64,000 nucleotides of DNA, taken from the NCBI GenBank assembly GCA_937928775.1, contig CALFVI010000014.1, forward strand, positions 21,028 through 85,027, given 5' to 3'. The position numbers and the translations under genes were made by a program. Below, in pieces: positions 1 through 64,000 of the stretch. How positions within the stretch are numbered: the stretch's first letter is position 1; each line of letters begins with the position of its first letter. This DNA is from an uncultured Elioraea sp. Lineage in GTDB: Bacteria > Pseudomonadota > Alphaproteobacteria > Acetobacterales > Acetobacteraceae. Under the pieces are notes generated by a model. It was not told the DNA's origin, ran no database searches, and worked only from the letters and a program-made list of their open reading frames with translations.

Positions 1-778
1 AGATGCGATCTCCCGCGGTGCCGCCCTGGTCGCGCGGTTTCCCGGTCGCCTGACCCTGATGGAGGGACGCTTCGGCGATCTCGTCGACCTTCTCGCTCAA
101 CACGGTGTGGCTGGCCTCGATGGCGCGGTGTTCGACTTCGGCCTCTCCTCCTTCCAGCTCGACGACCCCGCGCGCGGCTTCTCCTTCCGTGCGGAAGGCC
201 CGCTCGACATGCGCATGGGCCGGTCAGGGCGCACGGCGGCCGATCTCGTCAACACCCTCACCGAGGCGGATCTCGCCGCGCTCATCCGCACCTATGGCGA
301 GGAACGGCACGCCCGGCGCATCGCCCGCGCCATCGTGCGCGCGCGGGCGGAAGAGCCAATCACCACCACCGCCCGGCTTGCTGACATCGTCCGCTCAGTC
401 GTCCCCCGCGCAGCGGACGGCATCGACCCCGCCACACGCAGCTTCCAGGCGCTCAGGATCGCGGTGAACGAGGAGCTCGACGAGATCGCGCGCGGGCTTG
501 CCGGCGCGATCGATCTTCTCTCACCGGGTGGGCGAATCGTCGCCGTCTCGTTCCATTCGCTCGAGGATCGCATCGTGAAGCGCCTCTTCGCCGACGCCGC
601 AGGGCGCGGCCCCTCCCCCTCGCGGCACGACCCGCGCGGGCTCATGGCGCGGAGCCGCCGATCCTTGCGCCTGCTCACCGCCAAGCCTGTCGTTCCGGCT
701 GCGGACGAGATCGCCGCCAATCCGCGCGCGCGTTCGGCCAGATTGCGGGCGGCCGAGAAACTGGCGGAGGCTGCATGA
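1..778 (+). CDS. rsmH: 16S rRNA (cytosine1402-N4)-methyltransferase RsmH (MraW), 5' end outside window
   Basis: Frame is open upstream of the listed ATG at 59 to the window edge ([26 protein letters not shown]). Motifs [23 protein letters not shown] and [14 protein letters not shown] are typical of RsmH. First gene of the dcw cluster. Confidence 0.95.
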
Positions 779-1500
779 TTCGCCCCGCCATCCTGCTGTG
801 GGCTGTCCTCGTCGTCGCCGCGGGGCTTTTGCTCTACAAGGTGAAGCACGACGTGCGTGAGCTCGAGGAGGAGCTGGCAAGCCTCAACCGCGCGATCGTG
901 GAACGACGCGACCGCATCCATGTGCTGGAGGCGGAATGGTCACTGCTCAATGAGCCGGAACGGTTGCGCGACCTCGCCACCCGCCACCTCGCACTCGCAC
1001 CGCTGCGCGCCGACCAACTCGCCCGCGCCTCTGAAGCGCTGCCTCGTCTCGCGCTCGCCCCGGCCCCTGGCCTCCCTGCCGCCGACCAGCCTGCTGCGGG
1101 TACGCACACTGTGCCGGCAGCGGCGCCGCCCGCCTCGTCGCCCGTGCTGGCGTCGCTGCCCCTGCCGCCGGCCTTCCCTGATCCGCCGCCGCGGAGCGCA
1201 ACGACGCCGCCCATGGCAGAGCGCCGCACGGCCGCCTCTTCCCCGCCGCCCACCCCGCGTCAGGCCCGTCCCCTCTCCGCACCCGAGGCTCCCGCACCGC
1301 GCCCCGCTCCCGGACCTGCCGCCGCCCCGGCCTCGCCCGCGACCGTGCCTGCCAACCCGGTCCGCGTCGCACCTCAGCCGACACCTGCCCCACCCCCCCA
1401 ACACCCGGTGGCGCCCCCTCCGCCGCGGCCCGCTCTCGCCTCCGCTCTCGGCATACCGGCGGGCAGCCTGCCGCCGCCGGTCGCAGGACCGCCGCGGTGA
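775..1500 (+). CDS. ftsL: cell division protein FtsL with long Pro/Ala-rich C-terminal extension
   Basis: Short N-terminal TM segment followed by a coiled coil ([42 protein letters not shown]). 4-bp overlaps with rsmH and ftsI. dcw position. Confidence 0.85.
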
Positions 1501-3383
1501 ACGGAACAAGGCTCCCCCCGCACCTTGTCGTGCCGCCGGTGGCCGTCGACCGCGGCCGACCGCTCGTACCCCTCCGTCACGACCGGCCGAAACGGCACCC
1601 GCTCGAGGTCGCGCGCGCCCGGCTTGCCTTCTCCGCCGGTGCCTTCGCCCTGCTCTACCTCGCGCTTGCCGGCCGCCTGGTCGACGTCGCCACCGCGGAA
1701 CCGGGCAAAGTCCGCGCCCAGGCCTCGCCCACCGCGCTCATCGCACCCGAACCGCGCGTCGAGCGGGCGGCAATCGTCGATCGCCACGGCGTCGTGCTGG
1801 CGATGAGCCTTCCCTCGGCAGGGCTCTACGCCAATCCACGCCAAATCATCGACCCGGAGGAGACCGCACGGCGGCTCGCCACCGTTCTGTCTGGTCTTGA
1901 CTCTGCTGCTCTGGCACCCAGGCTCACTGGCGAGCGCCAGTTTGTCTGGATCCGCCGCCATCTCAGCCCGCGCGAACAGCAGGCGGTAATCGCGCTCGGC
2001 CTGCCGGGGTTGCATTTCCAGCGCGCCGAACGCCGCGTCTACCCGCAAGGGAGGGCAGCGGTGCACGTGCTCGGCGGAACCGATGTCGACGGCAACGGTA
2101 TTGCCGGGGTCGAGAGGTTCTTCGACCGGCGCCTGCGCGACAACCCCGCCGAGCCTTTGCGCCTCTCTATCGATGTGCGCGTGCAGCACGTGCTGCGCGA
2201 AGCGATCGCGCGCGCGATCGAGCGCTTCGACGCGATCGGTGGTGCAGGCGTGGTGCTCGATGTCACCTCAGGCGAGGTGCTGGCCATGGTCTCGCTGCCG
2301 GATTACGACCCGGCCGAGGTTGCCACCGCGACGGAAGCGGAACGTTTTAACCGCATCACCGTTGGCGTCTACGAACCGGGCTCCACCTTCAAGTTGCTCA
2401 CCACCGCCGCCGCCCTCGATCTCGGCACGGTGCCCATCTGGGGCGGCTACGACGCCTCCCGCCCGATCACCTACGGCCGCTTCACCATCAGCGACTTCCG
2501 CGGCAAGAACCGCTGGCTCAGCGTACCGGAGATCTTCGCCTACTCCTCCAACATCGGGACCGCGCGCATGGCGCTCGACATCGGCGTCGCCCGCCACCGC
2601 GCCTTCCTCGACCGTGTCGGCGTGCTGCGTCGGGTACCGATCGAAATCCCTGAGACCGCGATGCCACTCTTCCCTCACGGGTCGAACTGGCGGGAGATCA
2701 ACACACTGACCATCTCCTATGGGCACGGCATCTCCGTCACCCCGCTGCACGTCGCGATGTCGACCGCGGCGATGGTGAACGGCGGGCGGCTCGTTCGGCC
2801 CACCATCCTCGCCCGCGACGCAAGCGAGCCACCGCCTCTGACGCCGCAGGTGATCAAGCCCGAGACCTCGGCCACGCTCAGGCGTCTGATGCGCTTGACG
2901 GTGACGGACGGGTCGGGCAAGGGCGCCGACGTCCCGGGGTATTTCGTCGGCGGCAAGACGGGCACGGCGCAGAAGGTCGGCCCCGGTGGGCGCTATCTCG
3001 CCAACGCGCGCATCAGCTCCTTCACCGGCATGTTCCCCGCCTACGACCCCCGCTACGTCGTCTACATCATGATCGACGAGCCGAAGCCGAGGCGGGATAC
3101 GCACGGCTTCGCCACGGGCGGATGGGTGGCAGCCCCCGCCGCACGGGAGGTGATCGAGCGGATCGGGCCCCTGCTCGGCTATCTGCCGCAGCCGGAAACG
3201 CCGGTGATTCGCGAGGCGCTAGCGATGCCGATGCAGCCGCCACGCCCCGCCCGCGCCACCCCCCGGCCGGCGGAACCACAGCGTGCAGGCACTGCCGCGC
3301 CGGTTGCCGCCCCGCAGGCCACCCGTCAGGCCGCTCTGGCCCAGGCGGCGATGGGCGCCGCATCAAGCCATGCGGCTCGGTGA
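1497..3383 (+). CDS. ftsI: peptidoglycan D,D-transpeptidase FtsI (PBP3)
   Basis: Transpeptidase motifs YEPGSTFKLLT (SxxK), SSN and GGKTGTAQK. dcw context. Confidence 0.95.
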   Translation: MNGTRLPPHLVVPPVAVDRGRPLVPLRHDRPKRHPLEVARARLAFSAGAFALLYLALAGRLVDVATAEPGKVRAQASPTALIAPEPRVERAAIVDRHGVVLAMSLPSAGLYANPRQIIDPEETARRLATVLSGLDSAALAPRLTGERQFVWIRRHLSPREQQAVIALGLPGLHFQRAERRVYPQGRAAVHVLGGTDVDGNGIAGVERFFDRRLRDNPAEPLRLSIDVRVQHVLREAIARAIERFDAIGGAGVVLDVTSGEVLAMVSLPDYDPAEVATATEAERFNRITVGVYEPGSTFKLLTTAAALDLGTVPIWGGYDASRPITYGRFTISDFRGKNRWLSVPEIFAYSSNIGTARMALDIGVARHRAFLDRVGVLRRVPIEIPETAMPLFPHGSNWREINTLTISYGHGISVTPLHVAMSTAAMVNGGRLVRPTILARDASEPPPLTPQVIKPETSATLRRLMRLTVTDGSGKGADVPGYFVGGKTGTAQKVGPGGRYLANARISSFTGMFPAYDPRYVVYIMIDEPKPRRDTHGFATGGWVAAPAAREVIERIGPLLGYLPQPETPVIREALAMPMQPPRPARATPRPAEPQRAGTAAPVAAPQATRQAALAQAAMGAASSHAAR

Positions 3384-4866
3384 GCTCATGCAGGGGTCGG
3401 GCCTGCCCGCCATGTTGAACGGCCGCACCCTCGAGGCGGCGCAGCTCGCTGCCTGCGAGGTCAGGGGGCTCACCGCCGACAGCCGGCAGGTCCGGCCGGG
3501 CGATCTGTTTGCCGCTCTGCCTGGCACGCGGGCTGACGGCCGCGCCTTCATCTCTGAGGCGGTGGCGAAGGGAGCGGTGGCCGTGCTCGCCCCTGAGGGG
3601 ACCACCTGGCCGCCAGGCGTGCCGCCGCGGCCTCTCATCCTTGACCCCGACCCCAGGCGGCGCTTCGCTCTCATGTGCGCCGCGTTCCACGGCGTCCAGC
3701 CCGCCACCGTGGTCGCGGTGACGGGAACGAACGGCAAGACCTCGACGGTCGATTTCCTGCGCCAGATCTTCGCCGCCCTGCATCAGGGTAAGGCCGCCTC
3801 GCTCGGCACGCTCGGGCTGATCGCACCGGGTTTCCCGCCGGGGCCTTCGCTCACCACGCCCGACCCGGCGAGCCTGCACGCGACTTTGGCTGCGCTGGCG
3901 CGGGCAGGCATCGCGCATGCGGCGATGGAGGCCTCCTCGCATGGGCTGGATCAGCGCCGGCTTGACGGGGTGCGTCTCGCTGCCGCGGCCTTCACCAGCT
4001 TCAGCCGCGACCATCTCGACTACCATGGCACAATGGCGGCTTACCTTGCCGCCAAGCTGCGGCTGTTCGAGAGCGTGCTTGAGCCCGGCCGCCCGATCGT
4101 TGCCCCGACCACATTGGCGGACGAGGCGATGGACGGCTTGAGCGCGATCGCGACGCGTCGTGGGCTTACGCTGCACACGGTGGGGCAGGGCGGGTCGCTG
4201 GTCGCGGTCGAGAGCAAGGTGCCGCTCGCCGAAGGCGTGCGCGTCGCATTCCGTTGCCGAGGCGAACGATTCGACCTCGTGCTGCCGGTCGCGGGCTTTC
4301 AGGCAGAGAATGCGCTGACCGCGGCCGCGCTCGCCATCGTCACCGGGGAAGCGCCGTCTCGCGTGTTCGCAACCCTGCCGCGGCTCGCCGGCGTGCGCGG
4401 GCGGATCGAGCGGGTGGCGGTGCTGGCGAACGGAGCGGCCGTCTATGTCGACTACGCGCACACGCCGGATGCAATCGCCGCCGTGGTCGCTGCGCTCAGG
4501 CCGCACTGCAAAGGCAGGCTGACCCTCGTCTTCGGGGCGGGAGGCGATCGCGACCCTGGCAAGCGCGCGCCGATGGGCGAGGCTGCCTGTGCGGCAGATC
4601 GCGTCATCGTCACCGACGACAACCCGCGTACGGAGGATCCGGCGGCGATCCGCGCCGCGGTGCGTGCAGGCTGCCCCACGGCGGAGGAGATTGGCGATCG
4701 CGCGGCGGCGATTGCGGCGGCCATCGCCGGTCTCGGCCCTGGCGACGTCGCGGTGATCGCCGGCAAGGGCCATGAAGAGGGCCAGATCTTTGGCGACCGG
4801 ATCATCCCTTTCGACGATGCCGCCGTTGCGCGCGATGCGGTGGAGAGGCTCAGCGGGCGACGATGA
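3370..4866 (+). CDS. murE: UDP-N-acetylmuramoyl-tripeptide synthetase MurE
   Basis: TGTNGKTSTVDFLRQIF, DNPRTEDP and YAHTPDAI motifs. ORF track starts at 3283; the ATG at 3370 (MRLGELMQGSG) fits the family better. Confidence 0.93.
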   Translation: MRLGELMQGSGLPAMLNGRTLEAAQLAACEVRGLTADSRQVRPGDLFAALPGTRADGRAFISEAVAKGAVAVLAPEGTTWPPGVPPRPLILDPDPRRRFALMCAAFHGVQPATVVAVTGTNGKTSTVDFLRQIFAALHQGKAASLGTLGLIAPGFPPGPSLTTPDPASLHATLAALARAGIAHAAMEASSHGLDQRRLDGVRLAAAAFTSFSRDHLDYHGTMAAYLAAKLRLFESVLEPGRPIVAPTTLADEAMDGLSAIATRRGLTLHTVGQGGSLVAVESKVPLAEGVRVAFRCRGERFDLVLPVAGFQAENALTAAALAIVTGEAPSRVFATLPRLAGVRGRIERVAVLANGAAVYVDYAHTPDAIAAVVAALRPHCKGRLTLVFGAGGDRDPGKRAPMGEAACAADRVIVTDDNPRTEDPAAIRAAVRAGCPTAEEIGDRAAAIAAAIAGLGPGDVAVIAGKGHEEGQIFGDRIIPFDDAAVARDAVERLSGRR

Positions 4867-6245
4867 GCGCGCTTTGGACATCGGCCGAGATTGCGCAGGC
4901 GGTGGGCGGATGCGCGCCTGCGCCCTTCGTCGCGTCCGGGGTATCGATCGATTCCCGCACCCTCGCCCAGGGCGACCTGTTCGTCGCGCTGAAGGGAACG
5001 CGCGACGGGCACGATTTCGTCGCCGATGCGCTGCGCAGGGGGGCGGCGGGGGCCATTGTTTCGCGCGACCCGCCCGAGGTGGCGGGACATCCGCGCCTGA
5101 TCCATGTGAAGGACACGCTCGCGGCCTTGACCGCCCTCGGCCAGGCTGGCCGCGCTCGCGCGCGCGCTACTGTGATCGCGGTTACGGGCAGCGTCGGCAA
5201 GACAGGCACCAAGGAGGCGCTGAGGCACGTGCTCGCCCGCCAGGGCGGCTGCCACGCTGCGGAGGCGAGCCACAACAACGCAATCGGCGTTCCCCTCACC
5301 CTTGCCCGCCTGCCGCACGACGTCCCCCACGCCGCGATCGAGATCGGGATGAACCGGCCAGGCGAGATCGCTCCCCTGGCGCGGCTTGCATCGCCGCACG
5401 TCGCCATCATCACCACCGTCGAGTCGGTGCACAGCGCGTTCTTCCCGAACGAGGAGGCGATTGCCGACGAGAAGGCCGCGATCATGCAAGGCGTGGTTGC
5501 GGGCGGGGCCGTGGTGCTGAACCGTGACAACCGCCACTTTTTCCGCCTCCTTTCCCACGCGCACCATCTTGGCCTTGCGCGCATCCTCACTTTCGGTGAC
5601 CACCCCCAAGCCGACGTCTGTCTGCTCGATTGGCGCGCCGAAGGTTTCGGCGGCAGGGCGCGGGCGCGCCTGCTCGGTCAGGAGATCGCGTTCCGTCTCG
5701 CTGCCCCTGGCCGGCACGCAGCGCAGAACGCGCTCGCCGTGCTGGCCGCCGTCTTCGCTGCGGGTGCCGACCCGTTCCGCGCCGCGGAGGATCTCGCCGA
5801 CCTCGCCCCCGCCCCAGGGCGCGGCCGGAGGGTTGCAATCCGCTTTGGCGAGGGCGAGGCGATCCTGATCGACGACTCCTACAACGCCTCACCGCCCTCG
5901 ATGCGCGCCGCCTTCGCGGTGCTGGGCGAGGTCCTGGCCGCACGTCGGGTTGCGGTGCTGGGCGATATGCTGGAACTGGGCGAACGTGCAGAGGACGAGC
6001 ATCGTGCGCTTGCCCAGGCGGCGGTGCAGGCGAGGATCGACCTCGTCTTCTGCTGCGGGCCGCTGATGCGCCACCTTTACCAAGCGCTGCCCATGCGCAT
6101 GCGCGGGGCGCACGCGGCCGATGCGGAGGCGCTGGTGCCCCTTCTGCAAGGTGCGCTGCAAGCCGGCGATGTGATCCTGGTCAAAGGATCGCTCGGCAGC
6201 CGGATGGGGCGCATCGTCGAGGCCCTCACGCGGGGAGTGGGCTGA
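4863..6245 (+). CDS. murF: UDP-N-acetylmuramoyl-tripeptide:D-Ala-D-Ala ligase MurF
   Basis: VTGSVGKTGTKEALRHVL, SHNNAIGVPLT and DDSYNASPPSM motifs. dcw context. Confidence 0.95.
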   Translation: MSALWTSAEIAQAVGGCAPAPFVASGVSIDSRTLAQGDLFVALKGTRDGHDFVADALRRGAAGAIVSRDPPEVAGHPRLIHVKDTLAALTALGQAGRARARATVIAVTGSVGKTGTKEALRHVLARQGGCHAAEASHNNAIGVPLTLARLPHDVPHAAIEIGMNRPGEIAPLARLASPHVAIITTVESVHSAFFPNEEAIADEKAAIMQGVVAGGAVVLNRDNRHFFRLLSHAHHLGLARILTFGDHPQADVCLLDWRAEGFGGRARARLLGQEIAFRLAAPGRHAAQNALAVLAAVFAAGADPFRAAEDLADLAPAPGRGRRVAIRFGEGEAILIDDSYNASPPSMRAAFAVLGEVLAARRVAVLGDMLELGERAEDEHRALAQAAVQARIDLVFCCGPLMRHLYQALPMRMRGAHAADAEALVPLLQGALQAGDVILVKGSLGSRMGRIVEALTRGVG

Positions 6246-6248
6246 GCC

Positions 6249-7340
6249 ATGCTCTTCAACCTGCTCGCCCCGCTCGCCGACGAGTTCATCTTGTTCAATC
6301 TGTTCCGCTACCTCACGTTTCGGTCGGGCGGGGCGTGCATGACCGCGCTCTTCCTGTCCTTTCTGCTCGGCGGGCCGATCATCAGGCGGTTGAAACAGTT
6401 GCAGGCCCAGGGGCAACCGATGCGCGAACAGTACATGACGGAGGCGCATCTGTTGGGCAAACGCGGCACGCCGACCATGGGGGGCGTGCTGATCCTGATC
6501 GCCCTCGTCGTCTCCACTCTGCTTTGGGCGGATTGGCGCAACGCTTATGTCTGGGCGGTGCTGATGGTGACCATGGGCTATGGGCTGCTCGGGTTTGCCG
6601 ACGACTTCCTCAAGGTGACGAGGGGTAACACTCAGGGTGTATCCAGCGCGATCAAGCTCGCCGTGCAGGCTGGGATCGGACTTGCGGCCAGCTTCTGGAT
6701 CATGCTGGTGGCTCGACCGCCGCTCGAGTCTGCCCTCGCTGTACCATTCTTCAAGGACGTGCTGATCGAGCTTGGCTGGCTGTTCCTCCCTTTCGGCGCG
6801 CTGGTGATGATGGGCACTTCGAATGCGGTCAATCTGACGGACGGGCTGGATGGGCTTGCCATCGTGCCGGTGATGATCGCCGCCGCCTGTTTCGCGCTCA
6901 TCGCCTATCTCGTCGGCAACTCGGTGTTCGCCAACTACCTGCAGCTCCATTTCGTCTCTGGAGTGGGTGAGCTCGCCGTGTTCTGTTCGGCTCTCATCGG
7001 CGCCGGCATGGGGTTCCTGTGGTTCAATGCGCCACCGGCGATGGTGTTCATGGGCGATACAGGAAGCCTCGCTCTGGGTGGCGCGCTCGGTGCCGTGGCG
7101 GTCGCGACCAAGCACGAGATCGTGCTGATCATCATCGGTGGCCTGTTCGTGCTGGAGACGGTGTCCGTCATCGTTCAGGTCGTCTCGTACAAGCTCACCG
7201 GGCGGCGCGTCTTCCGCATGGCGCCGCTGCACCACCATTTCGAGAAGAAGGGCTGGGCCGAGCCCACCATCGTGATCCGCTTCTGGATCATCTCGATGGT
7301 CCTGGCCCTGATCGGTCTCTCAACCTTGAAGCTCAGATGA
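6249..7340 (+). CDS. mraY: phospho-N-acetylmuramoyl-pentapeptide transferase MraY
   Basis: Multi-TM protein with [19 protein letters not shown] and [12 protein letters not shown] motifs. Confidence 0.96.
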
Positions 7341-8734
7341 GCGCGGCCTTCACCCCTTTCGCTGGCGAACGGTACGCCGTGATGGGCCTTGGCCGATCCG
7401 GGCTGCCGGTGGCGCGCGCCCTTCTCTCGTACGGGGCTGACGTTGTCGCCTGGGATGATGCAGAGCAGTCCCGCCGCACCGCAGCCAACGCCGGCCTGCC
7501 GGTCGCCGACCTCGGGGCGATCGATCTTCGGGGCTTCGACGGTCTCGTTCTGTCGCCCGGCATTCCGCACCGTCTCCCCGCGCCGCATCCAATCGCCGCG
7601 CGCGCCCTGGCGGCGGGCGTTCCCATCCTCGCCGAGGCCGACCTTCTGTGGCGCGCCGTGCGCTTGCGGGGTTCGCGCGCGCGCTTCGTCGGCATCACCG
7701 GAACGAACGGCAAGAGCACGACCACGGCTTTGACGGGGAGCATCCTTGCCCGTGCGGGCATTCCGGTTGCAGTGGGCGGGAATTTCGGCACGCCGGCGCT
7801 CGCCCTCACCATGTTGGGGGACGACGGGGTGTTCGTCCTCGAGATGTCGTCCTACGCCTTGGAGCGACTCGCATCGATCCGCTTCGATGCCGCAGCGATG
7901 CTGAACCTTTCGCCGGATCACCTCGACCGGCATGGCGACATGGCAGGCTATGCGGCGGCGAAGCGCGCGATCTTCAACCGCCAGGATGCCGCCTGCACGG
8001 CCGTGATCGGTGTGGATGACGCGTGGTCGCGCGCCATCGCCGAGGACCTCGGCCGCGGCCTAGCCCGGGTCGTGCGCATCAGCGGCGAAGGGGCGGTCCC
8101 TGGCGGCGTCTATGTCGAGCACGGCCGGCTGATCGACGACCGCGACGCGTTGCGCACGCGCCTTGCGAGCCTCGTCGGGCATCGTTCGCTGCTCGGGCGG
8201 CACAATGCCCAGAACGCCGCTGCTGCTGCCGCTCTCGCTCTCGCTCTCGGCGTCGCGCGCGAGGACATTGCCGCCGCGATCGCGACCTTCCCCGGTCTTC
8301 CGCACCGTCAGGAAAGGGTCGCGGAGATCGATGGTGTTCTGTTCATCAACGACAGCAAGGCAACAAACGCAGACTCGGCCGCCCGCGCCATGGCCTGCTA
8401 TGACCGCTTCCACTGGATCGTCGGCGGTCGTGCCAAGGCGGGTGGTATTCAGCCTCTTGCGCCTCTCTTCCCGCGTGTGGCGCGGGCGTGGCTGATCGGC
8501 GAGGCGGCCGAGGAGTTCGCGCGTACGCTGGGGGAAGCGGGCGTGCCGCACGAGCTGTGTGGAACGCTAGAGAACGCGGTGCACGCCGCCTTCGCGGCGG
8601 CGCGCCGGGAGGCGCCGGCGGTCGTTCTGCTCTCCCCGGCCTGCGCCTCGTTCGACCAATTCCCGGGCTTTGAGGCGCGCGGCGAAACCTTTCGTCAGCT
8701 TGTCGCCTCATTGCGCGTGCGGGCATCGGCATGA
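7337..8734 (+). CDS. murD: UDP-N-acetylmuramoylalanine--D-glutamate ligase MurD
   Basis: [31 protein letters not shown] and [15 protein letters not shown]. Start set at the ATG at 7337 overlapping the mraY stop. Confidence 0.94.
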
Positions 8735-9852
8735 TTGCGCTTGCACGCAACGACGGCTCTCGGCTCGGCCGGTGGTGGTTCACGGTCGACCGCTGGATGC
8801 TGGCGACGATCTTTCTCCTGATCGTGATCGGCATGTTGAGTTCGCTCGCCGCGAGCCCTGCGGTGGCGGAACGGATCGGCCTCGATGCGTTTGCGTTTGT
8901 GCGCCGGCAGATGCTGTTCCTCCCCCTCGCCGCCGCTCTGATGGTTGCGGTCAGCCTGCTCGGCCCCCGCAGCGTCCGCCGGCTTGCCCTCGTCGGCTTT
9001 GTCGTCTCTCTGGCTCTCACCTTTGCCGCGCCGCTGATCGGGCCGGAGATCAAAGGCGCGCGGCGCTGGGTTTCACTGCCCGGCATTTCGCTGCAGCCAT
9101 CCGAATTCCTCAAGCCCTGCTTCGCCGTCGTCACCGGCTGGCTGTTTGCCGAAGGCCTTCAGACGCGCGGTTTTCCGGCAGCGGCGATCGCCTCTGTCCT
9201 CCTCGGCGTCGTGCTGGTCGGGCTGAAGCTGCAACCGGACATTGGCATGGCTGCAGTGGTGCTCGCCGTTTTTGTCGCGCAATGGTTCGTCGCCGGGCTG
9301 CGCATTGTCTGGGTGACACTGCTCGGTGGCCTCGTCGCCGTGGCTGCCGTCACGGCCTATCTGCTGTTTCCCCACGTGCAGAGCCGGGTTGCCCGCTTCC
9401 TCGACCCTTCGGTTGGCGATACGTACCAGATTGACCGCGCGCTCGAGGCCTTCGCCCATGGCGGGCTGGTTGGCCGCGGCCCGGGCGAGGGCAGGGTGAA
9501 GTCCGTGCTGCCCGACGCGCATGCTGACTTCGTCTTCGCCGTGCTCGGCGAGGAGTTTGGCATGCTGGTCTGCCTTTTCATCATCGCGCTATTCGCCTTT
9601 ATCGTGCTGCGCGCACTCCTTCGCCTGCTGGGCGAGAGCGATCCGTTCATCATCCTCGCCGGGTTTGGTCTCGCCGCGCAGTTCGGCCTGCAGGCTTTCA
9701 TCAACATGGGCTCGACGTTGCACCTGATACCGACCAAAGGAATGACGCTGCCGTTCATCTCCTATGGCGGTTCGTCGGTGTTCGCGATCGCGCTCGGCCT
9801 CGGCATGCTGCTCGCGCTGACGCGCAAGCGCACGCGGAGCGACGCGCCATGA
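8731..9852 (+). CDS. ftsW: SEDS-family lipid II polymerase / division protein FtsW
   Basis: Polytopic protein with QPSEFLKP, DAHADFVFAVLGEEFG and PFISYGGSS motifs. Confidence 0.95.
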   Translation: MIALARNDGSRLGRWWFTVDRWMLATIFLLIVIGMLSSLAASPAVAERIGLDAFAFVRRQMLFLPLAAALMVAVSLLGPRSVRRLALVGFVVSLALTFAAPLIGPEIKGARRWVSLPGISLQPSEFLKPCFAVVTGWLFAEGLQTRGFPAAAIASVLLGVVLVGLKLQPDIGMAAVVLAVFVAQWFVAGLRIVWVTLLGGLVAVAAVTAYLLFPHVQSRVARFLDPSVGDTYQIDRALEAFAHGGLVGRGPGEGRVKSVLPDAHADFVFAVLGEEFGMLVCLFIIALFAFIVLRALLRLLGESDPFIILAGFGLAAQFGLQAFINMGSTLHLIPTKGMTLPFISYGGSSVFAIALGLGMLLALTRKRTRSDAP

Positions 9853-10973
9853 GGGGGGCGATGATGCGTCCGATCGCGATCGCGGCCGGCGGTACGGGCG
9901 GGCATCTCTATCCCGCCGTCGCCACTGCCGCCGCCCTCGCCGAACGCGGTGAGCGCGTCGTCTTGCTGACTGATCGACGCACGGCGGAGCGCTCGACGGC
10001 CGCCTTCGATGCGGCCGAGATCCACGTGCTCTCTGGCGAAGGCATCGCGGGGCGCGGGATTGCTCGACTGCCAGGCGCCCTTGCCTCATTGGCGATTGGC
10101 GCGATCGAGGCGCGCGCGATCCTCGACCGCCTGGCGCCGGCGGCCATCGTCGCCTTCGGCGGCTATCCGTCCGTCGCACCGGTTCTGGCTGCGCGCGCGC
10201 TTGCACGGAAACACCGCCTGCGTGTCGTCCTGCACGAGCAGAACGCCGTGCTCGGCCGGGCCAATCGCCTGCTCGCCCGCGTCGCCGACCTGCTCGCCCT
10301 CTCCTTCGCGGAGACCGCGCGCGTACCGGCAAGGAGGCGAACGGCCCTGATCGGCACCCCCATCCGGCCCGAGATCGCGACGCTGACGGCGCACGCCTAT
10401 GCACCGCCGGATGCCGGCGGGCCTGTCAGGCTTCTCGTGCTGGGCGGCAGCCTCGGCGCGCGCGTCTTCGCCTCCCTCTTACCCGACGCGATCGCGCTCC
10501 TGCCGAGCCCGTTGCGTGATCGTCTCGTTCTCACCATGCAATGCCGAGCGGAGGATATCGCGCAGGCTGAGGGAACCCTGCGAGGGCTCGGGGTGCCGTT
10601 TCGCCTCGCCCCCTTTTTCGACGACATCGCAGCGCTCTACGCGGCGGCGCATCTCGTGATCTGCCGCGCCGGAGCGTCCACGGTTGCGGAGTTGGCCTGC
10701 GCCGGACGCCCCGCCCTTCTCGTGCCCTATCCTCACGCGACCGACGACCACCAGAGCGCGAATGCGCGTGCGCTTGCCGCCGCCGGGGCGGCGGAGGCCT
10801 TGGACCAGTTGACTCTGACGCCAGCCATGCTCGCTGAGCGGATCACCACCCTCCTCGGCTCCCCCACCCGCCTCGAGGCGATGGCCGAGGCAGCGCGCCG
10901 CTTCGCCCGCCCGAACGCCGCGCACGATCTGGCTGCGGCCGTGCTCGCGCTCGCGCCGACGGAGACCCATTGA
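9849..10973 (+). CDS. murG: UDP-GlcNAc:undecaprenyl-PP-MurNAc-pentapeptide transferase MurG
   Basis: [27 protein letters not shown] and [10 protein letters not shown] motifs. Exact start ambiguous (9849, 9861 or 9864). Confidence 0.95.
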
Positions 10974-12415
10974 TGCGCGCCCTTCCCATCTCCATCGGCA
11001 CCATCCACTTCGTCGGCATCGGCGGCATCGGCATGTCCGGCATCGCCGAGGTGCTGCACAATCTCGGCTATCGCGTGCAGGGCAGCGACATCGCTGAGGG
11101 CTACACGGTAAAGCGCCTGCGCGAGCTCGGCATCCCCGTCACCATTGGCCACGCTGCTGAGAATTTGGGCGAGGCGCAGGTCGTCGTCGTCTCGTCGGCG
11201 GTGAAGCGCGACAACCCCGAGGTGGTCGCTGCCCGCCAGCAGCTGATCCCCGTCGTGCGGCGGGCGGAAATGCTCGCTGAACTGATGCGGCTCAAATGGT
11301 CGATCGCGGTCGGCGGCACGCACGGCAAGACGACGACGACGAGCCTCATCGCCGCCGTGCTGGAGGCCGCCCATCTCGATCCGACGGTGATCAACGGCGG
11401 CATCGTCAACGCCTACGGGTCGAACACGCGGCTTGGTTCCGGCGACTGGATGGTGGTGGAAGCGGACGAGTCGGACGGCTCCTTCCTGCGCCTGCCTGCG
11501 CTGATCGCGGTCGTGACCAACATGGATCCCGAACATCTCGACCACTGGGGCACCGCCGAGGCGATGAAGGAGGGCTACGTCCAGTTCGTTGGCAACATCC
11601 CCTTCTACGGCTTTGCGGTGCTCTGCCTCGACCATGCCGAGGTGCAGGCGATGATCCCGCGGCTCGCTGACCGGCGTATTATCACCTACGGCTTCTCGCC
11701 GCAGGCCGACGTGCGCGCCGAGAAACTGGTGATGGATAGGCTCGGTGCGACCTTCGAGGTGGTGGTCTCGGACCGCCACGGCGGGCGCACGCGGCGCCTC
11801 AAGCCGTTCCGCCTGCCCATGCTCGGTGCGCACAATGTGCAGAACGCGCTTGCCGCGATCGCGGTGGGCGTGGAGATGGACATTGCGGAGGACGTCATCC
11901 GCTCCGCCCTGCTCGGCTTTAAGGGGGTGAAGCGACGCTTTACCCGCGTGGGCGAGGTGGGCGGCATCACCATCATCGACGACTACGGCCACCACCCGGT
12001 GGAGATCGCCGCCGTGCTGAAGGCGGCGCGCCAGGCCGGCGCGCGTGAGGTGATTGCGGTGGTGCAGCCGCATCGCTACACGCGGGTCGCCTCACTGTTC
12101 GAGGAGTTCTGCACCTGCATGAACGACGCCTCGACGGTGATCGTCGCCGACATCTACCCGGCGGGAGAACAACCGATCCCGGGCATCGATCGCGACGCGT
12201 TGGTCGATGGGCTGATCGCGCGCGGGCATCGTTCGGTGGTTGCCCTGCCGGATCCCGCGCATCTCGCCGAGATGGTGCACGCCATCGCCAGGCAGGGCGA
12301 CTACGTGGTCTGTCTCGGTGCCGGATCGATCACGCATTGGGCGCATGCGCTGCCGCGCGAGCTTGCCGCGCTGCAGGCGTCGATCCCGCGCCGCGCTGGT
12401 GGGAGTGGATCGTGA
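10973..12415 (+). CDS. murC: UDP-N-acetylmuramate--L-alanine ligase MurC
   Basis: [34 protein letters not shown] and [10 protein letters not shown] motifs. ATG at 10973 preferred over the TTG at 10970. Confidence 0.96.
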
Positions 12416-13350
12416 CCGGCGTCGCGTTTGCCATGACCGGTTTCGGCCCCCTGCCCTCGGCCCGTGGGCGTCTCGTTGCCGACGCTCCGCTCGGCGCGCT
12501 CACCTGGTTCCGTGCCGGTGGCAAGGCCGAGGTCCTGTTCCGGCCGGCCGACGCGGAGGATCTCGCCACCTTCCTGCGCGCTCTCGACCCAGGGATCCCC
12601 GTCACCGTCGTCGGTGCAGGGTCGAATCTTCTCGTGCGCGACGGCGGCGTGGCCGGCATCGTCGTCCGCCTTCCCGCTGCGCGCTTTGCTTCGATCACGA
12701 TTGAAGCGGACGGCATCGTCGCTGGCGCAGCGGCGCTCGATCGCACGGTAGCCGAGTCTGCGGCGGCAGCAGGGCTTGGCGGGCTTGCCTTCCTCTCCGG
12801 CATCCCCGGCAGCCTCGGCGGGGCAGTGGCGATGAACGCGGGCGCCTACGGGTCGGAGATCGCCGACATCCTCGACTGGGCCGAGATGGTCATGCGCGAC
12901 GGCACGACGCTGTGTCTTGGTGCGCACGAGCTCGCCCTTTCCTATCGTCAGGCTCGGCTGCCGCCTGGCGCCATTGTCACGCGCGTGCGGCTGCGGGCGC
13001 GGCCCGGCGACCCCGCCGTCATCGCGGCCGAGATGGCGCGCATCCGCGCCGCGCGCGAGGAAACCCAACCGGTGCGTGGCCGCACCGGCGGCTCGACCTT
13101 CAAGAACCCACCCGGCGCGAAGGCCTGGGAACTGATCGATGCCGCCGGCTGTCGTGGTCTCCGTCGCGGTGATGCGCAGGTGAGCGAGAAGCACTGCAAC
13201 TTCCTGCTCAATCTCGGCCAGGCCACCGCTGCCGATCTCGAGGCGCTTGGCGAGGAGGTACGCGCCCGTGTGCGCGCCGCCACGGGTGTCGCACTCGAGT
13301 GGGAGATCCGTCGCATCGGTCGGCCTCTGGCGGAGGGCCCCGGCCGATGA
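12412..13350 (+). CDS. murB: UDP-N-acetylenolpyruvoylglucosamine reductase MurB
   Basis: [37 protein letters not shown] and [13 protein letters not shown] motifs. GTG at 12412 overlaps the murC stop. Confidence 0.94.
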
Positions 13351-14267
13351 AGCGCGTCACCGTTTTATATGGCGGCATCTCTGCCGAACGCGAGGTGAGT
13401 CTCGTTTCTGGAGCGAAAGTGGCCGAGGCGCTTGCCGAAGCCGGGTATGAGGTGGTGCCGATCGAGGTCGGCCGCGACCTCGCCGCTCTCATCGCCGCGC
13501 TGACCTCCGCGCGCCCCGATGTCGCGTTCAACGCTTTGCACGGACGCTACGGCGAGGATGGCTGCATTCAGGGCATCCTCGAGTGGCTCGGCATCCCCTA
13601 CACGCACTCGGGTGTGCGGGCCTCGGCTTTGGCCATGGACAAGGCGGCGGCTAAGGCCTGCTTCTCGGCCGCGGGCCTTCCCGTTGCTCCGCACCGGCTG
13701 GTGACGCGCGAAGACGTGGCGCGCGGCCACCCGATGCCCACGCCCTACGTGCTGAAACCGCTCTCTGAGGGCTCCTCGGTCGGCGTGGTGATCGTGCGCG
13801 ATGGCGACAACCGGCGTGATCAGATCGTCCGCGACTGGATCTATGGCACGCACGCGATGGCCGAGGCCTATGTTCCGGGGCGGGAACTGACCGTCGGCGT
13901 GCTCGGCGATCGCCCGCTCGCGGTGACTGAGATCGCGACCGCGCATGGCTTCTACGACTATGAGGCGAAGTACCGTCCAGGCGAAAGCCGCCACCTCCTG
14001 CCCGCACCGATCCATCCCGAGGCCTATCGGCGCGCCTTGGACATCGCCGCGGCGGCGCATCGCGCTCTTGGCTGCCGTGGTGCCAGCCGGGCGGACCTGC
14101 GCTACGACGACACGCAGGGCGAGCCTGGGCGTCTTGTGCTTCTTGAGGTGAATACGCAGCCCGGCATGACGCCGACCTCGCTTCTGCCGGAGCAGGCGCT
14201 GCACTGCGGCATGACGTTTACCGCCCTCTGCACCTGGATGGTGGAGGAGGCGCGATGCGGCGCTTGA
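13347..14267 (+). CDS. ddl: D-alanine--D-alanine ligase
   Basis: YGGISAEREVSLVSG, ALHGRYGEDGCIQGILE and LEVNTQPGMTPTSL motifs. ATG at 13347 overlaps the murB stop. Confidence 0.95.
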   Translation: MKRVTVLYGGISAEREVSLVSGAKVAEALAEAGYEVVPIEVGRDLAALIAALTSARPDVAFNALHGRYGEDGCIQGILEWLGIPYTHSGVRASALAMDKAAAKACFSAAGLPVAPHRLVTREDVARGHPMPTPYVLKPLSEGSSVGVVIVRDGDNRRDQIVRDWIYGTHAMAEAYVPGRELTVGVLGDRPLAVTEIATAHGFYDYEAKYRPGESRHLLPAPIHPEAYRRALDIAAAAHRALGCRGASRADLRYDDTQGEPGRLVLLEVNTQPGMTPTSLLPEQALHCGMTFTALCTWMVEEARCGA

Positions 14268-15112
14268 GCAACGATTGCCGCGCGCAACGACCCGGGCGGT
14301 TGCGCCTGCTGCTGCGGCGCCTGCGCGGTCTCGCGCGGCCTGCCCTTCTGGCCAGCTTGGGCGTGGTGGTCGCTGGTGCAACTGTCATCGCCCTTGTCAT
14401 CTCAGGCACTCCGCAGCGCCTCTTCGCTGATGCCGCGCGCGCGATCGAAGACGCCGCCGCCGATGCCGGATTTGTCGTCACCACCGTGACCGTGGAAGGC
14501 CGGGTGCACGAGGACCGCGACGCCATCCTTGCCGCAACCGGGCTGCGGCTTGGGCAGCCGATGCTCGCTGTCTCGCCGGAGATGCTGCGTCGTCGGCTCG
14601 AGGAGCTACCCTGGGTCGAGCGGGCTACGGTGTATCGGCGCCTGCCGGGTCACGTCCATCTCGCGCTTACCGAACGCACGCCGTTCGCGGTCTGGCAGAA
14701 CAGCGGCAGCTTTGCTGTCATCGATCGGGAGGGGCGGGTGATCACCCGCGACGGTGTGGAGCGTTTCGCCCATTTGCCGCACGTGGTTGGAGAAGGTGCG
14801 GCGGAGACGGCCGCGGCACTTCTCGACCTGCTTGATCGCCATCCCGACGTGGGAAAGCGTGTTGTCGCGATCGTGCGCGTCAATCAGCGGCGCTGGAACC
14901 TGAGGCTCGTCTCTGGCGCGGATGTGCTGTTGCCGGAAGGGCATGAGGCGGCGGCAATAGCGCGCCTTGCCGAACTGCATCGCGACACTGGCGTGCTCGA
15001 CCGCGCGCTGAAGGTGGTCGACCTCAGGTTTGCAGATCGGCTTGTGCTGCGGCCTGCGGCGGATGCAGCACCCGTGCCGGCGCCAGGCTCGGAGAGAGGA
15101 CGGCGCGGATGA
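14255..15112 (+). CDS. ftsQ: cell division protein FtsQ (POTRA domain)
   Basis: Single N-terminal TM plus POTRA/FtsQ region (LEELPWVERATVYRRLPGHVHLALTERTPFAVWQ). Lies between ddl and ftsA. Confidence 0.9.
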   Translation: MRRLSNDCRAQRPGRLRLLLRRLRGLARPALLASLGVVVAGATVIALVISGTPQRLFADAARAIEDAAADAGFVVTTVTVEGRVHEDRDAILAATGLRLGQPMLAVSPEMLRRRLEELPWVERATVYRRLPGHVHLALTERTPFAVWQNSGSFAVIDREGRVITRDGVERFAHLPHVVGEGAAETAAALLDLLDRHPDVGKRVVAIVRVNQRRWNLRLVSGADVLLPEGHEAAAIARLAELHRDTGVLDRALKVVDLRFADRLVLRPAADAAPVPAPGSERGRRG

Positions 15113-16422
15113 ACGAGATGCCGAACCGTCTTGGTCCAGCCTCCGAGGCGCTGGTCACGCGCTCTTCGCCCTCGCGTGGCCGGCCGCGTGGCCGTTCGGG
15201 GCCGATCGCGGTGCTCGACATTGGCTCGAGCAAGATCACCTGCCTGATCGGACGCGTCGACAGTGACGGCGGGATCCGCGTGCTGTCGGTCGGCCACCAG
15301 CGCTCGCGCGGCGTGCGCGCGGGCTCGATCGTCGATCTCGAAGAGGCGGAAGCCGCCATCCGCGCCGCTGTGGCCCAGGCCGAAGAGCAGGCCGACCAGC
15401 CGGTGCATGAGATGGTGGTCAACCTCTCCTGCGGTCAGCCGCAGAGCCGCCACTTCGACGTACGCATGGCGATGCATGGGGACGCGGTGACGGATGCCGA
15501 TCTGCGCCGCATCGTTGCCGAAGGCCGCCTTCGTGCCTATGCCGAGGGGCGGGAGGTGGTGCACGCGATTCCTCTCGGCTACGCGGTGGACGGAACGTCC
15601 GGCGTACGCGATCCGCGCGGCATGGTGTGCGACCAGCTCGGCGTGCGGCTGCATGTGGTCGATGCCTCGGTTGGCACGCTGCGCAATCTCGCGGCCTGTC
15701 TCGGGCGCTGCGATCTCGCGATCGAATCGCTCGTCGCCGCGCCGTTCGCGGCCGGCCTCGCTTCCCTCGTTGAAGATGAGCGCGAGCTCGGCGTGGTGGT
15801 GATCGACATGGGTGGCGGCACCACCAGCCTTGCTGTGTTCGCCGACGGTCAGCTGCAACATACCGACATTATCCCGATCGGCGGTCAGCACGTGACGAAT
15901 GACATCGCGCGCGGTCTTTCCACTACCGTCGCGCACGCGGAACGGATGAAGACGCTGCACGGCTCGACCGATACAGCGCCCGGGGATGATCGTGAACTTT
16001 TTCCCGTGCCGCTGGTGGGCGAGGACGATCACGCGATCGCCAAGGTGCCGCGGTCGATGCTCGTCGGCATCATTCGGCCGCGGCTTGAAGAAACCTTCGA
16101 ACTCGTGCGCGCCCGTCTCGATGCGGCCGGGCTTGGTTCGCTGACCGGGCGTCGGGCCGTGCTGACAGGGGGAGCATCGCAACTGATTGGCGTGCGCGAT
16201 CTTGCCGCGGCGATGCTCGACAAGCAGGTGCGGCTCGGCCGCCCACCCGCCTTGCGCGGCCTGCCCGACATCGCCCAGGGACCCGGCTTCGCTGTCCCCG
16301 TCGGCCTGCTGATCTGGGCTGCCACCGAAGGCCAAATCGCGCGTGATCTCGCTCCGGTCGGCTTCGCCGGTATGCCCGGTCCGCTGAAGCGACTGTTCAC
16401 CTGGCTTCGCGAGCGGCTGTGA
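15109..16422 (+). CDS. ftsA: cell division protein FtsA (actin-like)
   Basis: [31 protein letters not shown] and LTGGASQL motifs. Confidence 0.95.
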
Positions 16423-16474
16423 CGCCGATGCGACCCCTCCCCCGCAACCCTTCCGCCCCTCAAGGAGAACCGTT

Positions 16475-18019
16475 ATGGCCATCACCCTGACTGTGCCTGC
16501 CCAAGCGCTGAACGATTTTCAGCCTCGTATCACCGTCATCGGTGTCGGCGGCGGCGGCTGCAATGCGGTGAACAACATGATCGCCTCGCAGCTTGACGGC
16601 GTGGAGTTCATCGTCGCCAACACTGATGCGCAGTCGCTGATGAAGTGCCGAGCCGATCGCAAGATCCAGCTCGGCCCGCATCTCACACAGGGGCTCGGCG
16701 CCGGCGGCAGGCCTGAGGTTGGGCGTGGCGCGGCGGAGGAGGCGGTGGAGGAGATCGCCTCCCATCTCGCGGGCGCGCACATGGTGTTCATCACTGCGGG
16801 CATGGGCGGCGGCACCGGCACGGGCGCGGCGCCGGTGGTGGCGCGCATCGCCCGCGAGCGCGGCATACTCACCGTCGGCGTGGTCACTAAACCGTTCGAC
16901 TTCGAGGGCCCGAAGCGCAAGGCCGCGGCGGAGGCCGGCATCGAGGAGCTGCAGCAGTATGTCGATACGCTGATCGTGATCCCGAACCAAAATCTGTTCC
17001 GTATTGCGAACGATCGCACCACCTTTGCCGAAGCGTTCAAGATGGCGGACAACGTTCTTTATATGGGCGTGCGCGGCGTGACCGACCTCATCGTCCATCC
17101 CGGCCTCGTCAATCTCGACTTCGCTGACATTCGCACCGTGATGGCGGAGATGGGCAAGGCGATGATGGGCACCGGCGAGGCGGAAGGCGAGGATCGCGCC
17201 GTGCGCGCGGCCGAGATCGCGATTTCCAACCCGCTTCTCGAGGACGCCTCGATGAAGGGAGCAAAGGCTGTGCTGATCAACATCACCGGCGGGCCCGACA
17301 TGACCCTGTTCGAGGTCGACGAGGCGGCGAACCGCATTCGTAAGGAGGTGGGCGATGAGGAGGCCAACATCATCTTTGGCTCCTCCATTGACGATGCCAT
17401 GGCGGGCAGGATCCGCGTCTCGGTGGTGGCGACGGGGATGGAAGCAAATCTCCAGCCGCGCCAGCGCCCCGCTTTGGTAGCGGTGGACGGCGCACCTGTC
17501 GTGCGGGCGGCCCAAACGGCGGCGGCCTCACCAGGGATGACGGCGCCGGTCTCGGCGCCACTGACTGCCGCCTCCACCAAGATCGTCGGCAACACCGTCC
17601 TGCAACGTACCGCGGTCGCCCCCGAACCGGTGGTGCGAGCGGTCGAGAAGCCGCACGCCCTCGAGGCGGCGCAGCACACCGCCCCTGCTGAGCCGCCGGC
17701 GGAGCCTGCACCGTCGCTGTTCCCGCCGCGCGAGCCAGCCCCGCTGTCCCAGGCGATCGTGTCCGACGCGCCCGCCCCAACCGCCGTGGCGGGTTTGTCG
17801 TCCCAGCCGCCGGGCCGCAGCCTGTTCCAGCGCATGACGCGCCTCATCTCCGGCGGCGAGGGCCCTGCCGCCGCCCCCGTCCCGCGGCAGCAGGCAGCGA
17901 CCCGCGCTGAGCCGATCCTGACGCCGATCAGTCAGGGGGCAGGCAAGCCGCAAGGGCGCGGCTCGCTCGAGGAGAGCGGACTCGACATTCCAGCGTTCCT
18001 GCGCCGGCAAAGCAATTGA
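16475..18019 (+). CDS. ftsZ: cell division GTPase FtsZ
   Basis: [27 protein letters not shown] and a C-terminal conserved peptide ([12 protein letters not shown]). Confidence 0.98.
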
Positions 18020-18347
18020 CTCATGGCGCTTTAGCCCGGCTAGACCGCATAAGTCGGCTGAGCCCGCTTTGCCCTATTCATGCCAAAATGCGAAAAAATC
18101 GTGGCGTCGCCGTGATACATACAGAAAAGAAGCTTGACTTGCCCAAATGCCTGCCCGGCTTTTAGGGTCTGGTTGGATGCAGGGATTTGACTGCTCTTCG
18201 CCTCCCTCTCGCTGATGGCGAAGGCAGGTCAGCTCCCGGCTCCCGACGGCAGCCCCGCCTGGGCTGGCGTTGGTGGGTAGACAGAAGCCTTCGAAGACTT
18301 TTGGTCGGATCGTGCAACTCCCTCTCGGCACTTACCTCGGCGACAGC

Positions 18348-19286
18348 ATGCAGCCCTTCCAGAGAACCCTCCGGGCGCCGATCGGCTGCACGGGTGTGGG
18401 CCTGCACTCCGGGCGGAAGGTCTGCCTCACCCTTCGTCCGGCCGCTGAGCATGTCGGGATCGTGTTTCGGCGCATCGATCTGCCGGATCGACCGCTGATC
18501 GCCGCCCGCTGGGACCATGTGATCGACACGCGCCGCAACACCACGCTCGGCCTACCCGACCGTCCCGAGGCCAGTGTCGGCACGGTCGAACACCTGCTCG
18601 CCGCCCTTGCTGGCAGCGGTGTGGATAATGCGATCATCGATCTCGACGGACCGGAGGTCCCGATCATGGACGGGTCGGCCGCGCCGTTCGTGTTTCTGAT
18701 CGATTGTGCCGGCCTCGTCACCCAGGGCGCGGTCCGCCAAGTGCTGGAGATCGTTCGCCCGGTCCAGGTTGAGGACGAGACCGGGTCGGTCACCCTGTTG
18801 CCAGATCAGTCCGGCGCGCCGGTGTATGAGATGGACATCGAGTTCCCATCCAGCGCGATCCGCCGGCAGCACCGGCTGGTTCGTCTTGCCCCGGGCAGCT
18901 TCAAGCGCGACCTTGCGCGCGCCCGCACCTTCGGCTTTGTCGAGGAACTTGACGCTCTGCGCGGCGCAGGCCTCGCGCGTGGCGGCAGCCTCGACAATGC
19001 CGTCGTGCTGCGTGGGGCGACGGTGTTGAACGCGGGCGGGCTGCGCTACACGGATGAGTTCGTTCGGCACAAGCTGCTCGATCTCGTCGGCGATCTGGCT
19101 CTCGCGGGTGCGCCTCTGCGCGGACGCGTTGTCGCCCGCCGGACCGGGCACCGGCTGAACAATCTCGCGCTGCGGGCCCTGTTCGCCGACCCCTCTGCCT
19201 ATCGGTTCACGCCGGCGGTCTCTGCCAGCGCAACCCGCGATGGCATGCCCGCCCCGCTTGCCGCTGCCGCTGCTGCCCCGGTCTGA
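18348..19286 (+). CDS. lpxC: UDP-3-O-acyl-N-acetylglucosamine deacetylase LpxC
   Basis: QRTLRAPIGCTGVGLHSGRKV, TVEHLLAAL, HKLLDLVGDLALAG motifs. ORF extends 5' to 18270; ATG at 18348 preferred. Confidence 0.94.
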   Translation: MQPFQRTLRAPIGCTGVGLHSGRKVCLTLRPAAEHVGIVFRRIDLPDRPLIAARWDHVIDTRRNTTLGLPDRPEASVGTVEHLLAALAGSGVDNAIIDLDGPEVPIMDGSAAPFVFLIDCAGLVTQGAVRQVLEIVRPVQVEDETGSVTLLPDQSGAPVYEMDIEFPSSAIRRQHRLVRLAPGSFKRDLARARTFGFVEELDALRGAGLARGGSLDNAVVLRGATVLNAGGLRYTDEFVRHKLLDLVGDLALAGAPLRGRVVARRTGHRLNNLALRALFADPSAYRFTPAVSASATRDGMPAPLAAAAAAPV

Positions 19287-19335
19287 TCGTCGCGCCGCTC
19301 TCGCAGCCCCCGGGCGCGTGCTATAGAGCCGGGCG

Positions 19336-20151
19336 ATGGCTCGTCTTCGTCTCGCCGCCCTGCTCTTGGTCGTGATCGCCCTCGCCGCCTGCAGCGGCCG
19401 CGAGAACCTCGACACTCTGCTCGGCCAGGAACGGCCGGTGGAAGACATCTACAACGACGCTGCCGATGCTCTTGAGGCCGGAGAGTATGCGCGCGCTGCT
19501 GCGTTGTTCGATGAGGTTGAGCGGCAACATCCCTATTCGTCCTGGGCAGTGACCGCCAAACTGATGGCCGCCTATGCGCTCTATATGCGCAACCAATACA
19601 CTGAGGCGATCGCTGCGCTTGACCGGTTCATTCGTCTGCATCCGGCGAACCCGAACATCGCCTATGCTCACTACCTGCGTGCCCTTTGCTACTACGAGCA
19701 GATCGCCGACGTGACCCGCGACCAGCGGATCACGGAACAGGCCCTCGCTGCACTCACGGAAGTGGTGAACCGCTTCCCCGACACCCCCTACGCCCGCGAC
19801 GCGCGGCTGAAGATCGACCTCGCCAGGGACCATCTTGCCGGCCACGAGATGATGATCGGCCGCTTCTACCAGCGCCAGAACCTGCATCTCGCCGCGCTCA
19901 ACCGGTTCCGCCGGGTTGTTGAACAGTACCAGACGACGAACCACGTCGCCGAAGCGTTGCATCGGATGACGGAATCCTACCTCGCTCTGGGCCTCGTTGA
20001 GGAAGCACGCCGGACGGCGGCCGTGCTCGGCCACAATTTCCCCGGCTCGCCCTGGTACCAGGACAGCTACGCCCTGCTCGTCCCCGGTGCCGAACCTGCC
20101 GAACCGCGTCGGCCCAGCATGCTCGCCCGCTGGTGGTCATCGGTCTTCTGA
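19336..20151 (+). CDS. bamD: outer membrane assembly lipoprotein BamD (ComL)
   Basis: Lipobox LAAC, then TPR-like AALFDEVERQHPYSSWAVTAKLMAAYALYMRNQYTEAIAALDRFIRLHP. Confidence 0.92.
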   Translation: MARLRLAALLLVVIALAACSGRENLDTLLGQERPVEDIYNDAADALEAGEYARAAALFDEVERQHPYSSWAVTAKLMAAYALYMRNQYTEAIAALDRFIRLHPANPNIAYAHYLRALCYYEQIADVTRDQRITEQALAALTEVVNRFPDTPYARDARLKIDLARDHLAGHEMMIGRFYQRQNLHLAALNRFRRVVEQYQTTNHVAEALHRMTESYLALGLVEEARRTAAVLGHNFPGSPWYQDSYALLVPGAEPAEPRRPSMLARWWSSVF

Positions 20152-20173
20152 GGGCTCGGCATCGCGTGCGCCG

Positions 20174-23913
<3,740 letters not shown>

Positions 23914-23928
23914 GGGGGGAGCACGGCC

Positions 23929-25245
23929 ATGCACCGTGACGCGACCGGCTACGCAGCAACCGGCGAGGAAGCTTCCATGGCCGCGCTCGATGCCTTCGCA
24001 GAGGACTTGCTCGGCTATCGCAGCGAGATCGGTCGTATCGTCACGGCAGCCGAAGCCGACCCGTCCTGCGCGCTTGCCAATGCCTGGGCGGCGGCCTTGT
24101 GGCTTCTCACCGAGACGCGCAAGGGGCATGCGCGGGCCGGCCGCTTCCTCGATCGCGCCGAAGCGGCAGCAGCGACCGAGCGGGAACAACTCGCTCTCGG
24201 TTCTATCCGCGCCTGGCACGCCGGTGACACGGCGACGGCACTCGCGCTTTGCGCTGAAAGTGCGATGCGTTTCCCGCGCGATCTCGTCGCGGTGAAGCTC
24301 GGCCAATACCACGCTCTGAACCGCGGCGATGCGCCCTCCTTGCTTCGCCTGCCTCTGCTCGCGGCGGCAGCGAACGACGATGTGCCCTGGCTGCACGGTA
24401 TGCTCGCCTTCGGCTACGAGGAGTGCCACCGGCTCGCCGAGGCAGAAGGCGAAGCACGGCGCGCGATCGAGCTTCGTCGCGACGAGGCTTGGGCGCACCA
24501 TGCGCTCGCCCACGTGCTGCTCGCAGAGGACCGTGCAGAGGAGGGTATCGACTTCCTCGCCGCCGTCGCCGACACCTGGGAAGGGCGCAACCCCTTCATC
24601 GTCACCCACAACTGGTGGCATCAGACCCTGTTCCTGCTCGACCGGGACCGCACAGAGGAGGCGCTCGCCCTCTACGACTCGCGTGTTTTCGCGCTCGAGC
24701 CCTCCTGGGGCCAGATCCAGGCTGGCGCGGTATCGTTGCTTCTCCGCCTCGAACTGCACGGGGTGGATGTCGGGGATCGCTGGCAGAAGCTTGCCCCGTA
24801 TTTGGCGACCCCGGATCAGCGCCACATCGAGCCCTTCATCGACCTTCACCTGGTGCTCGGCCTTGCTCGTGCAGGACACGCCGAGACGGAAGCGGTGCTC
24901 GCCGGCATCGCAGACCGTGCGGCGAGTGCGCATGATGCCACGCGCACCGCGTGGGCCGAAGTGGCCTTGCCGGTCGCACGCGCGCTTGTCGCCTTCGCCC
25001 GCGGCGATCATCAGGGCTGCGTGCGCGATCTTTCGCCCGTGCTACCGCGCCTGCACGAAATCGGCGGCAGCCACGCCCAGCGCGACCTCTTTGAGCAGAT
25101 CCTGATCGCCTCTCTCTTGCGGGCGGGGCGGCTTGCACAGGCGCAGCGCATGCTTGCCCTTCGGCACGCGCTCAACCCGAGGGTGCCGATGACGCAACGC
25201 CTGCTGGCGCGCGTGCTCGCCGCTGCAGGCGTGCCGGAGGCCTGA
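23929..25245 (+). CDS. tetratricopeptide-repeat protein resembling the TTC38 family
   Basis: Helical repeat content with HGMLAFGYEECHRLAEAEGEARRAIELRRDEAWAHHALAHVL and NPFIVTHNWWHQTLFLLDR, similar to TTC38-like proteins. Confidence 0.75.
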   Translation: MHRDATGYAATGEEASMAALDAFAEDLLGYRSEIGRIVTAAEADPSCALANAWAAALWLLTETRKGHARAGRFLDRAEAAAATEREQLALGSIRAWHAGDTATALALCAESAMRFPRDLVAVKLGQYHALNRGDAPSLLRLPLLAAAANDDVPWLHGMLAFGYEECHRLAEAEGEARRAIELRRDEAWAHHALAHVLLAEDRAEEGIDFLAAVADTWEGRNPFIVTHNWWHQTLFLLDRDRTEEALALYDSRVFALEPSWGQIQAGAVSLLLRLELHGVDVGDRWQKLAPYLATPDQRHIEPFIDLHLVLGLARAGHAETEAVLAGIADRAASAHDATRTAWAEVALPVARALVAFARGDHQGCVRDLSPVLPRLHEIGGSHAQRDLFEQILIASLLRAGRLAQAQRMLALRHALNPRVPMTQRLLARVLAAAGVPEA

Positions 25246-25248
25246 CGC

Positions 25249-27039
25249 TCAGAGCGGCGCGCAGGCCTGCTCGAGCCAGGCGCGATCGAGCCGATCGAGA
25301 ATGGGGCCGATTTCGGTGGCGACGCGCGCGTGATAGGCATCGAGCCAGGATCGTTCCGCCGGCGTGAGCAAGTCGTTCGCGATCAGGCGGCGATCGAAGG
25401 GGGCGAGCGTGAGCGTCTCGAAGCCGAGGAAAGGTTTTGTCGCGCTCTCGGTCTGCTCCTCGCGCACCATCACCAGGTTCTCGAGCCTGATCCCCCAGCG
25501 GCCGGGCAGGTAGAAGCCCGGCTCGTCGGAGAGGATCATGCCGGGGGCGAGCGGAATGGGGCGGGCGGCACGCGACAGCCCCGTCGGGCCCTCGTGCACG
25601 CCGAGATACGACCCGACGCCGTGGCCCGTGCCGTGGTCGTAATCGAGCCCCGCCTCCCACAACGCGCGGCGGGCGAAGGCCTCGAGATGCGGCCCGGCGA
25701 CACCTTTTGGCCAGCGCAATGTTGCGATCGCGATCAGGCCCTTCAGCACGCGCGTGTAACGGTCGCGCTGTTCGGCGATGTCCTCGCCCGGTTCGCCGAT
25801 CAATACGGTGCGCGTCACATCCGTCGTGCCGTCGAGATACTGCCCACCGCTGTCGATCAGGTAGAGGTCGCCCCCGCTCAGCACCCTGTTGGTCGCCTCG
25901 GTCACCCGGTAATGGATGATGGCACCGTTCGGCCCGGCAGCGCTGATGGCAGGAAAACTCTCGCCACGAAAACGGTCGCCCTCGGCGCGGAACGCGAGCA
26001 AGCGGCTTGCTGCCTCGAGTTCACTCACCGGTTCGACAGGCGCCGTGCGGTCGAGCCAGGCGAGGAAGCGGATGAGGGCGACCGCGTCGCGGCGGTGTGC
26101 TGCGCGCGCGCCCGCCTGCTCCACGCTATTCTTGCATGCTTTGGCCAAAGCGACGGGGTCAGGTTCGGCGATGATGGTCGCCCCCGACTCCGCGAGGCGC
26201 TGCGCAACCCGCGCCGGCGTCGTGCGCGGGTCGACCAGCACCGTCGCCCGTTCGGAGCCGAGTCGCTCAAGCGCTGGCGGGAAGGCAGAGCGAGGTTCAA
26301 CCACGACCTCGTTGCCGAGGTGGGCGCGCGCTGCGGGATCGATACGGGAAGGGTCGAGAAACAGGGTGGCGCGCCCGTTCGCCTGCAGGAGGGCGTAGGC
26401 CAGCGGCACTGGGGTAAACGGCACGTCATCGGCGCGGATGTTGAACAGCCAGGCAATGCTGTCCGGCGCGGTGAGCACGGCGGCCTGGGCCCCGGCTCTG
26501 GCAAGCACGGCGCCGATGCGGGCTCGCTTCGCCGCAGCCTCCTCGCCCGAGAACTGGGCGGGATGAGGCTTCACCGGAGAGGCAGGCGGAGGCGGGCGAT
26601 CGGTCCACAGAGTGTCGATCGGATTCGGTTCGACCGCAACAAGCCGTCCCCCTGCTCGTTCGACCGCGCGGCGCAAGCGATCGACCGCCTCGCCCGAATG
26701 GAGCCACGGGTCGTAGCCGATAGCCTCGCCCGGGCGAACAGCGTCAGCGAGCCAGGCATCGGGCGGTTCGTCGATGAGGTGGCGAAGATCGAAGAGGCCG
26801 AGGTCGACCTCGGCGCGCGCCTGGGTCTGGTAGCGCCCATCGGTGAAGAAGGCGGCACGCTCGCGCAGCACGACAGCAAGGCCCGCCGAGCCCGTAAAAC
26901 CCGTCAGCCAGCGTAGCCGCTCCGCACAGGGCGGGATGTATTCGCCGAGATGCTCGTCCGCGCGGGGGATGAGGAGGCCGTCAAGGCCCCGTTCGGCAAG
27001 AGCAGCGCGGAGGGCGGAAAGGCGATGTCTGTGCGTCAA
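25249..27039 (-). CDS. pepP: Xaa-Pro aminopeptidase (M24B family)
   Basis: Creatinase N-domain plus M24 motifs DSGGQYLDGTTDVTRTV, DYDHGTGHGVGSYLGVHEGP and SDEPGFYLPGRWGIRLENLV. Confidence 0.93.
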   Translation of the reverse strand: MTHRHRLSALRAALAERGLDGLLIPRADEHLGEYIPPCAERLRWLTGFTGSAGLAVVLRERAAFFTDGRYQTQARAEVDLGLFDLRHLIDEPPDAWLADAVRPGEAIGYDPWLHSGEAVDRLRRAVERAGGRLVAVEPNPIDTLWTDRPPPPASPVKPHPAQFSGEEAAAKRARIGAVLARAGAQAAVLTAPDSIAWLFNIRADDVPFTPVPLAYALLQANGRATLFLDPSRIDPAARAHLGNEVVVEPRSAFPPALERLGSERATVLVDPRTTPARVAQRLAESGATIIAEPDPVALAKACKNSVEQAGARAAHRRDAVALIRFLAWLDRTAPVEPVSELEAASRLLAFRAEGDRFRGESFPAISAAGPNGAIIHYRVTEATNRVLSGGDLYLIDSGGQYLDGTTDVTRTVLIGEPGEDIAEQRDRYTRVLKGLIAIATLRWPKGVAGPHLEAFARRALWEAGLDYDHGTGHGVGSYLGVHEGPTGLSRAARPIPLAPGMILSDEPGFYLPGRWGIRLENLVMVREEQTESATKPFLGFETLTLAPFDRRLIANDLLTPAERSWLDAYHARVATEIGPILDRLDRAWLEQACAPL

Positions 27040-27115
27040 CTTTGTGACATGGCTCCCTGCTTAGGCATTCCAAAATCGCATGGCGGACCTGGAATGTTCT
27101 CGCATTTTCCACAGT

Positions 27116-27136
27116 CTGCAAAAGACTATTTTGCAG
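27116..27136. promoter_or_regulatory. inverted repeat CTGCAAAA-gacta-TTTTGCAG upstream of DUF1127 gene
   Basis: Perfect 8-bp arms, 5-nt spacer, read directly from sequence. Function unknown. Confidence 0.5.
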
Positions 27137-27158
27137 GTGCGAAGAGGTGGGCCGCAGC

Positions 27159-27178
27159 CCGCCGGCACGAGCCGGCGG
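27159..27178 (+). promoter_or_regulatory. hairpin CCGCCGGC-acga-GCCGGCGG in probable 5' UTR of DUF1127 gene
   Basis: Perfect 8-bp GC-only stem with 4-nt loop, 39 nt upstream of the ATG at 27217. Confidence 0.5.
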
Positions 27179-27216
27179 CCGAGAGCGTCCCGCCCAACGA
27201 GCAAGGATGCTGAACG

Positions 27217-27609
27217 ATGGATGCCCGCATGCCAAGGGAAGAGGTCGAGTTCTTCCCCACCCTCACGCCATCGCGCCGTGCGATGGATCTCGAGGAGATC
27301 AGGCTGGCCGCCATCCGCGCCCGCGACGAGGCGATCGGCCGCGCCATCGCCTCCGCCGCGCGCTGGCTGTGGAACGCGCTGCGCGGGGCGGTGACCTTCC
27401 TCGCCACCTACCCGCGCCGCCGCGCGCTCTACGAGCAGCTCAACGCGATGTCGGACCGCGAGCTGCGCGACATCGGGCTGACCCGCGGCGACTTGGCGCG
27501 GGTGTTCGACCCCGATTTCGCCACGCCGCAGCCCGCTGCCGCCCCTGAAGAGCCCATCAACACGCCGCAACCGGCGAACAGCAACGTCGCGGCTGCGCGC
27601 GCGGCCTGA
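27217..27609 (+). CDS. DUF1127 domain-containing protein
   Basis: YPRRRALYEQLNAMSDRELRDIGLTRGDLARVF matches the DUF1127 (YjiS-like) signature. Confidence 0.85.
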   Translation: MDARMPREEVEFFPTLTPSRRAMDLEEIRLAAIRARDEAIGRAIASAARWLWNALRGAVTFLATYPRRRALYEQLNAMSDRELRDIGLTRGDLARVFDPDFATPQPAAAPEEPINTPQPANSNVAAARAA

Positions 27610-27639
27610 CGGGGCGGCCTTCTCCAACAGACTCGCGCA

Positions 27640-27665
27640 GGGCGGCGTCGACATCGGCGCCGCCC
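27640..27665. terminator. candidate bidirectional terminator stem-loop (no clear T-tract)
   Basis: GGGCGGCG...CGCCGCCC, 8-bp perfect stem with 10-nt loop, in the gap between the convergent DUF1127 gene and prmA. Confidence 0.45.
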
Positions 27666-28538
27666 TCAGCGTTTGATCAGCACCAGCGTCGTCCAGGTCT
27701 CGACCTCGTACCGCCGCAGCAGCGCGAACCCGTGCCGTCGATGCGCGGTGAGAACCATCGGCGCCTGGGCGGGATGGAACCCCGAAAGGATGAGCCGCCC
27801 GCCGCGGGCAAGGCGGCGCGAGGCCTCGCGTGCCATGGCGCAGAGTGGGCGGGCGAAGATATTGGCCAAAGCCAAGGCATAAGGTGCGCGGCGGCGGATC
27901 GCCGGCGCCCGCCAACCGTCGCCGCGCACGACGCGCACGAAGCGGGCAAGCCCATTCGCCTTCGCGTTCTGCGCTGCGGTGTGCGCCGCCAGGGGATCGC
28001 AGTCGACGCCAACCACCTGCACATACCAGAGTTTGGCGGCCGCCAGCGCGAGCACGCCCGACCCCGTGCCGATGTCGGCGACGGGCCCGGCAGGACGCCG
28101 AAGCCGTTCAAGCGCGATCAGACACCCGCGCGTCGTTGCATGCTCGCCCGAACCGAAGGCCAGGCCGGCGTCGATGGTGAGCGCAAGCCGGCCGGGGCTT
28201 GCCGCGTGCGCCGCGTGCGTGCCGCGGATGAGGAACCGCCGCCCAATCGGCAGAGGGGGAAAGGAAGCGAGGCTGCGCGCGAGCCAGCCTTCCCCCTCCA
28301 CCTCGCCCTCGGCGACATCGGGCGGCGCGACACCAGCTGCGGCCGCGGCGAGGGCAAGTGCCGCGTCAAGGTCGACACGTCGCGTCGGGTCGCACAACAG
28401 CCCAGACACCGTCCAGGTCGCGCAGCTCTCATCCTCGCGCACGAACGCGACACTGTCGCACACACTCTCAAAGGCAGCGACGAAGACGGGCACCGCCGCC
28501 TCCGGCACGCGCACGGAGAACAGGGCGAGGAATTTCAT
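27666..28538 (-). CDS. prmA: ribosomal protein L11 methyltransferase PrmA
   Basis: LTIDAGLAFGSGEHATTRGCLIALE and DIGTGSGVLALAAAKL motifs. Confidence 0.9.
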   Translation of the reverse strand: MKFLALFSVRVPEAAVPVFVAAFESVCDSVAFVREDESCATWTVSGLLCDPTRRVDLDAALALAAAAAGVAPPDVAEGEVEGEGWLARSLASFPPLPIGRRFLIRGTHAAHAASPGRLALTIDAGLAFGSGEHATTRGCLIALERLRRPAGPVADIGTGSGVLALAAAKLWYVQVVGVDCDPLAAHTAAQNAKANGLARFVRVVRGDGWRAPAIRRRAPYALALANIFARPLCAMAREASRRLARGGRLILSGFHPAQAPMVLTAHRRHGFALLRRYEVETWTTLVLIKR

Positions 28539-30754
28539 GCGCGGCGAACGAAGCGATCGAGCACGCGCTTCACCCCGGTGCCGAAGGCGATGTCGAGACG
28601 ATCCTCCTCCACCGCCCGAACCGTTCCGTAGCCGAATTTCTCATGGAAGACGCGGTCCCCGGGCGCATAGCGCTCCGCGGTCGGCGGCCGTTCCGCTACC
28701 TCCCACGCACCTACCTCGACCACGCGCCCGCGCCCTGCCCCGCCGAAGGCAACCGCCGGAAAGACGGATGACGCCGAATCAAATCTCCGCTGCGCGACAA
28801 GCGGCGTCGTCACCCGGCGCAGCTGCGCTTCCGGCAGTTCGTCGAGGAAACGCGACGGGATGGCGGACTGCCAGGCGTTGTACACTCGTCTGTTCGCCAC
28901 CCAGGAGATGATGGCGCGACGGCGCGCGCGCGTAAGCCCCACATACGCAAGGCGCCGTTCCTCCTCCAGCGCCTTCGCCCCACCATCGTCGAGCGCGCGC
29001 TGGTTCGGGAACAGCCCTTCCTCCCAACCGGGCAGGAACACGGTGTCGAACTCAAGCCCCTTTGCCGCATGCAGGGTCATCAAGTTCACCCGATCGCCCT
29101 CTGCCGCCTCGTCGTTCTCGGTGACAAGCGCGACATGTTCGAGGAACCCTGGCAGCGTTTCGAACTCAGAAAGCGCGCGAACGAGCTCACGCAGGTTTTC
29201 GAGACGGCCGGGCGAATCGGGCGAAGCGTCCTTGCGCCACATCTCGGTGTAGCCGGATTCGTCGAGCATGGCGGCAACCGTTGCGGCATGCCCTTCGCGT
29301 GAGAGCATGGCCCGCCAGCGATCGAGATCGTTCAGAAACTGCGCGAGCGCAGCGCGGGGTTTGCCCTTCAGGGCATCGGAACGGACAAGATCGGCAGCAG
29401 CGCGCGCAAGCGGAACGCGATCAGCGCGCGCCCGTTCATGCATCGCTCTGAGCGCTGCCTCGCCCAAGCCCCGTTTCGGCACGTTGACGACGCGCTCGAA
29501 AGCGAGATCGTCTGCCGGCTGGACGAGAAGCCGCATGTAGGCGAGCGCATCGCGGATCTCCTGCCGTTCGTAGAAGCGAAGCCCACCGACGATCCGGTAG
29601 GGCAAGCCGAGCACGATCAGGCGCTCCTCGAAGGCCCGGGTCTGGAAACCGGCGCGCACCAGGATGGCGATCTCGGCGAGAGCGTGGCCCTCGGCGCGGA
29701 GTGCCTCGATGCGTGCGCCGACCATGCGCGCCTCCTCCTCCGAATCCCACAGCGCGTGCACCTCCACGGGCTCTCCCGCCTCGGCACCCTTGCCAGCGGC
29801 GCGCAGAGTCTTGCCGAGCCGGCCTTCGTTGTGGGCGATAAGGGAGGAGGCAGCGGCGAGGATGGGTTCCGTCGAACGGTAGTTGCGCTCGAGCCGCACC
29901 ACCTTGGCACCGGGAAAGTCGCGCTCAAAACGGAGGATGTTCTCGATCTCCGCCCCGCGCCAGGAATAGATCGACTGATCGTCGTCGCCGACACAGCAGA
30001 TGTTGCGATGGGCTTGCGCGAGCAGCCTGAGCCAGAGGTACTGCACCAGGTTCGTGTCCTGATACTCGTCGACCATGATCCAGCGGAAGCGCCGATGCGC
30101 CTCGGCAAGCACCTCGGGGTCGCGACGCATCAGTTCGACCACGTGCAGCATCAGGTCGCCGAAATCGACCGCGTTCAAGGCCTTCAGCCGTGCCTGCCAG
30201 GCGGCGTAGAGGGCGCGCGCCCGCCCATCGGCCAGGCCGCGATCGTCTTCGGCCGAGACGGCGTCGGGCACGAGGCCGCGATCCTTCCAGCGCTGGATTT
30301 CCGCCAACAGCTGTGCAGGCGGGCATCGTTTCGTGTCGACGCGCTCGGCCTCCATCACCTGCTTGAGCAGCCGGAGCTGGTCGTCGGTGTCGAGGATGGT
30401 GAAGGATGGGGTGAGGCCGACGCGCTCGGCATAGCGTCGCAGGAGGCGGGCGCAGAGGGTATGGAAGGTGCCGAGCCAGAGCCCCTCCACGGGGCGGCCG
30501 ATCAGCGCGGCGATTCGCTCGCGCATCTCGCGCGCCGCCTTGTTGGTGAAGGTGACGGCAAGCACCTGGCCCGGCGCGGCACGGCCGGTGAGCAGCAGGT
30601 GGGCGAAGCGCGTGGTGAGCACGCGCGTCTTGCCCGTGCCCGCCCCTGCCAGCACGAGCAGGGGGCCGTCGAGCGTTTCCACTGCCTCGCGCTGTTCCGG
30701 GTTTAGCCGCGCGAGGTAGTCGTAGGGCTCAGGGGTCGCCGCTCGAGCCGTCAT
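28535..30754 (-). CDS. uvrD: ATP-dependent DNA helicase, UvrD/PcrA family
   Basis: LNPEQREAVETLDGPLLVLAGAGTGKTRVLTTRFAHLL, VDEYQDTN, QSIYSWRGAEIENIL, TLHAAKGLEFDTVFLPGWEEGLFPNQR. Confidence 0.93.
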   Translation of the reverse strand: MTARAATPEPYDYLARLNPEQREAVETLDGPLLVLAGAGTGKTRVLTTRFAHLLLTGRAAPGQVLAVTFTNKAAREMRERIAALIGRPVEGLWLGTFHTLCARLLRRYAERVGLTPSFTILDTDDQLRLLKQVMEAERVDTKRCPPAQLLAEIQRWKDRGLVPDAVSAEDDRGLADGRARALYAAWQARLKALNAVDFGDLMLHVVELMRRDPEVLAEAHRRFRWIMVDEYQDTNLVQYLWLRLLAQAHRNICCVGDDDQSIYSWRGAEIENILRFERDFPGAKVVRLERNYRSTEPILAAASSLIAHNEGRLGKTLRAAGKGAEAGEPVEVHALWDSEEEARMVGARIEALRAEGHALAEIAILVRAGFQTRAFEERLIVLGLPYRIVGGLRFYERQEIRDALAYMRLLVQPADDLAFERVVNVPKRGLGEAALRAMHERARADRVPLARAAADLVRSDALKGKPRAALAQFLNDLDRWRAMLSREGHAATVAAMLDESGYTEMWRKDASPDSPGRLENLRELVRALSEFETLPGFLEHVALVTENDEAAEGDRVNLMTLHAAKGLEFDTVFLPGWEEGLFPNQRALDDGGAKALEEERRLAYVGLTRARRRAIISWVANRRVYNAWQSAIPSRFLDELPEAQLRRVTTPLVAQRRFDSASSVFPAVAFGGAGRGRVVEVGAWEVAERPPTAERYAPGDRVFHEKFGYGTVRAVEEDRLDIAFGTGVKRVLDRFVRRA

Positions 30755-30801
30755 GTCTGCACTCTGCCGCGACGGCGCCTCGCGCGACAGATACGGACGC
30801 G

Positions 30802-31296
30802 TTACTGACAGACCCCGACCGAACCTTCGGCGCAGGTGCGTTCGCCGTCGATCCAGCGTGCGCCGCCGAGTTCCGCCCCGTTCAGATCGACCCCAGCGAG
30901 GTTGGCCCCGGTCAGGTCCGCTCCGCGCAGATCGGCGCGGAAGAAGCGTGCCCGCCTGAGGTCGGCCTCGCGCAGGATCGCGCCGCGCAGGTCGGCGCGG
31001 GTGAAATCGGCGCTGCGGAGCGTCGCGCGAGAGAGATCGGCCTCGCGCAGGTTGGCGGAGACGAAGCGTGCATCTGCCCCATCGACCTCGACAAGCTTGG
31101 CGCGCGCAAGTTCGGCCCGTTGCAGCGAGGCGTCGCGCAGAACGGCGCCCGTGAGGTCAGCGCCGCTGAAGTCGCGCCGATCGAGAAGGCAGCGTCGCCA
31201 GTCCACACCGGGTGCGGCGGGATCCGAACAGGACGCGAAGGCTGGCGCGGCGCCGGCGACGAGCAGCGCCGCGACGAGGGCGGGTAGCGCGGGCAT
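30802..31296 (-). CDS. secreted pentapeptide-repeat protein
   Basis: Signal peptide MPALPALVAALLVAGAAPAFA, then A(D/N)LxxAxL repeats (FSGADLTGAVLRDASLQRAELARAKL ... ADLRGADLTGANLAGVDLNGAEL). Start placed at the internal Met at 31296. Confidence 0.8.
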   Translation of the reverse strand: MPALPALVAALLVAGAAPAFASCSDPAAPGVDWRRCLLDRRDFSGADLTGAVLRDASLQRAELARAKLVEVDGADARFVSANLREADLSRATLRSADFTRADLRGAILREADLRRARFFRADLRGADLTGANLAGVDLNGAELGGARWIDGERTCAEGSVGVCQ

Positions 31297-31344
31297 GGGC
31301 GGGCATATAGAACAGGGGCTTGGTTCCGCAAAGGCCCGAACGCC

Positions 31345-32271
31345 TTGCTTCTCCGCCGAATCCTTGAGGCCTGCGCCTGGCACGGCTCTGCGCTGCTCGG
31401 GGCTTCGATCTTCCTCGGCCTATTCGCCCCGCCGCTCGCGCGCGCAATGCGGTTCGTCATCACGCCGACGGTGGTGGGGCTGATGACTCTGGTGCTGCTG
31501 CGCGTCGACTTCGCCGCCGTGTTCGGCTACTTGCGCCGGCCTGCGCTCGTGTTGTGGCTCGTGTTGTGGCTGATGGTGGGCGCTCCCCTGCTCACCTGGG
31601 CCATGGTTCGGCAAGCTCGCTTCGACGGCGCGCTTGCCGAGGCGGTGGTGATCATGGCGACGGGGTGTGCCGCAACCTCTGCCCCCGCCTTCGCCCGGCT
31701 GGTTGGGCTCGATCCGCAGCTCTCCCTGGTCGCCTCTGTCCTGTCCACCCTCATGGTGCCGTTTACCGCGCCACCGCTTGCCTTGGGCCTGGTCGGCGTC
31801 GCCCTGCCGCTGACCATCGGCGGCTTGTCGGCACGGCTTGTCCTGGTCGTCGGCCTGCCGCTGCTGCTCAGCCTCGCCATTCGCCGTTTCGCCGGTGAGC
31901 AGCGGCTCAGACCGTGGGGACGGGCGATCGACGGCGCCGCGGTTCTGCTGGTCGCGCTCTACGGGGTTGGGGTGATGGACGGGATTCTCGCCGGCTTTCT
32001 CGAACGTCCGCGGTTTATGGCTCTGGCGCTGGCTTTGGCCTTCCTCGCCAACTACGGGCTGAACGCGGCGACCGCCCTCGCCTTCCTCCCCTTCGGACGC
32101 AGGATCGCGCTGGCGACCGGGCTTTTGTCCGGCAATCGCAACATGGCGCTGTATCTTGCTGTGCTGCCGCCCGAGACCGGGTTCGACATCCTTGCCTTCT
32201 TCGCGCTGTGCCAGTTTCCCTTGTTTCTCAGCCCCTTCCTGCTCAAGCCCCTCTACCGCCGGCTGGTTTGA
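31345..32271 (+). CDS. bile acid:Na+ symporter (BASS)-like integral membrane transporter
   Basis: About 9 hydrophobic segments and a BASS-like organisation (ATGCAATSAPAFARLVGLDPQLSLVASVLSTLMVPF; LATGLLSGNRNMALYLAVLP). TTG start. Confidence 0.65.
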   Translation: MLLRRILEACAWHGSALLGASIFLGLFAPPLARAMRFVITPTVVGLMTLVLLRVDFAAVFGYLRRPALVLWLVLWLMVGAPLLTWAMVRQARFDGALAEAVVIMATGCAATSAPAFARLVGLDPQLSLVASVLSTLMVPFTAPPLALGLVGVALPLTIGGLSARLVLVVGLPLLLSLAIRRFAGEQRLRPWGRAIDGAAVLLVALYGVGVMDGILAGFLERPRFMALALALAFLANYGLNAATALAFLPFGRRIALATGLLSGNRNMALYLAVLPPETGFDILAFFALCQFPLFLSPFLLKPLYRRLV

Positions 32272-32402
32272 CCCGGAGAGTGGGAGAGGTGCCTTTGCTG
32301 CACCGCGGCAGATTGCCGAGGCGACGAGACCGACCTAATCTGACAGGGCCGTGAACGAGAGGGGAGGGGCGGGACGCGCCCTGAGGCCCGGGGAGAGCCG
32401 CC

Positions 32403-33719
32403 ATGAACGAGATGTCGAATCCCGCCGCACAGACGGTGACCATCACGGTCGATGGAACCAACCGCTCGGCCATCCTGCCGGTGATTTCGGGCACGCTTGG
32501 CCCCTCGGTGATCGACATTCGGCGTCTCTACCAAGAGCTCGGCATGTTCACCTACGACCCCGGGTATGGCGCGACGGCAGCGTGCGAGAGCACCATTACC
32601 TACATCGACGGGGAACAAGGGATTCTCCTGCACCGCGGCTATCCGATCGAGCAGCTTGCCGAACAGTGCACCTTTCTTGAGGTTGCGCACCTCCTCCTGT
32701 ACGGCGAACTGCCGTCCAAGGCACAATATGACGCGTTTTCGCGCACGATCACGCGCCATACGATGATCCATGAGCAGCTGCGGCGGTTCTTCGACGGGTT
32801 CCGCCGCGACGCCCACCCGATGGCGGTGCTGACCGCGGTGGTGGGCGCGATGAGCGCGTTCTATCCGGACTCGAGCGACGTCAACGATCCGCGTCAGCGC
32901 GAAATCGCCGCACATCGGTTGATCGCGAAGGTGCCGACCATCGCTGCCTGGGCGTACAAATACTCCATCGGTCAGCCGTTTATGTATCCCCGCAACGATC
33001 TCAGCTACGCTGAAAACTTCCTCTACATGCTCAATGCGGTGCCGACCGAGCCCTATGTGATCAATCCTGTGCTTGCGCGGGCCATGGATCGCATCCTGAT
33101 CCTGCATGCGGATCACGAGCAGAATGCCTCAACCTCGACCGTGCGGCTCGCGGGCTCCACCGGGGCGAACCCCTTCGCCTGCGTGGCTGCGGGCATTGCC
33201 ACCCTCTGGGGGCCGGCCCATGGCGGAGCGAACGAGGCGGTGCTGAAGATGCTGGCCGAGATCGGCTCAGTCGACCGGATCCCGGAATTCATCGCCAAGG
33301 TGAAGGACAAAAATAGCAACGTCAGACTGATGGGCTTCGGGCATCGCGTATACAAGAATTACGATCCGCGCGCCAAGATCATGGCGAGAACCTGCCGCGA
33401 GGTCTTGGCCGAGCTTGGCATCGAACACGAGCCTTTGCTGGAAATCGCTATGGAGCTCGAACGGATTGCTCTCTCCGACGAGTACTTCATCAGCCGCAAG
33501 CTCTATCCGAATGTCGATTTCTATTCCGGAATCATCCTCAGGGCGATGGGCTTGCCGACCAGCATGTTCACCGCCCTGTTCGCAGTCGCACGCACGGTGG
33601 GTTGGATCAGCCAGTGGAAGGAAATGATTGGCGACCCATCGCAGCGGATCGGACGACCGCGCCAGGTTTACACGGGGGCGACACAACGGGACGTCATCCC
33701 ACTCGCCGAACGCGGCTGA
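32403..33719 (+). CDS. gltA: citrate synthase (type I, hexameric)
   Basis: [56 protein letters not shown] and [17 protein letters not shown]. Confidence 0.97.
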
Positions 33720-34101
33720 GAGGCGACACGCCTCCAGATCTCCGGTCGATCGTCGAAACCTACACCCTCAGTCAGGCTCGCCGCGAGGAGACCGTCCCAC
33801 CGCGCGAGGCGGACTCAAGCGACGACGCATTGTCTGCCAAGACTTGACGGCGACTCACCAGCCGGGCAAAGGTTACGTTGCGAGATCGTGTTGTCCACAC
33901 GATCCACAGGCGCGGCCTAGGGCCGATTTCCAAGCTTTGCCGCCGATTGCAGCGAAGCCTGACCGGTTTTCCAGGTTTCGACTCACAGGCTGACACATGC
34001 GCCACCCGCGGCGGCAGAGCGTGAATTTTCTATCTTAGGTTGATACCCCCCGCTTGCACTTTTCCGACGGTTGTATTCAGAATGCGTGCCGGAGGTATGG
34101 A

Positions 34102-34776
34102 ATGCACCCTCCTGGAGGCAGCCCCATGGAACGGTACGCGAGCCTGGATGCTCTGGTCCGCCATCAGCTGCGGAAATGGCCCCAACATCCCCCCGGGCTC
34201 TGGACACGTCTCAACGGCACACCGCGGGTCCTGCGCGGCCGTCCGGCCGATGCCACGAACGCCGTTTCACCCTTTCTCAAGATTCCGGGCTCGGACCGCC
34301 TGAAGACCCTGCCGGATGGGATGTGGCTTCAGTTCGGCGGCACCCCCGCCGAGCCCTGGTGCGACGTGGTCGCGATCGAAGCCTGCTCCTCGTTCCAAAA
34401 CCTGCTCGACAAGAGGGCCAGGTTCGCCCCGTCGACCCACTCCCTCCTCGTCGTCTGTCCACTGCCTTGGCTTCTTGCCTCCGCCAGCGGTGGAGACCCC
34501 ACACCGCGCTGGCGTCTGACGGGGATTTTCGATACGGAACCGACCGGGCCACTGACCTTGCCGGTGCGCGATGTGCGCGTGCTCTACGGTCTGAAGGACA
34601 AGCACTTCCAGCCCTTCGTCCAGAGCCAGGTGCCGCACGCCCATGAGTTCTTCTGCCCGATGACGGCACTGACCGCCGAGAGGGGCTATGAGGCGCCGGC
34701 CATGCAGGCCCTGCTCAGCCGGCTTTCGACCACCGCCAACTTCTACGAACTGCCACCCGAACGTTCAGCCGGCTGA
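34102..34776 (+). CDS. conserved hypothetical protein, possible PD-(D/E)XK-like core
   Basis: Open frame with Shine-Dalgarno sequences and PWCDVVAIEACSSFQNLLDKRARF motif. Start may be 34102 or 34126. Confidence 0.6.
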   Translation: MHPPGGSPMERYASLDALVRHQLRKWPQHPPGLWTRLNGTPRVLRGRPADATNAVSPFLKIPGSDRLKTLPDGMWLQFGGTPAEPWCDVVAIEACSSFQNLLDKRARFAPSTHSLLVVCPLPWLLASASGGDPTPRWRLTGIFDTEPTGPLTLPVRDVRVLYGLKDKHFQPFVQSQVPHAHEFFCPMTALTAERGYEAPAMQALLSRLSTTANFYELPPERSAG

Positions 34777-35685
34777 ACCGATCGCCATCGGCAGCGCGAT
34801 CCCATAGCGCGCGAGCACGGACCGGGCCCGATCCGGATAGTCAGTGATCAACCCGGCGACACCCCAATCGATCAGGCGCGCCATCTCGACTGGCCCGTTC
34901 ACGGTCCACGGGATCACCGCGACCCCGAGGGCGCGCGCCTCTGCCACCATGGCAGCGGTAAGATCTCGATGGTCCGGCGACCACACGGTGCCGCCCGCTG
35001 CGCGCACAACCGCCGGAATGGAACCGCCGTGCGCCCGCGGATCGAAGCCGGCCAACCAGGGCGAGGGTGCCGATCCGCACGGGGCAAGCGTGCGCGCACT
35101 GGTCAGGTATGAGGTCTTGATCGCCGGTTGGTGGCATTGCACCCAGAGCAGACTGCGCCAGTCAAACGACTGCACCATGGCCCGCTCCGCCACCCCCTCC
35201 GCGACCAGTACGCAGACCAGTCGCTCCGCCATCTCTTCAGGAGAGACCGTAAGGTCGGGACGGTCGGGAAAGAGTTTGGTCTCAATATTGAACCGGACGT
35301 GATCAGCGCCGCATGCCTTGGCGAGCGCGATCACCTCAGAGAGCGAGGGGATGCGTTCGCCGTCGACGGGGCACTGGTCGGGAAACAGCACTGCGGTGCG
35401 GCTGCCAGGCTTGAGACGCCCGACATCGTAGCGGCGGAGCTCTTCAAAGGTGAGGCTGCGAATCGCAGGACCCGCTGTATCGAGCCAAGCCCCGTCTGGC
35501 CCCCGGGTGAGGTCCGGGTTCAACACCGGATCATGGCTGACGACGACCACACCATCGGCCGTCACCGCGATGTCCATTTCCAGCGTGCTGACGCCGATGG
35601 CGAGCGCCCGGGAGAAGCCCGCGAGGGTATTCTCGGGGGCAAGCCCGCGCGCCCCGCGGTGGCCTTGCAGGTCAAAGACGCGCAT
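34765..35685 (-). CDS. glycerophosphodiester phosphodiesterase family protein
   Basis: QGHRGARGLAPENTLAGFSRALAIGVSTLEMDIAVTADGVVVVSHDP and VIPWTVNGPVEMARLIDWGVAGLITDYPD. Confidence 0.94.
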   Translation of the reverse strand: MRVFDLQGHRGARGLAPENTLAGFSRALAIGVSTLEMDIAVTADGVVVVSHDPVLNPDLTRGPDGAWLDTAGPAIRSLTFEELRRYDVGRLKPGSRTAVLFPDQCPVDGERIPSLSEVIALAKACGADHVRFNIETKLFPDRPDLTVSPEEMAERLVCVLVAEGVAERAMVQSFDWRSLLWVQCHQPAIKTSYLTSARTLAPCGSAPSPWLAGFDPRAHGGSIPAVVRAAGGTVWSPDHRDLTAAMVAEARALGVAVIPWTVNGPVEMARLIDWGVAGLITDYPDRARSVLARYGIALPMAIGSAG

Positions 35686-35732
35686 CTCACGCGCCGCTTG
35701 CGCGTCGCCGGCTGATTGCGCCTCTCAGCCTC

Positions 35733-35972
35733 TCAATCGCACGGACAGCCAGGAGTCGGGCCTGTGCTCTCGCGTACCACGTGATGGTCGATCCATTCGG
35801 CGACCAGCCTGCGCGCCTCGTTCACCGAAGCTTCGGGGTGATGGATCCGGTAGAGGATGGTGCAGGCGCGGAAGGCCTCGGGATCGCCCGTTCCGTGGGC
35901 GCGCAACTCGCGATAGGCCGAAACGACGGCCCGTTCGCAACGCCGCGCGATGTAGCTGAAATCTCGCCCCAT
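35733..35972 (-). CDS. small hypothetical protein (79 aa)
   Basis: Compact ORF with GGAGGG just upstream of the ATG; plausible helical composition. No recognised domain. Confidence 0.5.
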   Translation of the reverse strand: MGRDFSYIARRCERAVVSAYRELRAHGTGDPEAFRACTILYRIHHPEASVNEARRLVAEWIDHHVVRESTGPTPGCPCD

Positions 35973-36098
35973 CGACCCTCCGCCCTCACCACGTATCGGT
36001 CACTCTCTCCCGTCGCGGCCCAACTGAGAATGAATCGCAACGCAAGTGCGAGTGTAGGCCACGAAGAGAGGCGATTCAACCGTCGGCGCTCAGTGCGC

Positions 36099-37165
36099 TC
36101 AATCGGACAGACTGGCGGCGATCGCCTCCCCGACCTCCCGCGCGCCCGCCCCAACGCCGAGGTCGCGTGCGCAGCCCCGCGGCAAGCACCTGTTCGATCG
36201 CACGCAGGATCATGGCTGCCGCGCCGGTCTCGCCGAGATGGTCGAGCATCATCCCTCCGACCAGATCTGGGTGATCCGCACTTCCACCCGCCTGCCAGCA
36301 ATGTCGGGAGCTGAACCGTGCACCGGTTCGAACAGCGAGGGAAAGCGCCGTTCGGGGTCGGTGTTCGCCGAAGGCGCCTCCCCGACCGAGCCTGCCAGCG
36401 CAGCACCAAGGTCGGACAGGATGTCGCCGAAGAGATTGGAGCCCACCACGACGTCGAACCAGTCCGGGTGCTGCACAAAGTGCGCACACAGGATGTCGAT
36501 GTGGAACTGGTCCTGTCGCACGTCAGGACATGTCTGGCCGATTGCCGCGATGTGCTCGTCTCACCAGCGCATGGTGAGGGTGACGCCTTCGACTTGGTCG
36601 CGCCGGTGAGGTGCTTCTTCGGCCGAGAGCGCGCGAGTGTGATCGCGTTGCAGAGGATCCGATCGACGCCGAGGCGGGTGAACACGCTCTCCTGGACGAC
36701 GAACTCCCGCTCCGTGCCAGCGAACATACGCTCGCCGACAGGCGAGGACTCGCCCTCCGTGTTTTCGCGAACGACGATGACATCGATGTCCTCGGGCCCG
36801 CGCCCAGCCAGGGGGCTGCGCATGCCTGGAAGCAAGCAAACGGGGCGGAGGTTCACGTACTGGTCGAAGCTGCGGCGGATCGGAATCAACAGACCCCAGA
36901 GCGAGACGTGGTCGGGCACCCCCGGCCAACCGACCGCGCCGAGAAAAATCCCATCCGCCTCGCGCAGGCGCTCGAGAGCATCCTCGGGGATCAGCGCACC
37001 GGTCGTCAGCGAGGGGCCGCAAGACCAGTCGTATTCGGTGCAGTCGAAGGAAAAGCCAAAGCGGCGCCCGGCAGCTTCCAGCACGCGCGCCCCTTCGGGC
37101 ACAATCTCGCGCCCGATGCCGTCGCCCGGGATCACCGCGATGGCCTAGCGGCAGTCGCTGGCCAT
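36099..37165 (-). pseudogene. tartrate / D-malate / isopropylmalate-type dehydrogenase pseudogene
   Basis: Family-typical segments fall in successive frames: IPGDGIGREIVPEGARVLEAAGRRFGF..., QDQFHIDILCAHFVQHPDWFDVVVGSNLFGDILSDLGAALAGS...RRFPSLFEPVHGSAPDIAG, GMMLDHLGETGAAAMILRAIEQVLAAGLRT, DLGVGAGAREVGEAIAASLSD*. Three frame changes (about 36587, 36255, 36175), an in-frame TAG near the N-terminus, and a TGA at 36561-36563. Confidence 0.9.
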
Positions 37166-37335
37166 GAAACGCCCCCACAGTATGCGGCTGGGTGAACCAA
37201 CCCTGGGCGGGAGGCGCGATCGCGTCAATCGGCCGCCGGCGTTACCCTGCCTCATCACCGCGGCACCACCATTCTTCTTCAGACGAAAAACGCCGCGGCT
37301 CATTGGCGCACGCGCGACCCTCGTCCCTCGAGGCT

Positions 37336-37621
37336 TCAGTGCAGGTGCGGCGCCGCGCCCGCATGACCAGCAACAAGGCCGCACACCTTCTCCAGGTACC
37401 GCCTGACCTACCCGGGCTTGCTCTGTGCGCACAATGCGAGCGGGATCTTGCGGTGGAAATCGTCGGAGTCGTCGAGACGCTGGCGAACGATCTCCTCCAA
37501 GCATCGCATCGCGCAGAAGGACACGGGCCGGATCGGCCTCTTGCATTTCGACCCAAATCACCTCGTTGCAGAAGCGGCGCAGAACCGCGTCAAGCGGAAG
37601 CGTAACGTCTTGCTTAGACAT
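37336..37621 (-). pseudogene. decayed short ORF of unknown function
   Basis: MSKQDVTLPLDAVLRRFCNEVIWVEMQEADPARVLLRDAM, then a frame change to LEEIVRQRLDDSDDFHRKIPLALCAQSKPG, TAG at 37408-37410, then VRRYLEKVCGLVAGHAGAAPHLH*. Confidence 0.5.
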
Positions 37622-37671
37622 GGCCATCGCAGCGGCGCGCCAAGGCCCCATCGCTTCACCATGCCGGAGGG

Positions 37672-40600
37672 CTATACCCGCGCAGGGTCGAGCCTTGTCT
37701 GCCGGCCAGGTGAAGGGGCAGGGGCCGGCGCACGGGTGGTCGCGGTGCCGTTCGGCTGCACTGGCAACCGACGGTCCCCGCGAGCGGCCTCGATTTCGCG
37801 CATGATCGTGGCGACGAGTGCATCCGCCGCGCCGTCGGGGTTGCTGAACCAGTCGGTGGACCATACGCGCACGATGCGCCAGCCAAGCCGCTTCAGGTTT
37901 TCCTCGCGTAGCCGATCGCGGTCTCGCACGCAGCGCGCGCGGTGGTAGGTGGCGCCGTCGCACTCAATCCCGACCACGTACCGCGTCGGGTCGTCCGGGT
38001 CGCGCACGGCGAGGTCGATGCGATAGCCTTGCACGCCAAGCTGAGGGACGACGTCGAAGCCGCGCGCGATCAGAGTGCGCCTCACCGCCTCCTCGAACGG
38101 GCTCTCTGGGCTGCCTGTCGTGCCGTCCGTCCTTGCTGGCAATACACCACCCTCGCGCGCATAGGCGAGATAGTCGCGCAGAATGCGTACGCCGCGCGCC
38201 TTGCCGTCGGCCAAGATCTCTTCCGGCTCCAGCGAGGCAAACAGGACGATTTTCGCGCGGGCACGAGTGAAGAGCACGTTGAGACGACGATCCCCATCGG
38301 CGTTGCGCTGGATCGGCGCGAATCGTTGATGCAGCACACCTTCTTCGGTCCTGCCGTAGCCGAGCGAGATCAGCACCACGTCGCGTTCGTCACCCTGTAC
38401 GTTCTCGAGGTTCTTGACGAAGAATGGCTCGCGCGGGCTCGCACGCTCCTCCCAGGCATCGAGGTAGCAGCGCAGAGCGTCATTTCGCGTCGCCTGCACA
38501 TCGATCTCGCGTCGGATCAGGTCCGCTTGCGCCACGTTCATGGCCACCACACCCATGCTCAAATCCGGGCGCCTGGCCGCCCGCGCCACCACCTCGGCGA
38601 CGATGGCCCGGGCCTCCTCGATGTTTACTCTCCGGCCCTCGCCGCCCCGCCAGAGGCCGCCCACCTGCCGAAGCTCGACACCCAAATCCTCGCCCGGCTC
38701 CGCAGCAGCGGGAAAGACAACGAGCTCGTCGTCGTAGAAGTGCCGGTTGGAGAAGGCGATCAGCGACTGGTGGCGGGAACGGTAGTGCCACAGCAGGCGC
38801 CGCTTCGGGGCAAAGGCACGCGCGGCTAGGTCGAGAACGGACTTCGCGCCTTCCGGCGCATCCTCTTCGTCATCCTCCTCGCCGTCAAACAGTCGCTCGA
38901 AGAAGTCGGTTGGCGGCAGCTGCTTCGGATCACCCACAATCACCGTCTGACGACCGCGGAGCAGCGACCCGAAAGCGTCTTCGGGCCTGATCTGCGAGGC
39001 CTCGTCCATCACGATGAGATCGAACGCATCAGATCGCGCCGGCAACAGCTCGGCGACGGAGAGGGGCGACATCATCACGCACGGGAAAAGAGTCGTGACT
39101 GCATTGAAGGCCCGATCCATCAGCCTCCGCAGCGGAATGAAACGTTTCCTTTTGGTCAATTCATGGTTGATCAATGCCATCTCGGTCCAGTCCGCGCGCG
39201 GGCCGCTCGCCGACCCGGACGGCGGGGTGCGCGCGAGCAGTGCCTCACGCAGCCGCGCGGCGTTCGCATCAAGCAACGCAGCATCGGCGCGGCGGAAACG
39301 CTCGCGCATCTGCTCGAGATCGTCGCCGCCAAGGCAAAGGATTTTCCCCGCCTTTGCCCCGTGCAGCGAGGCTGCACGATGCGCCACGCACCAGGCAAGC
39401 GCCGTGGTCAAACGATCGGGCGCGATCCACCCCGCCTCGGCCGCTGCGGCAAGGGGCCCGGCCAAGGGGTGTTCGCGTGCGGCCTCAAGACGCTTGCGCC
39501 AATGCACAGTCGGCAGGATCAGGGCGCGCTGCGCAATCAGCTGTTCCATCCGCCGCAGCACATCCTGAAACGACTCCGACGGTTGCGGACCCAGCGCTAC
39601 AGCGCCGATCTCGCGCAGTGCCTCTTCCGCTCCGCTTAGCCTGTTGAGCGCCACCTGAAGGCTGCGCGTCGCCGAGGCGATTTCGGCCCTTTGTGCCGCA
39701 TCCCCTGCGAGCAGGGCGGCAGCCCCCTCGGGGATCACGTCGTGGACCTCGCGGGCGCGGGCGATCGCCTGCTCCGCCGCAACCAAGGCCTGCTCGTCCG
39801 CCAGCGCCTCCGATCCGAACAGTACGGGCCAGAGCGGATCTGTGCGCGCATGGTCTTCTGCATCGAGCTGCCGCAACGCCTCCGCCACGCGGCTTGCCTC
39901 ACCGATCGCCAAACTGAGCGGTAGGCCGAGCGCACGCGCCAATTGACGCATTTTTTCGATGCGTTCGAGCCGCCCTGCCGCGCTCTCGATCACCGCATCG
40001 ACTCCGCCCGTGCCGTCTGATCGAGCAAGCGCCTCGCGCAGGGGGGCAAGAGCTGGCGCCGCTGCGGCGAGGCCTCGGAAATCCTGCTCCGGCAGCGCGA
40101 TGAGTTGGCGAAGAAGCGATCGCGGCACGCCCGCACGCTCACTCTCGGCCAATGTCGCCTGCCACTGAGCGGCCTCGGCGAGAGCGGCGATGGGAAGCCG
40201 ACGCGGATCCCTTACGTTCTCGCAATGACGGCGGATGACGTCCCGTGCCGCGAGCTCGGCGCCCTTCTCGATCGCAGCCAGGGCGTCGTGCAACAGCTCC
40301 GCCGCGCGGCGCGGCTTTGGCAAATCAGTTGCGCCGGCCCATAGCTGGCGCAACACCCGACGCGCCTCGCGCCCGCGCGATGTCCAGCCGGTCATCAGCC
40401 GCCAGGAGGTGAAAACACGGCACGCCGTCACGAGTTGCGCACGATCGAGGACCAACAGACGATCCACGTCCAACTCCAACGCGAGCTTTCTGAACCGATC
40501 GATCAGTTCGTCGTGCGCCGCGAGCGTCTCGCGTAGAGCTCCAGCATCGCGTTCAAGTCCTTGGCGTCGCAAGCCGATGGCGGCTTCCGGCAACTGGGAA

Positions 40601-42939
40601 GCGAGCTGCGCTAGGTGAATCAGGAGCGCTGCGTCGCGCTGCGAGAGGCTGCGATGGTCAACACCGAGAGGCTCGGCGACCTCGGTGCGCAGGTGGTCGA
40701 CCGCATTGCGCAGAGCCTGATCGTCGTCGCGCGCAGCCTCTGCGATGGTCTCCAGATCACCGACTTTGGTCTCTGCTGGCAGCTCCACCTCGCGCACGAG
40801 TTGGGCAAAGTCGGAGAAGGCTGCACGATCAATGTTTTCCGGAATGCCGCACTCGTGAAGCAGAGCGCGTGCTGCGCGTCCGGCACGTGCATGCCTGATC
40901 AGCGCGTCTGCCTGTCGCACGCGAGCGGGGTCAACGAACAAATCTGTCGCGAGAGAGGGCGGCTCATTCAGCTTGTCGACGACCGTATCGAGCCGGCAAC
41001 AGAGGTCGCGTGCCGCGGCCACGGTCGCCTTCGGCGCGCAGCCCAAAGCCCTGGCGAGGCAAAGGATCGCGTTCTCAGCTGCCTCGACTGCTTGACGCAA
41101 CTCCTCGAGCCGACCGACCAGAGCCTCGGCCGCGTCCGCGTTCGGCTCGGCAAGGCGAACGGCCCGGAATGGGCTTTCGTGCGCCGCCACGCCGAGTTCG
41201 ACGAGGGAGAGGGCGGCTCTCGCCATTCCGTCGACGAGCCGTTCCGCTTCAGCGACGGCGGGACCATCAATCTCGGCCGGGAAACGACGGAGAACCTCTC
41301 TGAAGCTCGCTCGTTCCGCGGCATTTGGCCGATGCAGGAGGCTCTGCCCGACGAGATCGACGAAACACTCGCCCCGCGGTCCGACAGGCCTGCTGGTGGC
41401 CGCTACGTACTCGCGCAACACGGCGGCTGCCTCGGTCACATCGTTGCGGTCTGCCGATGCCTTGTGGGGAGCAGCACTTTGGGCAAGTCGCCGTTCGATC
41501 CGCTCGATCACTGACTTCGGCTGTGCTTCAGGCCCATGCAGGGGCAGCGCGAAGGCGTCGAGCCCCCGTTCGGCAAGCCGATTCAACACCACCTCCAGGG
41601 CAGCGCGCTTCTCGGAGACGAACAGCACCCGTTTCCCGGCGCCGATTGCGTTTGCGATCAGGTTGACGATGGTCTGCGATTTGCCAGTGCCGGGCGGCCC
41701 CTCGAGCACGAAGCTCCGCCCCTCCATCGCGTCGATGATCGCCGCGTGCTGGCTGGAGTCGGCATCGGTGATCAGGTAGGGCGTGAGCGCGGCCTTCGCT
41801 GCGTCCTCGACGTCGATCTCTGTCGCCCGCGCATCAATGCTCGCTGTTCCGACGCCGCGCAGCAGGGCAAAAACGAGCGGATGCGCCGCGGGCTCACCAC
41901 TCCGCCACTGGGCCGCATCGAGATCGCGCCAGATCGCGAAGCGCGCGAAGGAGAGCGGAGCGAGCGTCAGAGAAGGCTCGACGGACCATCCCTTGCGCGT
42001 GGAGGCAAGCTCTTTCGTATCCAAAAGGAACTTCCTCGTCGCCGCCCAAACATCGCCCTCCTCGGAGAGGAGCGGCGGCAAGGCAAGGGCGAAATCCTTG
42101 CGCAGTCGCTCCGCCAGCGTTTCGTTGCGTTCAACCTGTTCACCCTCCGCCCGCAGGAGAAAAAGCGGGCCGCGGGAGCGTGGATCCGTTTTGCGCTCCA
42201 GCGCGACGGGTAGAAGGAGAAGCGGCGAGACGTTGCGCGCCGTGCCCCCCTCCGACTCGGGCCAGTGCAGAAGACCGATGACGAGCTTCAGGATCTCGAT
42301 GCCGCGCTCCTCCCGGGCCGAGCGGGCTTTTCGCAGCAGGGCCTCAGCGCGCCCCTGCAGGTCTTTGCCGAACAAGAGAGTTTGCAGGGCCAGCGGTGTT
42401 GCCCGCCCCGGACCGTTTTCCGGCCGGCTCCCTGTCGGCTGCGGCGGTTCAAGCGGGAGCGTGTACGATGTCGGCAAACCATGTTGCCTGGCGACGACAA
42501 GAGGGTCGGCACGTCGTGCGACGACACGCTGCGGCAGCCCAAGGTCGCGACGCACGGCGGCACGCAACTCGCCTTCGATCCGATCCAAATCCGCTTCAGC
42601 GGTGGCGTCATCTTCGCCGCGCGCGAGTGCGCTCTGCCAGTCTGCGGAGAGAGCTTTCCGCTCCTCGAGCCTGCTTAGGAACTCCGGTGTCTGCTCTTCG
42701 GGCGGAACCGTCTCCTCTGGCGGGTCTGGAACCTCCGCAAGCGGGATGGCCCGTCCCGCCAACAATTCCTGCAGGGCCTCGCGCAGGGATGGAGCGGTGA
42801 AGCGAAGAACGCTGCTGCGGGAACTGAGGCGCAGGTGAATGAGGCCATTGCGCCGCCCGAGATCGAGCACCCGTGTGCGCCACCACTCAAGATCCTTCGC
42901 TGCAAGGGCGATGTCGGTCTGGGATGGGCGGAATGACAT
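37672..42939 (-). CDS. DUF4011-type SF1 (COG1112/UPF1-like) helicase with C-terminal Vsr/REase_MTES_1575-like nuclease domain
   Basis: N-term LEWWRTRVLDLGRRNGLIHL; Walker A LEGPPGTGKSQTIVNLIANAI; Walker B DEASQIRPEDAFGSLLRGRQTVIVGDPKQLPPT; helicase motifs LFTRARAKIVLFAS; nuclease-like SPFEEAVRRTLIARGFDVVPQLGVQGYRIDLAVRD...VVGIECDGATYHRARCVRDRDRLREENLKRLGWRIVRVWSTDWFSNP. Start placed at Met 42939. Confidence 0.88.
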   Translation of the reverse strand: MSFRPSQTDIALAAKDLEWWRTRVLDLGRRNGLIHLRLSSRSSVLRFTAPSLREALQELLAGRAIPLAEVPDPPEETVPPEEQTPEFLSRLEERKALSADWQSALARGEDDATAEADLDRIEGELRAAVRRDLGLPQRVVARRADPLVVARQHGLPTSYTLPLEPPQPTGSRPENGPGRATPLALQTLLFGKDLQGRAEALLRKARSAREERGIEILKLVIGLLHWPESEGGTARNVSPLLLLPVALERKTDPRSRGPLFLLRAEGEQVERNETLAERLRKDFALALPPLLSEEGDVWAATRKFLLDTKELASTRKGWSVEPSLTLAPLSFARFAIWRDLDAAQWRSGEPAAHPLVFALLRGVGTASIDARATEIDVEDAAKAALTPYLITDADSSQHAAIIDAMEGRSFVLEGPPGTGKSQTIVNLIANAIGAGKRVLFVSEKRAALEVVLNRLAERGLDAFALPLHGPEAQPKSVIERIERRLAQSAAPHKASADRNDVTEAAAVLREYVAATSRPVGPRGECFVDLVGQSLLHRPNAAERASFREVLRRFPAEIDGPAVAEAERLVDGMARAALSLVELGVAAHESPFRAVRLAEPNADAAEALVGRLEELRQAVEAAENAILCLARALGCAPKATVAAARDLCCRLDTVVDKLNEPPSLATDLFVDPARVRQADALIRHARAGRAARALLHECGIPENIDRAAFSDFAQLVREVELPAETKVGDLETIAEAARDDDQALRNAVDHLRTEVAEPLGVDHRSLSQRDAALLIHLAQLASQLPEAAIGLRRQGLERDAGALRETLAAHDELIDRFRKLALELDVDRLLVLDRAQLVTACRVFTSWRLMTGWTSRGREARRVLRQLWAGATDLPKPRRAAELLHDALAAIEKGAELAARDVIRRHCENVRDPRRLPIAALAEAAQWQATLAESERAGVPRSLLRQLIALPEQDFRGLAAAAPALAPLREALARSDGTGGVDAVIESAAGRLERIEKMRQLARALGLPLSLAIGEASRVAEALRQLDAEDHARTDPLWPVLFGSEALADEQALVAAEQAIARAREVHDVIPEGAAALLAGDAAQRAEIASATRSLQVALNRLSGAEEALREIGAVALGPQPSESFQDVLRRMEQLIAQRALILPTVHWRKRLEAAREHPLAGPLAAAAEAGWIAPDRLTTALAWCVAHRAASLHGAKAGKILCLGGDDLEQMRERFRRADAALLDANAARLREALLARTPPSGSASGPRADWTEMALINHELTKRKRFIPLRRLMDRAFNAVTTLFPCVMMSPLSVAELLPARSDAFDLIVMDEASQIRPEDAFGSLLRGRQTVIVGDPKQLPPTDFFERLFDGEEDDEEDAPEGAKSVLDLAARAFAPKRRLLWHYRSRHQSLIAFSNRHFYDDELVVFPAAAEPGEDLGVELRQVGGLWRGGEGRRVNIEEARAIVAEVVARAARRPDLSMGVVAMNVAQADLIRREIDVQATRNDALRCYLDAWEERASPREPFFVKNLENVQGDERDVVLISLGYGRTEEGVLHQRFAPIQRNADGDRRLNVLFTRARAKIVLFASLEPEEILADGKARGVRILRDYLAYAREGGVLPARTDGTTGSPESPFEEAVRRTLIARGFDVVPQLGVQGYRIDLAVRDPDDPTRYVVGIECDGATYHRARCVRDRDRLREENLKRLGWRIVRVWSTDWFSNPDGAADALVATIMREIEAARGDRRLPVQPNGTATTRAPAPAPSPGRQTRLDPARV

Positions 42940-43159
42940 CTGCAGACTGCGCCGGTCGCGGGTACAACCCTGGATTATGTTCTTCCGCCCTTTTTCTCGC
43001 ACGCGCGAAGCGCTCCCCACAATACGTCGGTTTCGGACGAGTCTCCTATCGCTCCTGCCCTGTTACCGTGCAGGACGACGGTTCAGCGCACGCGCTGCTG
43101 TACGCTTGACCGCGCCCGGGCGGCGGCTGAGAAACGCGGTGCTTGGGAGGAAAAAGCCG

Positions 43160-44113
43160 ATGACACGACGCCGCACCCTGCTTGCCGCCGCAGCCCTTGC
43201 CCCCTTCGCGTCGCGCGCCCAGGCCCAGGCCTATCCCTCGCGCCCGATCCGCCTCATCGTCGCCTACCCGCCAGGCGGGTCGACCGACCTCCTCGCGCGC
43301 GCCTTCGCCGAACGCCTCTCCGCGCGCTTCAACGGTGCGGCGGTGGTGGTGGAGAACCGCGCTGGAGGCGGCGGCATCGTCGGCACCGTGGCCGCAGCGC
43401 AAGCGCCGGCAGACGGCTACACGCTGACCCTCGGCAACAACCAGACCCACGCCTCGAATCAGGCGATGATGCGCGTGTTGCCTTACCACGTGCTCGACAG
43501 TTTCGCCCCCATCGCGCGGCTCGCCTCGGTGCCGCATGCGATCATCGTTCCTGCGTCCGGCGCGCGAACGATCGCGGAACTGAAGGCGAAGGGGCGAGTG
43601 ACATACGCCTCCTCCTCCGTGGGCAGCGCAAGCCACGTCATCGGCGAAGGGATCGCGCGCCGTTTCGGTATCGAAGCAACCCACGTGCCCTATCGCGGCG
43701 CCGCCCCCGCCACCCAGGACACGGTCAGCGGTGTGGTCGACTACTACGTCTCCACCCTGCCGACCATGATGCCGCTGTTGCGCGAAGGCCGCGTGCGCGC
43801 GCTCGCCATCGGCTCTGCCGCGCGGCACCCAGACCTGCCCAACGTGCCCACCTTCGAGGAGATCGGAGCGCAAGGGCTTGCGGTAGATGCCTGGTTTGGG
43901 CTGTGGGCGCCTGCCGGTACGCCGGAACCGATCATCACCAAACTCGGCGAGGCGGCGGTGGCGATCGTCAGCGAAACCGGGATGAGGGAGCGGCTTGCTG
44001 CGATGGGCTTCGTCTCTGCCCCCCTCGGCCCGGCCGAGTTCGCCCGCTTCCAACGCGAGGAAGTTGCGCGCTGGGCCGCACTCGCCGAACTTACTGGCAT
44101 TCGCATGGAATAA
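43160..44113 (+). CDS. Bug/TctC family tripartite tricarboxylate transporter substrate-binding protein
   Basis: Signal peptide MTRRRTLLAAAALAPFASRAQA, then YPSRPIRLIVAYPPGGSTDLLARAFAERLS and VVVENRAGGGGIVGT. Confidence 0.93.
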   Translation: MTRRRTLLAAAALAPFASRAQAQAYPSRPIRLIVAYPPGGSTDLLARAFAERLSARFNGAAVVVENRAGGGGIVGTVAAAQAPADGYTLTLGNNQTHASNQAMMRVLPYHVLDSFAPIARLASVPHAIIVPASGARTIAELKAKGRVTYASSSVGSASHVIGEGIARRFGIEATHVPYRGAAPATQDTVSGVVDYYVSTLPTMMPLLREGRVRALAIGSAARHPDLPNVPTFEEIGAQGLAVDAWFGLWAPAGTPEPIITKLGEAAVAIVSETGMRERLAAMGFVSAPLGPAEFARFQREEVARWAALAELTGIRME

Positions 44114-44117
44114 GGCT

Positions 44118-44888
44118 GTGATCCTTAACCCGACCGACGACGGCGGCGGCATCGCTATCCCCCAGCCCGCCCATGCCTGGATCTCCGCCCAGTTCGCGCA
44201 CGCCTGGGGAGGGACAGTGGCGGGGGTCGAGCGTCTCGACGAGACGTTGATCCTCGCCGTCGAGCAGCACGATATCGGCTGGCATGCGCTCGAGCGGGCG
44301 CCCTTGCGCGACCCCGCCACTGGCAGGCCGTACGACTTCATCACCCTGCCGCGGCCTGTGCACACAGCGCTCTGGTCGGACGGCGTGGCGACGGCGGAGG
44401 CCTGCTACGGAGCAGAGGTGGCGCTGCTGATTTCGCGGCACGGCCGTGCGGTCTATGCGCTGACGCCGGACGAGGCGAGGAGTGCTGAAGACCGGGCCGC
44501 GATTGCGCGCTTTCGTGCCGAACAGGATGCCGTCGAGGCGCGGCTGCGGCCGAGAGTCCCGCACGATGATGCAACCCTGGCCGAACGCGCGCGGCTTCTC
44601 TTCCTGTTCGATCTGCTCGCCCTCGTCGCCTGCGGCGCCTTCGGCGAAGGCGAGAAGCGCGCGCCGCCCGTCCGCCTGCACAATGCCGATGCACGCCTTG
44701 CACTCCGTTTTCAGACCGATCCGAACCGGCTTGAGATCGCGCCGTGGCCGTTCCGCGAGCGGCGCTTCGAGGTCGCCTGCCGAGCCCGCCGCCTCCCCGC
44801 CATCACCTTCGCCGACGAGGCGGCGATGCGCGAGACTTTGCGCGACGCGGACGAGTTCGAACACCGCGTCGCCGTCACGCCGTGCTAG
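44118..44888 (+). CDS. DUF3891 family protein
   Basis: QPAHAWISAQFAHAWGG and LAVEQHDIGWHALERAPLRDPATGRPYDF are typical of DUF3891. GTG start. Confidence 0.8.
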   Translation: MILNPTDDGGGIAIPQPAHAWISAQFAHAWGGTVAGVERLDETLILAVEQHDIGWHALERAPLRDPATGRPYDFITLPRPVHTALWSDGVATAEACYGAEVALLISRHGRAVYALTPDEARSAEDRAAIARFRAEQDAVEARLRPRVPHDDATLAERARLLFLFDLLALVACGAFGEGEKRAPPVRLHNADARLALRFQTDPNRLEIAPWPFRERRFEVACRARRLPAITFADEAAMRETLRDADEFEHRVAVTPC

Positions 44889-45331
44889 CCCACCTTCTCC
44901 CACCCCGTCTTTGTCTGCCGCCAGTAGGTCAGCGCGTGGCCCGCCGCCTTGGCACGACGCCAACGCTGGCGCGCCGCGGCCACCGCCGACTCGTCGTTGC
45001 CGTCGAACAGGTCGAACACGCGATCGAACCGATCGAGTATCGCGCTCTCCGCGCCTTCGACGAGGAACAGGTGGCGCGCGCCGTTCGGTGCCTCATCTGC
45101 CGTGGTGAGCCAAATCGGCTGCAGATCGGCCTCTCCCGTCGCGGCGGAGCCGTGCGGCAGCCAGTCCGGGTCAGGAGACAGCCACAGCGCGGTGTCGATG
45201 GCCGCGATCCGCTCCGTTGTCACGGCCTTCACCACCGCCCGCTCGCCGGATGCGAGCACGCGGCCGAGCAGTTTCGGCAACGCAACTTCGAGCGCGGTGC
45301 GGGTGAGGTGATAAAAGCCGATCTCGGCCAT
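44885..45331 (-). CDS. holC: DNA polymerase III chi subunit HolC
   Basis: MAEIGFYHLTRTALEVALPKLLGRVLASGERAVV...LFLVEGAESAILDRFDRVFDLFDGNDESAVAAARQRWRRAKAAGHALTYWRQ; next to pepA as in other Alphaproteobacteria. Confidence 0.88.
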   Translation of the reverse strand: MAEIGFYHLTRTALEVALPKLLGRVLASGERAVVKAVTTERIAAIDTALWLSPDPDWLPHGSAATGEADLQPIWLTTADEAPNGARHLFLVEGAESAILDRFDRVFDLFDGNDESAVAAARQRWRRAKAAGHALTYWRQTKTGWEKVG

Positions 45332-45341
45332 CGTTCGGCCC

Positions 45342-46769
45342 TTACGCGTCGGCGTCCTCGAAGCGGAGCGTGACCAGCCGATCGAGCAGCCGCGCACCGA
45401 ACCCAGACGCACCGCGAGAGCCAAGATCGCCATCCTCGGCGCGGAGATCCACTCCGGCGATGTCGAGATGCACCCAGGGCGTATCGGCGACGAAGCGCTT
45501 GAGGAAGATTGCGGCATGGCAAGCATCCGGCTGCAACCGCTCGGCCACGCAATTCTTCACCTCCGCGATGTCGCTTTTCAAAGCCTCAGCATACGCCTCA
45601 TTGAGCGGCATCGGCCAGACGGGTTCATCGACCTCCTCTCCCGCTGCCGCGAGATGGGTGGCCAGAGCGGCATCGGAGGCGAACATGCCGGCGCGATGGT
45701 TGCCGAGCGCCACCACGATCGCGCCCGTGAGCGTGGCGAGATCGATCATCGCCGCCGGCGCGTAGGCGATGCGCGTCCAGGCGAGGCAGTCGGCAAGCAC
45801 CAGCCGCCCTTCCGCATCCGTATCGATCACCTCAATCGTGGTGCCGTCCACCGCACGCACCACATCCGATGGTCGTTGCGATTCCGCTCCAATCATGTTC
45901 TCAACGAGACCGAGCACGGCGATGGCGGGGCAAGGCGACCGACGCCGCGCGAGCGCCAGGATCGCGCCTGCACAAGCCGCCGCACCCGCCATATCGGCGC
46001 GCATCTCCCACATCCTGTCGGCCGGTTTGAGGTCCACGCCCCCGGTATCGAACGTCACCCCCTTGCCGACGAAGGCGATCGGCGCGCGATCGAGCCCGCC
46101 CTTCCAGCGCAGCACGGCGAGGCAGGGCCGGTTGGCGGAACCCCGCGCGACGCCAAGCAGCGCCCCAAACCCGCGGCGGGCGAGCCAGTCGCGGTCGTGG
46201 ATCTCGACCTCGACCCCCTCCTCGGCGAGGCCGCGCAAGCGCGCAGCGAACGCTGTCGGTGTCAGCCGGTTTGCGGGCTCGGAGACGAGATCGCGGGCAA
46301 ACAAGGTTCCCGCCACGCCGGCCGAAAGCGTTTCCCACACCGCACCGGCATCGCGCTTGGCCTCAGTCAGCACCTCGAGGTGCTTAAGCCGCGGCAGCGG
46401 TTCGGCTGCATCGGTGCGGGTCTTCAGCCGGTCGAACCGCCAGGCGCGCAGGTTGGCGCCGACTGCCGCTTCCGCCGCGAGTTCCGGCGCAAGCCCAAGA
46501 GCTTCGACGACAAGCCGTTTCTCGGTGATCGCCGCGCCGGCCGCCCGCCCCGCAGCAGCGCGCACAGAGAAGGCGTCCGCCCGCGCGCCGAGCCCCGCGA
46601 GCACGACCAGACGCCCGGTTGCGTCCCGCCCCACGGCCACTTCGTCCGCCCTGCCGGCGAAGCCGAGCGTGCGCGCCAGCGGATCGCCGGCTGCTTGGTC
46701 GATTGTAAGGAGCCGGGCGCGTGCGGCCTTTGGGTGCCGATCGCGCCTGCAGAAGCGGACCGAGAGCAT
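45342..46769 (-). CDS. leucyl aminopeptidase family protein (M17), divergent paralogue
   Basis: KGVTFDTGGVDLKPADRMWEMRADMAGAAA and DTDAEGRLVLADCL metal/active-site motifs. Start placed at Met 46769. Confidence 0.9.
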   Translation of the reverse strand: MLSVRFCRRDRHPKAARARLLTIDQAAGDPLARTLGFAGRADEVAVGRDATGRLVVLAGLGARADAFSVRAAAGRAAGAAITEKRLVVEALGLAPELAAEAAVGANLRAWRFDRLKTRTDAAEPLPRLKHLEVLTEAKRDAGAVWETLSAGVAGTLFARDLVSEPANRLTPTAFAARLRGLAEEGVEVEIHDRDWLARRGFGALLGVARGSANRPCLAVLRWKGGLDRAPIAFVGKGVTFDTGGVDLKPADRMWEMRADMAGAAACAGAILALARRRSPCPAIAVLGLVENMIGAESQRPSDVVRAVDGTTIEVIDTDAEGRLVLADCLAWTRIAYAPAAMIDLATLTGAIVVALGNHRAGMFASDAALATHLAAAGEEVDEPVWPMPLNEAYAEALKSDIAEVKNCVAERLQPDACHAAIFLKRFVADTPWVHLDIAGVDLRAEDGDLGSRGASGFGARLLDRLVTLRFEDADA

Positions 46770-46800
46770 CGGCCCTGCCGACCCCTCGCCCAATCCGCCG

Positions 46801-48315
46801 TCAGCTCTGCTCGAAGTACTCGGCAACGAACCGATCGAGCAGACGCACGCCGAAGGCGGTGGCCCCTTTCGGCACGCAGGGCTTGTCCTTCGTCGACCAG
46901 GCCGTGCCGGCGATGTCAAGATGTGCCCAGGCCTTGCCGTTGACGAAGCGCTGCAAGAACTGCGCTGCGGTTATTGCCCCACCCGGCCGGCCGCCGATAT
47001 TCTTCATGTCGGCGATGTCGGACTTCAGCATCTTGTCATAGGCCTCGGCGAGCGGCATGCGCCAGAGAAGTTCTCCGGTCGCCTGGCCGGCCGCGATCAG
47101 TTTTTGCGCGAGTTCCTCGTCATTGGAAAAGAGACCGGCATGCTCGTGCCCGAGGCTGATCACGATCGCTCCCGTTAGTGTCGCGAGATCGATCATCACG
47201 CGCGGTTCGAAGCGGTCCTGGCAGTACCAGAGCACATCGGCCAGCACGAGCCTGCCCTCTGCTTCCGTATTGAGGACCTCGACGGTCTGGCCCGAGGCCG
47301 TGGTGACGACATCGCCTGGCCTCTGAGCGGTTCCCGAGGGCATGTTCTCGGCAAGCCCGAGCAAGCCCACCGCGTCCACCTTCGCCTTTCGCCCGGCCAG
47401 TGCAACCATCAGGCCGGCCACGGCGCCCGCTCCGGCCATGTCCCATTTCATCTCCTCCATACCCTGGGCCGGCTTGAGCGACACGCCGCCCGTATCGAAG
47501 GTGATGCCCTTGCCGATGAAGGCAAGCGGCTTGGTGGCCTCGCCTTTGCCCTTGCCCCGCACCTTCGCCGCCTTCGCCTCGGTGCCCGTCGCCCCGCGCC
47601 AGTGCAGCACGACGAGGCGCGGTTCGTTCGCACTGCCCTGGGCGACGCCGAGGAAGGCGCCGAAGCCGAGCTTCCGCATCTCCTTCGGCCCCAGAACCTC
47701 GACCTCGAGCCCGAGCGAGGCGAGACCCTGGCAGCGTTCAGCGAAGGCGGCCGGGGTGAGTACGTTTGGCGGCTCCGTCACCAGCTCACGGGTGAAGAAC
47801 ACCCCCTCGACGACCGCCTTCAGAGGGCCCCAGGCCGCGCGCGCCTTTGCCGGCTCGTCGTGCGCCACGGTAAGGCGCGCGAGTTTCGGCTTCTCCTCGG
47901 GCTTTTCCTTCGTGCGGTAGCGGTCGAAGCGCCAGGCGCGAAGCACCGCCCCCGTGGCCGCTTCGGCGGCCTGGGCCGGGGCGACGGGGCCCGGGTCGAG
48001 CACGGCGGATGGCTCCTGCGCCAAGGCTGCCGCCGCGGTGCCGGCCGCCTCCTCAGTGGCACGGCCTGCCGCCTCGGCCCGCTTGCCCACGCCCACCACC
48101 ACCACCCGCGACAGACCGGCACCGGGGGCGAGGATGGTCACGGTCTCGTTCTTCTTCGCCTTGAAGTTGACGGCGGCGAGCGCCCGCCCGATCGCCCCGC
48201 CTGTGGCGTTGTCAACGGCAGCACGCAGCCCCGAAGGCGGCTCGTCCTCCCCCACCAACAGGGCGAGCGCCCCGGATTCGGGCAGGGCGGGCTTGGCAAA
48301 GCTAACCTCGAGCAT
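46801..48315 (-). CDS. pepA: leucyl aminopeptidase (M17)
   Basis: GKGITFDTGGVSLKPAQGMEEMKWDMAGAGAVAG and NTEAEGRLVLADVLWY motifs. Start at Met 48315 (MLEVSFAKPALPE). Confidence 0.93.
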   Translation of the reverse strand: MLEVSFAKPALPESGALALLVGEDEPPSGLRAAVDNATGGAIGRALAAVNFKAKKNETVTILAPGAGLSRVVVVGVGKRAEAAGRATEEAAGTAAAALAQEPSAVLDPGPVAPAQAAEAATGAVLRAWRFDRYRTKEKPEEKPKLARLTVAHDEPAKARAAWGPLKAVVEGVFFTRELVTEPPNVLTPAAFAERCQGLASLGLEVEVLGPKEMRKLGFGAFLGVAQGSANEPRLVVLHWRGATGTEAKAAKVRGKGKGEATKPLAFIGKGITFDTGGVSLKPAQGMEEMKWDMAGAGAVAGLMVALAGRKAKVDAVGLLGLAENMPSGTAQRPGDVVTTASGQTVEVLNTEAEGRLVLADVLWYCQDRFEPRVMIDLATLTGAIVISLGHEHAGLFSNDEELAQKLIAAGQATGELLWRMPLAEAYDKMLKSDIADMKNIGGRPGGAITAAQFLQRFVNGKAWAHLDIAGTAWSTKDKPCVPKGATAFGVRLLDRFVAEYFEQS

Positions 48316-48404
48316 GCGACTCCCCGTGCAACAACTGTGACACGACTGTAGCAACGGCCAGAGGCTTTGCCAGGGTCAGTTCCGGCACGCTACACGGCGC
48401 GCCC

Positions 48405-49166
48405 ATGACCGATGACCAGAGACTGGCGCTTGCCATACGCCTGGCCCGCGAGGCGGCAGGAGTGATCCTTGCTGCACGCAAGGCGGGGGTGACGGTCGCG
48501 GCCAAGGGTGACCTGACCCCCGTTACCGAGGCCGATCACGCGGCGGAGCGGCTGATCGTCTGCGCCATTCGGGCCGAAGACCCGGGCGTGACGGTGATCG
48601 CCGAGGAGGAGGTGGCAGCGGGGCAGGTTGGACCGCTCGGCGATGCGTGGTGGTTGATCGATCCCCTGGATGGCACGCGCGGCTTCGTGGAAGGGCGTGA
48701 CGAGTTCGCGGTCTGCCTCGGCTTCGTGCGCGCCGGACGGCCCGTGCTCGGGGCTATTGCTCTGCCCGCCTCGAACGAAGTGTTCTGGGGCATGGTCGGG
48801 CATGGCGCCTGGAAGGAGGATCCTAGGGGGCGGCGGCCGATTGCGGCGCGCGTGCCGCCGCCTGAGGGGCTCACCGTCTTCGCCTCGCGCCATCACGCGA
48901 ACGACCCGCGGCTTGCGCGCTTCGTCGCGGGGCTGCCGGTGGCCCGCCTGGTGAACGCGGCGTCGGCTCTGAAGTTCTGCCGCGTGGCCGAAGGTGAGGC
49001 CGACCTCTACCCGCGCTTCGGCCGCACCATGGAGTGGGACACCGCCGGGGCGCAGGCGATCGTCGAGGCTGCCGGTGGCAGCGTGACCACCCTCGCTGGC
49101 GTGCCCCTCACCTACGGCAAGCGGGACTTCGTCAACCCTGATTTCGTCTGCCGCGGCCGTCCGTGA
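48405..49166 (+). CDS. cysQ: 3'(2'),5'-bisphosphate nucleotidase CysQ / inositol monophosphatase family
   Basis: TPVTEADHAAERLI, WLIDPLDGTRGFVEGRDEFAVCLGFV and EWDTAGAQAIVEAAGG motifs. Confidence 0.88.
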   Translation: MTDDQRLALAIRLAREAAGVILAARKAGVTVAAKGDLTPVTEADHAAERLIVCAIRAEDPGVTVIAEEEVAAGQVGPLGDAWWLIDPLDGTRGFVEGRDEFAVCLGFVRAGRPVLGAIALPASNEVFWGMVGHGAWKEDPRGRRPIAARVPPPEGLTVFASRHHANDPRLARFVAGLPVARLVNAASALKFCRVAEGEADLYPRFGRTMEWDTAGAQAIVEAAGGSVTTLAGVPLTYGKRDFVNPDFVCRGRP

Positions 49167-50152
49167 CGCGCATTCTCGCCGCCGATGCTGCCGGAATCGC
49201 CGAGGCGGCCGCGCTGCTCAGCGCGGGCGGGCTGGTCGCCTTCCCGACCGAGACCGTCTACGGGCTCGGGGCGGATGCGACGGACGACCGCGCTGTCGCC
49301 CGGATCTTCGCGGCGAAGGAAAGACCACGCTTCAACCCTCTGATCGTGCATGTTTCCGATCAAGAAGCGGCCTTCCGCCTCGGGCGCAGCGACCACCGTG
49401 CGCGCGCCCTCGCCCTAGCCTTCTGGCCAGGGCCCCTCACCCTCGTGCTTCCCGCGATCGCGGACTGCCCGGTGTCTCTGCTCGCCCGCGCCGGGCTCGA
49501 CACTGTCGCCGTCAGGGTACCAGCTCATCCCGTCGCCCAGGCCCTGCTCGCCGAGGCCGGGCTGCCAATCGCCGCCCCCTCGGCCAACCGCTCGGGCCAT
49601 GTGAGCCCGACCACCGCCGCCCACGTGCTCGACGATCTCGCCGGCCGAATCGATGCGGTCTTGGACGGGGGTCCCTGCCCGGTCGGGGTCGAAAGCACGG
49701 TGCTCGACCTCAGTGACGAGGGCGCAACACTGCTCCGCCCGGGCGGCGTGACCGTGGAGGCGATCGAAGCAGTGATCGGGCCGATCGCCCCTCCCGGGCG
49801 CGGCAACGAGGCCGCGCCGAAAAGCCCCGGGCGCCTCACCAGCCACTATGCGCCGAGCCTTCCGCTTCGGCTCGATGCGCGGAGCATCGGCCCGGATGAG
49901 GCCCTGCTTGCCTTCGGCCCCTCCCCTCCGCCTGCGGCGTGCGCGATCAATCTCTCGCCCACGGGCGACCTCACAGAAGCGGCGGCGCAGCTCTATGCCG
50001 CGCTGCGCGCCCTCGATACTGAAGCTCGCCAGCGGGGGCTGACGCGGATCGCGGTGATGCCAATTCCCGCCCAAGGGCTTGGCCTTGCCATCGCCGACCG
50101 TCTTCGCCGGGCAGCCGGACCGCGCTGCCCGCCCGATGGCGACAGCGGTTGA
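49163..50152 (+). CDS. tsaC: L-threonylcarbamoyladenylate synthase (YrdC/Sua5)
   Basis: GGLVAFPTETVYGLGADATDDRAVARIFAAKERPRFNPLIVHV, PSANRSGHVSPTTA; C-terminal Sua5 domain. Confidence 0.93.
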   Translation: MTRILAADAAGIAEAAALLSAGGLVAFPTETVYGLGADATDDRAVARIFAAKERPRFNPLIVHVSDQEAAFRLGRSDHRARALALAFWPGPLTLVLPAIADCPVSLLARAGLDTVAVRVPAHPVAQALLAEAGLPIAAPSANRSGHVSPTTAAHVLDDLAGRIDAVLDGGPCPVGVESTVLDLSDEGATLLRPGGVTVEAIEAVIGPIAPPGRGNEAAPKSPGRLTSHYAPSLPLRLDARSIGPDEALLAFGPSPPPAACAINLSPTGDLTEAAAQLYAALRALDTEARQRGLTRIAVMPIPAQGLGLAIADRLRRAAGPRCPPDGDSG

Positions 50153-50184
50153 CCCGCCCACGCTTAGGGCGCAAGCCTCGCCCC

Positions 50185-51627
50185 ATGCCTGATACCACCG
50201 CCCACGCCCCCTCGCTGCCGTGCGCCGTGCGCGACCGTCTCCTCGCCGTGCTCGGCCCGCGCGGGCTTGTCGTCGAGCCGGGCGAGGTCGCGCCCTACAC
50301 CAGCGACTGGCGGGGCTTGTTCAGCGGCTCGGCGCTTGCCGTGCTGCGGCCGGCTTCGACCGCAGAGTGCGCCGCCGCCGTGCAGATCTGCGCAGCAGCT
50401 GGGCTGAAGATCGTGCCGCAGGCCGGCAATACCTCGCTCGTTGGCGGCTCGACCCCGCTCGGTCGCGGCGACGAGGTGATCCTGTCGGTGGCGCGGATGA
50501 ACCGCATTCTTGCCATCGATCCGGTCGATCTGACCATGGAGGTCGAGGCAGGCGCGGTGCTCGCCGAGGTGCAGAAGGCGGCAGAGGGGGCGGGATGCCT
50601 GTTTCCGCTTTCCCTCTCTTCAGAAGGAACCGCGCAAGTCGGCGGCCTGATCAGCAGCAATGCAGGCGGGAACACGACGGTGCGCTACGGCAACATGCGC
50701 GACCAGGTGCTCGGGCTCGAGGTGGTGCTCGCCGATGGCAGCGTGCTCGACCTGATGCGACGGTTGCGCAAGGACAATCCGGGATACGCCCTCCGCCACC
50801 TCTTTATTGGCGCGGAAGGCACGCTCGGCATCATCACCCGCGCGGTGCTGCGGCTCCAGCCGGCGAACAGGGACACCGCCGTCGCGCTGGCCGCTGTCGC
50901 CTCGGTTGAGGCAGCGCTTGATCTCCTCGGTCGCGTGCGGAGGCATGCCGGGCCGTCACTGAACGCGTTCGAACTGATGGACCGTTTCGGCGTCGCGCTC
51001 GTGTTGAAGCACATTCCCGGCACGCAAGATCCGCTCGCCGAACCCCATCCTTACTACTGTCTGATCGAACTCTCCTCACCTGCTTCGGAGGCCGGACTGC
51101 GCGCGGGTCTGGAGTCGGTGCTGGCGGAGGCGATCGAGGATGGGCTTGTCCGCGATGCCACGCTGGCCGAAAGCGAAGCGCAGCGACGCGCGCTGTGGCG
51201 CCTGCGCGAGGAGCACGCCGAGGCGCAGAAGCGCGAGGGTGCCTCGGTGAAGAACGACGTTTCGGTTCCGATCTCACGCATCCCCGACCTGCTGCGCGAG
51301 GGCACGGCGGCCGTGCGCGCGATCATCCCCGATGTGCGTCCCTGCGCCTTCGGCCATCTCGGCGACGGCAACATCCATTTCAACTTCTCCCGCCCGGTCG
51401 AGATGACGAACGAGGACTTCCTCGCCCGCTGGGACGACATCGTCGCTGCGGTGAATGAGGTGGTGCGTCGCCTGGGCGGCAGCTTCGCCGCTGAGCACGG
51501 TATCGGCCGGCTGAAGACAGCCACCCTCGCAGCCTGGCGGGCGGAGCCGGAACTCGAGGTGATGCGCCGCCTGAAGCGCGCGCTCGATCCGACGGGCCTC
51601 TTCAACCCAGGCAAGCTCTTGCCCTGA
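50185..51627 (+). CDS. FAD-binding oxidoreductase (GlcD / D-2-hydroxyacid dehydrogenase-like)
   Basis: PQAGNTSLVGGSTPLG, SNAGGNTTVRYGNMRDQVLGLEVVLADG and FNPGKLLP. Start placed at ATG 50185. Confidence 0.9.
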   Translation: MPDTTAHAPSLPCAVRDRLLAVLGPRGLVVEPGEVAPYTSDWRGLFSGSALAVLRPASTAECAAAVQICAAAGLKIVPQAGNTSLVGGSTPLGRGDEVILSVARMNRILAIDPVDLTMEVEAGAVLAEVQKAAEGAGCLFPLSLSSEGTAQVGGLISSNAGGNTTVRYGNMRDQVLGLEVVLADGSVLDLMRRLRKDNPGYALRHLFIGAEGTLGIITRAVLRLQPANRDTAVALAAVASVEAALDLLGRVRRHAGPSLNAFELMDRFGVALVLKHIPGTQDPLAEPHPYYCLIELSSPASEAGLRAGLESVLAEAIEDGLVRDATLAESEAQRRALWRLREEHAEAQKREGASVKNDVSVPISRIPDLLREGTAAVRAIIPDVRPCAFGHLGDGNIHFNFSRPVEMTNEDFLARWDDIVAAVNEVVRRLGGSFAAEHGIGRLKTATLAAWRAEPELEVMRRLKRALDPTGLFNPGKLLP

Positions 51628-51649
51628 GCGACAGAGCGACCGCGCGCCC

Positions 51650-52768
51650 ATGTCCCGGCTGACCCGCTACATCCTGCACCAGCTCGCAGTGGGCCTTGTC
51701 GCCGTAACCCTCGGGCTCGCCCTGCTCGTGTGGCTGACACAGAGCCTGCGCTTCCTGGACCTTGTGCTCAATCGCGGGCTCTCTCTCGGTGTCTTCCTCG
51801 AGCTGACCGCGTACATGCTGCCAAATTTCATCGCAGTGGTGCTGCCGGTGACCACCTTCATCGTCGTACTTGCCGTCTATCATCGGCTGGAAAACGACCG
51901 CGAACTGGTGGCCATGCGCGCAGCGGGCCTCAGCCCGCTCGCTCTGGCCCGCCCGGCCCTGATCATCGCCTCCGCGGTAGCCGCGATCGGGTGGGCGATG
52001 AACCTGTGGGTGGTGCCAGAGACCTACCGCGCGTTCCGCGAATACCAGTTCGACATTCGCCACCGCATGGCAGCGGTATTGCTGCAGGAGGGCGTGTTCT
52101 CGAATCTCGGCGAGGGGCTGACGGTGTTCGTGCGCGCACGCGAAGCGGACGGCTCGTTTCGCGGTATTCTGCTGCACGACGCGCGCGACCCGCGTGCTCC
52201 GGCCACCGTCTTCGCCGAGCGTGCCTGGTTCACGGTGGAGGAGGGCGCGCCCAGGGCGGTGCTCATCAACGGGTTGCGCCAGGAGCTTGAGCCTCGCACC
52301 GGCACCGTGCGCACGCTCAGCTTCAGGGAGAACCAGATCACCATCGCCACACCGGCTATGCGCGAGGAGGAACGCTACCGGGAGGCGCGCGAACGGACCG
52401 TGGGCGAGCTCCTGTTCCCCGATCCAGGCGACCAGATCAGCGAGCGCGACCGACGCCGCTTCTTGGCCGAGGCGCACCAGAGGCTGAGCGGCCCTTTCGT
52501 TGCCGTCTCCCTCGTGTTGGTCGCGCTCGCTTTCCTGCTCGGCGGCGACTTCAGCCGGTTCGGCAAGGCGCGGCGGATGGGCGCCGCGGTGCTGGTGGGT
52601 GCCGGCTTGATTGCAGCCGGTGTGACGCTCGGCAATCTCGCGGCACGGCACCTCGTGCTGGTGCCGATGATCTGGCTGCACGCCCTCCTGCCCGGGATCA
52701 TCGCCCTCATCTGGCTTCTCGCGCCGTGGCAGGGCCGCCACCCGGCCGGGATGGCGGCCGCGCGCTGA
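51650..52768 (+). CDS. lptF: LPS export ABC transporter permease LptF
   Basis: LTRYILHQLAVGLVAVTLGLALLVWLTQSLRFLDLVLNRGLSLGVFLELTAYMLPNFIAVVLPVTTFI; located before lptG. Confidence 0.93.
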   Translation: MSRLTRYILHQLAVGLVAVTLGLALLVWLTQSLRFLDLVLNRGLSLGVFLELTAYMLPNFIAVVLPVTTFIVVLAVYHRLENDRELVAMRAAGLSPLALARPALIIASAVAAIGWAMNLWVVPETYRAFREYQFDIRHRMAAVLLQEGVFSNLGEGLTVFVRAREADGSFRGILLHDARDPRAPATVFAERAWFTVEEGAPRAVLINGLRQELEPRTGTVRTLSFRENQITIATPAMREEERYREARERTVGELLFPDPGDQISERDRRRFLAEAHQRLSGPFVAVSLVLVALAFLLGGDFSRFGKARRMGAAVLVGAGLIAAGVTLGNLAARHLVLVPMIWLHALLPGIIALIWLLAPWQGRHPAGMAAAR

Positions 52769-52779
52769 GGCCGGCGACC

Positions 52780-53892
52780 ATGCGGCTGCCGCGCGTCCTT
52801 CCCCTCTACGTCGGACGGGTGTTCCTCGCTTCGACGCTTTCCGTGCTGGCCGGCTTGCTCGCGATCGTCGCGCTCCTCGACGTGATCGAACTCACTCGCC
52901 GGGCGGCGGGGCGAACCGAGGTGCCGTTTTCCCGCCTGGCCGAGATCACGGCGTTGAAACTGCCGTTTCTTGCCATCGAGATCCTGCCGTTTGCGGTGTT
53001 GATCGGCGGCCTCATCGCATTTTGGCGTCTGACGCGCAGCTCCGAACTGATCGTCGCACGTGCTGCCGGAATTTCCGCCTGGCAGTTTCTTGCCCTGCCC
53101 GTGCTCGCAGCGCTCGCCCTCGGCATCGTGGCGATCACGACGGTCAGTCCTGTCGCCGCCGTGCTGTTCGCGCGTGCCGACCGCCTCGATGCGACCTTGC
53201 TGCGCGGCGGCGCGGGCCCCTTGGGCCTGACGGGAGGTGGGCTGTGGCTGAAGCAGCGCGACAGCGGCCTTGTCGCGCAGGGCAGCGCCATCCTGTACGG
53301 GGCGCGCGTGCAAGCCTCCGGCGAGCGGCTGGTGCTCGAGCGCGTGTCCGTCTTCCGGCTCGGCCCGGATGATCGGCCAGTCGGGCGCATCGAGGCGGAG
53401 CGCGCCGTACTCGAGCCGGGCTTTTGGCGCCTGGAGAACGCCGCCGTGCTTGCCAATGATCGTTTTTCGGCCCCGGTGCCGGCGCTCCTCCTGCCAAGCG
53501 ATCTCACCCTCGAGCGACTGCAGGAAGGGCTCGCCCCGCCCGATACGCTCTCGTTTTGGGACCTGCCGAGGTTCGCTCGCCTGCTTGAGGAGGCGGGGTT
53601 TCCGGCCCAGCGTCACCGGCTGCGATTCCACATGCTGCTCGCGCTTCCTGTTCTGGCCGCGACCATGGCGTTGGTGGCAGCTGGCTTCGCGATGCGGCCG
53701 GCGCGCCGCGGCGGCGCCGCGTTTCTGGCTGCGGCCGGAGTGGGAGCGGGGTTCAGCCTCTTCACCTTCACCAAGGTGGTGGGAGAATTCGGCGTCGGCG
53801 GCGCGCTGCCGATCGGCCTTGCCGCCTGGACGCCGACCGTGGTCGGGCTGATGCTGGCGCTGTCCCTTCTCCTGCATCAGGAGGACGGGTGA
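52780..53892 (+). CDS. lptG: LPS export ABC transporter permease LptG
   Basis: YVGRVFLASTLSVLAGLLAIVALLDVIELTRR, LKLPFLAIEILPFAVLIGGLIAFWRL. Start placed at ATG 52780. Confidence 0.93.
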   Translation: MRLPRVLPLYVGRVFLASTLSVLAGLLAIVALLDVIELTRRAAGRTEVPFSRLAEITALKLPFLAIEILPFAVLIGGLIAFWRLTRSSELIVARAAGISAWQFLALPVLAALALGIVAITTVSPVAAVLFARADRLDATLLRGGAGPLGLTGGGLWLKQRDSGLVAQGSAILYGARVQASGERLVLERVSVFRLGPDDRPVGRIEAERAVLEPGFWRLENAAVLANDRFSAPVPALLLPSDLTLERLQEGLAPPDTLSFWDLPRFARLLEEAGFPAQRHRLRFHMLLALPVLAATMALVAAGFAMRPARRGGAAFLAAAGVGAGFSLFTFTKVVGEFGVGGALPIGLAAWTPTVVGLMLALSLLLHQEDG

Positions 53893-56073
53893 GTGCCCCA
53901 GCGCCGGATCAGCGGGGCCTTCGTTGCCCTGGCCACACTCTTCGCCGCAGACGGTACGCTCTCGCAACCGCGGCGCCTCACCGAGGCCGACCGCCAACCG
54001 GTGACCTTCACCGCGGGGGAAGTGCTCTACGACGAGACCGAAGACCTCGTGATCGCCCGTGGGGGGGTCGAGGCTTGGCAGGGCGAGAGGATCCTGCGTG
54101 CGCGCGAGATCACGTTCCAGCGGCGCACCGGGCGCGCCGCTGCGCGCGGCGATGTGGTGCTGATGGAGCCCGACGGGCAGGTCCTGTTCGCCGAAGAGGC
54201 CGAACTCACAGAGGACCTGCGGGAAGGGGTGATCCGGGAGTTGCGCGCCCTGCTTGCCGAAGGCGGCCGGCTTGCCGCCCCGGGCGCCGTTCGCTCGCAG
54301 GGAAGGCTCACCACCATGCGCCGCGCCGTCTACACCACCTGCGAGGCCTGCCCGCGCGATCCCCTGCGGCCGCCGCTGTGGCAGATCCGCGCCAACCGCG
54401 TTGTTCACGACGAACAGGACAAGATCGTCGAGTATTTTGATGCCACGCTGCAGCTGGGCGGCGTGCCGGTGCTCTATGTGCCGTATTTCTGGCACGCCGA
54501 CCCGTCTGAACGCCGCAAATCTGGTTTTCTGGTCCCGCAGTTCGGCCGATCGACCTATCTCGGTCCGTATTTCCGCCAACCATACTATTGGGTGATCTCG
54601 CCTTCGGCGGACGCCACCATCGCGCCGATGATCACCGGCAATCGCGGACCCGCCCTGTTCGGCGAGTATCGCCAGCGCTTCAACGCGGGGCTCGTCACGC
54701 TCCAGGGAAGCGGCGCGCGCGACACCCGTGACGACCGCCAGCGCGGCCACGTCTTCGGGTCGCTGCGCTTCACTGTGAACGAAACCTTCCGCACGGGGCT
54801 CGACCTGCAGCGCTCGTCCGACAACACCTACCTGCGACGGTACCGCGTGGGCTCGCTCAACAATCAGCCCGTGCTCGTCTCGACACCGTTCATCGAGGGG
54901 TTTTCGCCCACCGGCTATCTGCGTGCCGACGCCTTCTTCTTCCAAGGGCTCGGCTCCGAGGACGATGATCGCCGCACGCCCGTTGTGCTGCCGCGCCTGT
55001 TCGCCGAGTTCCAGACCGACCCTGACCGGTTCGGCGGAGTCTTGCGCGCCGATGCCGGCATCTTCGTCGCCGCGCGGCGGCAGGGGACGGATACGCAGCG
55101 CATCGCCTCACGCCTCCGCTACACGCTCCCCTGGCGGGGACCGATCGGACAAGTCTGGTCGCTCGACGGCAATCTCGACCTGATCGGCTACGCCGTGCGC
55201 GGTGACCCGCGCAGCACGCCTGTGCCGGGCGGGATCACCGGCGAGGATGGCAGGATCCAGCCGCAGATCGCGCTCACGTGGCGCTGGCCGTTCCTGCGCC
55301 CGGGCGGAGACTGGGGCAGCCAGCTCGTCGAGCCGATCCTGCAGGGGGTGGTTGGCCCCAACCGCGGACGGAACCCGCGCATCCCGAACGAGGACAGTGT
55401 CGATTTCGAGTTCACCGACGCGACTTTGTTCGGCTTCAACCGTTTCCCTGGGCGCGACCGGCTCGATGGCGGGGCGCGACTGAACGCGGGCCTGCGTGGG
55501 GCTTGGTATCTGCCCGGGGGGCAAAGTGTGGAAGGCCTGTTCGGCCAGGCCTTCCGTGCCGCCGCCGACGATCTCTACCCCGCAGGGTCGGGGCTCGAGG
55601 GAAGGCGGTCTGACTACGTCGCGCGGCTGACCGTCGTTCCCTCGCAGCACCTCAGCCTGTCCTACCGCACCCGGCTCGCGCGCGACACGCTGGCGACCGA
55701 ACTTGCCGACATCTCGACCACGCTCTCCGGCTTCGGGCGCTACCTCACTGTCTCCTACCTCACCGCTCCCGCGCAGCCCGAGGCATTGCAGCCCTCCGCG
55801 CGGCGCGAGATCGGCGGTACTATGGGCGGGCGCATCGCCGGCCACTGGTCGGGCTTCGTCGGCGGCAGACGCGACCTCGCGCGCGAACAGATGGTCACCT
55901 CCTTCGCCGGCGTGCGGTACGAGGATGAGTGTTTCGTCTTCGCCCTCACCTACCTCCGCCGCTTCGCTTCGGCCCGTGACCGCACGTCCGGGTTTTCGGA
56001 CGGATCCGGCACCGACCTCCTGTTCACGATCGTGTTCAAGACCGTGGGTGAGTTTGGCTTCTCCGCTCTGTGA
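53893..56073 (+). CDS. lptD: LPS-assembly protein LptD
   Basis: OstA-like N-domain (VTFTAGEVLYDETEDLVIARGGVEAWQGERILRA), YVPYFWHADPSERRKSGFLVPQFGRS; C-terminal beta-barrel. Confidence 0.93.
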   Translation: MPQRRISGAFVALATLFAADGTLSQPRRLTEADRQPVTFTAGEVLYDETEDLVIARGGVEAWQGERILRAREITFQRRTGRAAARGDVVLMEPDGQVLFAEEAELTEDLREGVIRELRALLAEGGRLAAPGAVRSQGRLTTMRRAVYTTCEACPRDPLRPPLWQIRANRVVHDEQDKIVEYFDATLQLGGVPVLYVPYFWHADPSERRKSGFLVPQFGRSTYLGPYFRQPYYWVISPSADATIAPMITGNRGPALFGEYRQRFNAGLVTLQGSGARDTRDDRQRGHVFGSLRFTVNETFRTGLDLQRSSDNTYLRRYRVGSLNNQPVLVSTPFIEGFSPTGYLRADAFFFQGLGSEDDDRRTPVVLPRLFAEFQTDPDRFGGVLRADAGIFVAARRQGTDTQRIASRLRYTLPWRGPIGQVWSLDGNLDLIGYAVRGDPRSTPVPGGITGEDGRIQPQIALTWRWPFLRPGGDWGSQLVEPILQGVVGPNRGRNPRIPNEDSVDFEFTDATLFGFNRFPGRDRLDGGARLNAGLRGAWYLPGGQSVEGLFGQAFRAAADDLYPAGSGLEGRRSDYVARLTVVPSQHLSLSYRTRLARDTLATELADISTTLSGFGRYLTVSYLTAPAQPEALQPSARREIGGTMGGRIAGHWSGFVGGRRDLAREQMVTSFAGVRYEDECFVFALTYLRRFASARDRTSGFSDGSGTDLLFTIVFKTVGEFGFSAL

Positions 56074-56123
56074 CCGACCGAAGCCGTTGCCGCAGCCGCG
56101 CCCTAGGCCTAAGCAAGCGGATC

Positions 56124-57389
56124 ATGCGACGTCTTGTGCTCAGCCTCGCCGCCGCGCTCACGCTGGTCGTCACGTCACCGGCCGCCGCGGCGCAATCGGC
56201 CGGCATCGTCGCGGTGGTGAATGGCGACATAATTACCACCTTCGATGTAGAGTCGCGTCGGCGCCTGTTCGCCGCCACCGCCGGCCTGCCGCTCACGGCG
56301 GAGGTGCTTGAGCGCATCACGCCGCAGGTGCGCCGCCTTCTGGTTGATGAGCGGCTTCGCCTGCAGGAGGCGATGCGCAGACGAATCCCCGTCACGGATG
56401 CCGAAGTCGCAAGCGCGATCGCGCGCATCGAGCGGCAGAATGGCCTGCCCGAAGGAGCCTTGCGCGCCAACCTCGCCCGCCAGGGCATCGACATGCGCGC
56501 GCTGTACGCGCAGGTACGTGCCACCATCGCCTGGGCAAAACTGGTGCGGGCCGAACTCGGTGCCCAGGCTGAGGTTGACCCCGCCCAGGTGCGCGAGCGC
56601 TTGCGCGAAATTGAGGCGGCGACCGGCCAACCCGAGTTCCTGGTCTCGGAGATCTTCATCGCCGTCGACGACCCTTCCCAGGAGCGGGAGGCGGAACGAA
56701 CGGCGGCCGATCTGATCGACCAACTTCGCCGCGGTGCTCCCTTTGCCGCCGTCGCCGCCCAGTTCAGCCAGGCGCTTACGGCCGAGGAGGGGGGTGATCT
56801 CGGTTGGGTCCGGCTGGGCCAGCTGGAGCCGGAGGTGGACGCCGTGCTGCAGCAGATGCCGGTCGGAGCCGTTTCGTTTCCAATCCGCACGGCCGGCGGC
56901 TATACGGTGGTGACGCTCAGGGCGAGGCGCGAAGTCGGCCGCGATATCGCCACCCTGGTCACGCTGCGCCAAGCGTTTTTGCCCTTCGATACCGTGCTTG
57001 ACCCGCGCGCGCCGACCCTGCAGCAGATCCGCACCCTCGAGAGCGCACGACGGATTTCCGACACGGCGCGGGGCTGCGAAGCCTTCGAGCGCGCGGCGCA
57101 AACGGCGGGCGCTCGTCTCACCGTGCCTCCGGGCGACCTCCGGCTCGACCAACAGCCGGGCGAACTGCAGCGGATCCTCGCGGGGCTCTCGCCTGGTCGG
57201 CCGAGCGAGCCGCTGATCGCCCCCGATGGCATCGTGCTGTTCATGGTCTGCAACCGCCGGCAGGAGAACCTCGCCATCCCCACGCCTGAGGCGGTGGCGG
57301 AGACCATCCTGCGCGAGCGCATCGATCTGTTGTCGCGGCAGATGATGCGCGACCTCCGCCGCCGGGCCGACATCGAGTTCCGCTCATGA
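56124..57389 (+). CDS. surA: periplasmic peptidyl-prolyl isomerase SurA
   Basis: Signal peptide MRRLVLSLAAALTLVVTSPAAAA, then IVAVVNGDIITTFDVESR; parvulin domain (AAVAAQFSQALTAEEGGDLGWVRLGQLEPEVDAVL). Confidence 0.9.
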   Translation: MRRLVLSLAAALTLVVTSPAAAAQSAGIVAVVNGDIITTFDVESRRRLFAATAGLPLTAEVLERITPQVRRLLVDERLRLQEAMRRRIPVTDAEVASAIARIERQNGLPEGALRANLARQGIDMRALYAQVRATIAWAKLVRAELGAQAEVDPAQVRERLREIEAATGQPEFLVSEIFIAVDDPSQEREAERTAADLIDQLRRGAPFAAVAAQFSQALTAEEGGDLGWVRLGQLEPEVDAVLQQMPVGAVSFPIRTAGGYTVVTLRARREVGRDIATLVTLRQAFLPFDTVLDPRAPTLQQIRTLESARRISDTARGCEAFERAAQTAGARLTVPPGDLRLDQQPGELQRILAGLSPGRPSEPLIAPDGIVLFMVCNRRQENLAIPTPEAVAETILRERIDLLSRQMMRDLRRRADIEFRS

Positions 57390-58387
57390 CCGTGCTCGCC
57401 CTCACCATGGGCGACCCGGCGGGGATCGGCGGCGAGATCGCGCTCGCTGCCTGGCAGGCCCTGCGCGCCCAAGGGCCAGCCTTCGTCGCGATCGACGATC
57501 CGGTGCGGCTTGCTGCCCTTGCCGGCACACTTGGGCGAAATGTTCCGGTCCGCGCGGTGGCGTCCGTCGCGGAGGCCGCTGCCCTCTTTCAGCGCGCGCT
57601 GCCGGTGCTGCCCACCCCGCTGCCGACCCCTGTACGGCCCGGCCACCCCGACCCCGCGCACGGGCCCGCCATCCTCGCCGCGATCCGCCGCGCCGTGGCA
57701 CTCGCCCGTGCGGGCGACGTGGCGGGCATCGTCACCAACCCGATCGCCAAGACCACGCTGTTCGCTGCCGGGCTGCCCCATGCCGGCCACACCTCCTGGC
57801 TCGCCGAGCTCGCGGGGGGCGGCGAGCCCGTGATGATGCTCGCTTCGCCCCGGTTGCGCGTCGTGCCCGTCACCGTGCACATCCCGCTCGCCCGGGTCGC
57901 GCACGCGCTGACGATGGATCGGATCATCACCGTCGGACGTGTCGTTGCCTCTGCGTTGGCGACAGACTTCGGCTTCGCCCGGCCGCGCCTCGCAGTCGCC
58001 GGCCTCAATCCGCATGCGGGAGAAGCGGGCACGATCGGGGACGAGGAGGAGCGCATCATCCGCCCTGCCATCGCTTCGTTGCGCGGGATGGGCCTCGAGG
58101 TCAGCGGGCCGCACGCGGCGGACAGCCTGTTCCACGACCGTGCGCGGCAAGGCTTTGATGTCGCAATCTGCATGTATCACGACCAGGCTCTGATCCCGGT
58201 GAAGACGCTCGACTTCGCGGGCACGGTGAATGTCACCTTGGGGCTTCCCATCGTGCGCACGAGCCCCGATCACGGCACCGCCTACGACATCGCAGGGCAA
58301 GGCAAGGCCGACCCTTCGAGCCTGATCGCCGCCCTTCGCCTTGCTGCCGAGATCGCCGCCCGCCGCCGCCTCGCCCGCGCGGCGTGA
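57386..58387 (+). CDS. pdxA: 4-hydroxythreonine-4-phosphate dehydrogenase PdxA
   Basis: LTMGDPAGIGGEIALAAW, GLNPHAGEAGTIGDEE, YHDQALIPVKTLDF and TSPDHGTAYDIAG. Confidence 0.96.
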   Translation: MTVLALTMGDPAGIGGEIALAAWQALRAQGPAFVAIDDPVRLAALAGTLGRNVPVRAVASVAEAAALFQRALPVLPTPLPTPVRPGHPDPAHGPAILAAIRRAVALARAGDVAGIVTNPIAKTTLFAAGLPHAGHTSWLAELAGGGEPVMMLASPRLRVVPVTVHIPLARVAHALTMDRIITVGRVVASALATDFGFARPRLAVAGLNPHAGEAGTIGDEEERIIRPAIASLRGMGLEVSGPHAADSLFHDRARQGFDVAICMYHDQALIPVKTLDFAGTVNVTLGLPIVRTSPDHGTAYDIAGQGKADPSSLIAALRLAAEIAARRRLARAA

Positions 58388-59229
58388 GCGCCCGACGCCC
58401 GCTCAGCGCAGTCATCGCCGAACACGGGCTCGCCGCGCGCAAGGCGCTTGGCCAGCACTTCCTGCTCGATCCCAACCTGCTTGCGCGCATCGTGCGCGAA
58501 GCAGGATCCCTCGACGGACACCACGTCATCGAGATCGGACCAGGGCCCGGCGGGTTGACGCGCGCGCTCCTTGACGCGGGGGCAGCGAGCGTGACGGCGA
58601 TCGAGCGCGACCCGCGTTGTGTTGCCGCGTTGGCAGAGCTGGTGGCGGAGAGCGCAGGGCGGCTTCGCGTGATCGAGGCCGATGCGCTGTCCGTGCAAAC
58701 GGCCTCGCTGGTGCCGCCGCCGCGCGCCATCGTCGCCAACTTGCCCTACAATATCGCCACCCCGCTTCTCATCGACTGGCTGCGCGAGATCGCCGCCTAT
58801 GAGAGCCTCACCCTGATGTTCCAGGCGGAGGTGGCGGAGCGGATCACGGCGAGCCCCGGTGCCAGCGCCTACGGACGCCTCGCCGTGCTCGCGCAATGGG
58901 TGGCGGAGGCGCGCATCGTGCTTCGCTTGCCAGCCCGCGCCTTCACCCCGCCGCCGAAGGTCGATTCCGCCCTGGTCCGCCTCGTTCCGCGCAAGGATCA
59001 ACCGGGGCGCGATCTGTTCGCGGCGATGGAAAGGCTCACCGCGGCCGCCTTCGGGCAGCGGCGTAAGATGTTGCGCGGCGCGCTGAAATCCCTCGGTGAA
59101 GCGGACCGGCTTCTCGTCGAGGCGAGGATTGCTGGTGACCGTCGGGCAGAGACGCTGACTGTCGCTGAGTTCGATCGCCTCGCTCGGCTCATGCTTGCGC
59201 TGCGGCCTCCAGCGCCTCGGACGCGGTAA
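58384..59229 (+). CDS. rsmA: 16S rRNA dimethyladenosine transferase RsmA (KsgA)
   Basis: KALGQHFLLDPNLLARIV, EIGPGPGGLTRALLDAG and ANLPYNIATPLLIDWL. Confidence 0.96.
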   Translation: MSARRPLSAVIAEHGLAARKALGQHFLLDPNLLARIVREAGSLDGHHVIEIGPGPGGLTRALLDAGAASVTAIERDPRCVAALAELVAESAGRLRVIEADALSVQTASLVPPPRAIVANLPYNIATPLLIDWLREIAAYESLTLMFQAEVAERITASPGASAYGRLAVLAQWVAEARIVLRLPARAFTPPPKVDSALVRLVPRKDQPGRDLFAAMERLTAAAFGQRRKMLRGALKSLGEADRLLVEARIAGDRRAETLTVAEFDRLARLMLALRPPAPRTR

Positions 59230-61063
59230 GCCATTCCTCCTCCGCGGCGGCGAGCAAGCGTCGCACCTCGGCAAGCCGCGCGCCGTGCGCCGCGATCTTC
59301 GCCGCGTTGCCGCCATCGGCGTAGAGGGCGGGGTCGGCGAGCGCCGCCTCGAGGCGCGATTGCTCGGCGGAAAGGTGCGCGATCTCGGCCTCGAGGGCGA
59401 TGACACGCTTGCGCAACGGGGCCACCGCGGCGCGGGCCTCTGCCCTCCGCCGTCGCTCCTCTGCCCGAGTTATGGCTGGTCCCTCGCGCTCTGCAGTCCG
59501 TTCCTGCTCCGTGACGAAGGCGCGGTAGTCATCGAGATCGCCCTCGAAGCGTCGCACCGTGCCGTCGGCAACCACCAGCAGCCGATCCGCAACGAGTTCG
59601 ACGACATGCGGGTCGTGCGTGATCAGCACCACTGCGCCCTCATACTCGGCGAGAGCCCTGATCAGCGCCTCGCGCGCATCGAGGTCGAGATGGTTCGTCG
59701 GTTCGTCGAGGATCAGGAGCTGCGGGGCGTGCCGCGTGGCGAGCGCGAGCAGAAGCCGCGCCTTCTCGCCGCCTGAGAGCGCAGCGACAGGTGTTTCGGC
59801 CCGATCTGCATCGAGGCCGAAACGGGCGAGCTGGGCGCGAACCTCGGCCGGCGCGGCCCGCGGCAGGGCGCGCGCCATGTGATCGATCGGCCTCTCGCTG
59901 CCGTTCAGCTCCTCCTCCTGGTGCTGCGCGAAGAAGCCGACCGAGAGGCGCGGCGTGCGGAACACGCGTCCCGCAAGCGGCTCGAGCCGTCCTGCAAGCA
60001 GTTTCGCCAAAGTCGATTTGCCGTTGCCGTTGCGGCCCAGGAGCGCGATGCGGTCGTCGGCATCCAGGCGAAGGCTTACGTCGCGCAGCACGGGACGACC
60101 ATCGTAGCCCACCGCGACACGGTCCAAGGCAAGGAGAGGCGGTGCGAGCGGCGCAGGCGCGGGGAAGGCAAAGCGCGTCGGTGTGTCCTCGACGATCGTC
60201 TCGATGGCCGGCAGGCGCGCGATCGCCTTCAGCCGCGACTGCGCCTGGCGTGCCTTGGTCGCCTTGGCGCGAAAGCGGTCGACGAACGCCTGCAGCCTGG
60301 CCCGTTCGCGCGCCACGCGTTCCGCCAGGGCTGCCTCGCGGGCCGCCCGCTCTTCGCGCAGGCGCACGAATGCGCTGAAGCCTCCCGGATAGACGGTGAT
60401 GCGGCCGCGATCGAGATGGGCAATCGCATCGACAGCGCGATCCAGCAGGCCGCGATCGTGGCTGACGATGATCGCCGCGCCAGGGAAGCGCGCAAGCCAG
60501 CCTTCGAGCCAGAGTGTTGCTTCGAGATCGAGATGGTTGGTGGGCTCGTCGAGCAGCAGAAGGTCGGGGGCGAGAAAGAGGGCCGAAGCCAAGGCCACGC
60601 GCATGCGCCAGCCGCCGGAGAGGGACGACAGCGGGCGACTCTGCGCCACCTCGTCGAAGCCGAGCCCGGCAAGAATGGCGGCGGCCCGCGCCCGGGCGGC
60701 ATCCGCCCCGATGGCACGAAGACGGTCGTGGAGTTCGGCAAGGCGTTCGGGCGGGGCGTGCTCGGCCTCGGCGAGAAGACGCGCGCGTTCGGCATCGGCT
60801 GCGAGCACGGTCTCGATCAGGCTCGCCTCACCAGAGGGGGCGGTCTGGGCGACGGCAGCGAGTCGGATGCCGCGGGCCAGCCGGATTGTTCCGCCATCGA
60901 GTGGGATTTCACCCAGGATGGCGCGCAGCAAAGTGGATTTGCCTGCACCGTTGCGCCCCACAAGGCCGATCTTCCGCCCCGGCGCGACGGCAAGGTCAGC
61001 GCCCTTGAGCAGGATGCGTCCGGCCACGCGCACCTCCGCCCCTTCGATGGTGAGAACCGTCAT
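59189..61063 (-). CDS. ABC-F family ATP-binding protein (Uup/EttA-like)
   Basis: Two ABC cassettes (GLVGRNGAGKSTLLRAILGE, LSGGWRMRVALASALFLAPDLLLLDEPTNHLDLEATLWLE; ALLGRNGNGKSTLAKLLAG, LSGGEKARLLLALATRHAPQLLILDEPTNHLDLDARE), linker, C-terminal coiled coil; no TM. Confidence 0.94.
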   Translation of the reverse strand: MTVLTIEGAEVRVAGRILLKGADLAVAPGRKIGLVGRNGAGKSTLLRAILGEIPLDGGTIRLARGIRLAAVAQTAPSGEASLIETVLAADAERARLLAEAEHAPPERLAELHDRLRAIGADAARARAAAILAGLGFDEVAQSRPLSSLSGGWRMRVALASALFLAPDLLLLDEPTNHLDLEATLWLEGWLARFPGAAIIVSHDRGLLDRAVDAIAHLDRGRITVYPGGFSAFVRLREERAAREAALAERVARERARLQAFVDRFRAKATKARQAQSRLKAIARLPAIETIVEDTPTRFAFPAPAPLAPPLLALDRVAVGYDGRPVLRDVSLRLDADDRIALLGRNGNGKSTLAKLLAGRLEPLAGRVFRTPRLSVGFFAQHQEEELNGSERPIDHMARALPRAAPAEVRAQLARFGLDADRAETPVAALSGGEKARLLLALATRHAPQLLILDEPTNHLDLDAREALIRALAEYEGAVVLITHDPHVVELVADRLLVVADGTVRRFEGDLDDYRAFVTEQERTAEREGPAITRAEERRRRAEARAAVAPLRKRVIALEAEIAHLSAEQSRLEAALADPALYADGGNAAKIAAHGARLAEVRRLLAAAEEEWLTASEALEAAAQA

Positions 61064-61189
61064 CGCCGTACACCACCCATGCTGAAGCCGCTCCCCCGCG
61101 CACGTCAGGTGTTTCCATGCAGCGGGAACTCGCGTAGAGGGCGCCTGTAACCCCGCGATCGTTCACCCACACGAATGGAGAGTGGCCGC

Positions 61190-61612
61190 ATGGCCGTTGA
61201 ACGCACCCTCAGCATCATCAAGCCCGACGCGACAAGGCGCAACCTGACGGGCAAGATCAACGCGATCCTCGAGGAAAACGGGCTGCGCATCGTGGCGCAG
61301 AAGCGGATATGGATGAGCCGCGCGCACGCGAAGGAGTTCTACAAGGTGCACGCTGAGAGGCCGTTCTATGCAAGCCTCGTCGACTTCATGTGCTCGGGCC
61401 CCGTGGTCGTGCAAGTGCTCGAGGGTGAGGATGCCATAGCGAAGAACCGCGAGCTGATGGGCGCGACCGACCCGGCCAAAGCGGCGCCTGGGACCATCCG
61501 CGCGCTATTTGCCGAAAGCATCGAGGCGAATTCGGTGCACGGTTCAGATAGTGCGGAGAATGCTGCGCGCGAAATCGCCTTCTTTTTCGCCCAGACTGAG
61601 ATCGTGGGCTGA
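61190..61612 (+). CDS. ndk: nucleoside diphosphate kinase
   Basis: [42 protein letters not shown] and [20 protein letters not shown]. Confidence 0.97.
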
Positions 61613-61687
61613 GCCAGCACGGAGGGCGCGGGGCGGCGCGATGCGGGCTCCGCCTCGCCGCCACCGGCTGGCGCGGCACCAAACGAC

Positions 61688-61846
61688 CTAGAGCAGGAAC
61701 AGCGCGAGCAGGATCAGGACTACGGCAACCGAACCGACCGCCCAGACGATCGCCCGGTTGAAGCCGCGGTACATCTCCTCGCGCGAACGGAGGAATTCCT
61801 GGAGCTTCGGGTCGTCCATCCTCGCCGCATCGGCGGACCCTGCCAT
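61688..61846 (-). CDS. small membrane protein, aa3-type cytochrome c oxidase subunit IV-like (52 aa)
   Basis: Not in ORF track because it is short. Translation MAGSADAARMDDPKLQEFLRSREEMYRGFNRAIVWAVGSVAVVLILLALFLL*, with GGAGGG upstream. Soluble N-term plus one TM resembles the bacterial aa3 COX IV family. Confidence 0.65.
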   Translation of the reverse strand: MAGSADAARMDDPKLQEFLRSREEMYRGFNRAIVWAVGSVAVVLILLALFLL

Positions 61847-61881
61847 CGTCGCCCTCCCCTTCTCCATCGACCCGCCCTTGC

Positions 61882-62520
61882 TTAGGCGGAGTGCGCCACC
61901 GACGGCAAGGGGTTGAACAATACCATGTCGGAAGATGCCGGACTGGCGGTAACGCCGAGATGGGCGGCGAGCGCGGCCGGATAAAGACGGTGTTCCGCGG
62001 CGAGCACGCGCGCAGCGAGGCTTTCCTCCGTATCCCCCGGCAACACGGGCACGGCTGCCTGGGCGAGGATCGGCCCCTCATCCATCGCTTCGGTGACAAG
62101 ATGGACGGTGCAGCCATGCAGTTTGACACCGGCGGCGAGAGCGCGGGCGTGCGTCCTGAGCCCTGGGAAGGCCGGCAGCAGGCTCGGGTGGATGTTCAGC
62201 ATACGCCCCCGCCACAGTCCCACGAGATAGGGGGTAAGCAAGCGCATCCAGCCGGCGAGGCAGACGAGGGCAATCCCTGCGCCGTGCAGGGCGGCGTGGA
62301 TCGCCGCCTCGTGCGCCGCGCGGTCGCCGCGGAATGGGCGATGGTCGATGACCACCGTCGGCACCCCAGCTGCCTGCGCAATGGCAAGCCCGCCTGCCTT
62401 CGGCTCGTTCGAGACGACGAGCGCGATCTCGGCCGGGAACGCCGGATCGGCCGAGGCCGAGATGAGGGCGCGCAGGTTGCTGCCGCGCCCGGAGATCAGC
62501 ACCGCGACCCGTGTCTTCAT
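61882..62520 (-). CDS. purN: phosphoribosylglycinamide formyltransferase PurN
   Basis: [65 protein letters not shown]. Confidence 0.95.
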
Positions 62521-63575
62521 GCGAGCCAGCCGGCCGGCACCGCCACCTCGACCCGCGCCGGCCCCTCCCCGGCGACGAGCGTGCCGATGCGGAAGACCCG
62601 CTCGCCCTGCGCGGAGAGGATCGAGGCCGCGCGTTCGGCATCGGCTGAGCTGACCACCACCGCCATGCCGATGCCGCAGTTGAAGACGCGCAGCATCTCC
62701 TCCGCCGCCACCCCGCCGGTGCGCGCGAGCCAGGCGAACAGCGGCGGCAGAGGCCAGGCTGCGGCATCGATCGCGGCGACCACCCCCTCCGGCAGCACGC
62801 GCGGCAGGTTCCCCGGCAAACCGCCGCCGGTGATGTGGGCGGCGGCCTTGATCAGCCCCTCACGGTGCGCGGCAAGAAGGGACGAGACGTAGATACGAGT
62901 GGGCTCGAGCAGCGCCTCCCCCACCGTCCTCTCGCCGTCCCATGGACAGGCCGAGGACCAGGCAAGCCCCACCTCGGCGGTGATGCGACGGACGAGCGAA
63001 AACCCATTCGCGTGCACGCCCGACGAGGCAAGCCCCAACACCACGTCGCCGGGTGCGAGGTCGGCCCGCGGAAGCAGGCTACCGCGCTCGGCCGCGCCCA
63101 CCGCGAAGCCGGCGAGGTCGTAGTCTCCGGGCGCATACATCCCCGGCATCTCCGCCGTCTCTCCCCCCACCAGGGCGCAGCCGGCGATCCGGCAGCCCTC
63201 GGCGATGCCGGCGATCACCTCGGCCGCTTGGTCGACCGATAGGCGCGCGGTGGCGAAGTAGTCGAGGAAGAACAGAGGCTCCGCCCCCTGTACGACGAGG
63301 TCGTTGACGCACATCGCGACGAGGTCGATCCCCACGCCATGGTGGCGGCCGGTCTCGATCGCGATCTTGAGCTTCGTGCCTACCCCGTCCGTGGTGGCGA
63401 CCAGCACGGGGTCGGTGAAGCCTGCTGCGCGCAGGTCGAACAGGGCGCCGAATCCGCCCAAGGAACCGACCGTGCCCGGCCGGTCGGTCGCGCGCGCAAG
63501 CGGCTTGATCCGCTCGACGAGCGCCTCGCCCGCCTCGATGTCGACGCCGGCGTCGCGGTAGGTGGCTCTGGCGAT
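62517..63575 (-). CDS. purM: phosphoribosylformylglycinamidine cyclo-ligase PurM (apparent start codon ATC at 63573-63575)
   Basis: [49 protein letters not shown] and [24 protein letters not shown]. The homologous N-terminus [43 protein letters not shown] lies upstream of the ORF-track start at 63461. Confidence 0.92.
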
Positions 63576-63635
63576 GGTCTCCCCCGATCGGCTAAGGCAG
63601 CATGCCCAGGCGTCGGGTCGTGTCGGGGAAGGGGC

Positions 63636-64000
63636 GTGTCGTCAAGAGCAAGGTTGGTCGGGGCGGTTCTCGCGCTCGCGCTCTGGTGCGGGGCGGCAGA
63701 GGGCGGCGAGTGGGGATTTCGGGTCGGCGGCATTGTTGTCGAGGAAACAGCTGCGGACGCGGTGACGGCCAGGACGGCGGCGCTGGCGACCGGCCGCCGG
63801 GTGGCTTGGGAACGTTTCCTCGACCGCGAGGGGCCGGAGGCGGCACGCCTGCGGCACCTGCCAGAGCGCGAGCTCGACCGGCTGATCGAGGGCTTCGAGG
63901 TTGGCGAGGAAGAGATCACGGCGCGGCGATATCGTGCGACGCTGACGGTGCTCTTTCGCCCCGAGGCCGTGCGCGCCCTGTTCGCGCGCGAGCTTGGCCC
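63636..64000 (+). CDS. DUF2066 domain-containing protein, 3' end outside window
   Basis: Open frame to the window end from GTG 63636: [65 protein letters not shown]... Signal peptide and DUF2066-like start; positioned divergently next to purM. Confidence 0.75.

Follow-up and report, generated by a model that had tools for sequence, protein, structure and literature searches.

The window, a stretch of 64,000 nucleotides from an uncultured Elioraea species, carries a long gene whose product had been read, from the sequence alone, as a single-gene and probably anti-phage fusion of a DUF4011 domain, a helicase, and a nuclease. This locus raises the question of whether the gene belongs to a known family of defense proteins and, if so, in what state it has been preserved. 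The gene is a single open frame on the minus strand, spanning positions 37672 to 42939 and encoding 1755 amino acids, with its ATG at 42939 and its stop codon at 37672 to 37674. The plus-strand frame over the same interval is riddled with stops, which identifies the minus strand as the coding strand. The features of the locus are as follows.

37672 to 42939, minus strand: DUF4011/SF1 helicase/Vsr-like nuclease gene of the Hhe clade, truncated at its 3′ end (open reading frame, domains, profile matches, and tree).
42103 to 42870, minus strand: DUF4011 domain, residues 24 to 279, with a long internal insertion like that of Hhe (Pfam PF13195, E = 1.2e-24; the Hhe layout is equal).
41677 to 41700, minus strand: helicase motif I (Walker A, GPPGTGKS), residues 414 to 421 (motif inspection and alignment).
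39085 to 41532, minus strand: long insertion rich in Ala, Leu, and Arg between motifs I and II, approximately residues 470 to 1285 (alignment and motif inspection).
38257 to 39006, minus strand: motifs II (DEASQ), III (VGDPKQLPP), HYRSRH, V (NVQGDERD), and VI (RRLNVLFTRAR) (alignment).
37804 to 38097, minus strand: MTES_1575 Vsr-like nuclease domain, residues 1615 to 1712 (Pfam PF18741, E = 5e-34; residue table, AlphaFold2, and Foldseek).
37672 to 37674, minus strand: TAG stop codon that closes the frame; the congener G004 has CAG there and reads on into a C-terminal domain.
37369 to 37588, minus strand: decayed C-terminal domain of Hhe type, present as two halves in two frames with a further stop (PADLOC Hhe profile and HMM).
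37166 to 43100, no strand assigned: approximate extent of an inserted segment that the congener G001 lacks, flanked by the divergent genes for tartrate dehydrogenase and TctC (comparison with G001).

The DUF4011, AAA_11, AAA_12, and MTES_1575 domains of the 1755-residue protein each exceed their Pfam gathering scores, and the two halves AAA_11 and AAA_12 define a UPF1-like SF1 helicase. The proposed combination of DUF4011, helicase, and nuclease is thus borne out, the motifs quoted for it are present, and the domain search recovers both the DUF4011 and the MTES_1575 domains on which that proposal depended. No DUF3320 domain was found by Pfam in this protein. Helicase motifs I and II normally lie near each other; here, DEASQ occupies residues 1312 to 1316, and the two motifs are ~890 amino acids apart. 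Because an insertion of varying length is present at this position in all aligned homologs, we regard it as a family trait.

Aligned with 56 homologs, the nuclease domain retains the conserved residues E1616, D1642, E1659, D1661, and H1666. An AlphaFold2 model of the domain (11 sequences, mean pLDDT 84.5) has the predicted order helix-strand-strand-strand-helix-strand-helix, as expected for a restriction-endonuclease-like fold. Compact Foldseek matches to this model are the catalytic domain of the homing endonuclease I-Bth0305I (3r3p, TM 0.72 by target length, E = 0.008) and, second, NGO0050 (3hrl, TM 0.72). Since no Foldseek match reaches an E value of 0.001, the modeled fold is supportive rather than decisive. 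An earlier description of MTES_1575 (PMC3710099) classed it as a REase domain of Vsr type occurring in fusion with an SF1 helicase, and the Pfam match, the retained acidic and histidine residues, and the agreeing fold model uphold the assignment of a Vsr/REase_MTES_1575 nuclease. A fold search with a model of the N-terminal region (mean pLDDT 71.4) gave nothing useful.

Among NCBIfam models, the protein best matches ProA (NF058533, 1012 bits) and then Hhe (NF042953, 945 bits), and it falls under the curated cut-offs of both, which are 1500 and 2000 bits, respectively. For reference, Klebsiella Hhe scores 2730 bits on the Hhe model, and the ProA-type protein G007 scores 2430 bits on the ProA model. 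The best PADLOC matches are PDC-S37 (PDLC05009, 1028 bits) and Hhe (PDLC02194, 694 bits). In a 63-row tree built on the helicase C-terminus and nuclease, the window protein lies inside a 12-row Hhe clade (support 100/99) that also includes Klebsiella Hhe, plasmid proteins from Bradyrhizobium and Qipengyuania, and three IMG/VR contigs; the ProA-like proteins and a large clade with core copies fall outside it. Its sister is G094, a relative from the same family (support 100/98; 57% identity over the tree region), and the terminal branch of the window protein is 0.68 versus 0.39 for G094. On these sequence comparisons, the window protein is a distant relative within the Hhe clade but falls short of Hhe proper, as its score stays below the curated NCBIfam cut-off. 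Relatives are detectable in 41 of the 125 good-quality genomes of the family and in 28 of 152 from the class.

The window genome (2.3 Mb, 81.5% complete; G000) can be placed among its congeners by a core paralog described below, which yields the branching order (G001,(G000,(G004,G005))). G001 has an empty site, wherein an intact tartrate dehydrogenase gene and TctC gene are present and fewer than 200 bases separate the matching blocks. In G005, the flanks are kept and the helicase gene is gone, leaving a short degraded scar with similarity to the tail region (local score 50, compared with a shuffle maximum of 31 and a G001 control of 22). In G004 the gene is fragmented: codons 298 and 1251 are stops (the frame of the second is less certain because it follows the frameshifted part), ~489 bases are missing in a large deletion, and there is a one-base frameshift. 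This series fits a single acquisition before the split of G000, G004, and G005, followed by loss or decay, and we conclude from it that the window gene is accessory and horizontally acquired. Universal synteny, which the sequence-only reading had named among the observations that would speak against it, is absent, given an empty site, a deletion, and a pseudogene in close relatives.

Between the window and G004, dN/dS is 0.32 overall and 0.18 in both DUF4011 and the helicase core, values that understate past constraint because the pair includes a pseudogene; flanking genes give 0.06 to 0.17. Over positions 31345 to 48354, the synonymous divergence of the window from G004 runs from ~0.17 (the helicase and an SBF gene) to 0.48 (one of the M17 genes), a spread hinting at recombination between the lineages. 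Two M17 leucyl aminopeptidase genes lie in tandem at 45342 to 48354 and, judged by predicted start, overlap.

The open frame is not the whole ancestral gene. When the reading frame downstream of the stop is read from G004 (one stop as X), it matches positions 1821 to 1898 of the 1911-position PADLOC Hhe profile (E = 3.8e-8). With an HMM made from the tails of five Hhe-clade members, G004 scores 71.6 bits, and its match shares the frame of the helicase. The window tail is found as two halves in two frames (18.3 and 18.7 bits) that join at one position of the HMM; across 300 shuffles, the top score was 4.7 bits. The G004 sequence ARAQPPSHAE corresponds in the window to ARV and a stop, with a one-base gap after it. 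The window gene has therefore lost its tail, and the ancestral protein was longer. Thus, the earlier description of an intact frame holds for the 1755 open codons and fails for the gene, which is truncated at its 3′ end, and the neighboring “orphan ORF,” taken to be unrelated, is instead the broken remnant of the C-terminal domain of this same gene, as identified by the PADLOC profile and the tail HMM.

An assembly error is a possible source of the truncation, but several successive lesions and a decayed neighbor suggest real decay. That neighbor is the tartrate dehydrogenase gene at 35822 to 37165, which starts at 37165, is interrupted by a stop at codon 7 as well as by frameshifts, and encodes a full-length protein of 356 amino acids in G001; for this gene, the “decayed genes” reported nearby are confirmed. 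We rejected the notion that the insertion cut the tartrate dehydrogenase gene, since the start codon is kept in both G004 and the window.

Two other members of the clade also lack the Hhe-type tail: G094 ends ~26 residues, and G098 ~29 residues, past the start of the WSTDW motif. The tail is therefore dispensable within the clade, and the truncated window protein may still work, given that its closest relative is naturally tail-less. These observations bear on the strongest rival explanation, namely that this is a former defense gene already dead here, killed by the loss of its tail even though the remaining frame is yet unbroken. The stop and frameshifts in the tail, the deletion or breakage of the gene in sister lineages, the decay of the adjoining tartrate dehydrogenase gene, and the long terminal branch noted above are all consistent with such a death. 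However, 1755 codons remain free of lesions, every catalytic motif is kept, and the window protein agrees with the clade at all but 13 of 182 conserved sites, the deviations being mostly mild and never in a catalytic motif. With two naturally tail-less relatives as well, we consider a dead gene possible but doubtful.

The surroundings of the gene differ from those of some of its clade mates. The scanned flanking genes gave no convincing PADLOC match, and a defense island around the window gene was rejected on that basis. A UvrD gene at 28535 to 30754 matches GajB models only as a generic UvrD helicase. A TctC-type receptor gene at 43160 to 44113 is divergent from the window helicase; a different TctC gene is divergent from the core paralog, and another lies near the G094 copy. 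We rejected a functional link between helicase and TctC, as the TctC proteins near the core copies are only ~32% identical to the one beside the window helicase and TctC-like matches are scattered across these genomes, and the proximity of TctC to DUF4011 helicases is probably due to chance.

Among the clade mates, one (L126) lies on a satellite-like contig that also encodes a tyrosine integrase and a primase of D5 type, one is on a conjugative plasmid, and the Qipengyuania plasmid protein is encoded near an Abi-family protein and nuclease genes. In another (L127, positions 1 to 11907), the last base of the helicase gene is the first base of HsdM, followed by a 466-residue ORF and HsdR; the helicase-nuclease is in one operon with a type I R-M system. 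The neighbors of the G098, G142, G094, and G186 homologs gave no PADLOC matches, and a transposase and a serine recombinase lie near the G142 homolog.

We consider it probable that the window gene was acquired horizontally, encodes a stand-alone anti-phage helicase-nuclease within the Hhe clade, and is now on its way to being lost from this lineage. The case is made by the profile matches, the well-supported clade, the nuclease residues and fold, the loss series, and the contexts of the clade mates. Counting against it are the scores under the Hhe and ProA cut-offs, the missing defense neighbors, the lost tail, the breakage of the gene in relatives, and the existence of a core, nuclease-dead clade among diverged homologs. 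The proposal of a single-gene, probably anti-phage function gains support from the Hhe, PDC-S37, and ProA matches, the position in the tree, the patchy distribution, and the clade mates' contexts.

Hhe has been assigned to SF1_Upf1 (PMC10925250). By analogy with this family, the DUF4011/UPF1-like motor would engage the nucleic acid of an invader, most likely single-stranded DNA or replication intermediates. ATP would drive movement or remodeling by the motor, which would bring the tethered Vsr-like domain onto the invader nucleic acid to cut it. The resemblance of the nuclease makes DNA the more likely target, and RNA is a live alternative through helicases of the CoCoNuT type (PMC11090510). 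An RNA-targeting effector of the CoCoNuT sort would share the architecture of type III-B CoCoNuTs, with a UPF1-like helicase, a large insertion after Walker A, and a fused Vsr-like nuclease (PMC11090510), and the nearest PDB sequences to the window protein are SMUBP-2, Sen1, and Dna2. Such an effector is nevertheless unlikely here, because no McrB-type GTPase or McrC partner is present among the neighboring genes scanned (which are metabolic or housekeeping), ssDNA is also a substrate of UPF1-like helicases, and the nuclease model is like a DNA homing endonuclease (3r3p).

A second DUF4011 protein is encoded in the window genome (L041, positions 7618 to 11997 of G000:C38). Within the limits of the contigs, this core paralog and its flanks keep their synteny in congeners (core copies L042 to L046), and the paralog is under strong constraint (dN/dS 0.13 to 0.17). 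It keeps all helicase motifs; E1616, E1659, and H1666 are replaced, IECDG has become IVTDG or ILTDG, and SPFE is lost. The loss of E1616 and H1666 spans a 16-row clade of the family. The window gene was rejected as a recent duplicate of this paralog, as the two are ~32% identical and belong to different clades. P. aeruginosa likewise has a core DUF4011 gene (PMC10250203). The core paralog shows that DUF4011 by itself does not signify defense, and by these comparisons, which include a nuclease-dead core clade, the wider family is not all defensive. Both core genes lend some plausibility to a DNA-repair or other housekeeping helicase-nuclease in the window as well, a reading we find very improbable because close congeners lack the window copy, have deleted it, or carry it broken, and because it clusters with mobile copies and not with the core clade. 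More speculatively, and at long odds, the nuclease-dead paralog may have been co-opted as a protein acting through its helicase alone, in housekeeping or in the regulation of immunity. It would sense the nucleic acid that the mobile active copies recognize and would either partner with those copies or render them redundant, which could in part account for why they are lost time and again.

These findings extend the Hhe defense clade to a distant alphaproteobacterial branch that the curated models miss, and they indicate that the C-terminal domain of the clade is separable, being naturally missing in two relatives and shed in the window. The main points of interest are the captured loss series, in which an acquired defense-type gene is caught at several stages across sister genomes, and the vertically kept nuclease-dead sister, which cautions that a DUF4011 or PDC-S37 match alone does not denote a working defense nuclease.

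Among known systems, Mokosh (MkoA/MkoC) gives matches of only 89 and 69 bits, which reflect the shared helicase core and fall short of a strong profile match. CnuH of type III-B CoCoNuTs shares the UPF1-like helicase, the insertion after Walker A, and the fused Vsr-like nuclease (PMC11090510), but CoCoNuTs are operons with CnuB/McrB-type GTPases, none of which was found beside the window gene. The PADLOC candidate PDC-S37 gives the top PADLOC score for the window protein, and its model scores the nuclease-dead core paralog even higher (1404 bits); the name PDC-S37 therefore does not equate to active defense. ProA has the DUF4011-helicase-nuclease core in common with the window protein, but ProA-type proteins carry an N-terminal extension of ~370 amino acids and a DUF3320 domain and form another clade, whereas the window protein lacks both and begins its DUF4011 domain at residue 24. 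Hhe, exemplified by the gene on Klebsiella plasmid NZ_CP021951 (38375 to 44110), shares with the window protein the N-terminal DUF4011 with a long insertion, the UPF1-like helicase, an MTES_1575 domain with the same residues, the lack of DUF3320, and the same clade, and its C-terminus resembles the ancestral tail of the window gene by the PADLOC Hhe profile. The two differ in that the window protein scores below the curated cut-off and has lost the C-terminal domain; identity to Klebsiella Hhe is ~29% overall and 51% in the helicase C-terminus and nuclease. From sequence, then, the locus is known in kind: not a new type of system, but a distant, truncated relative within a known anti-phage family.
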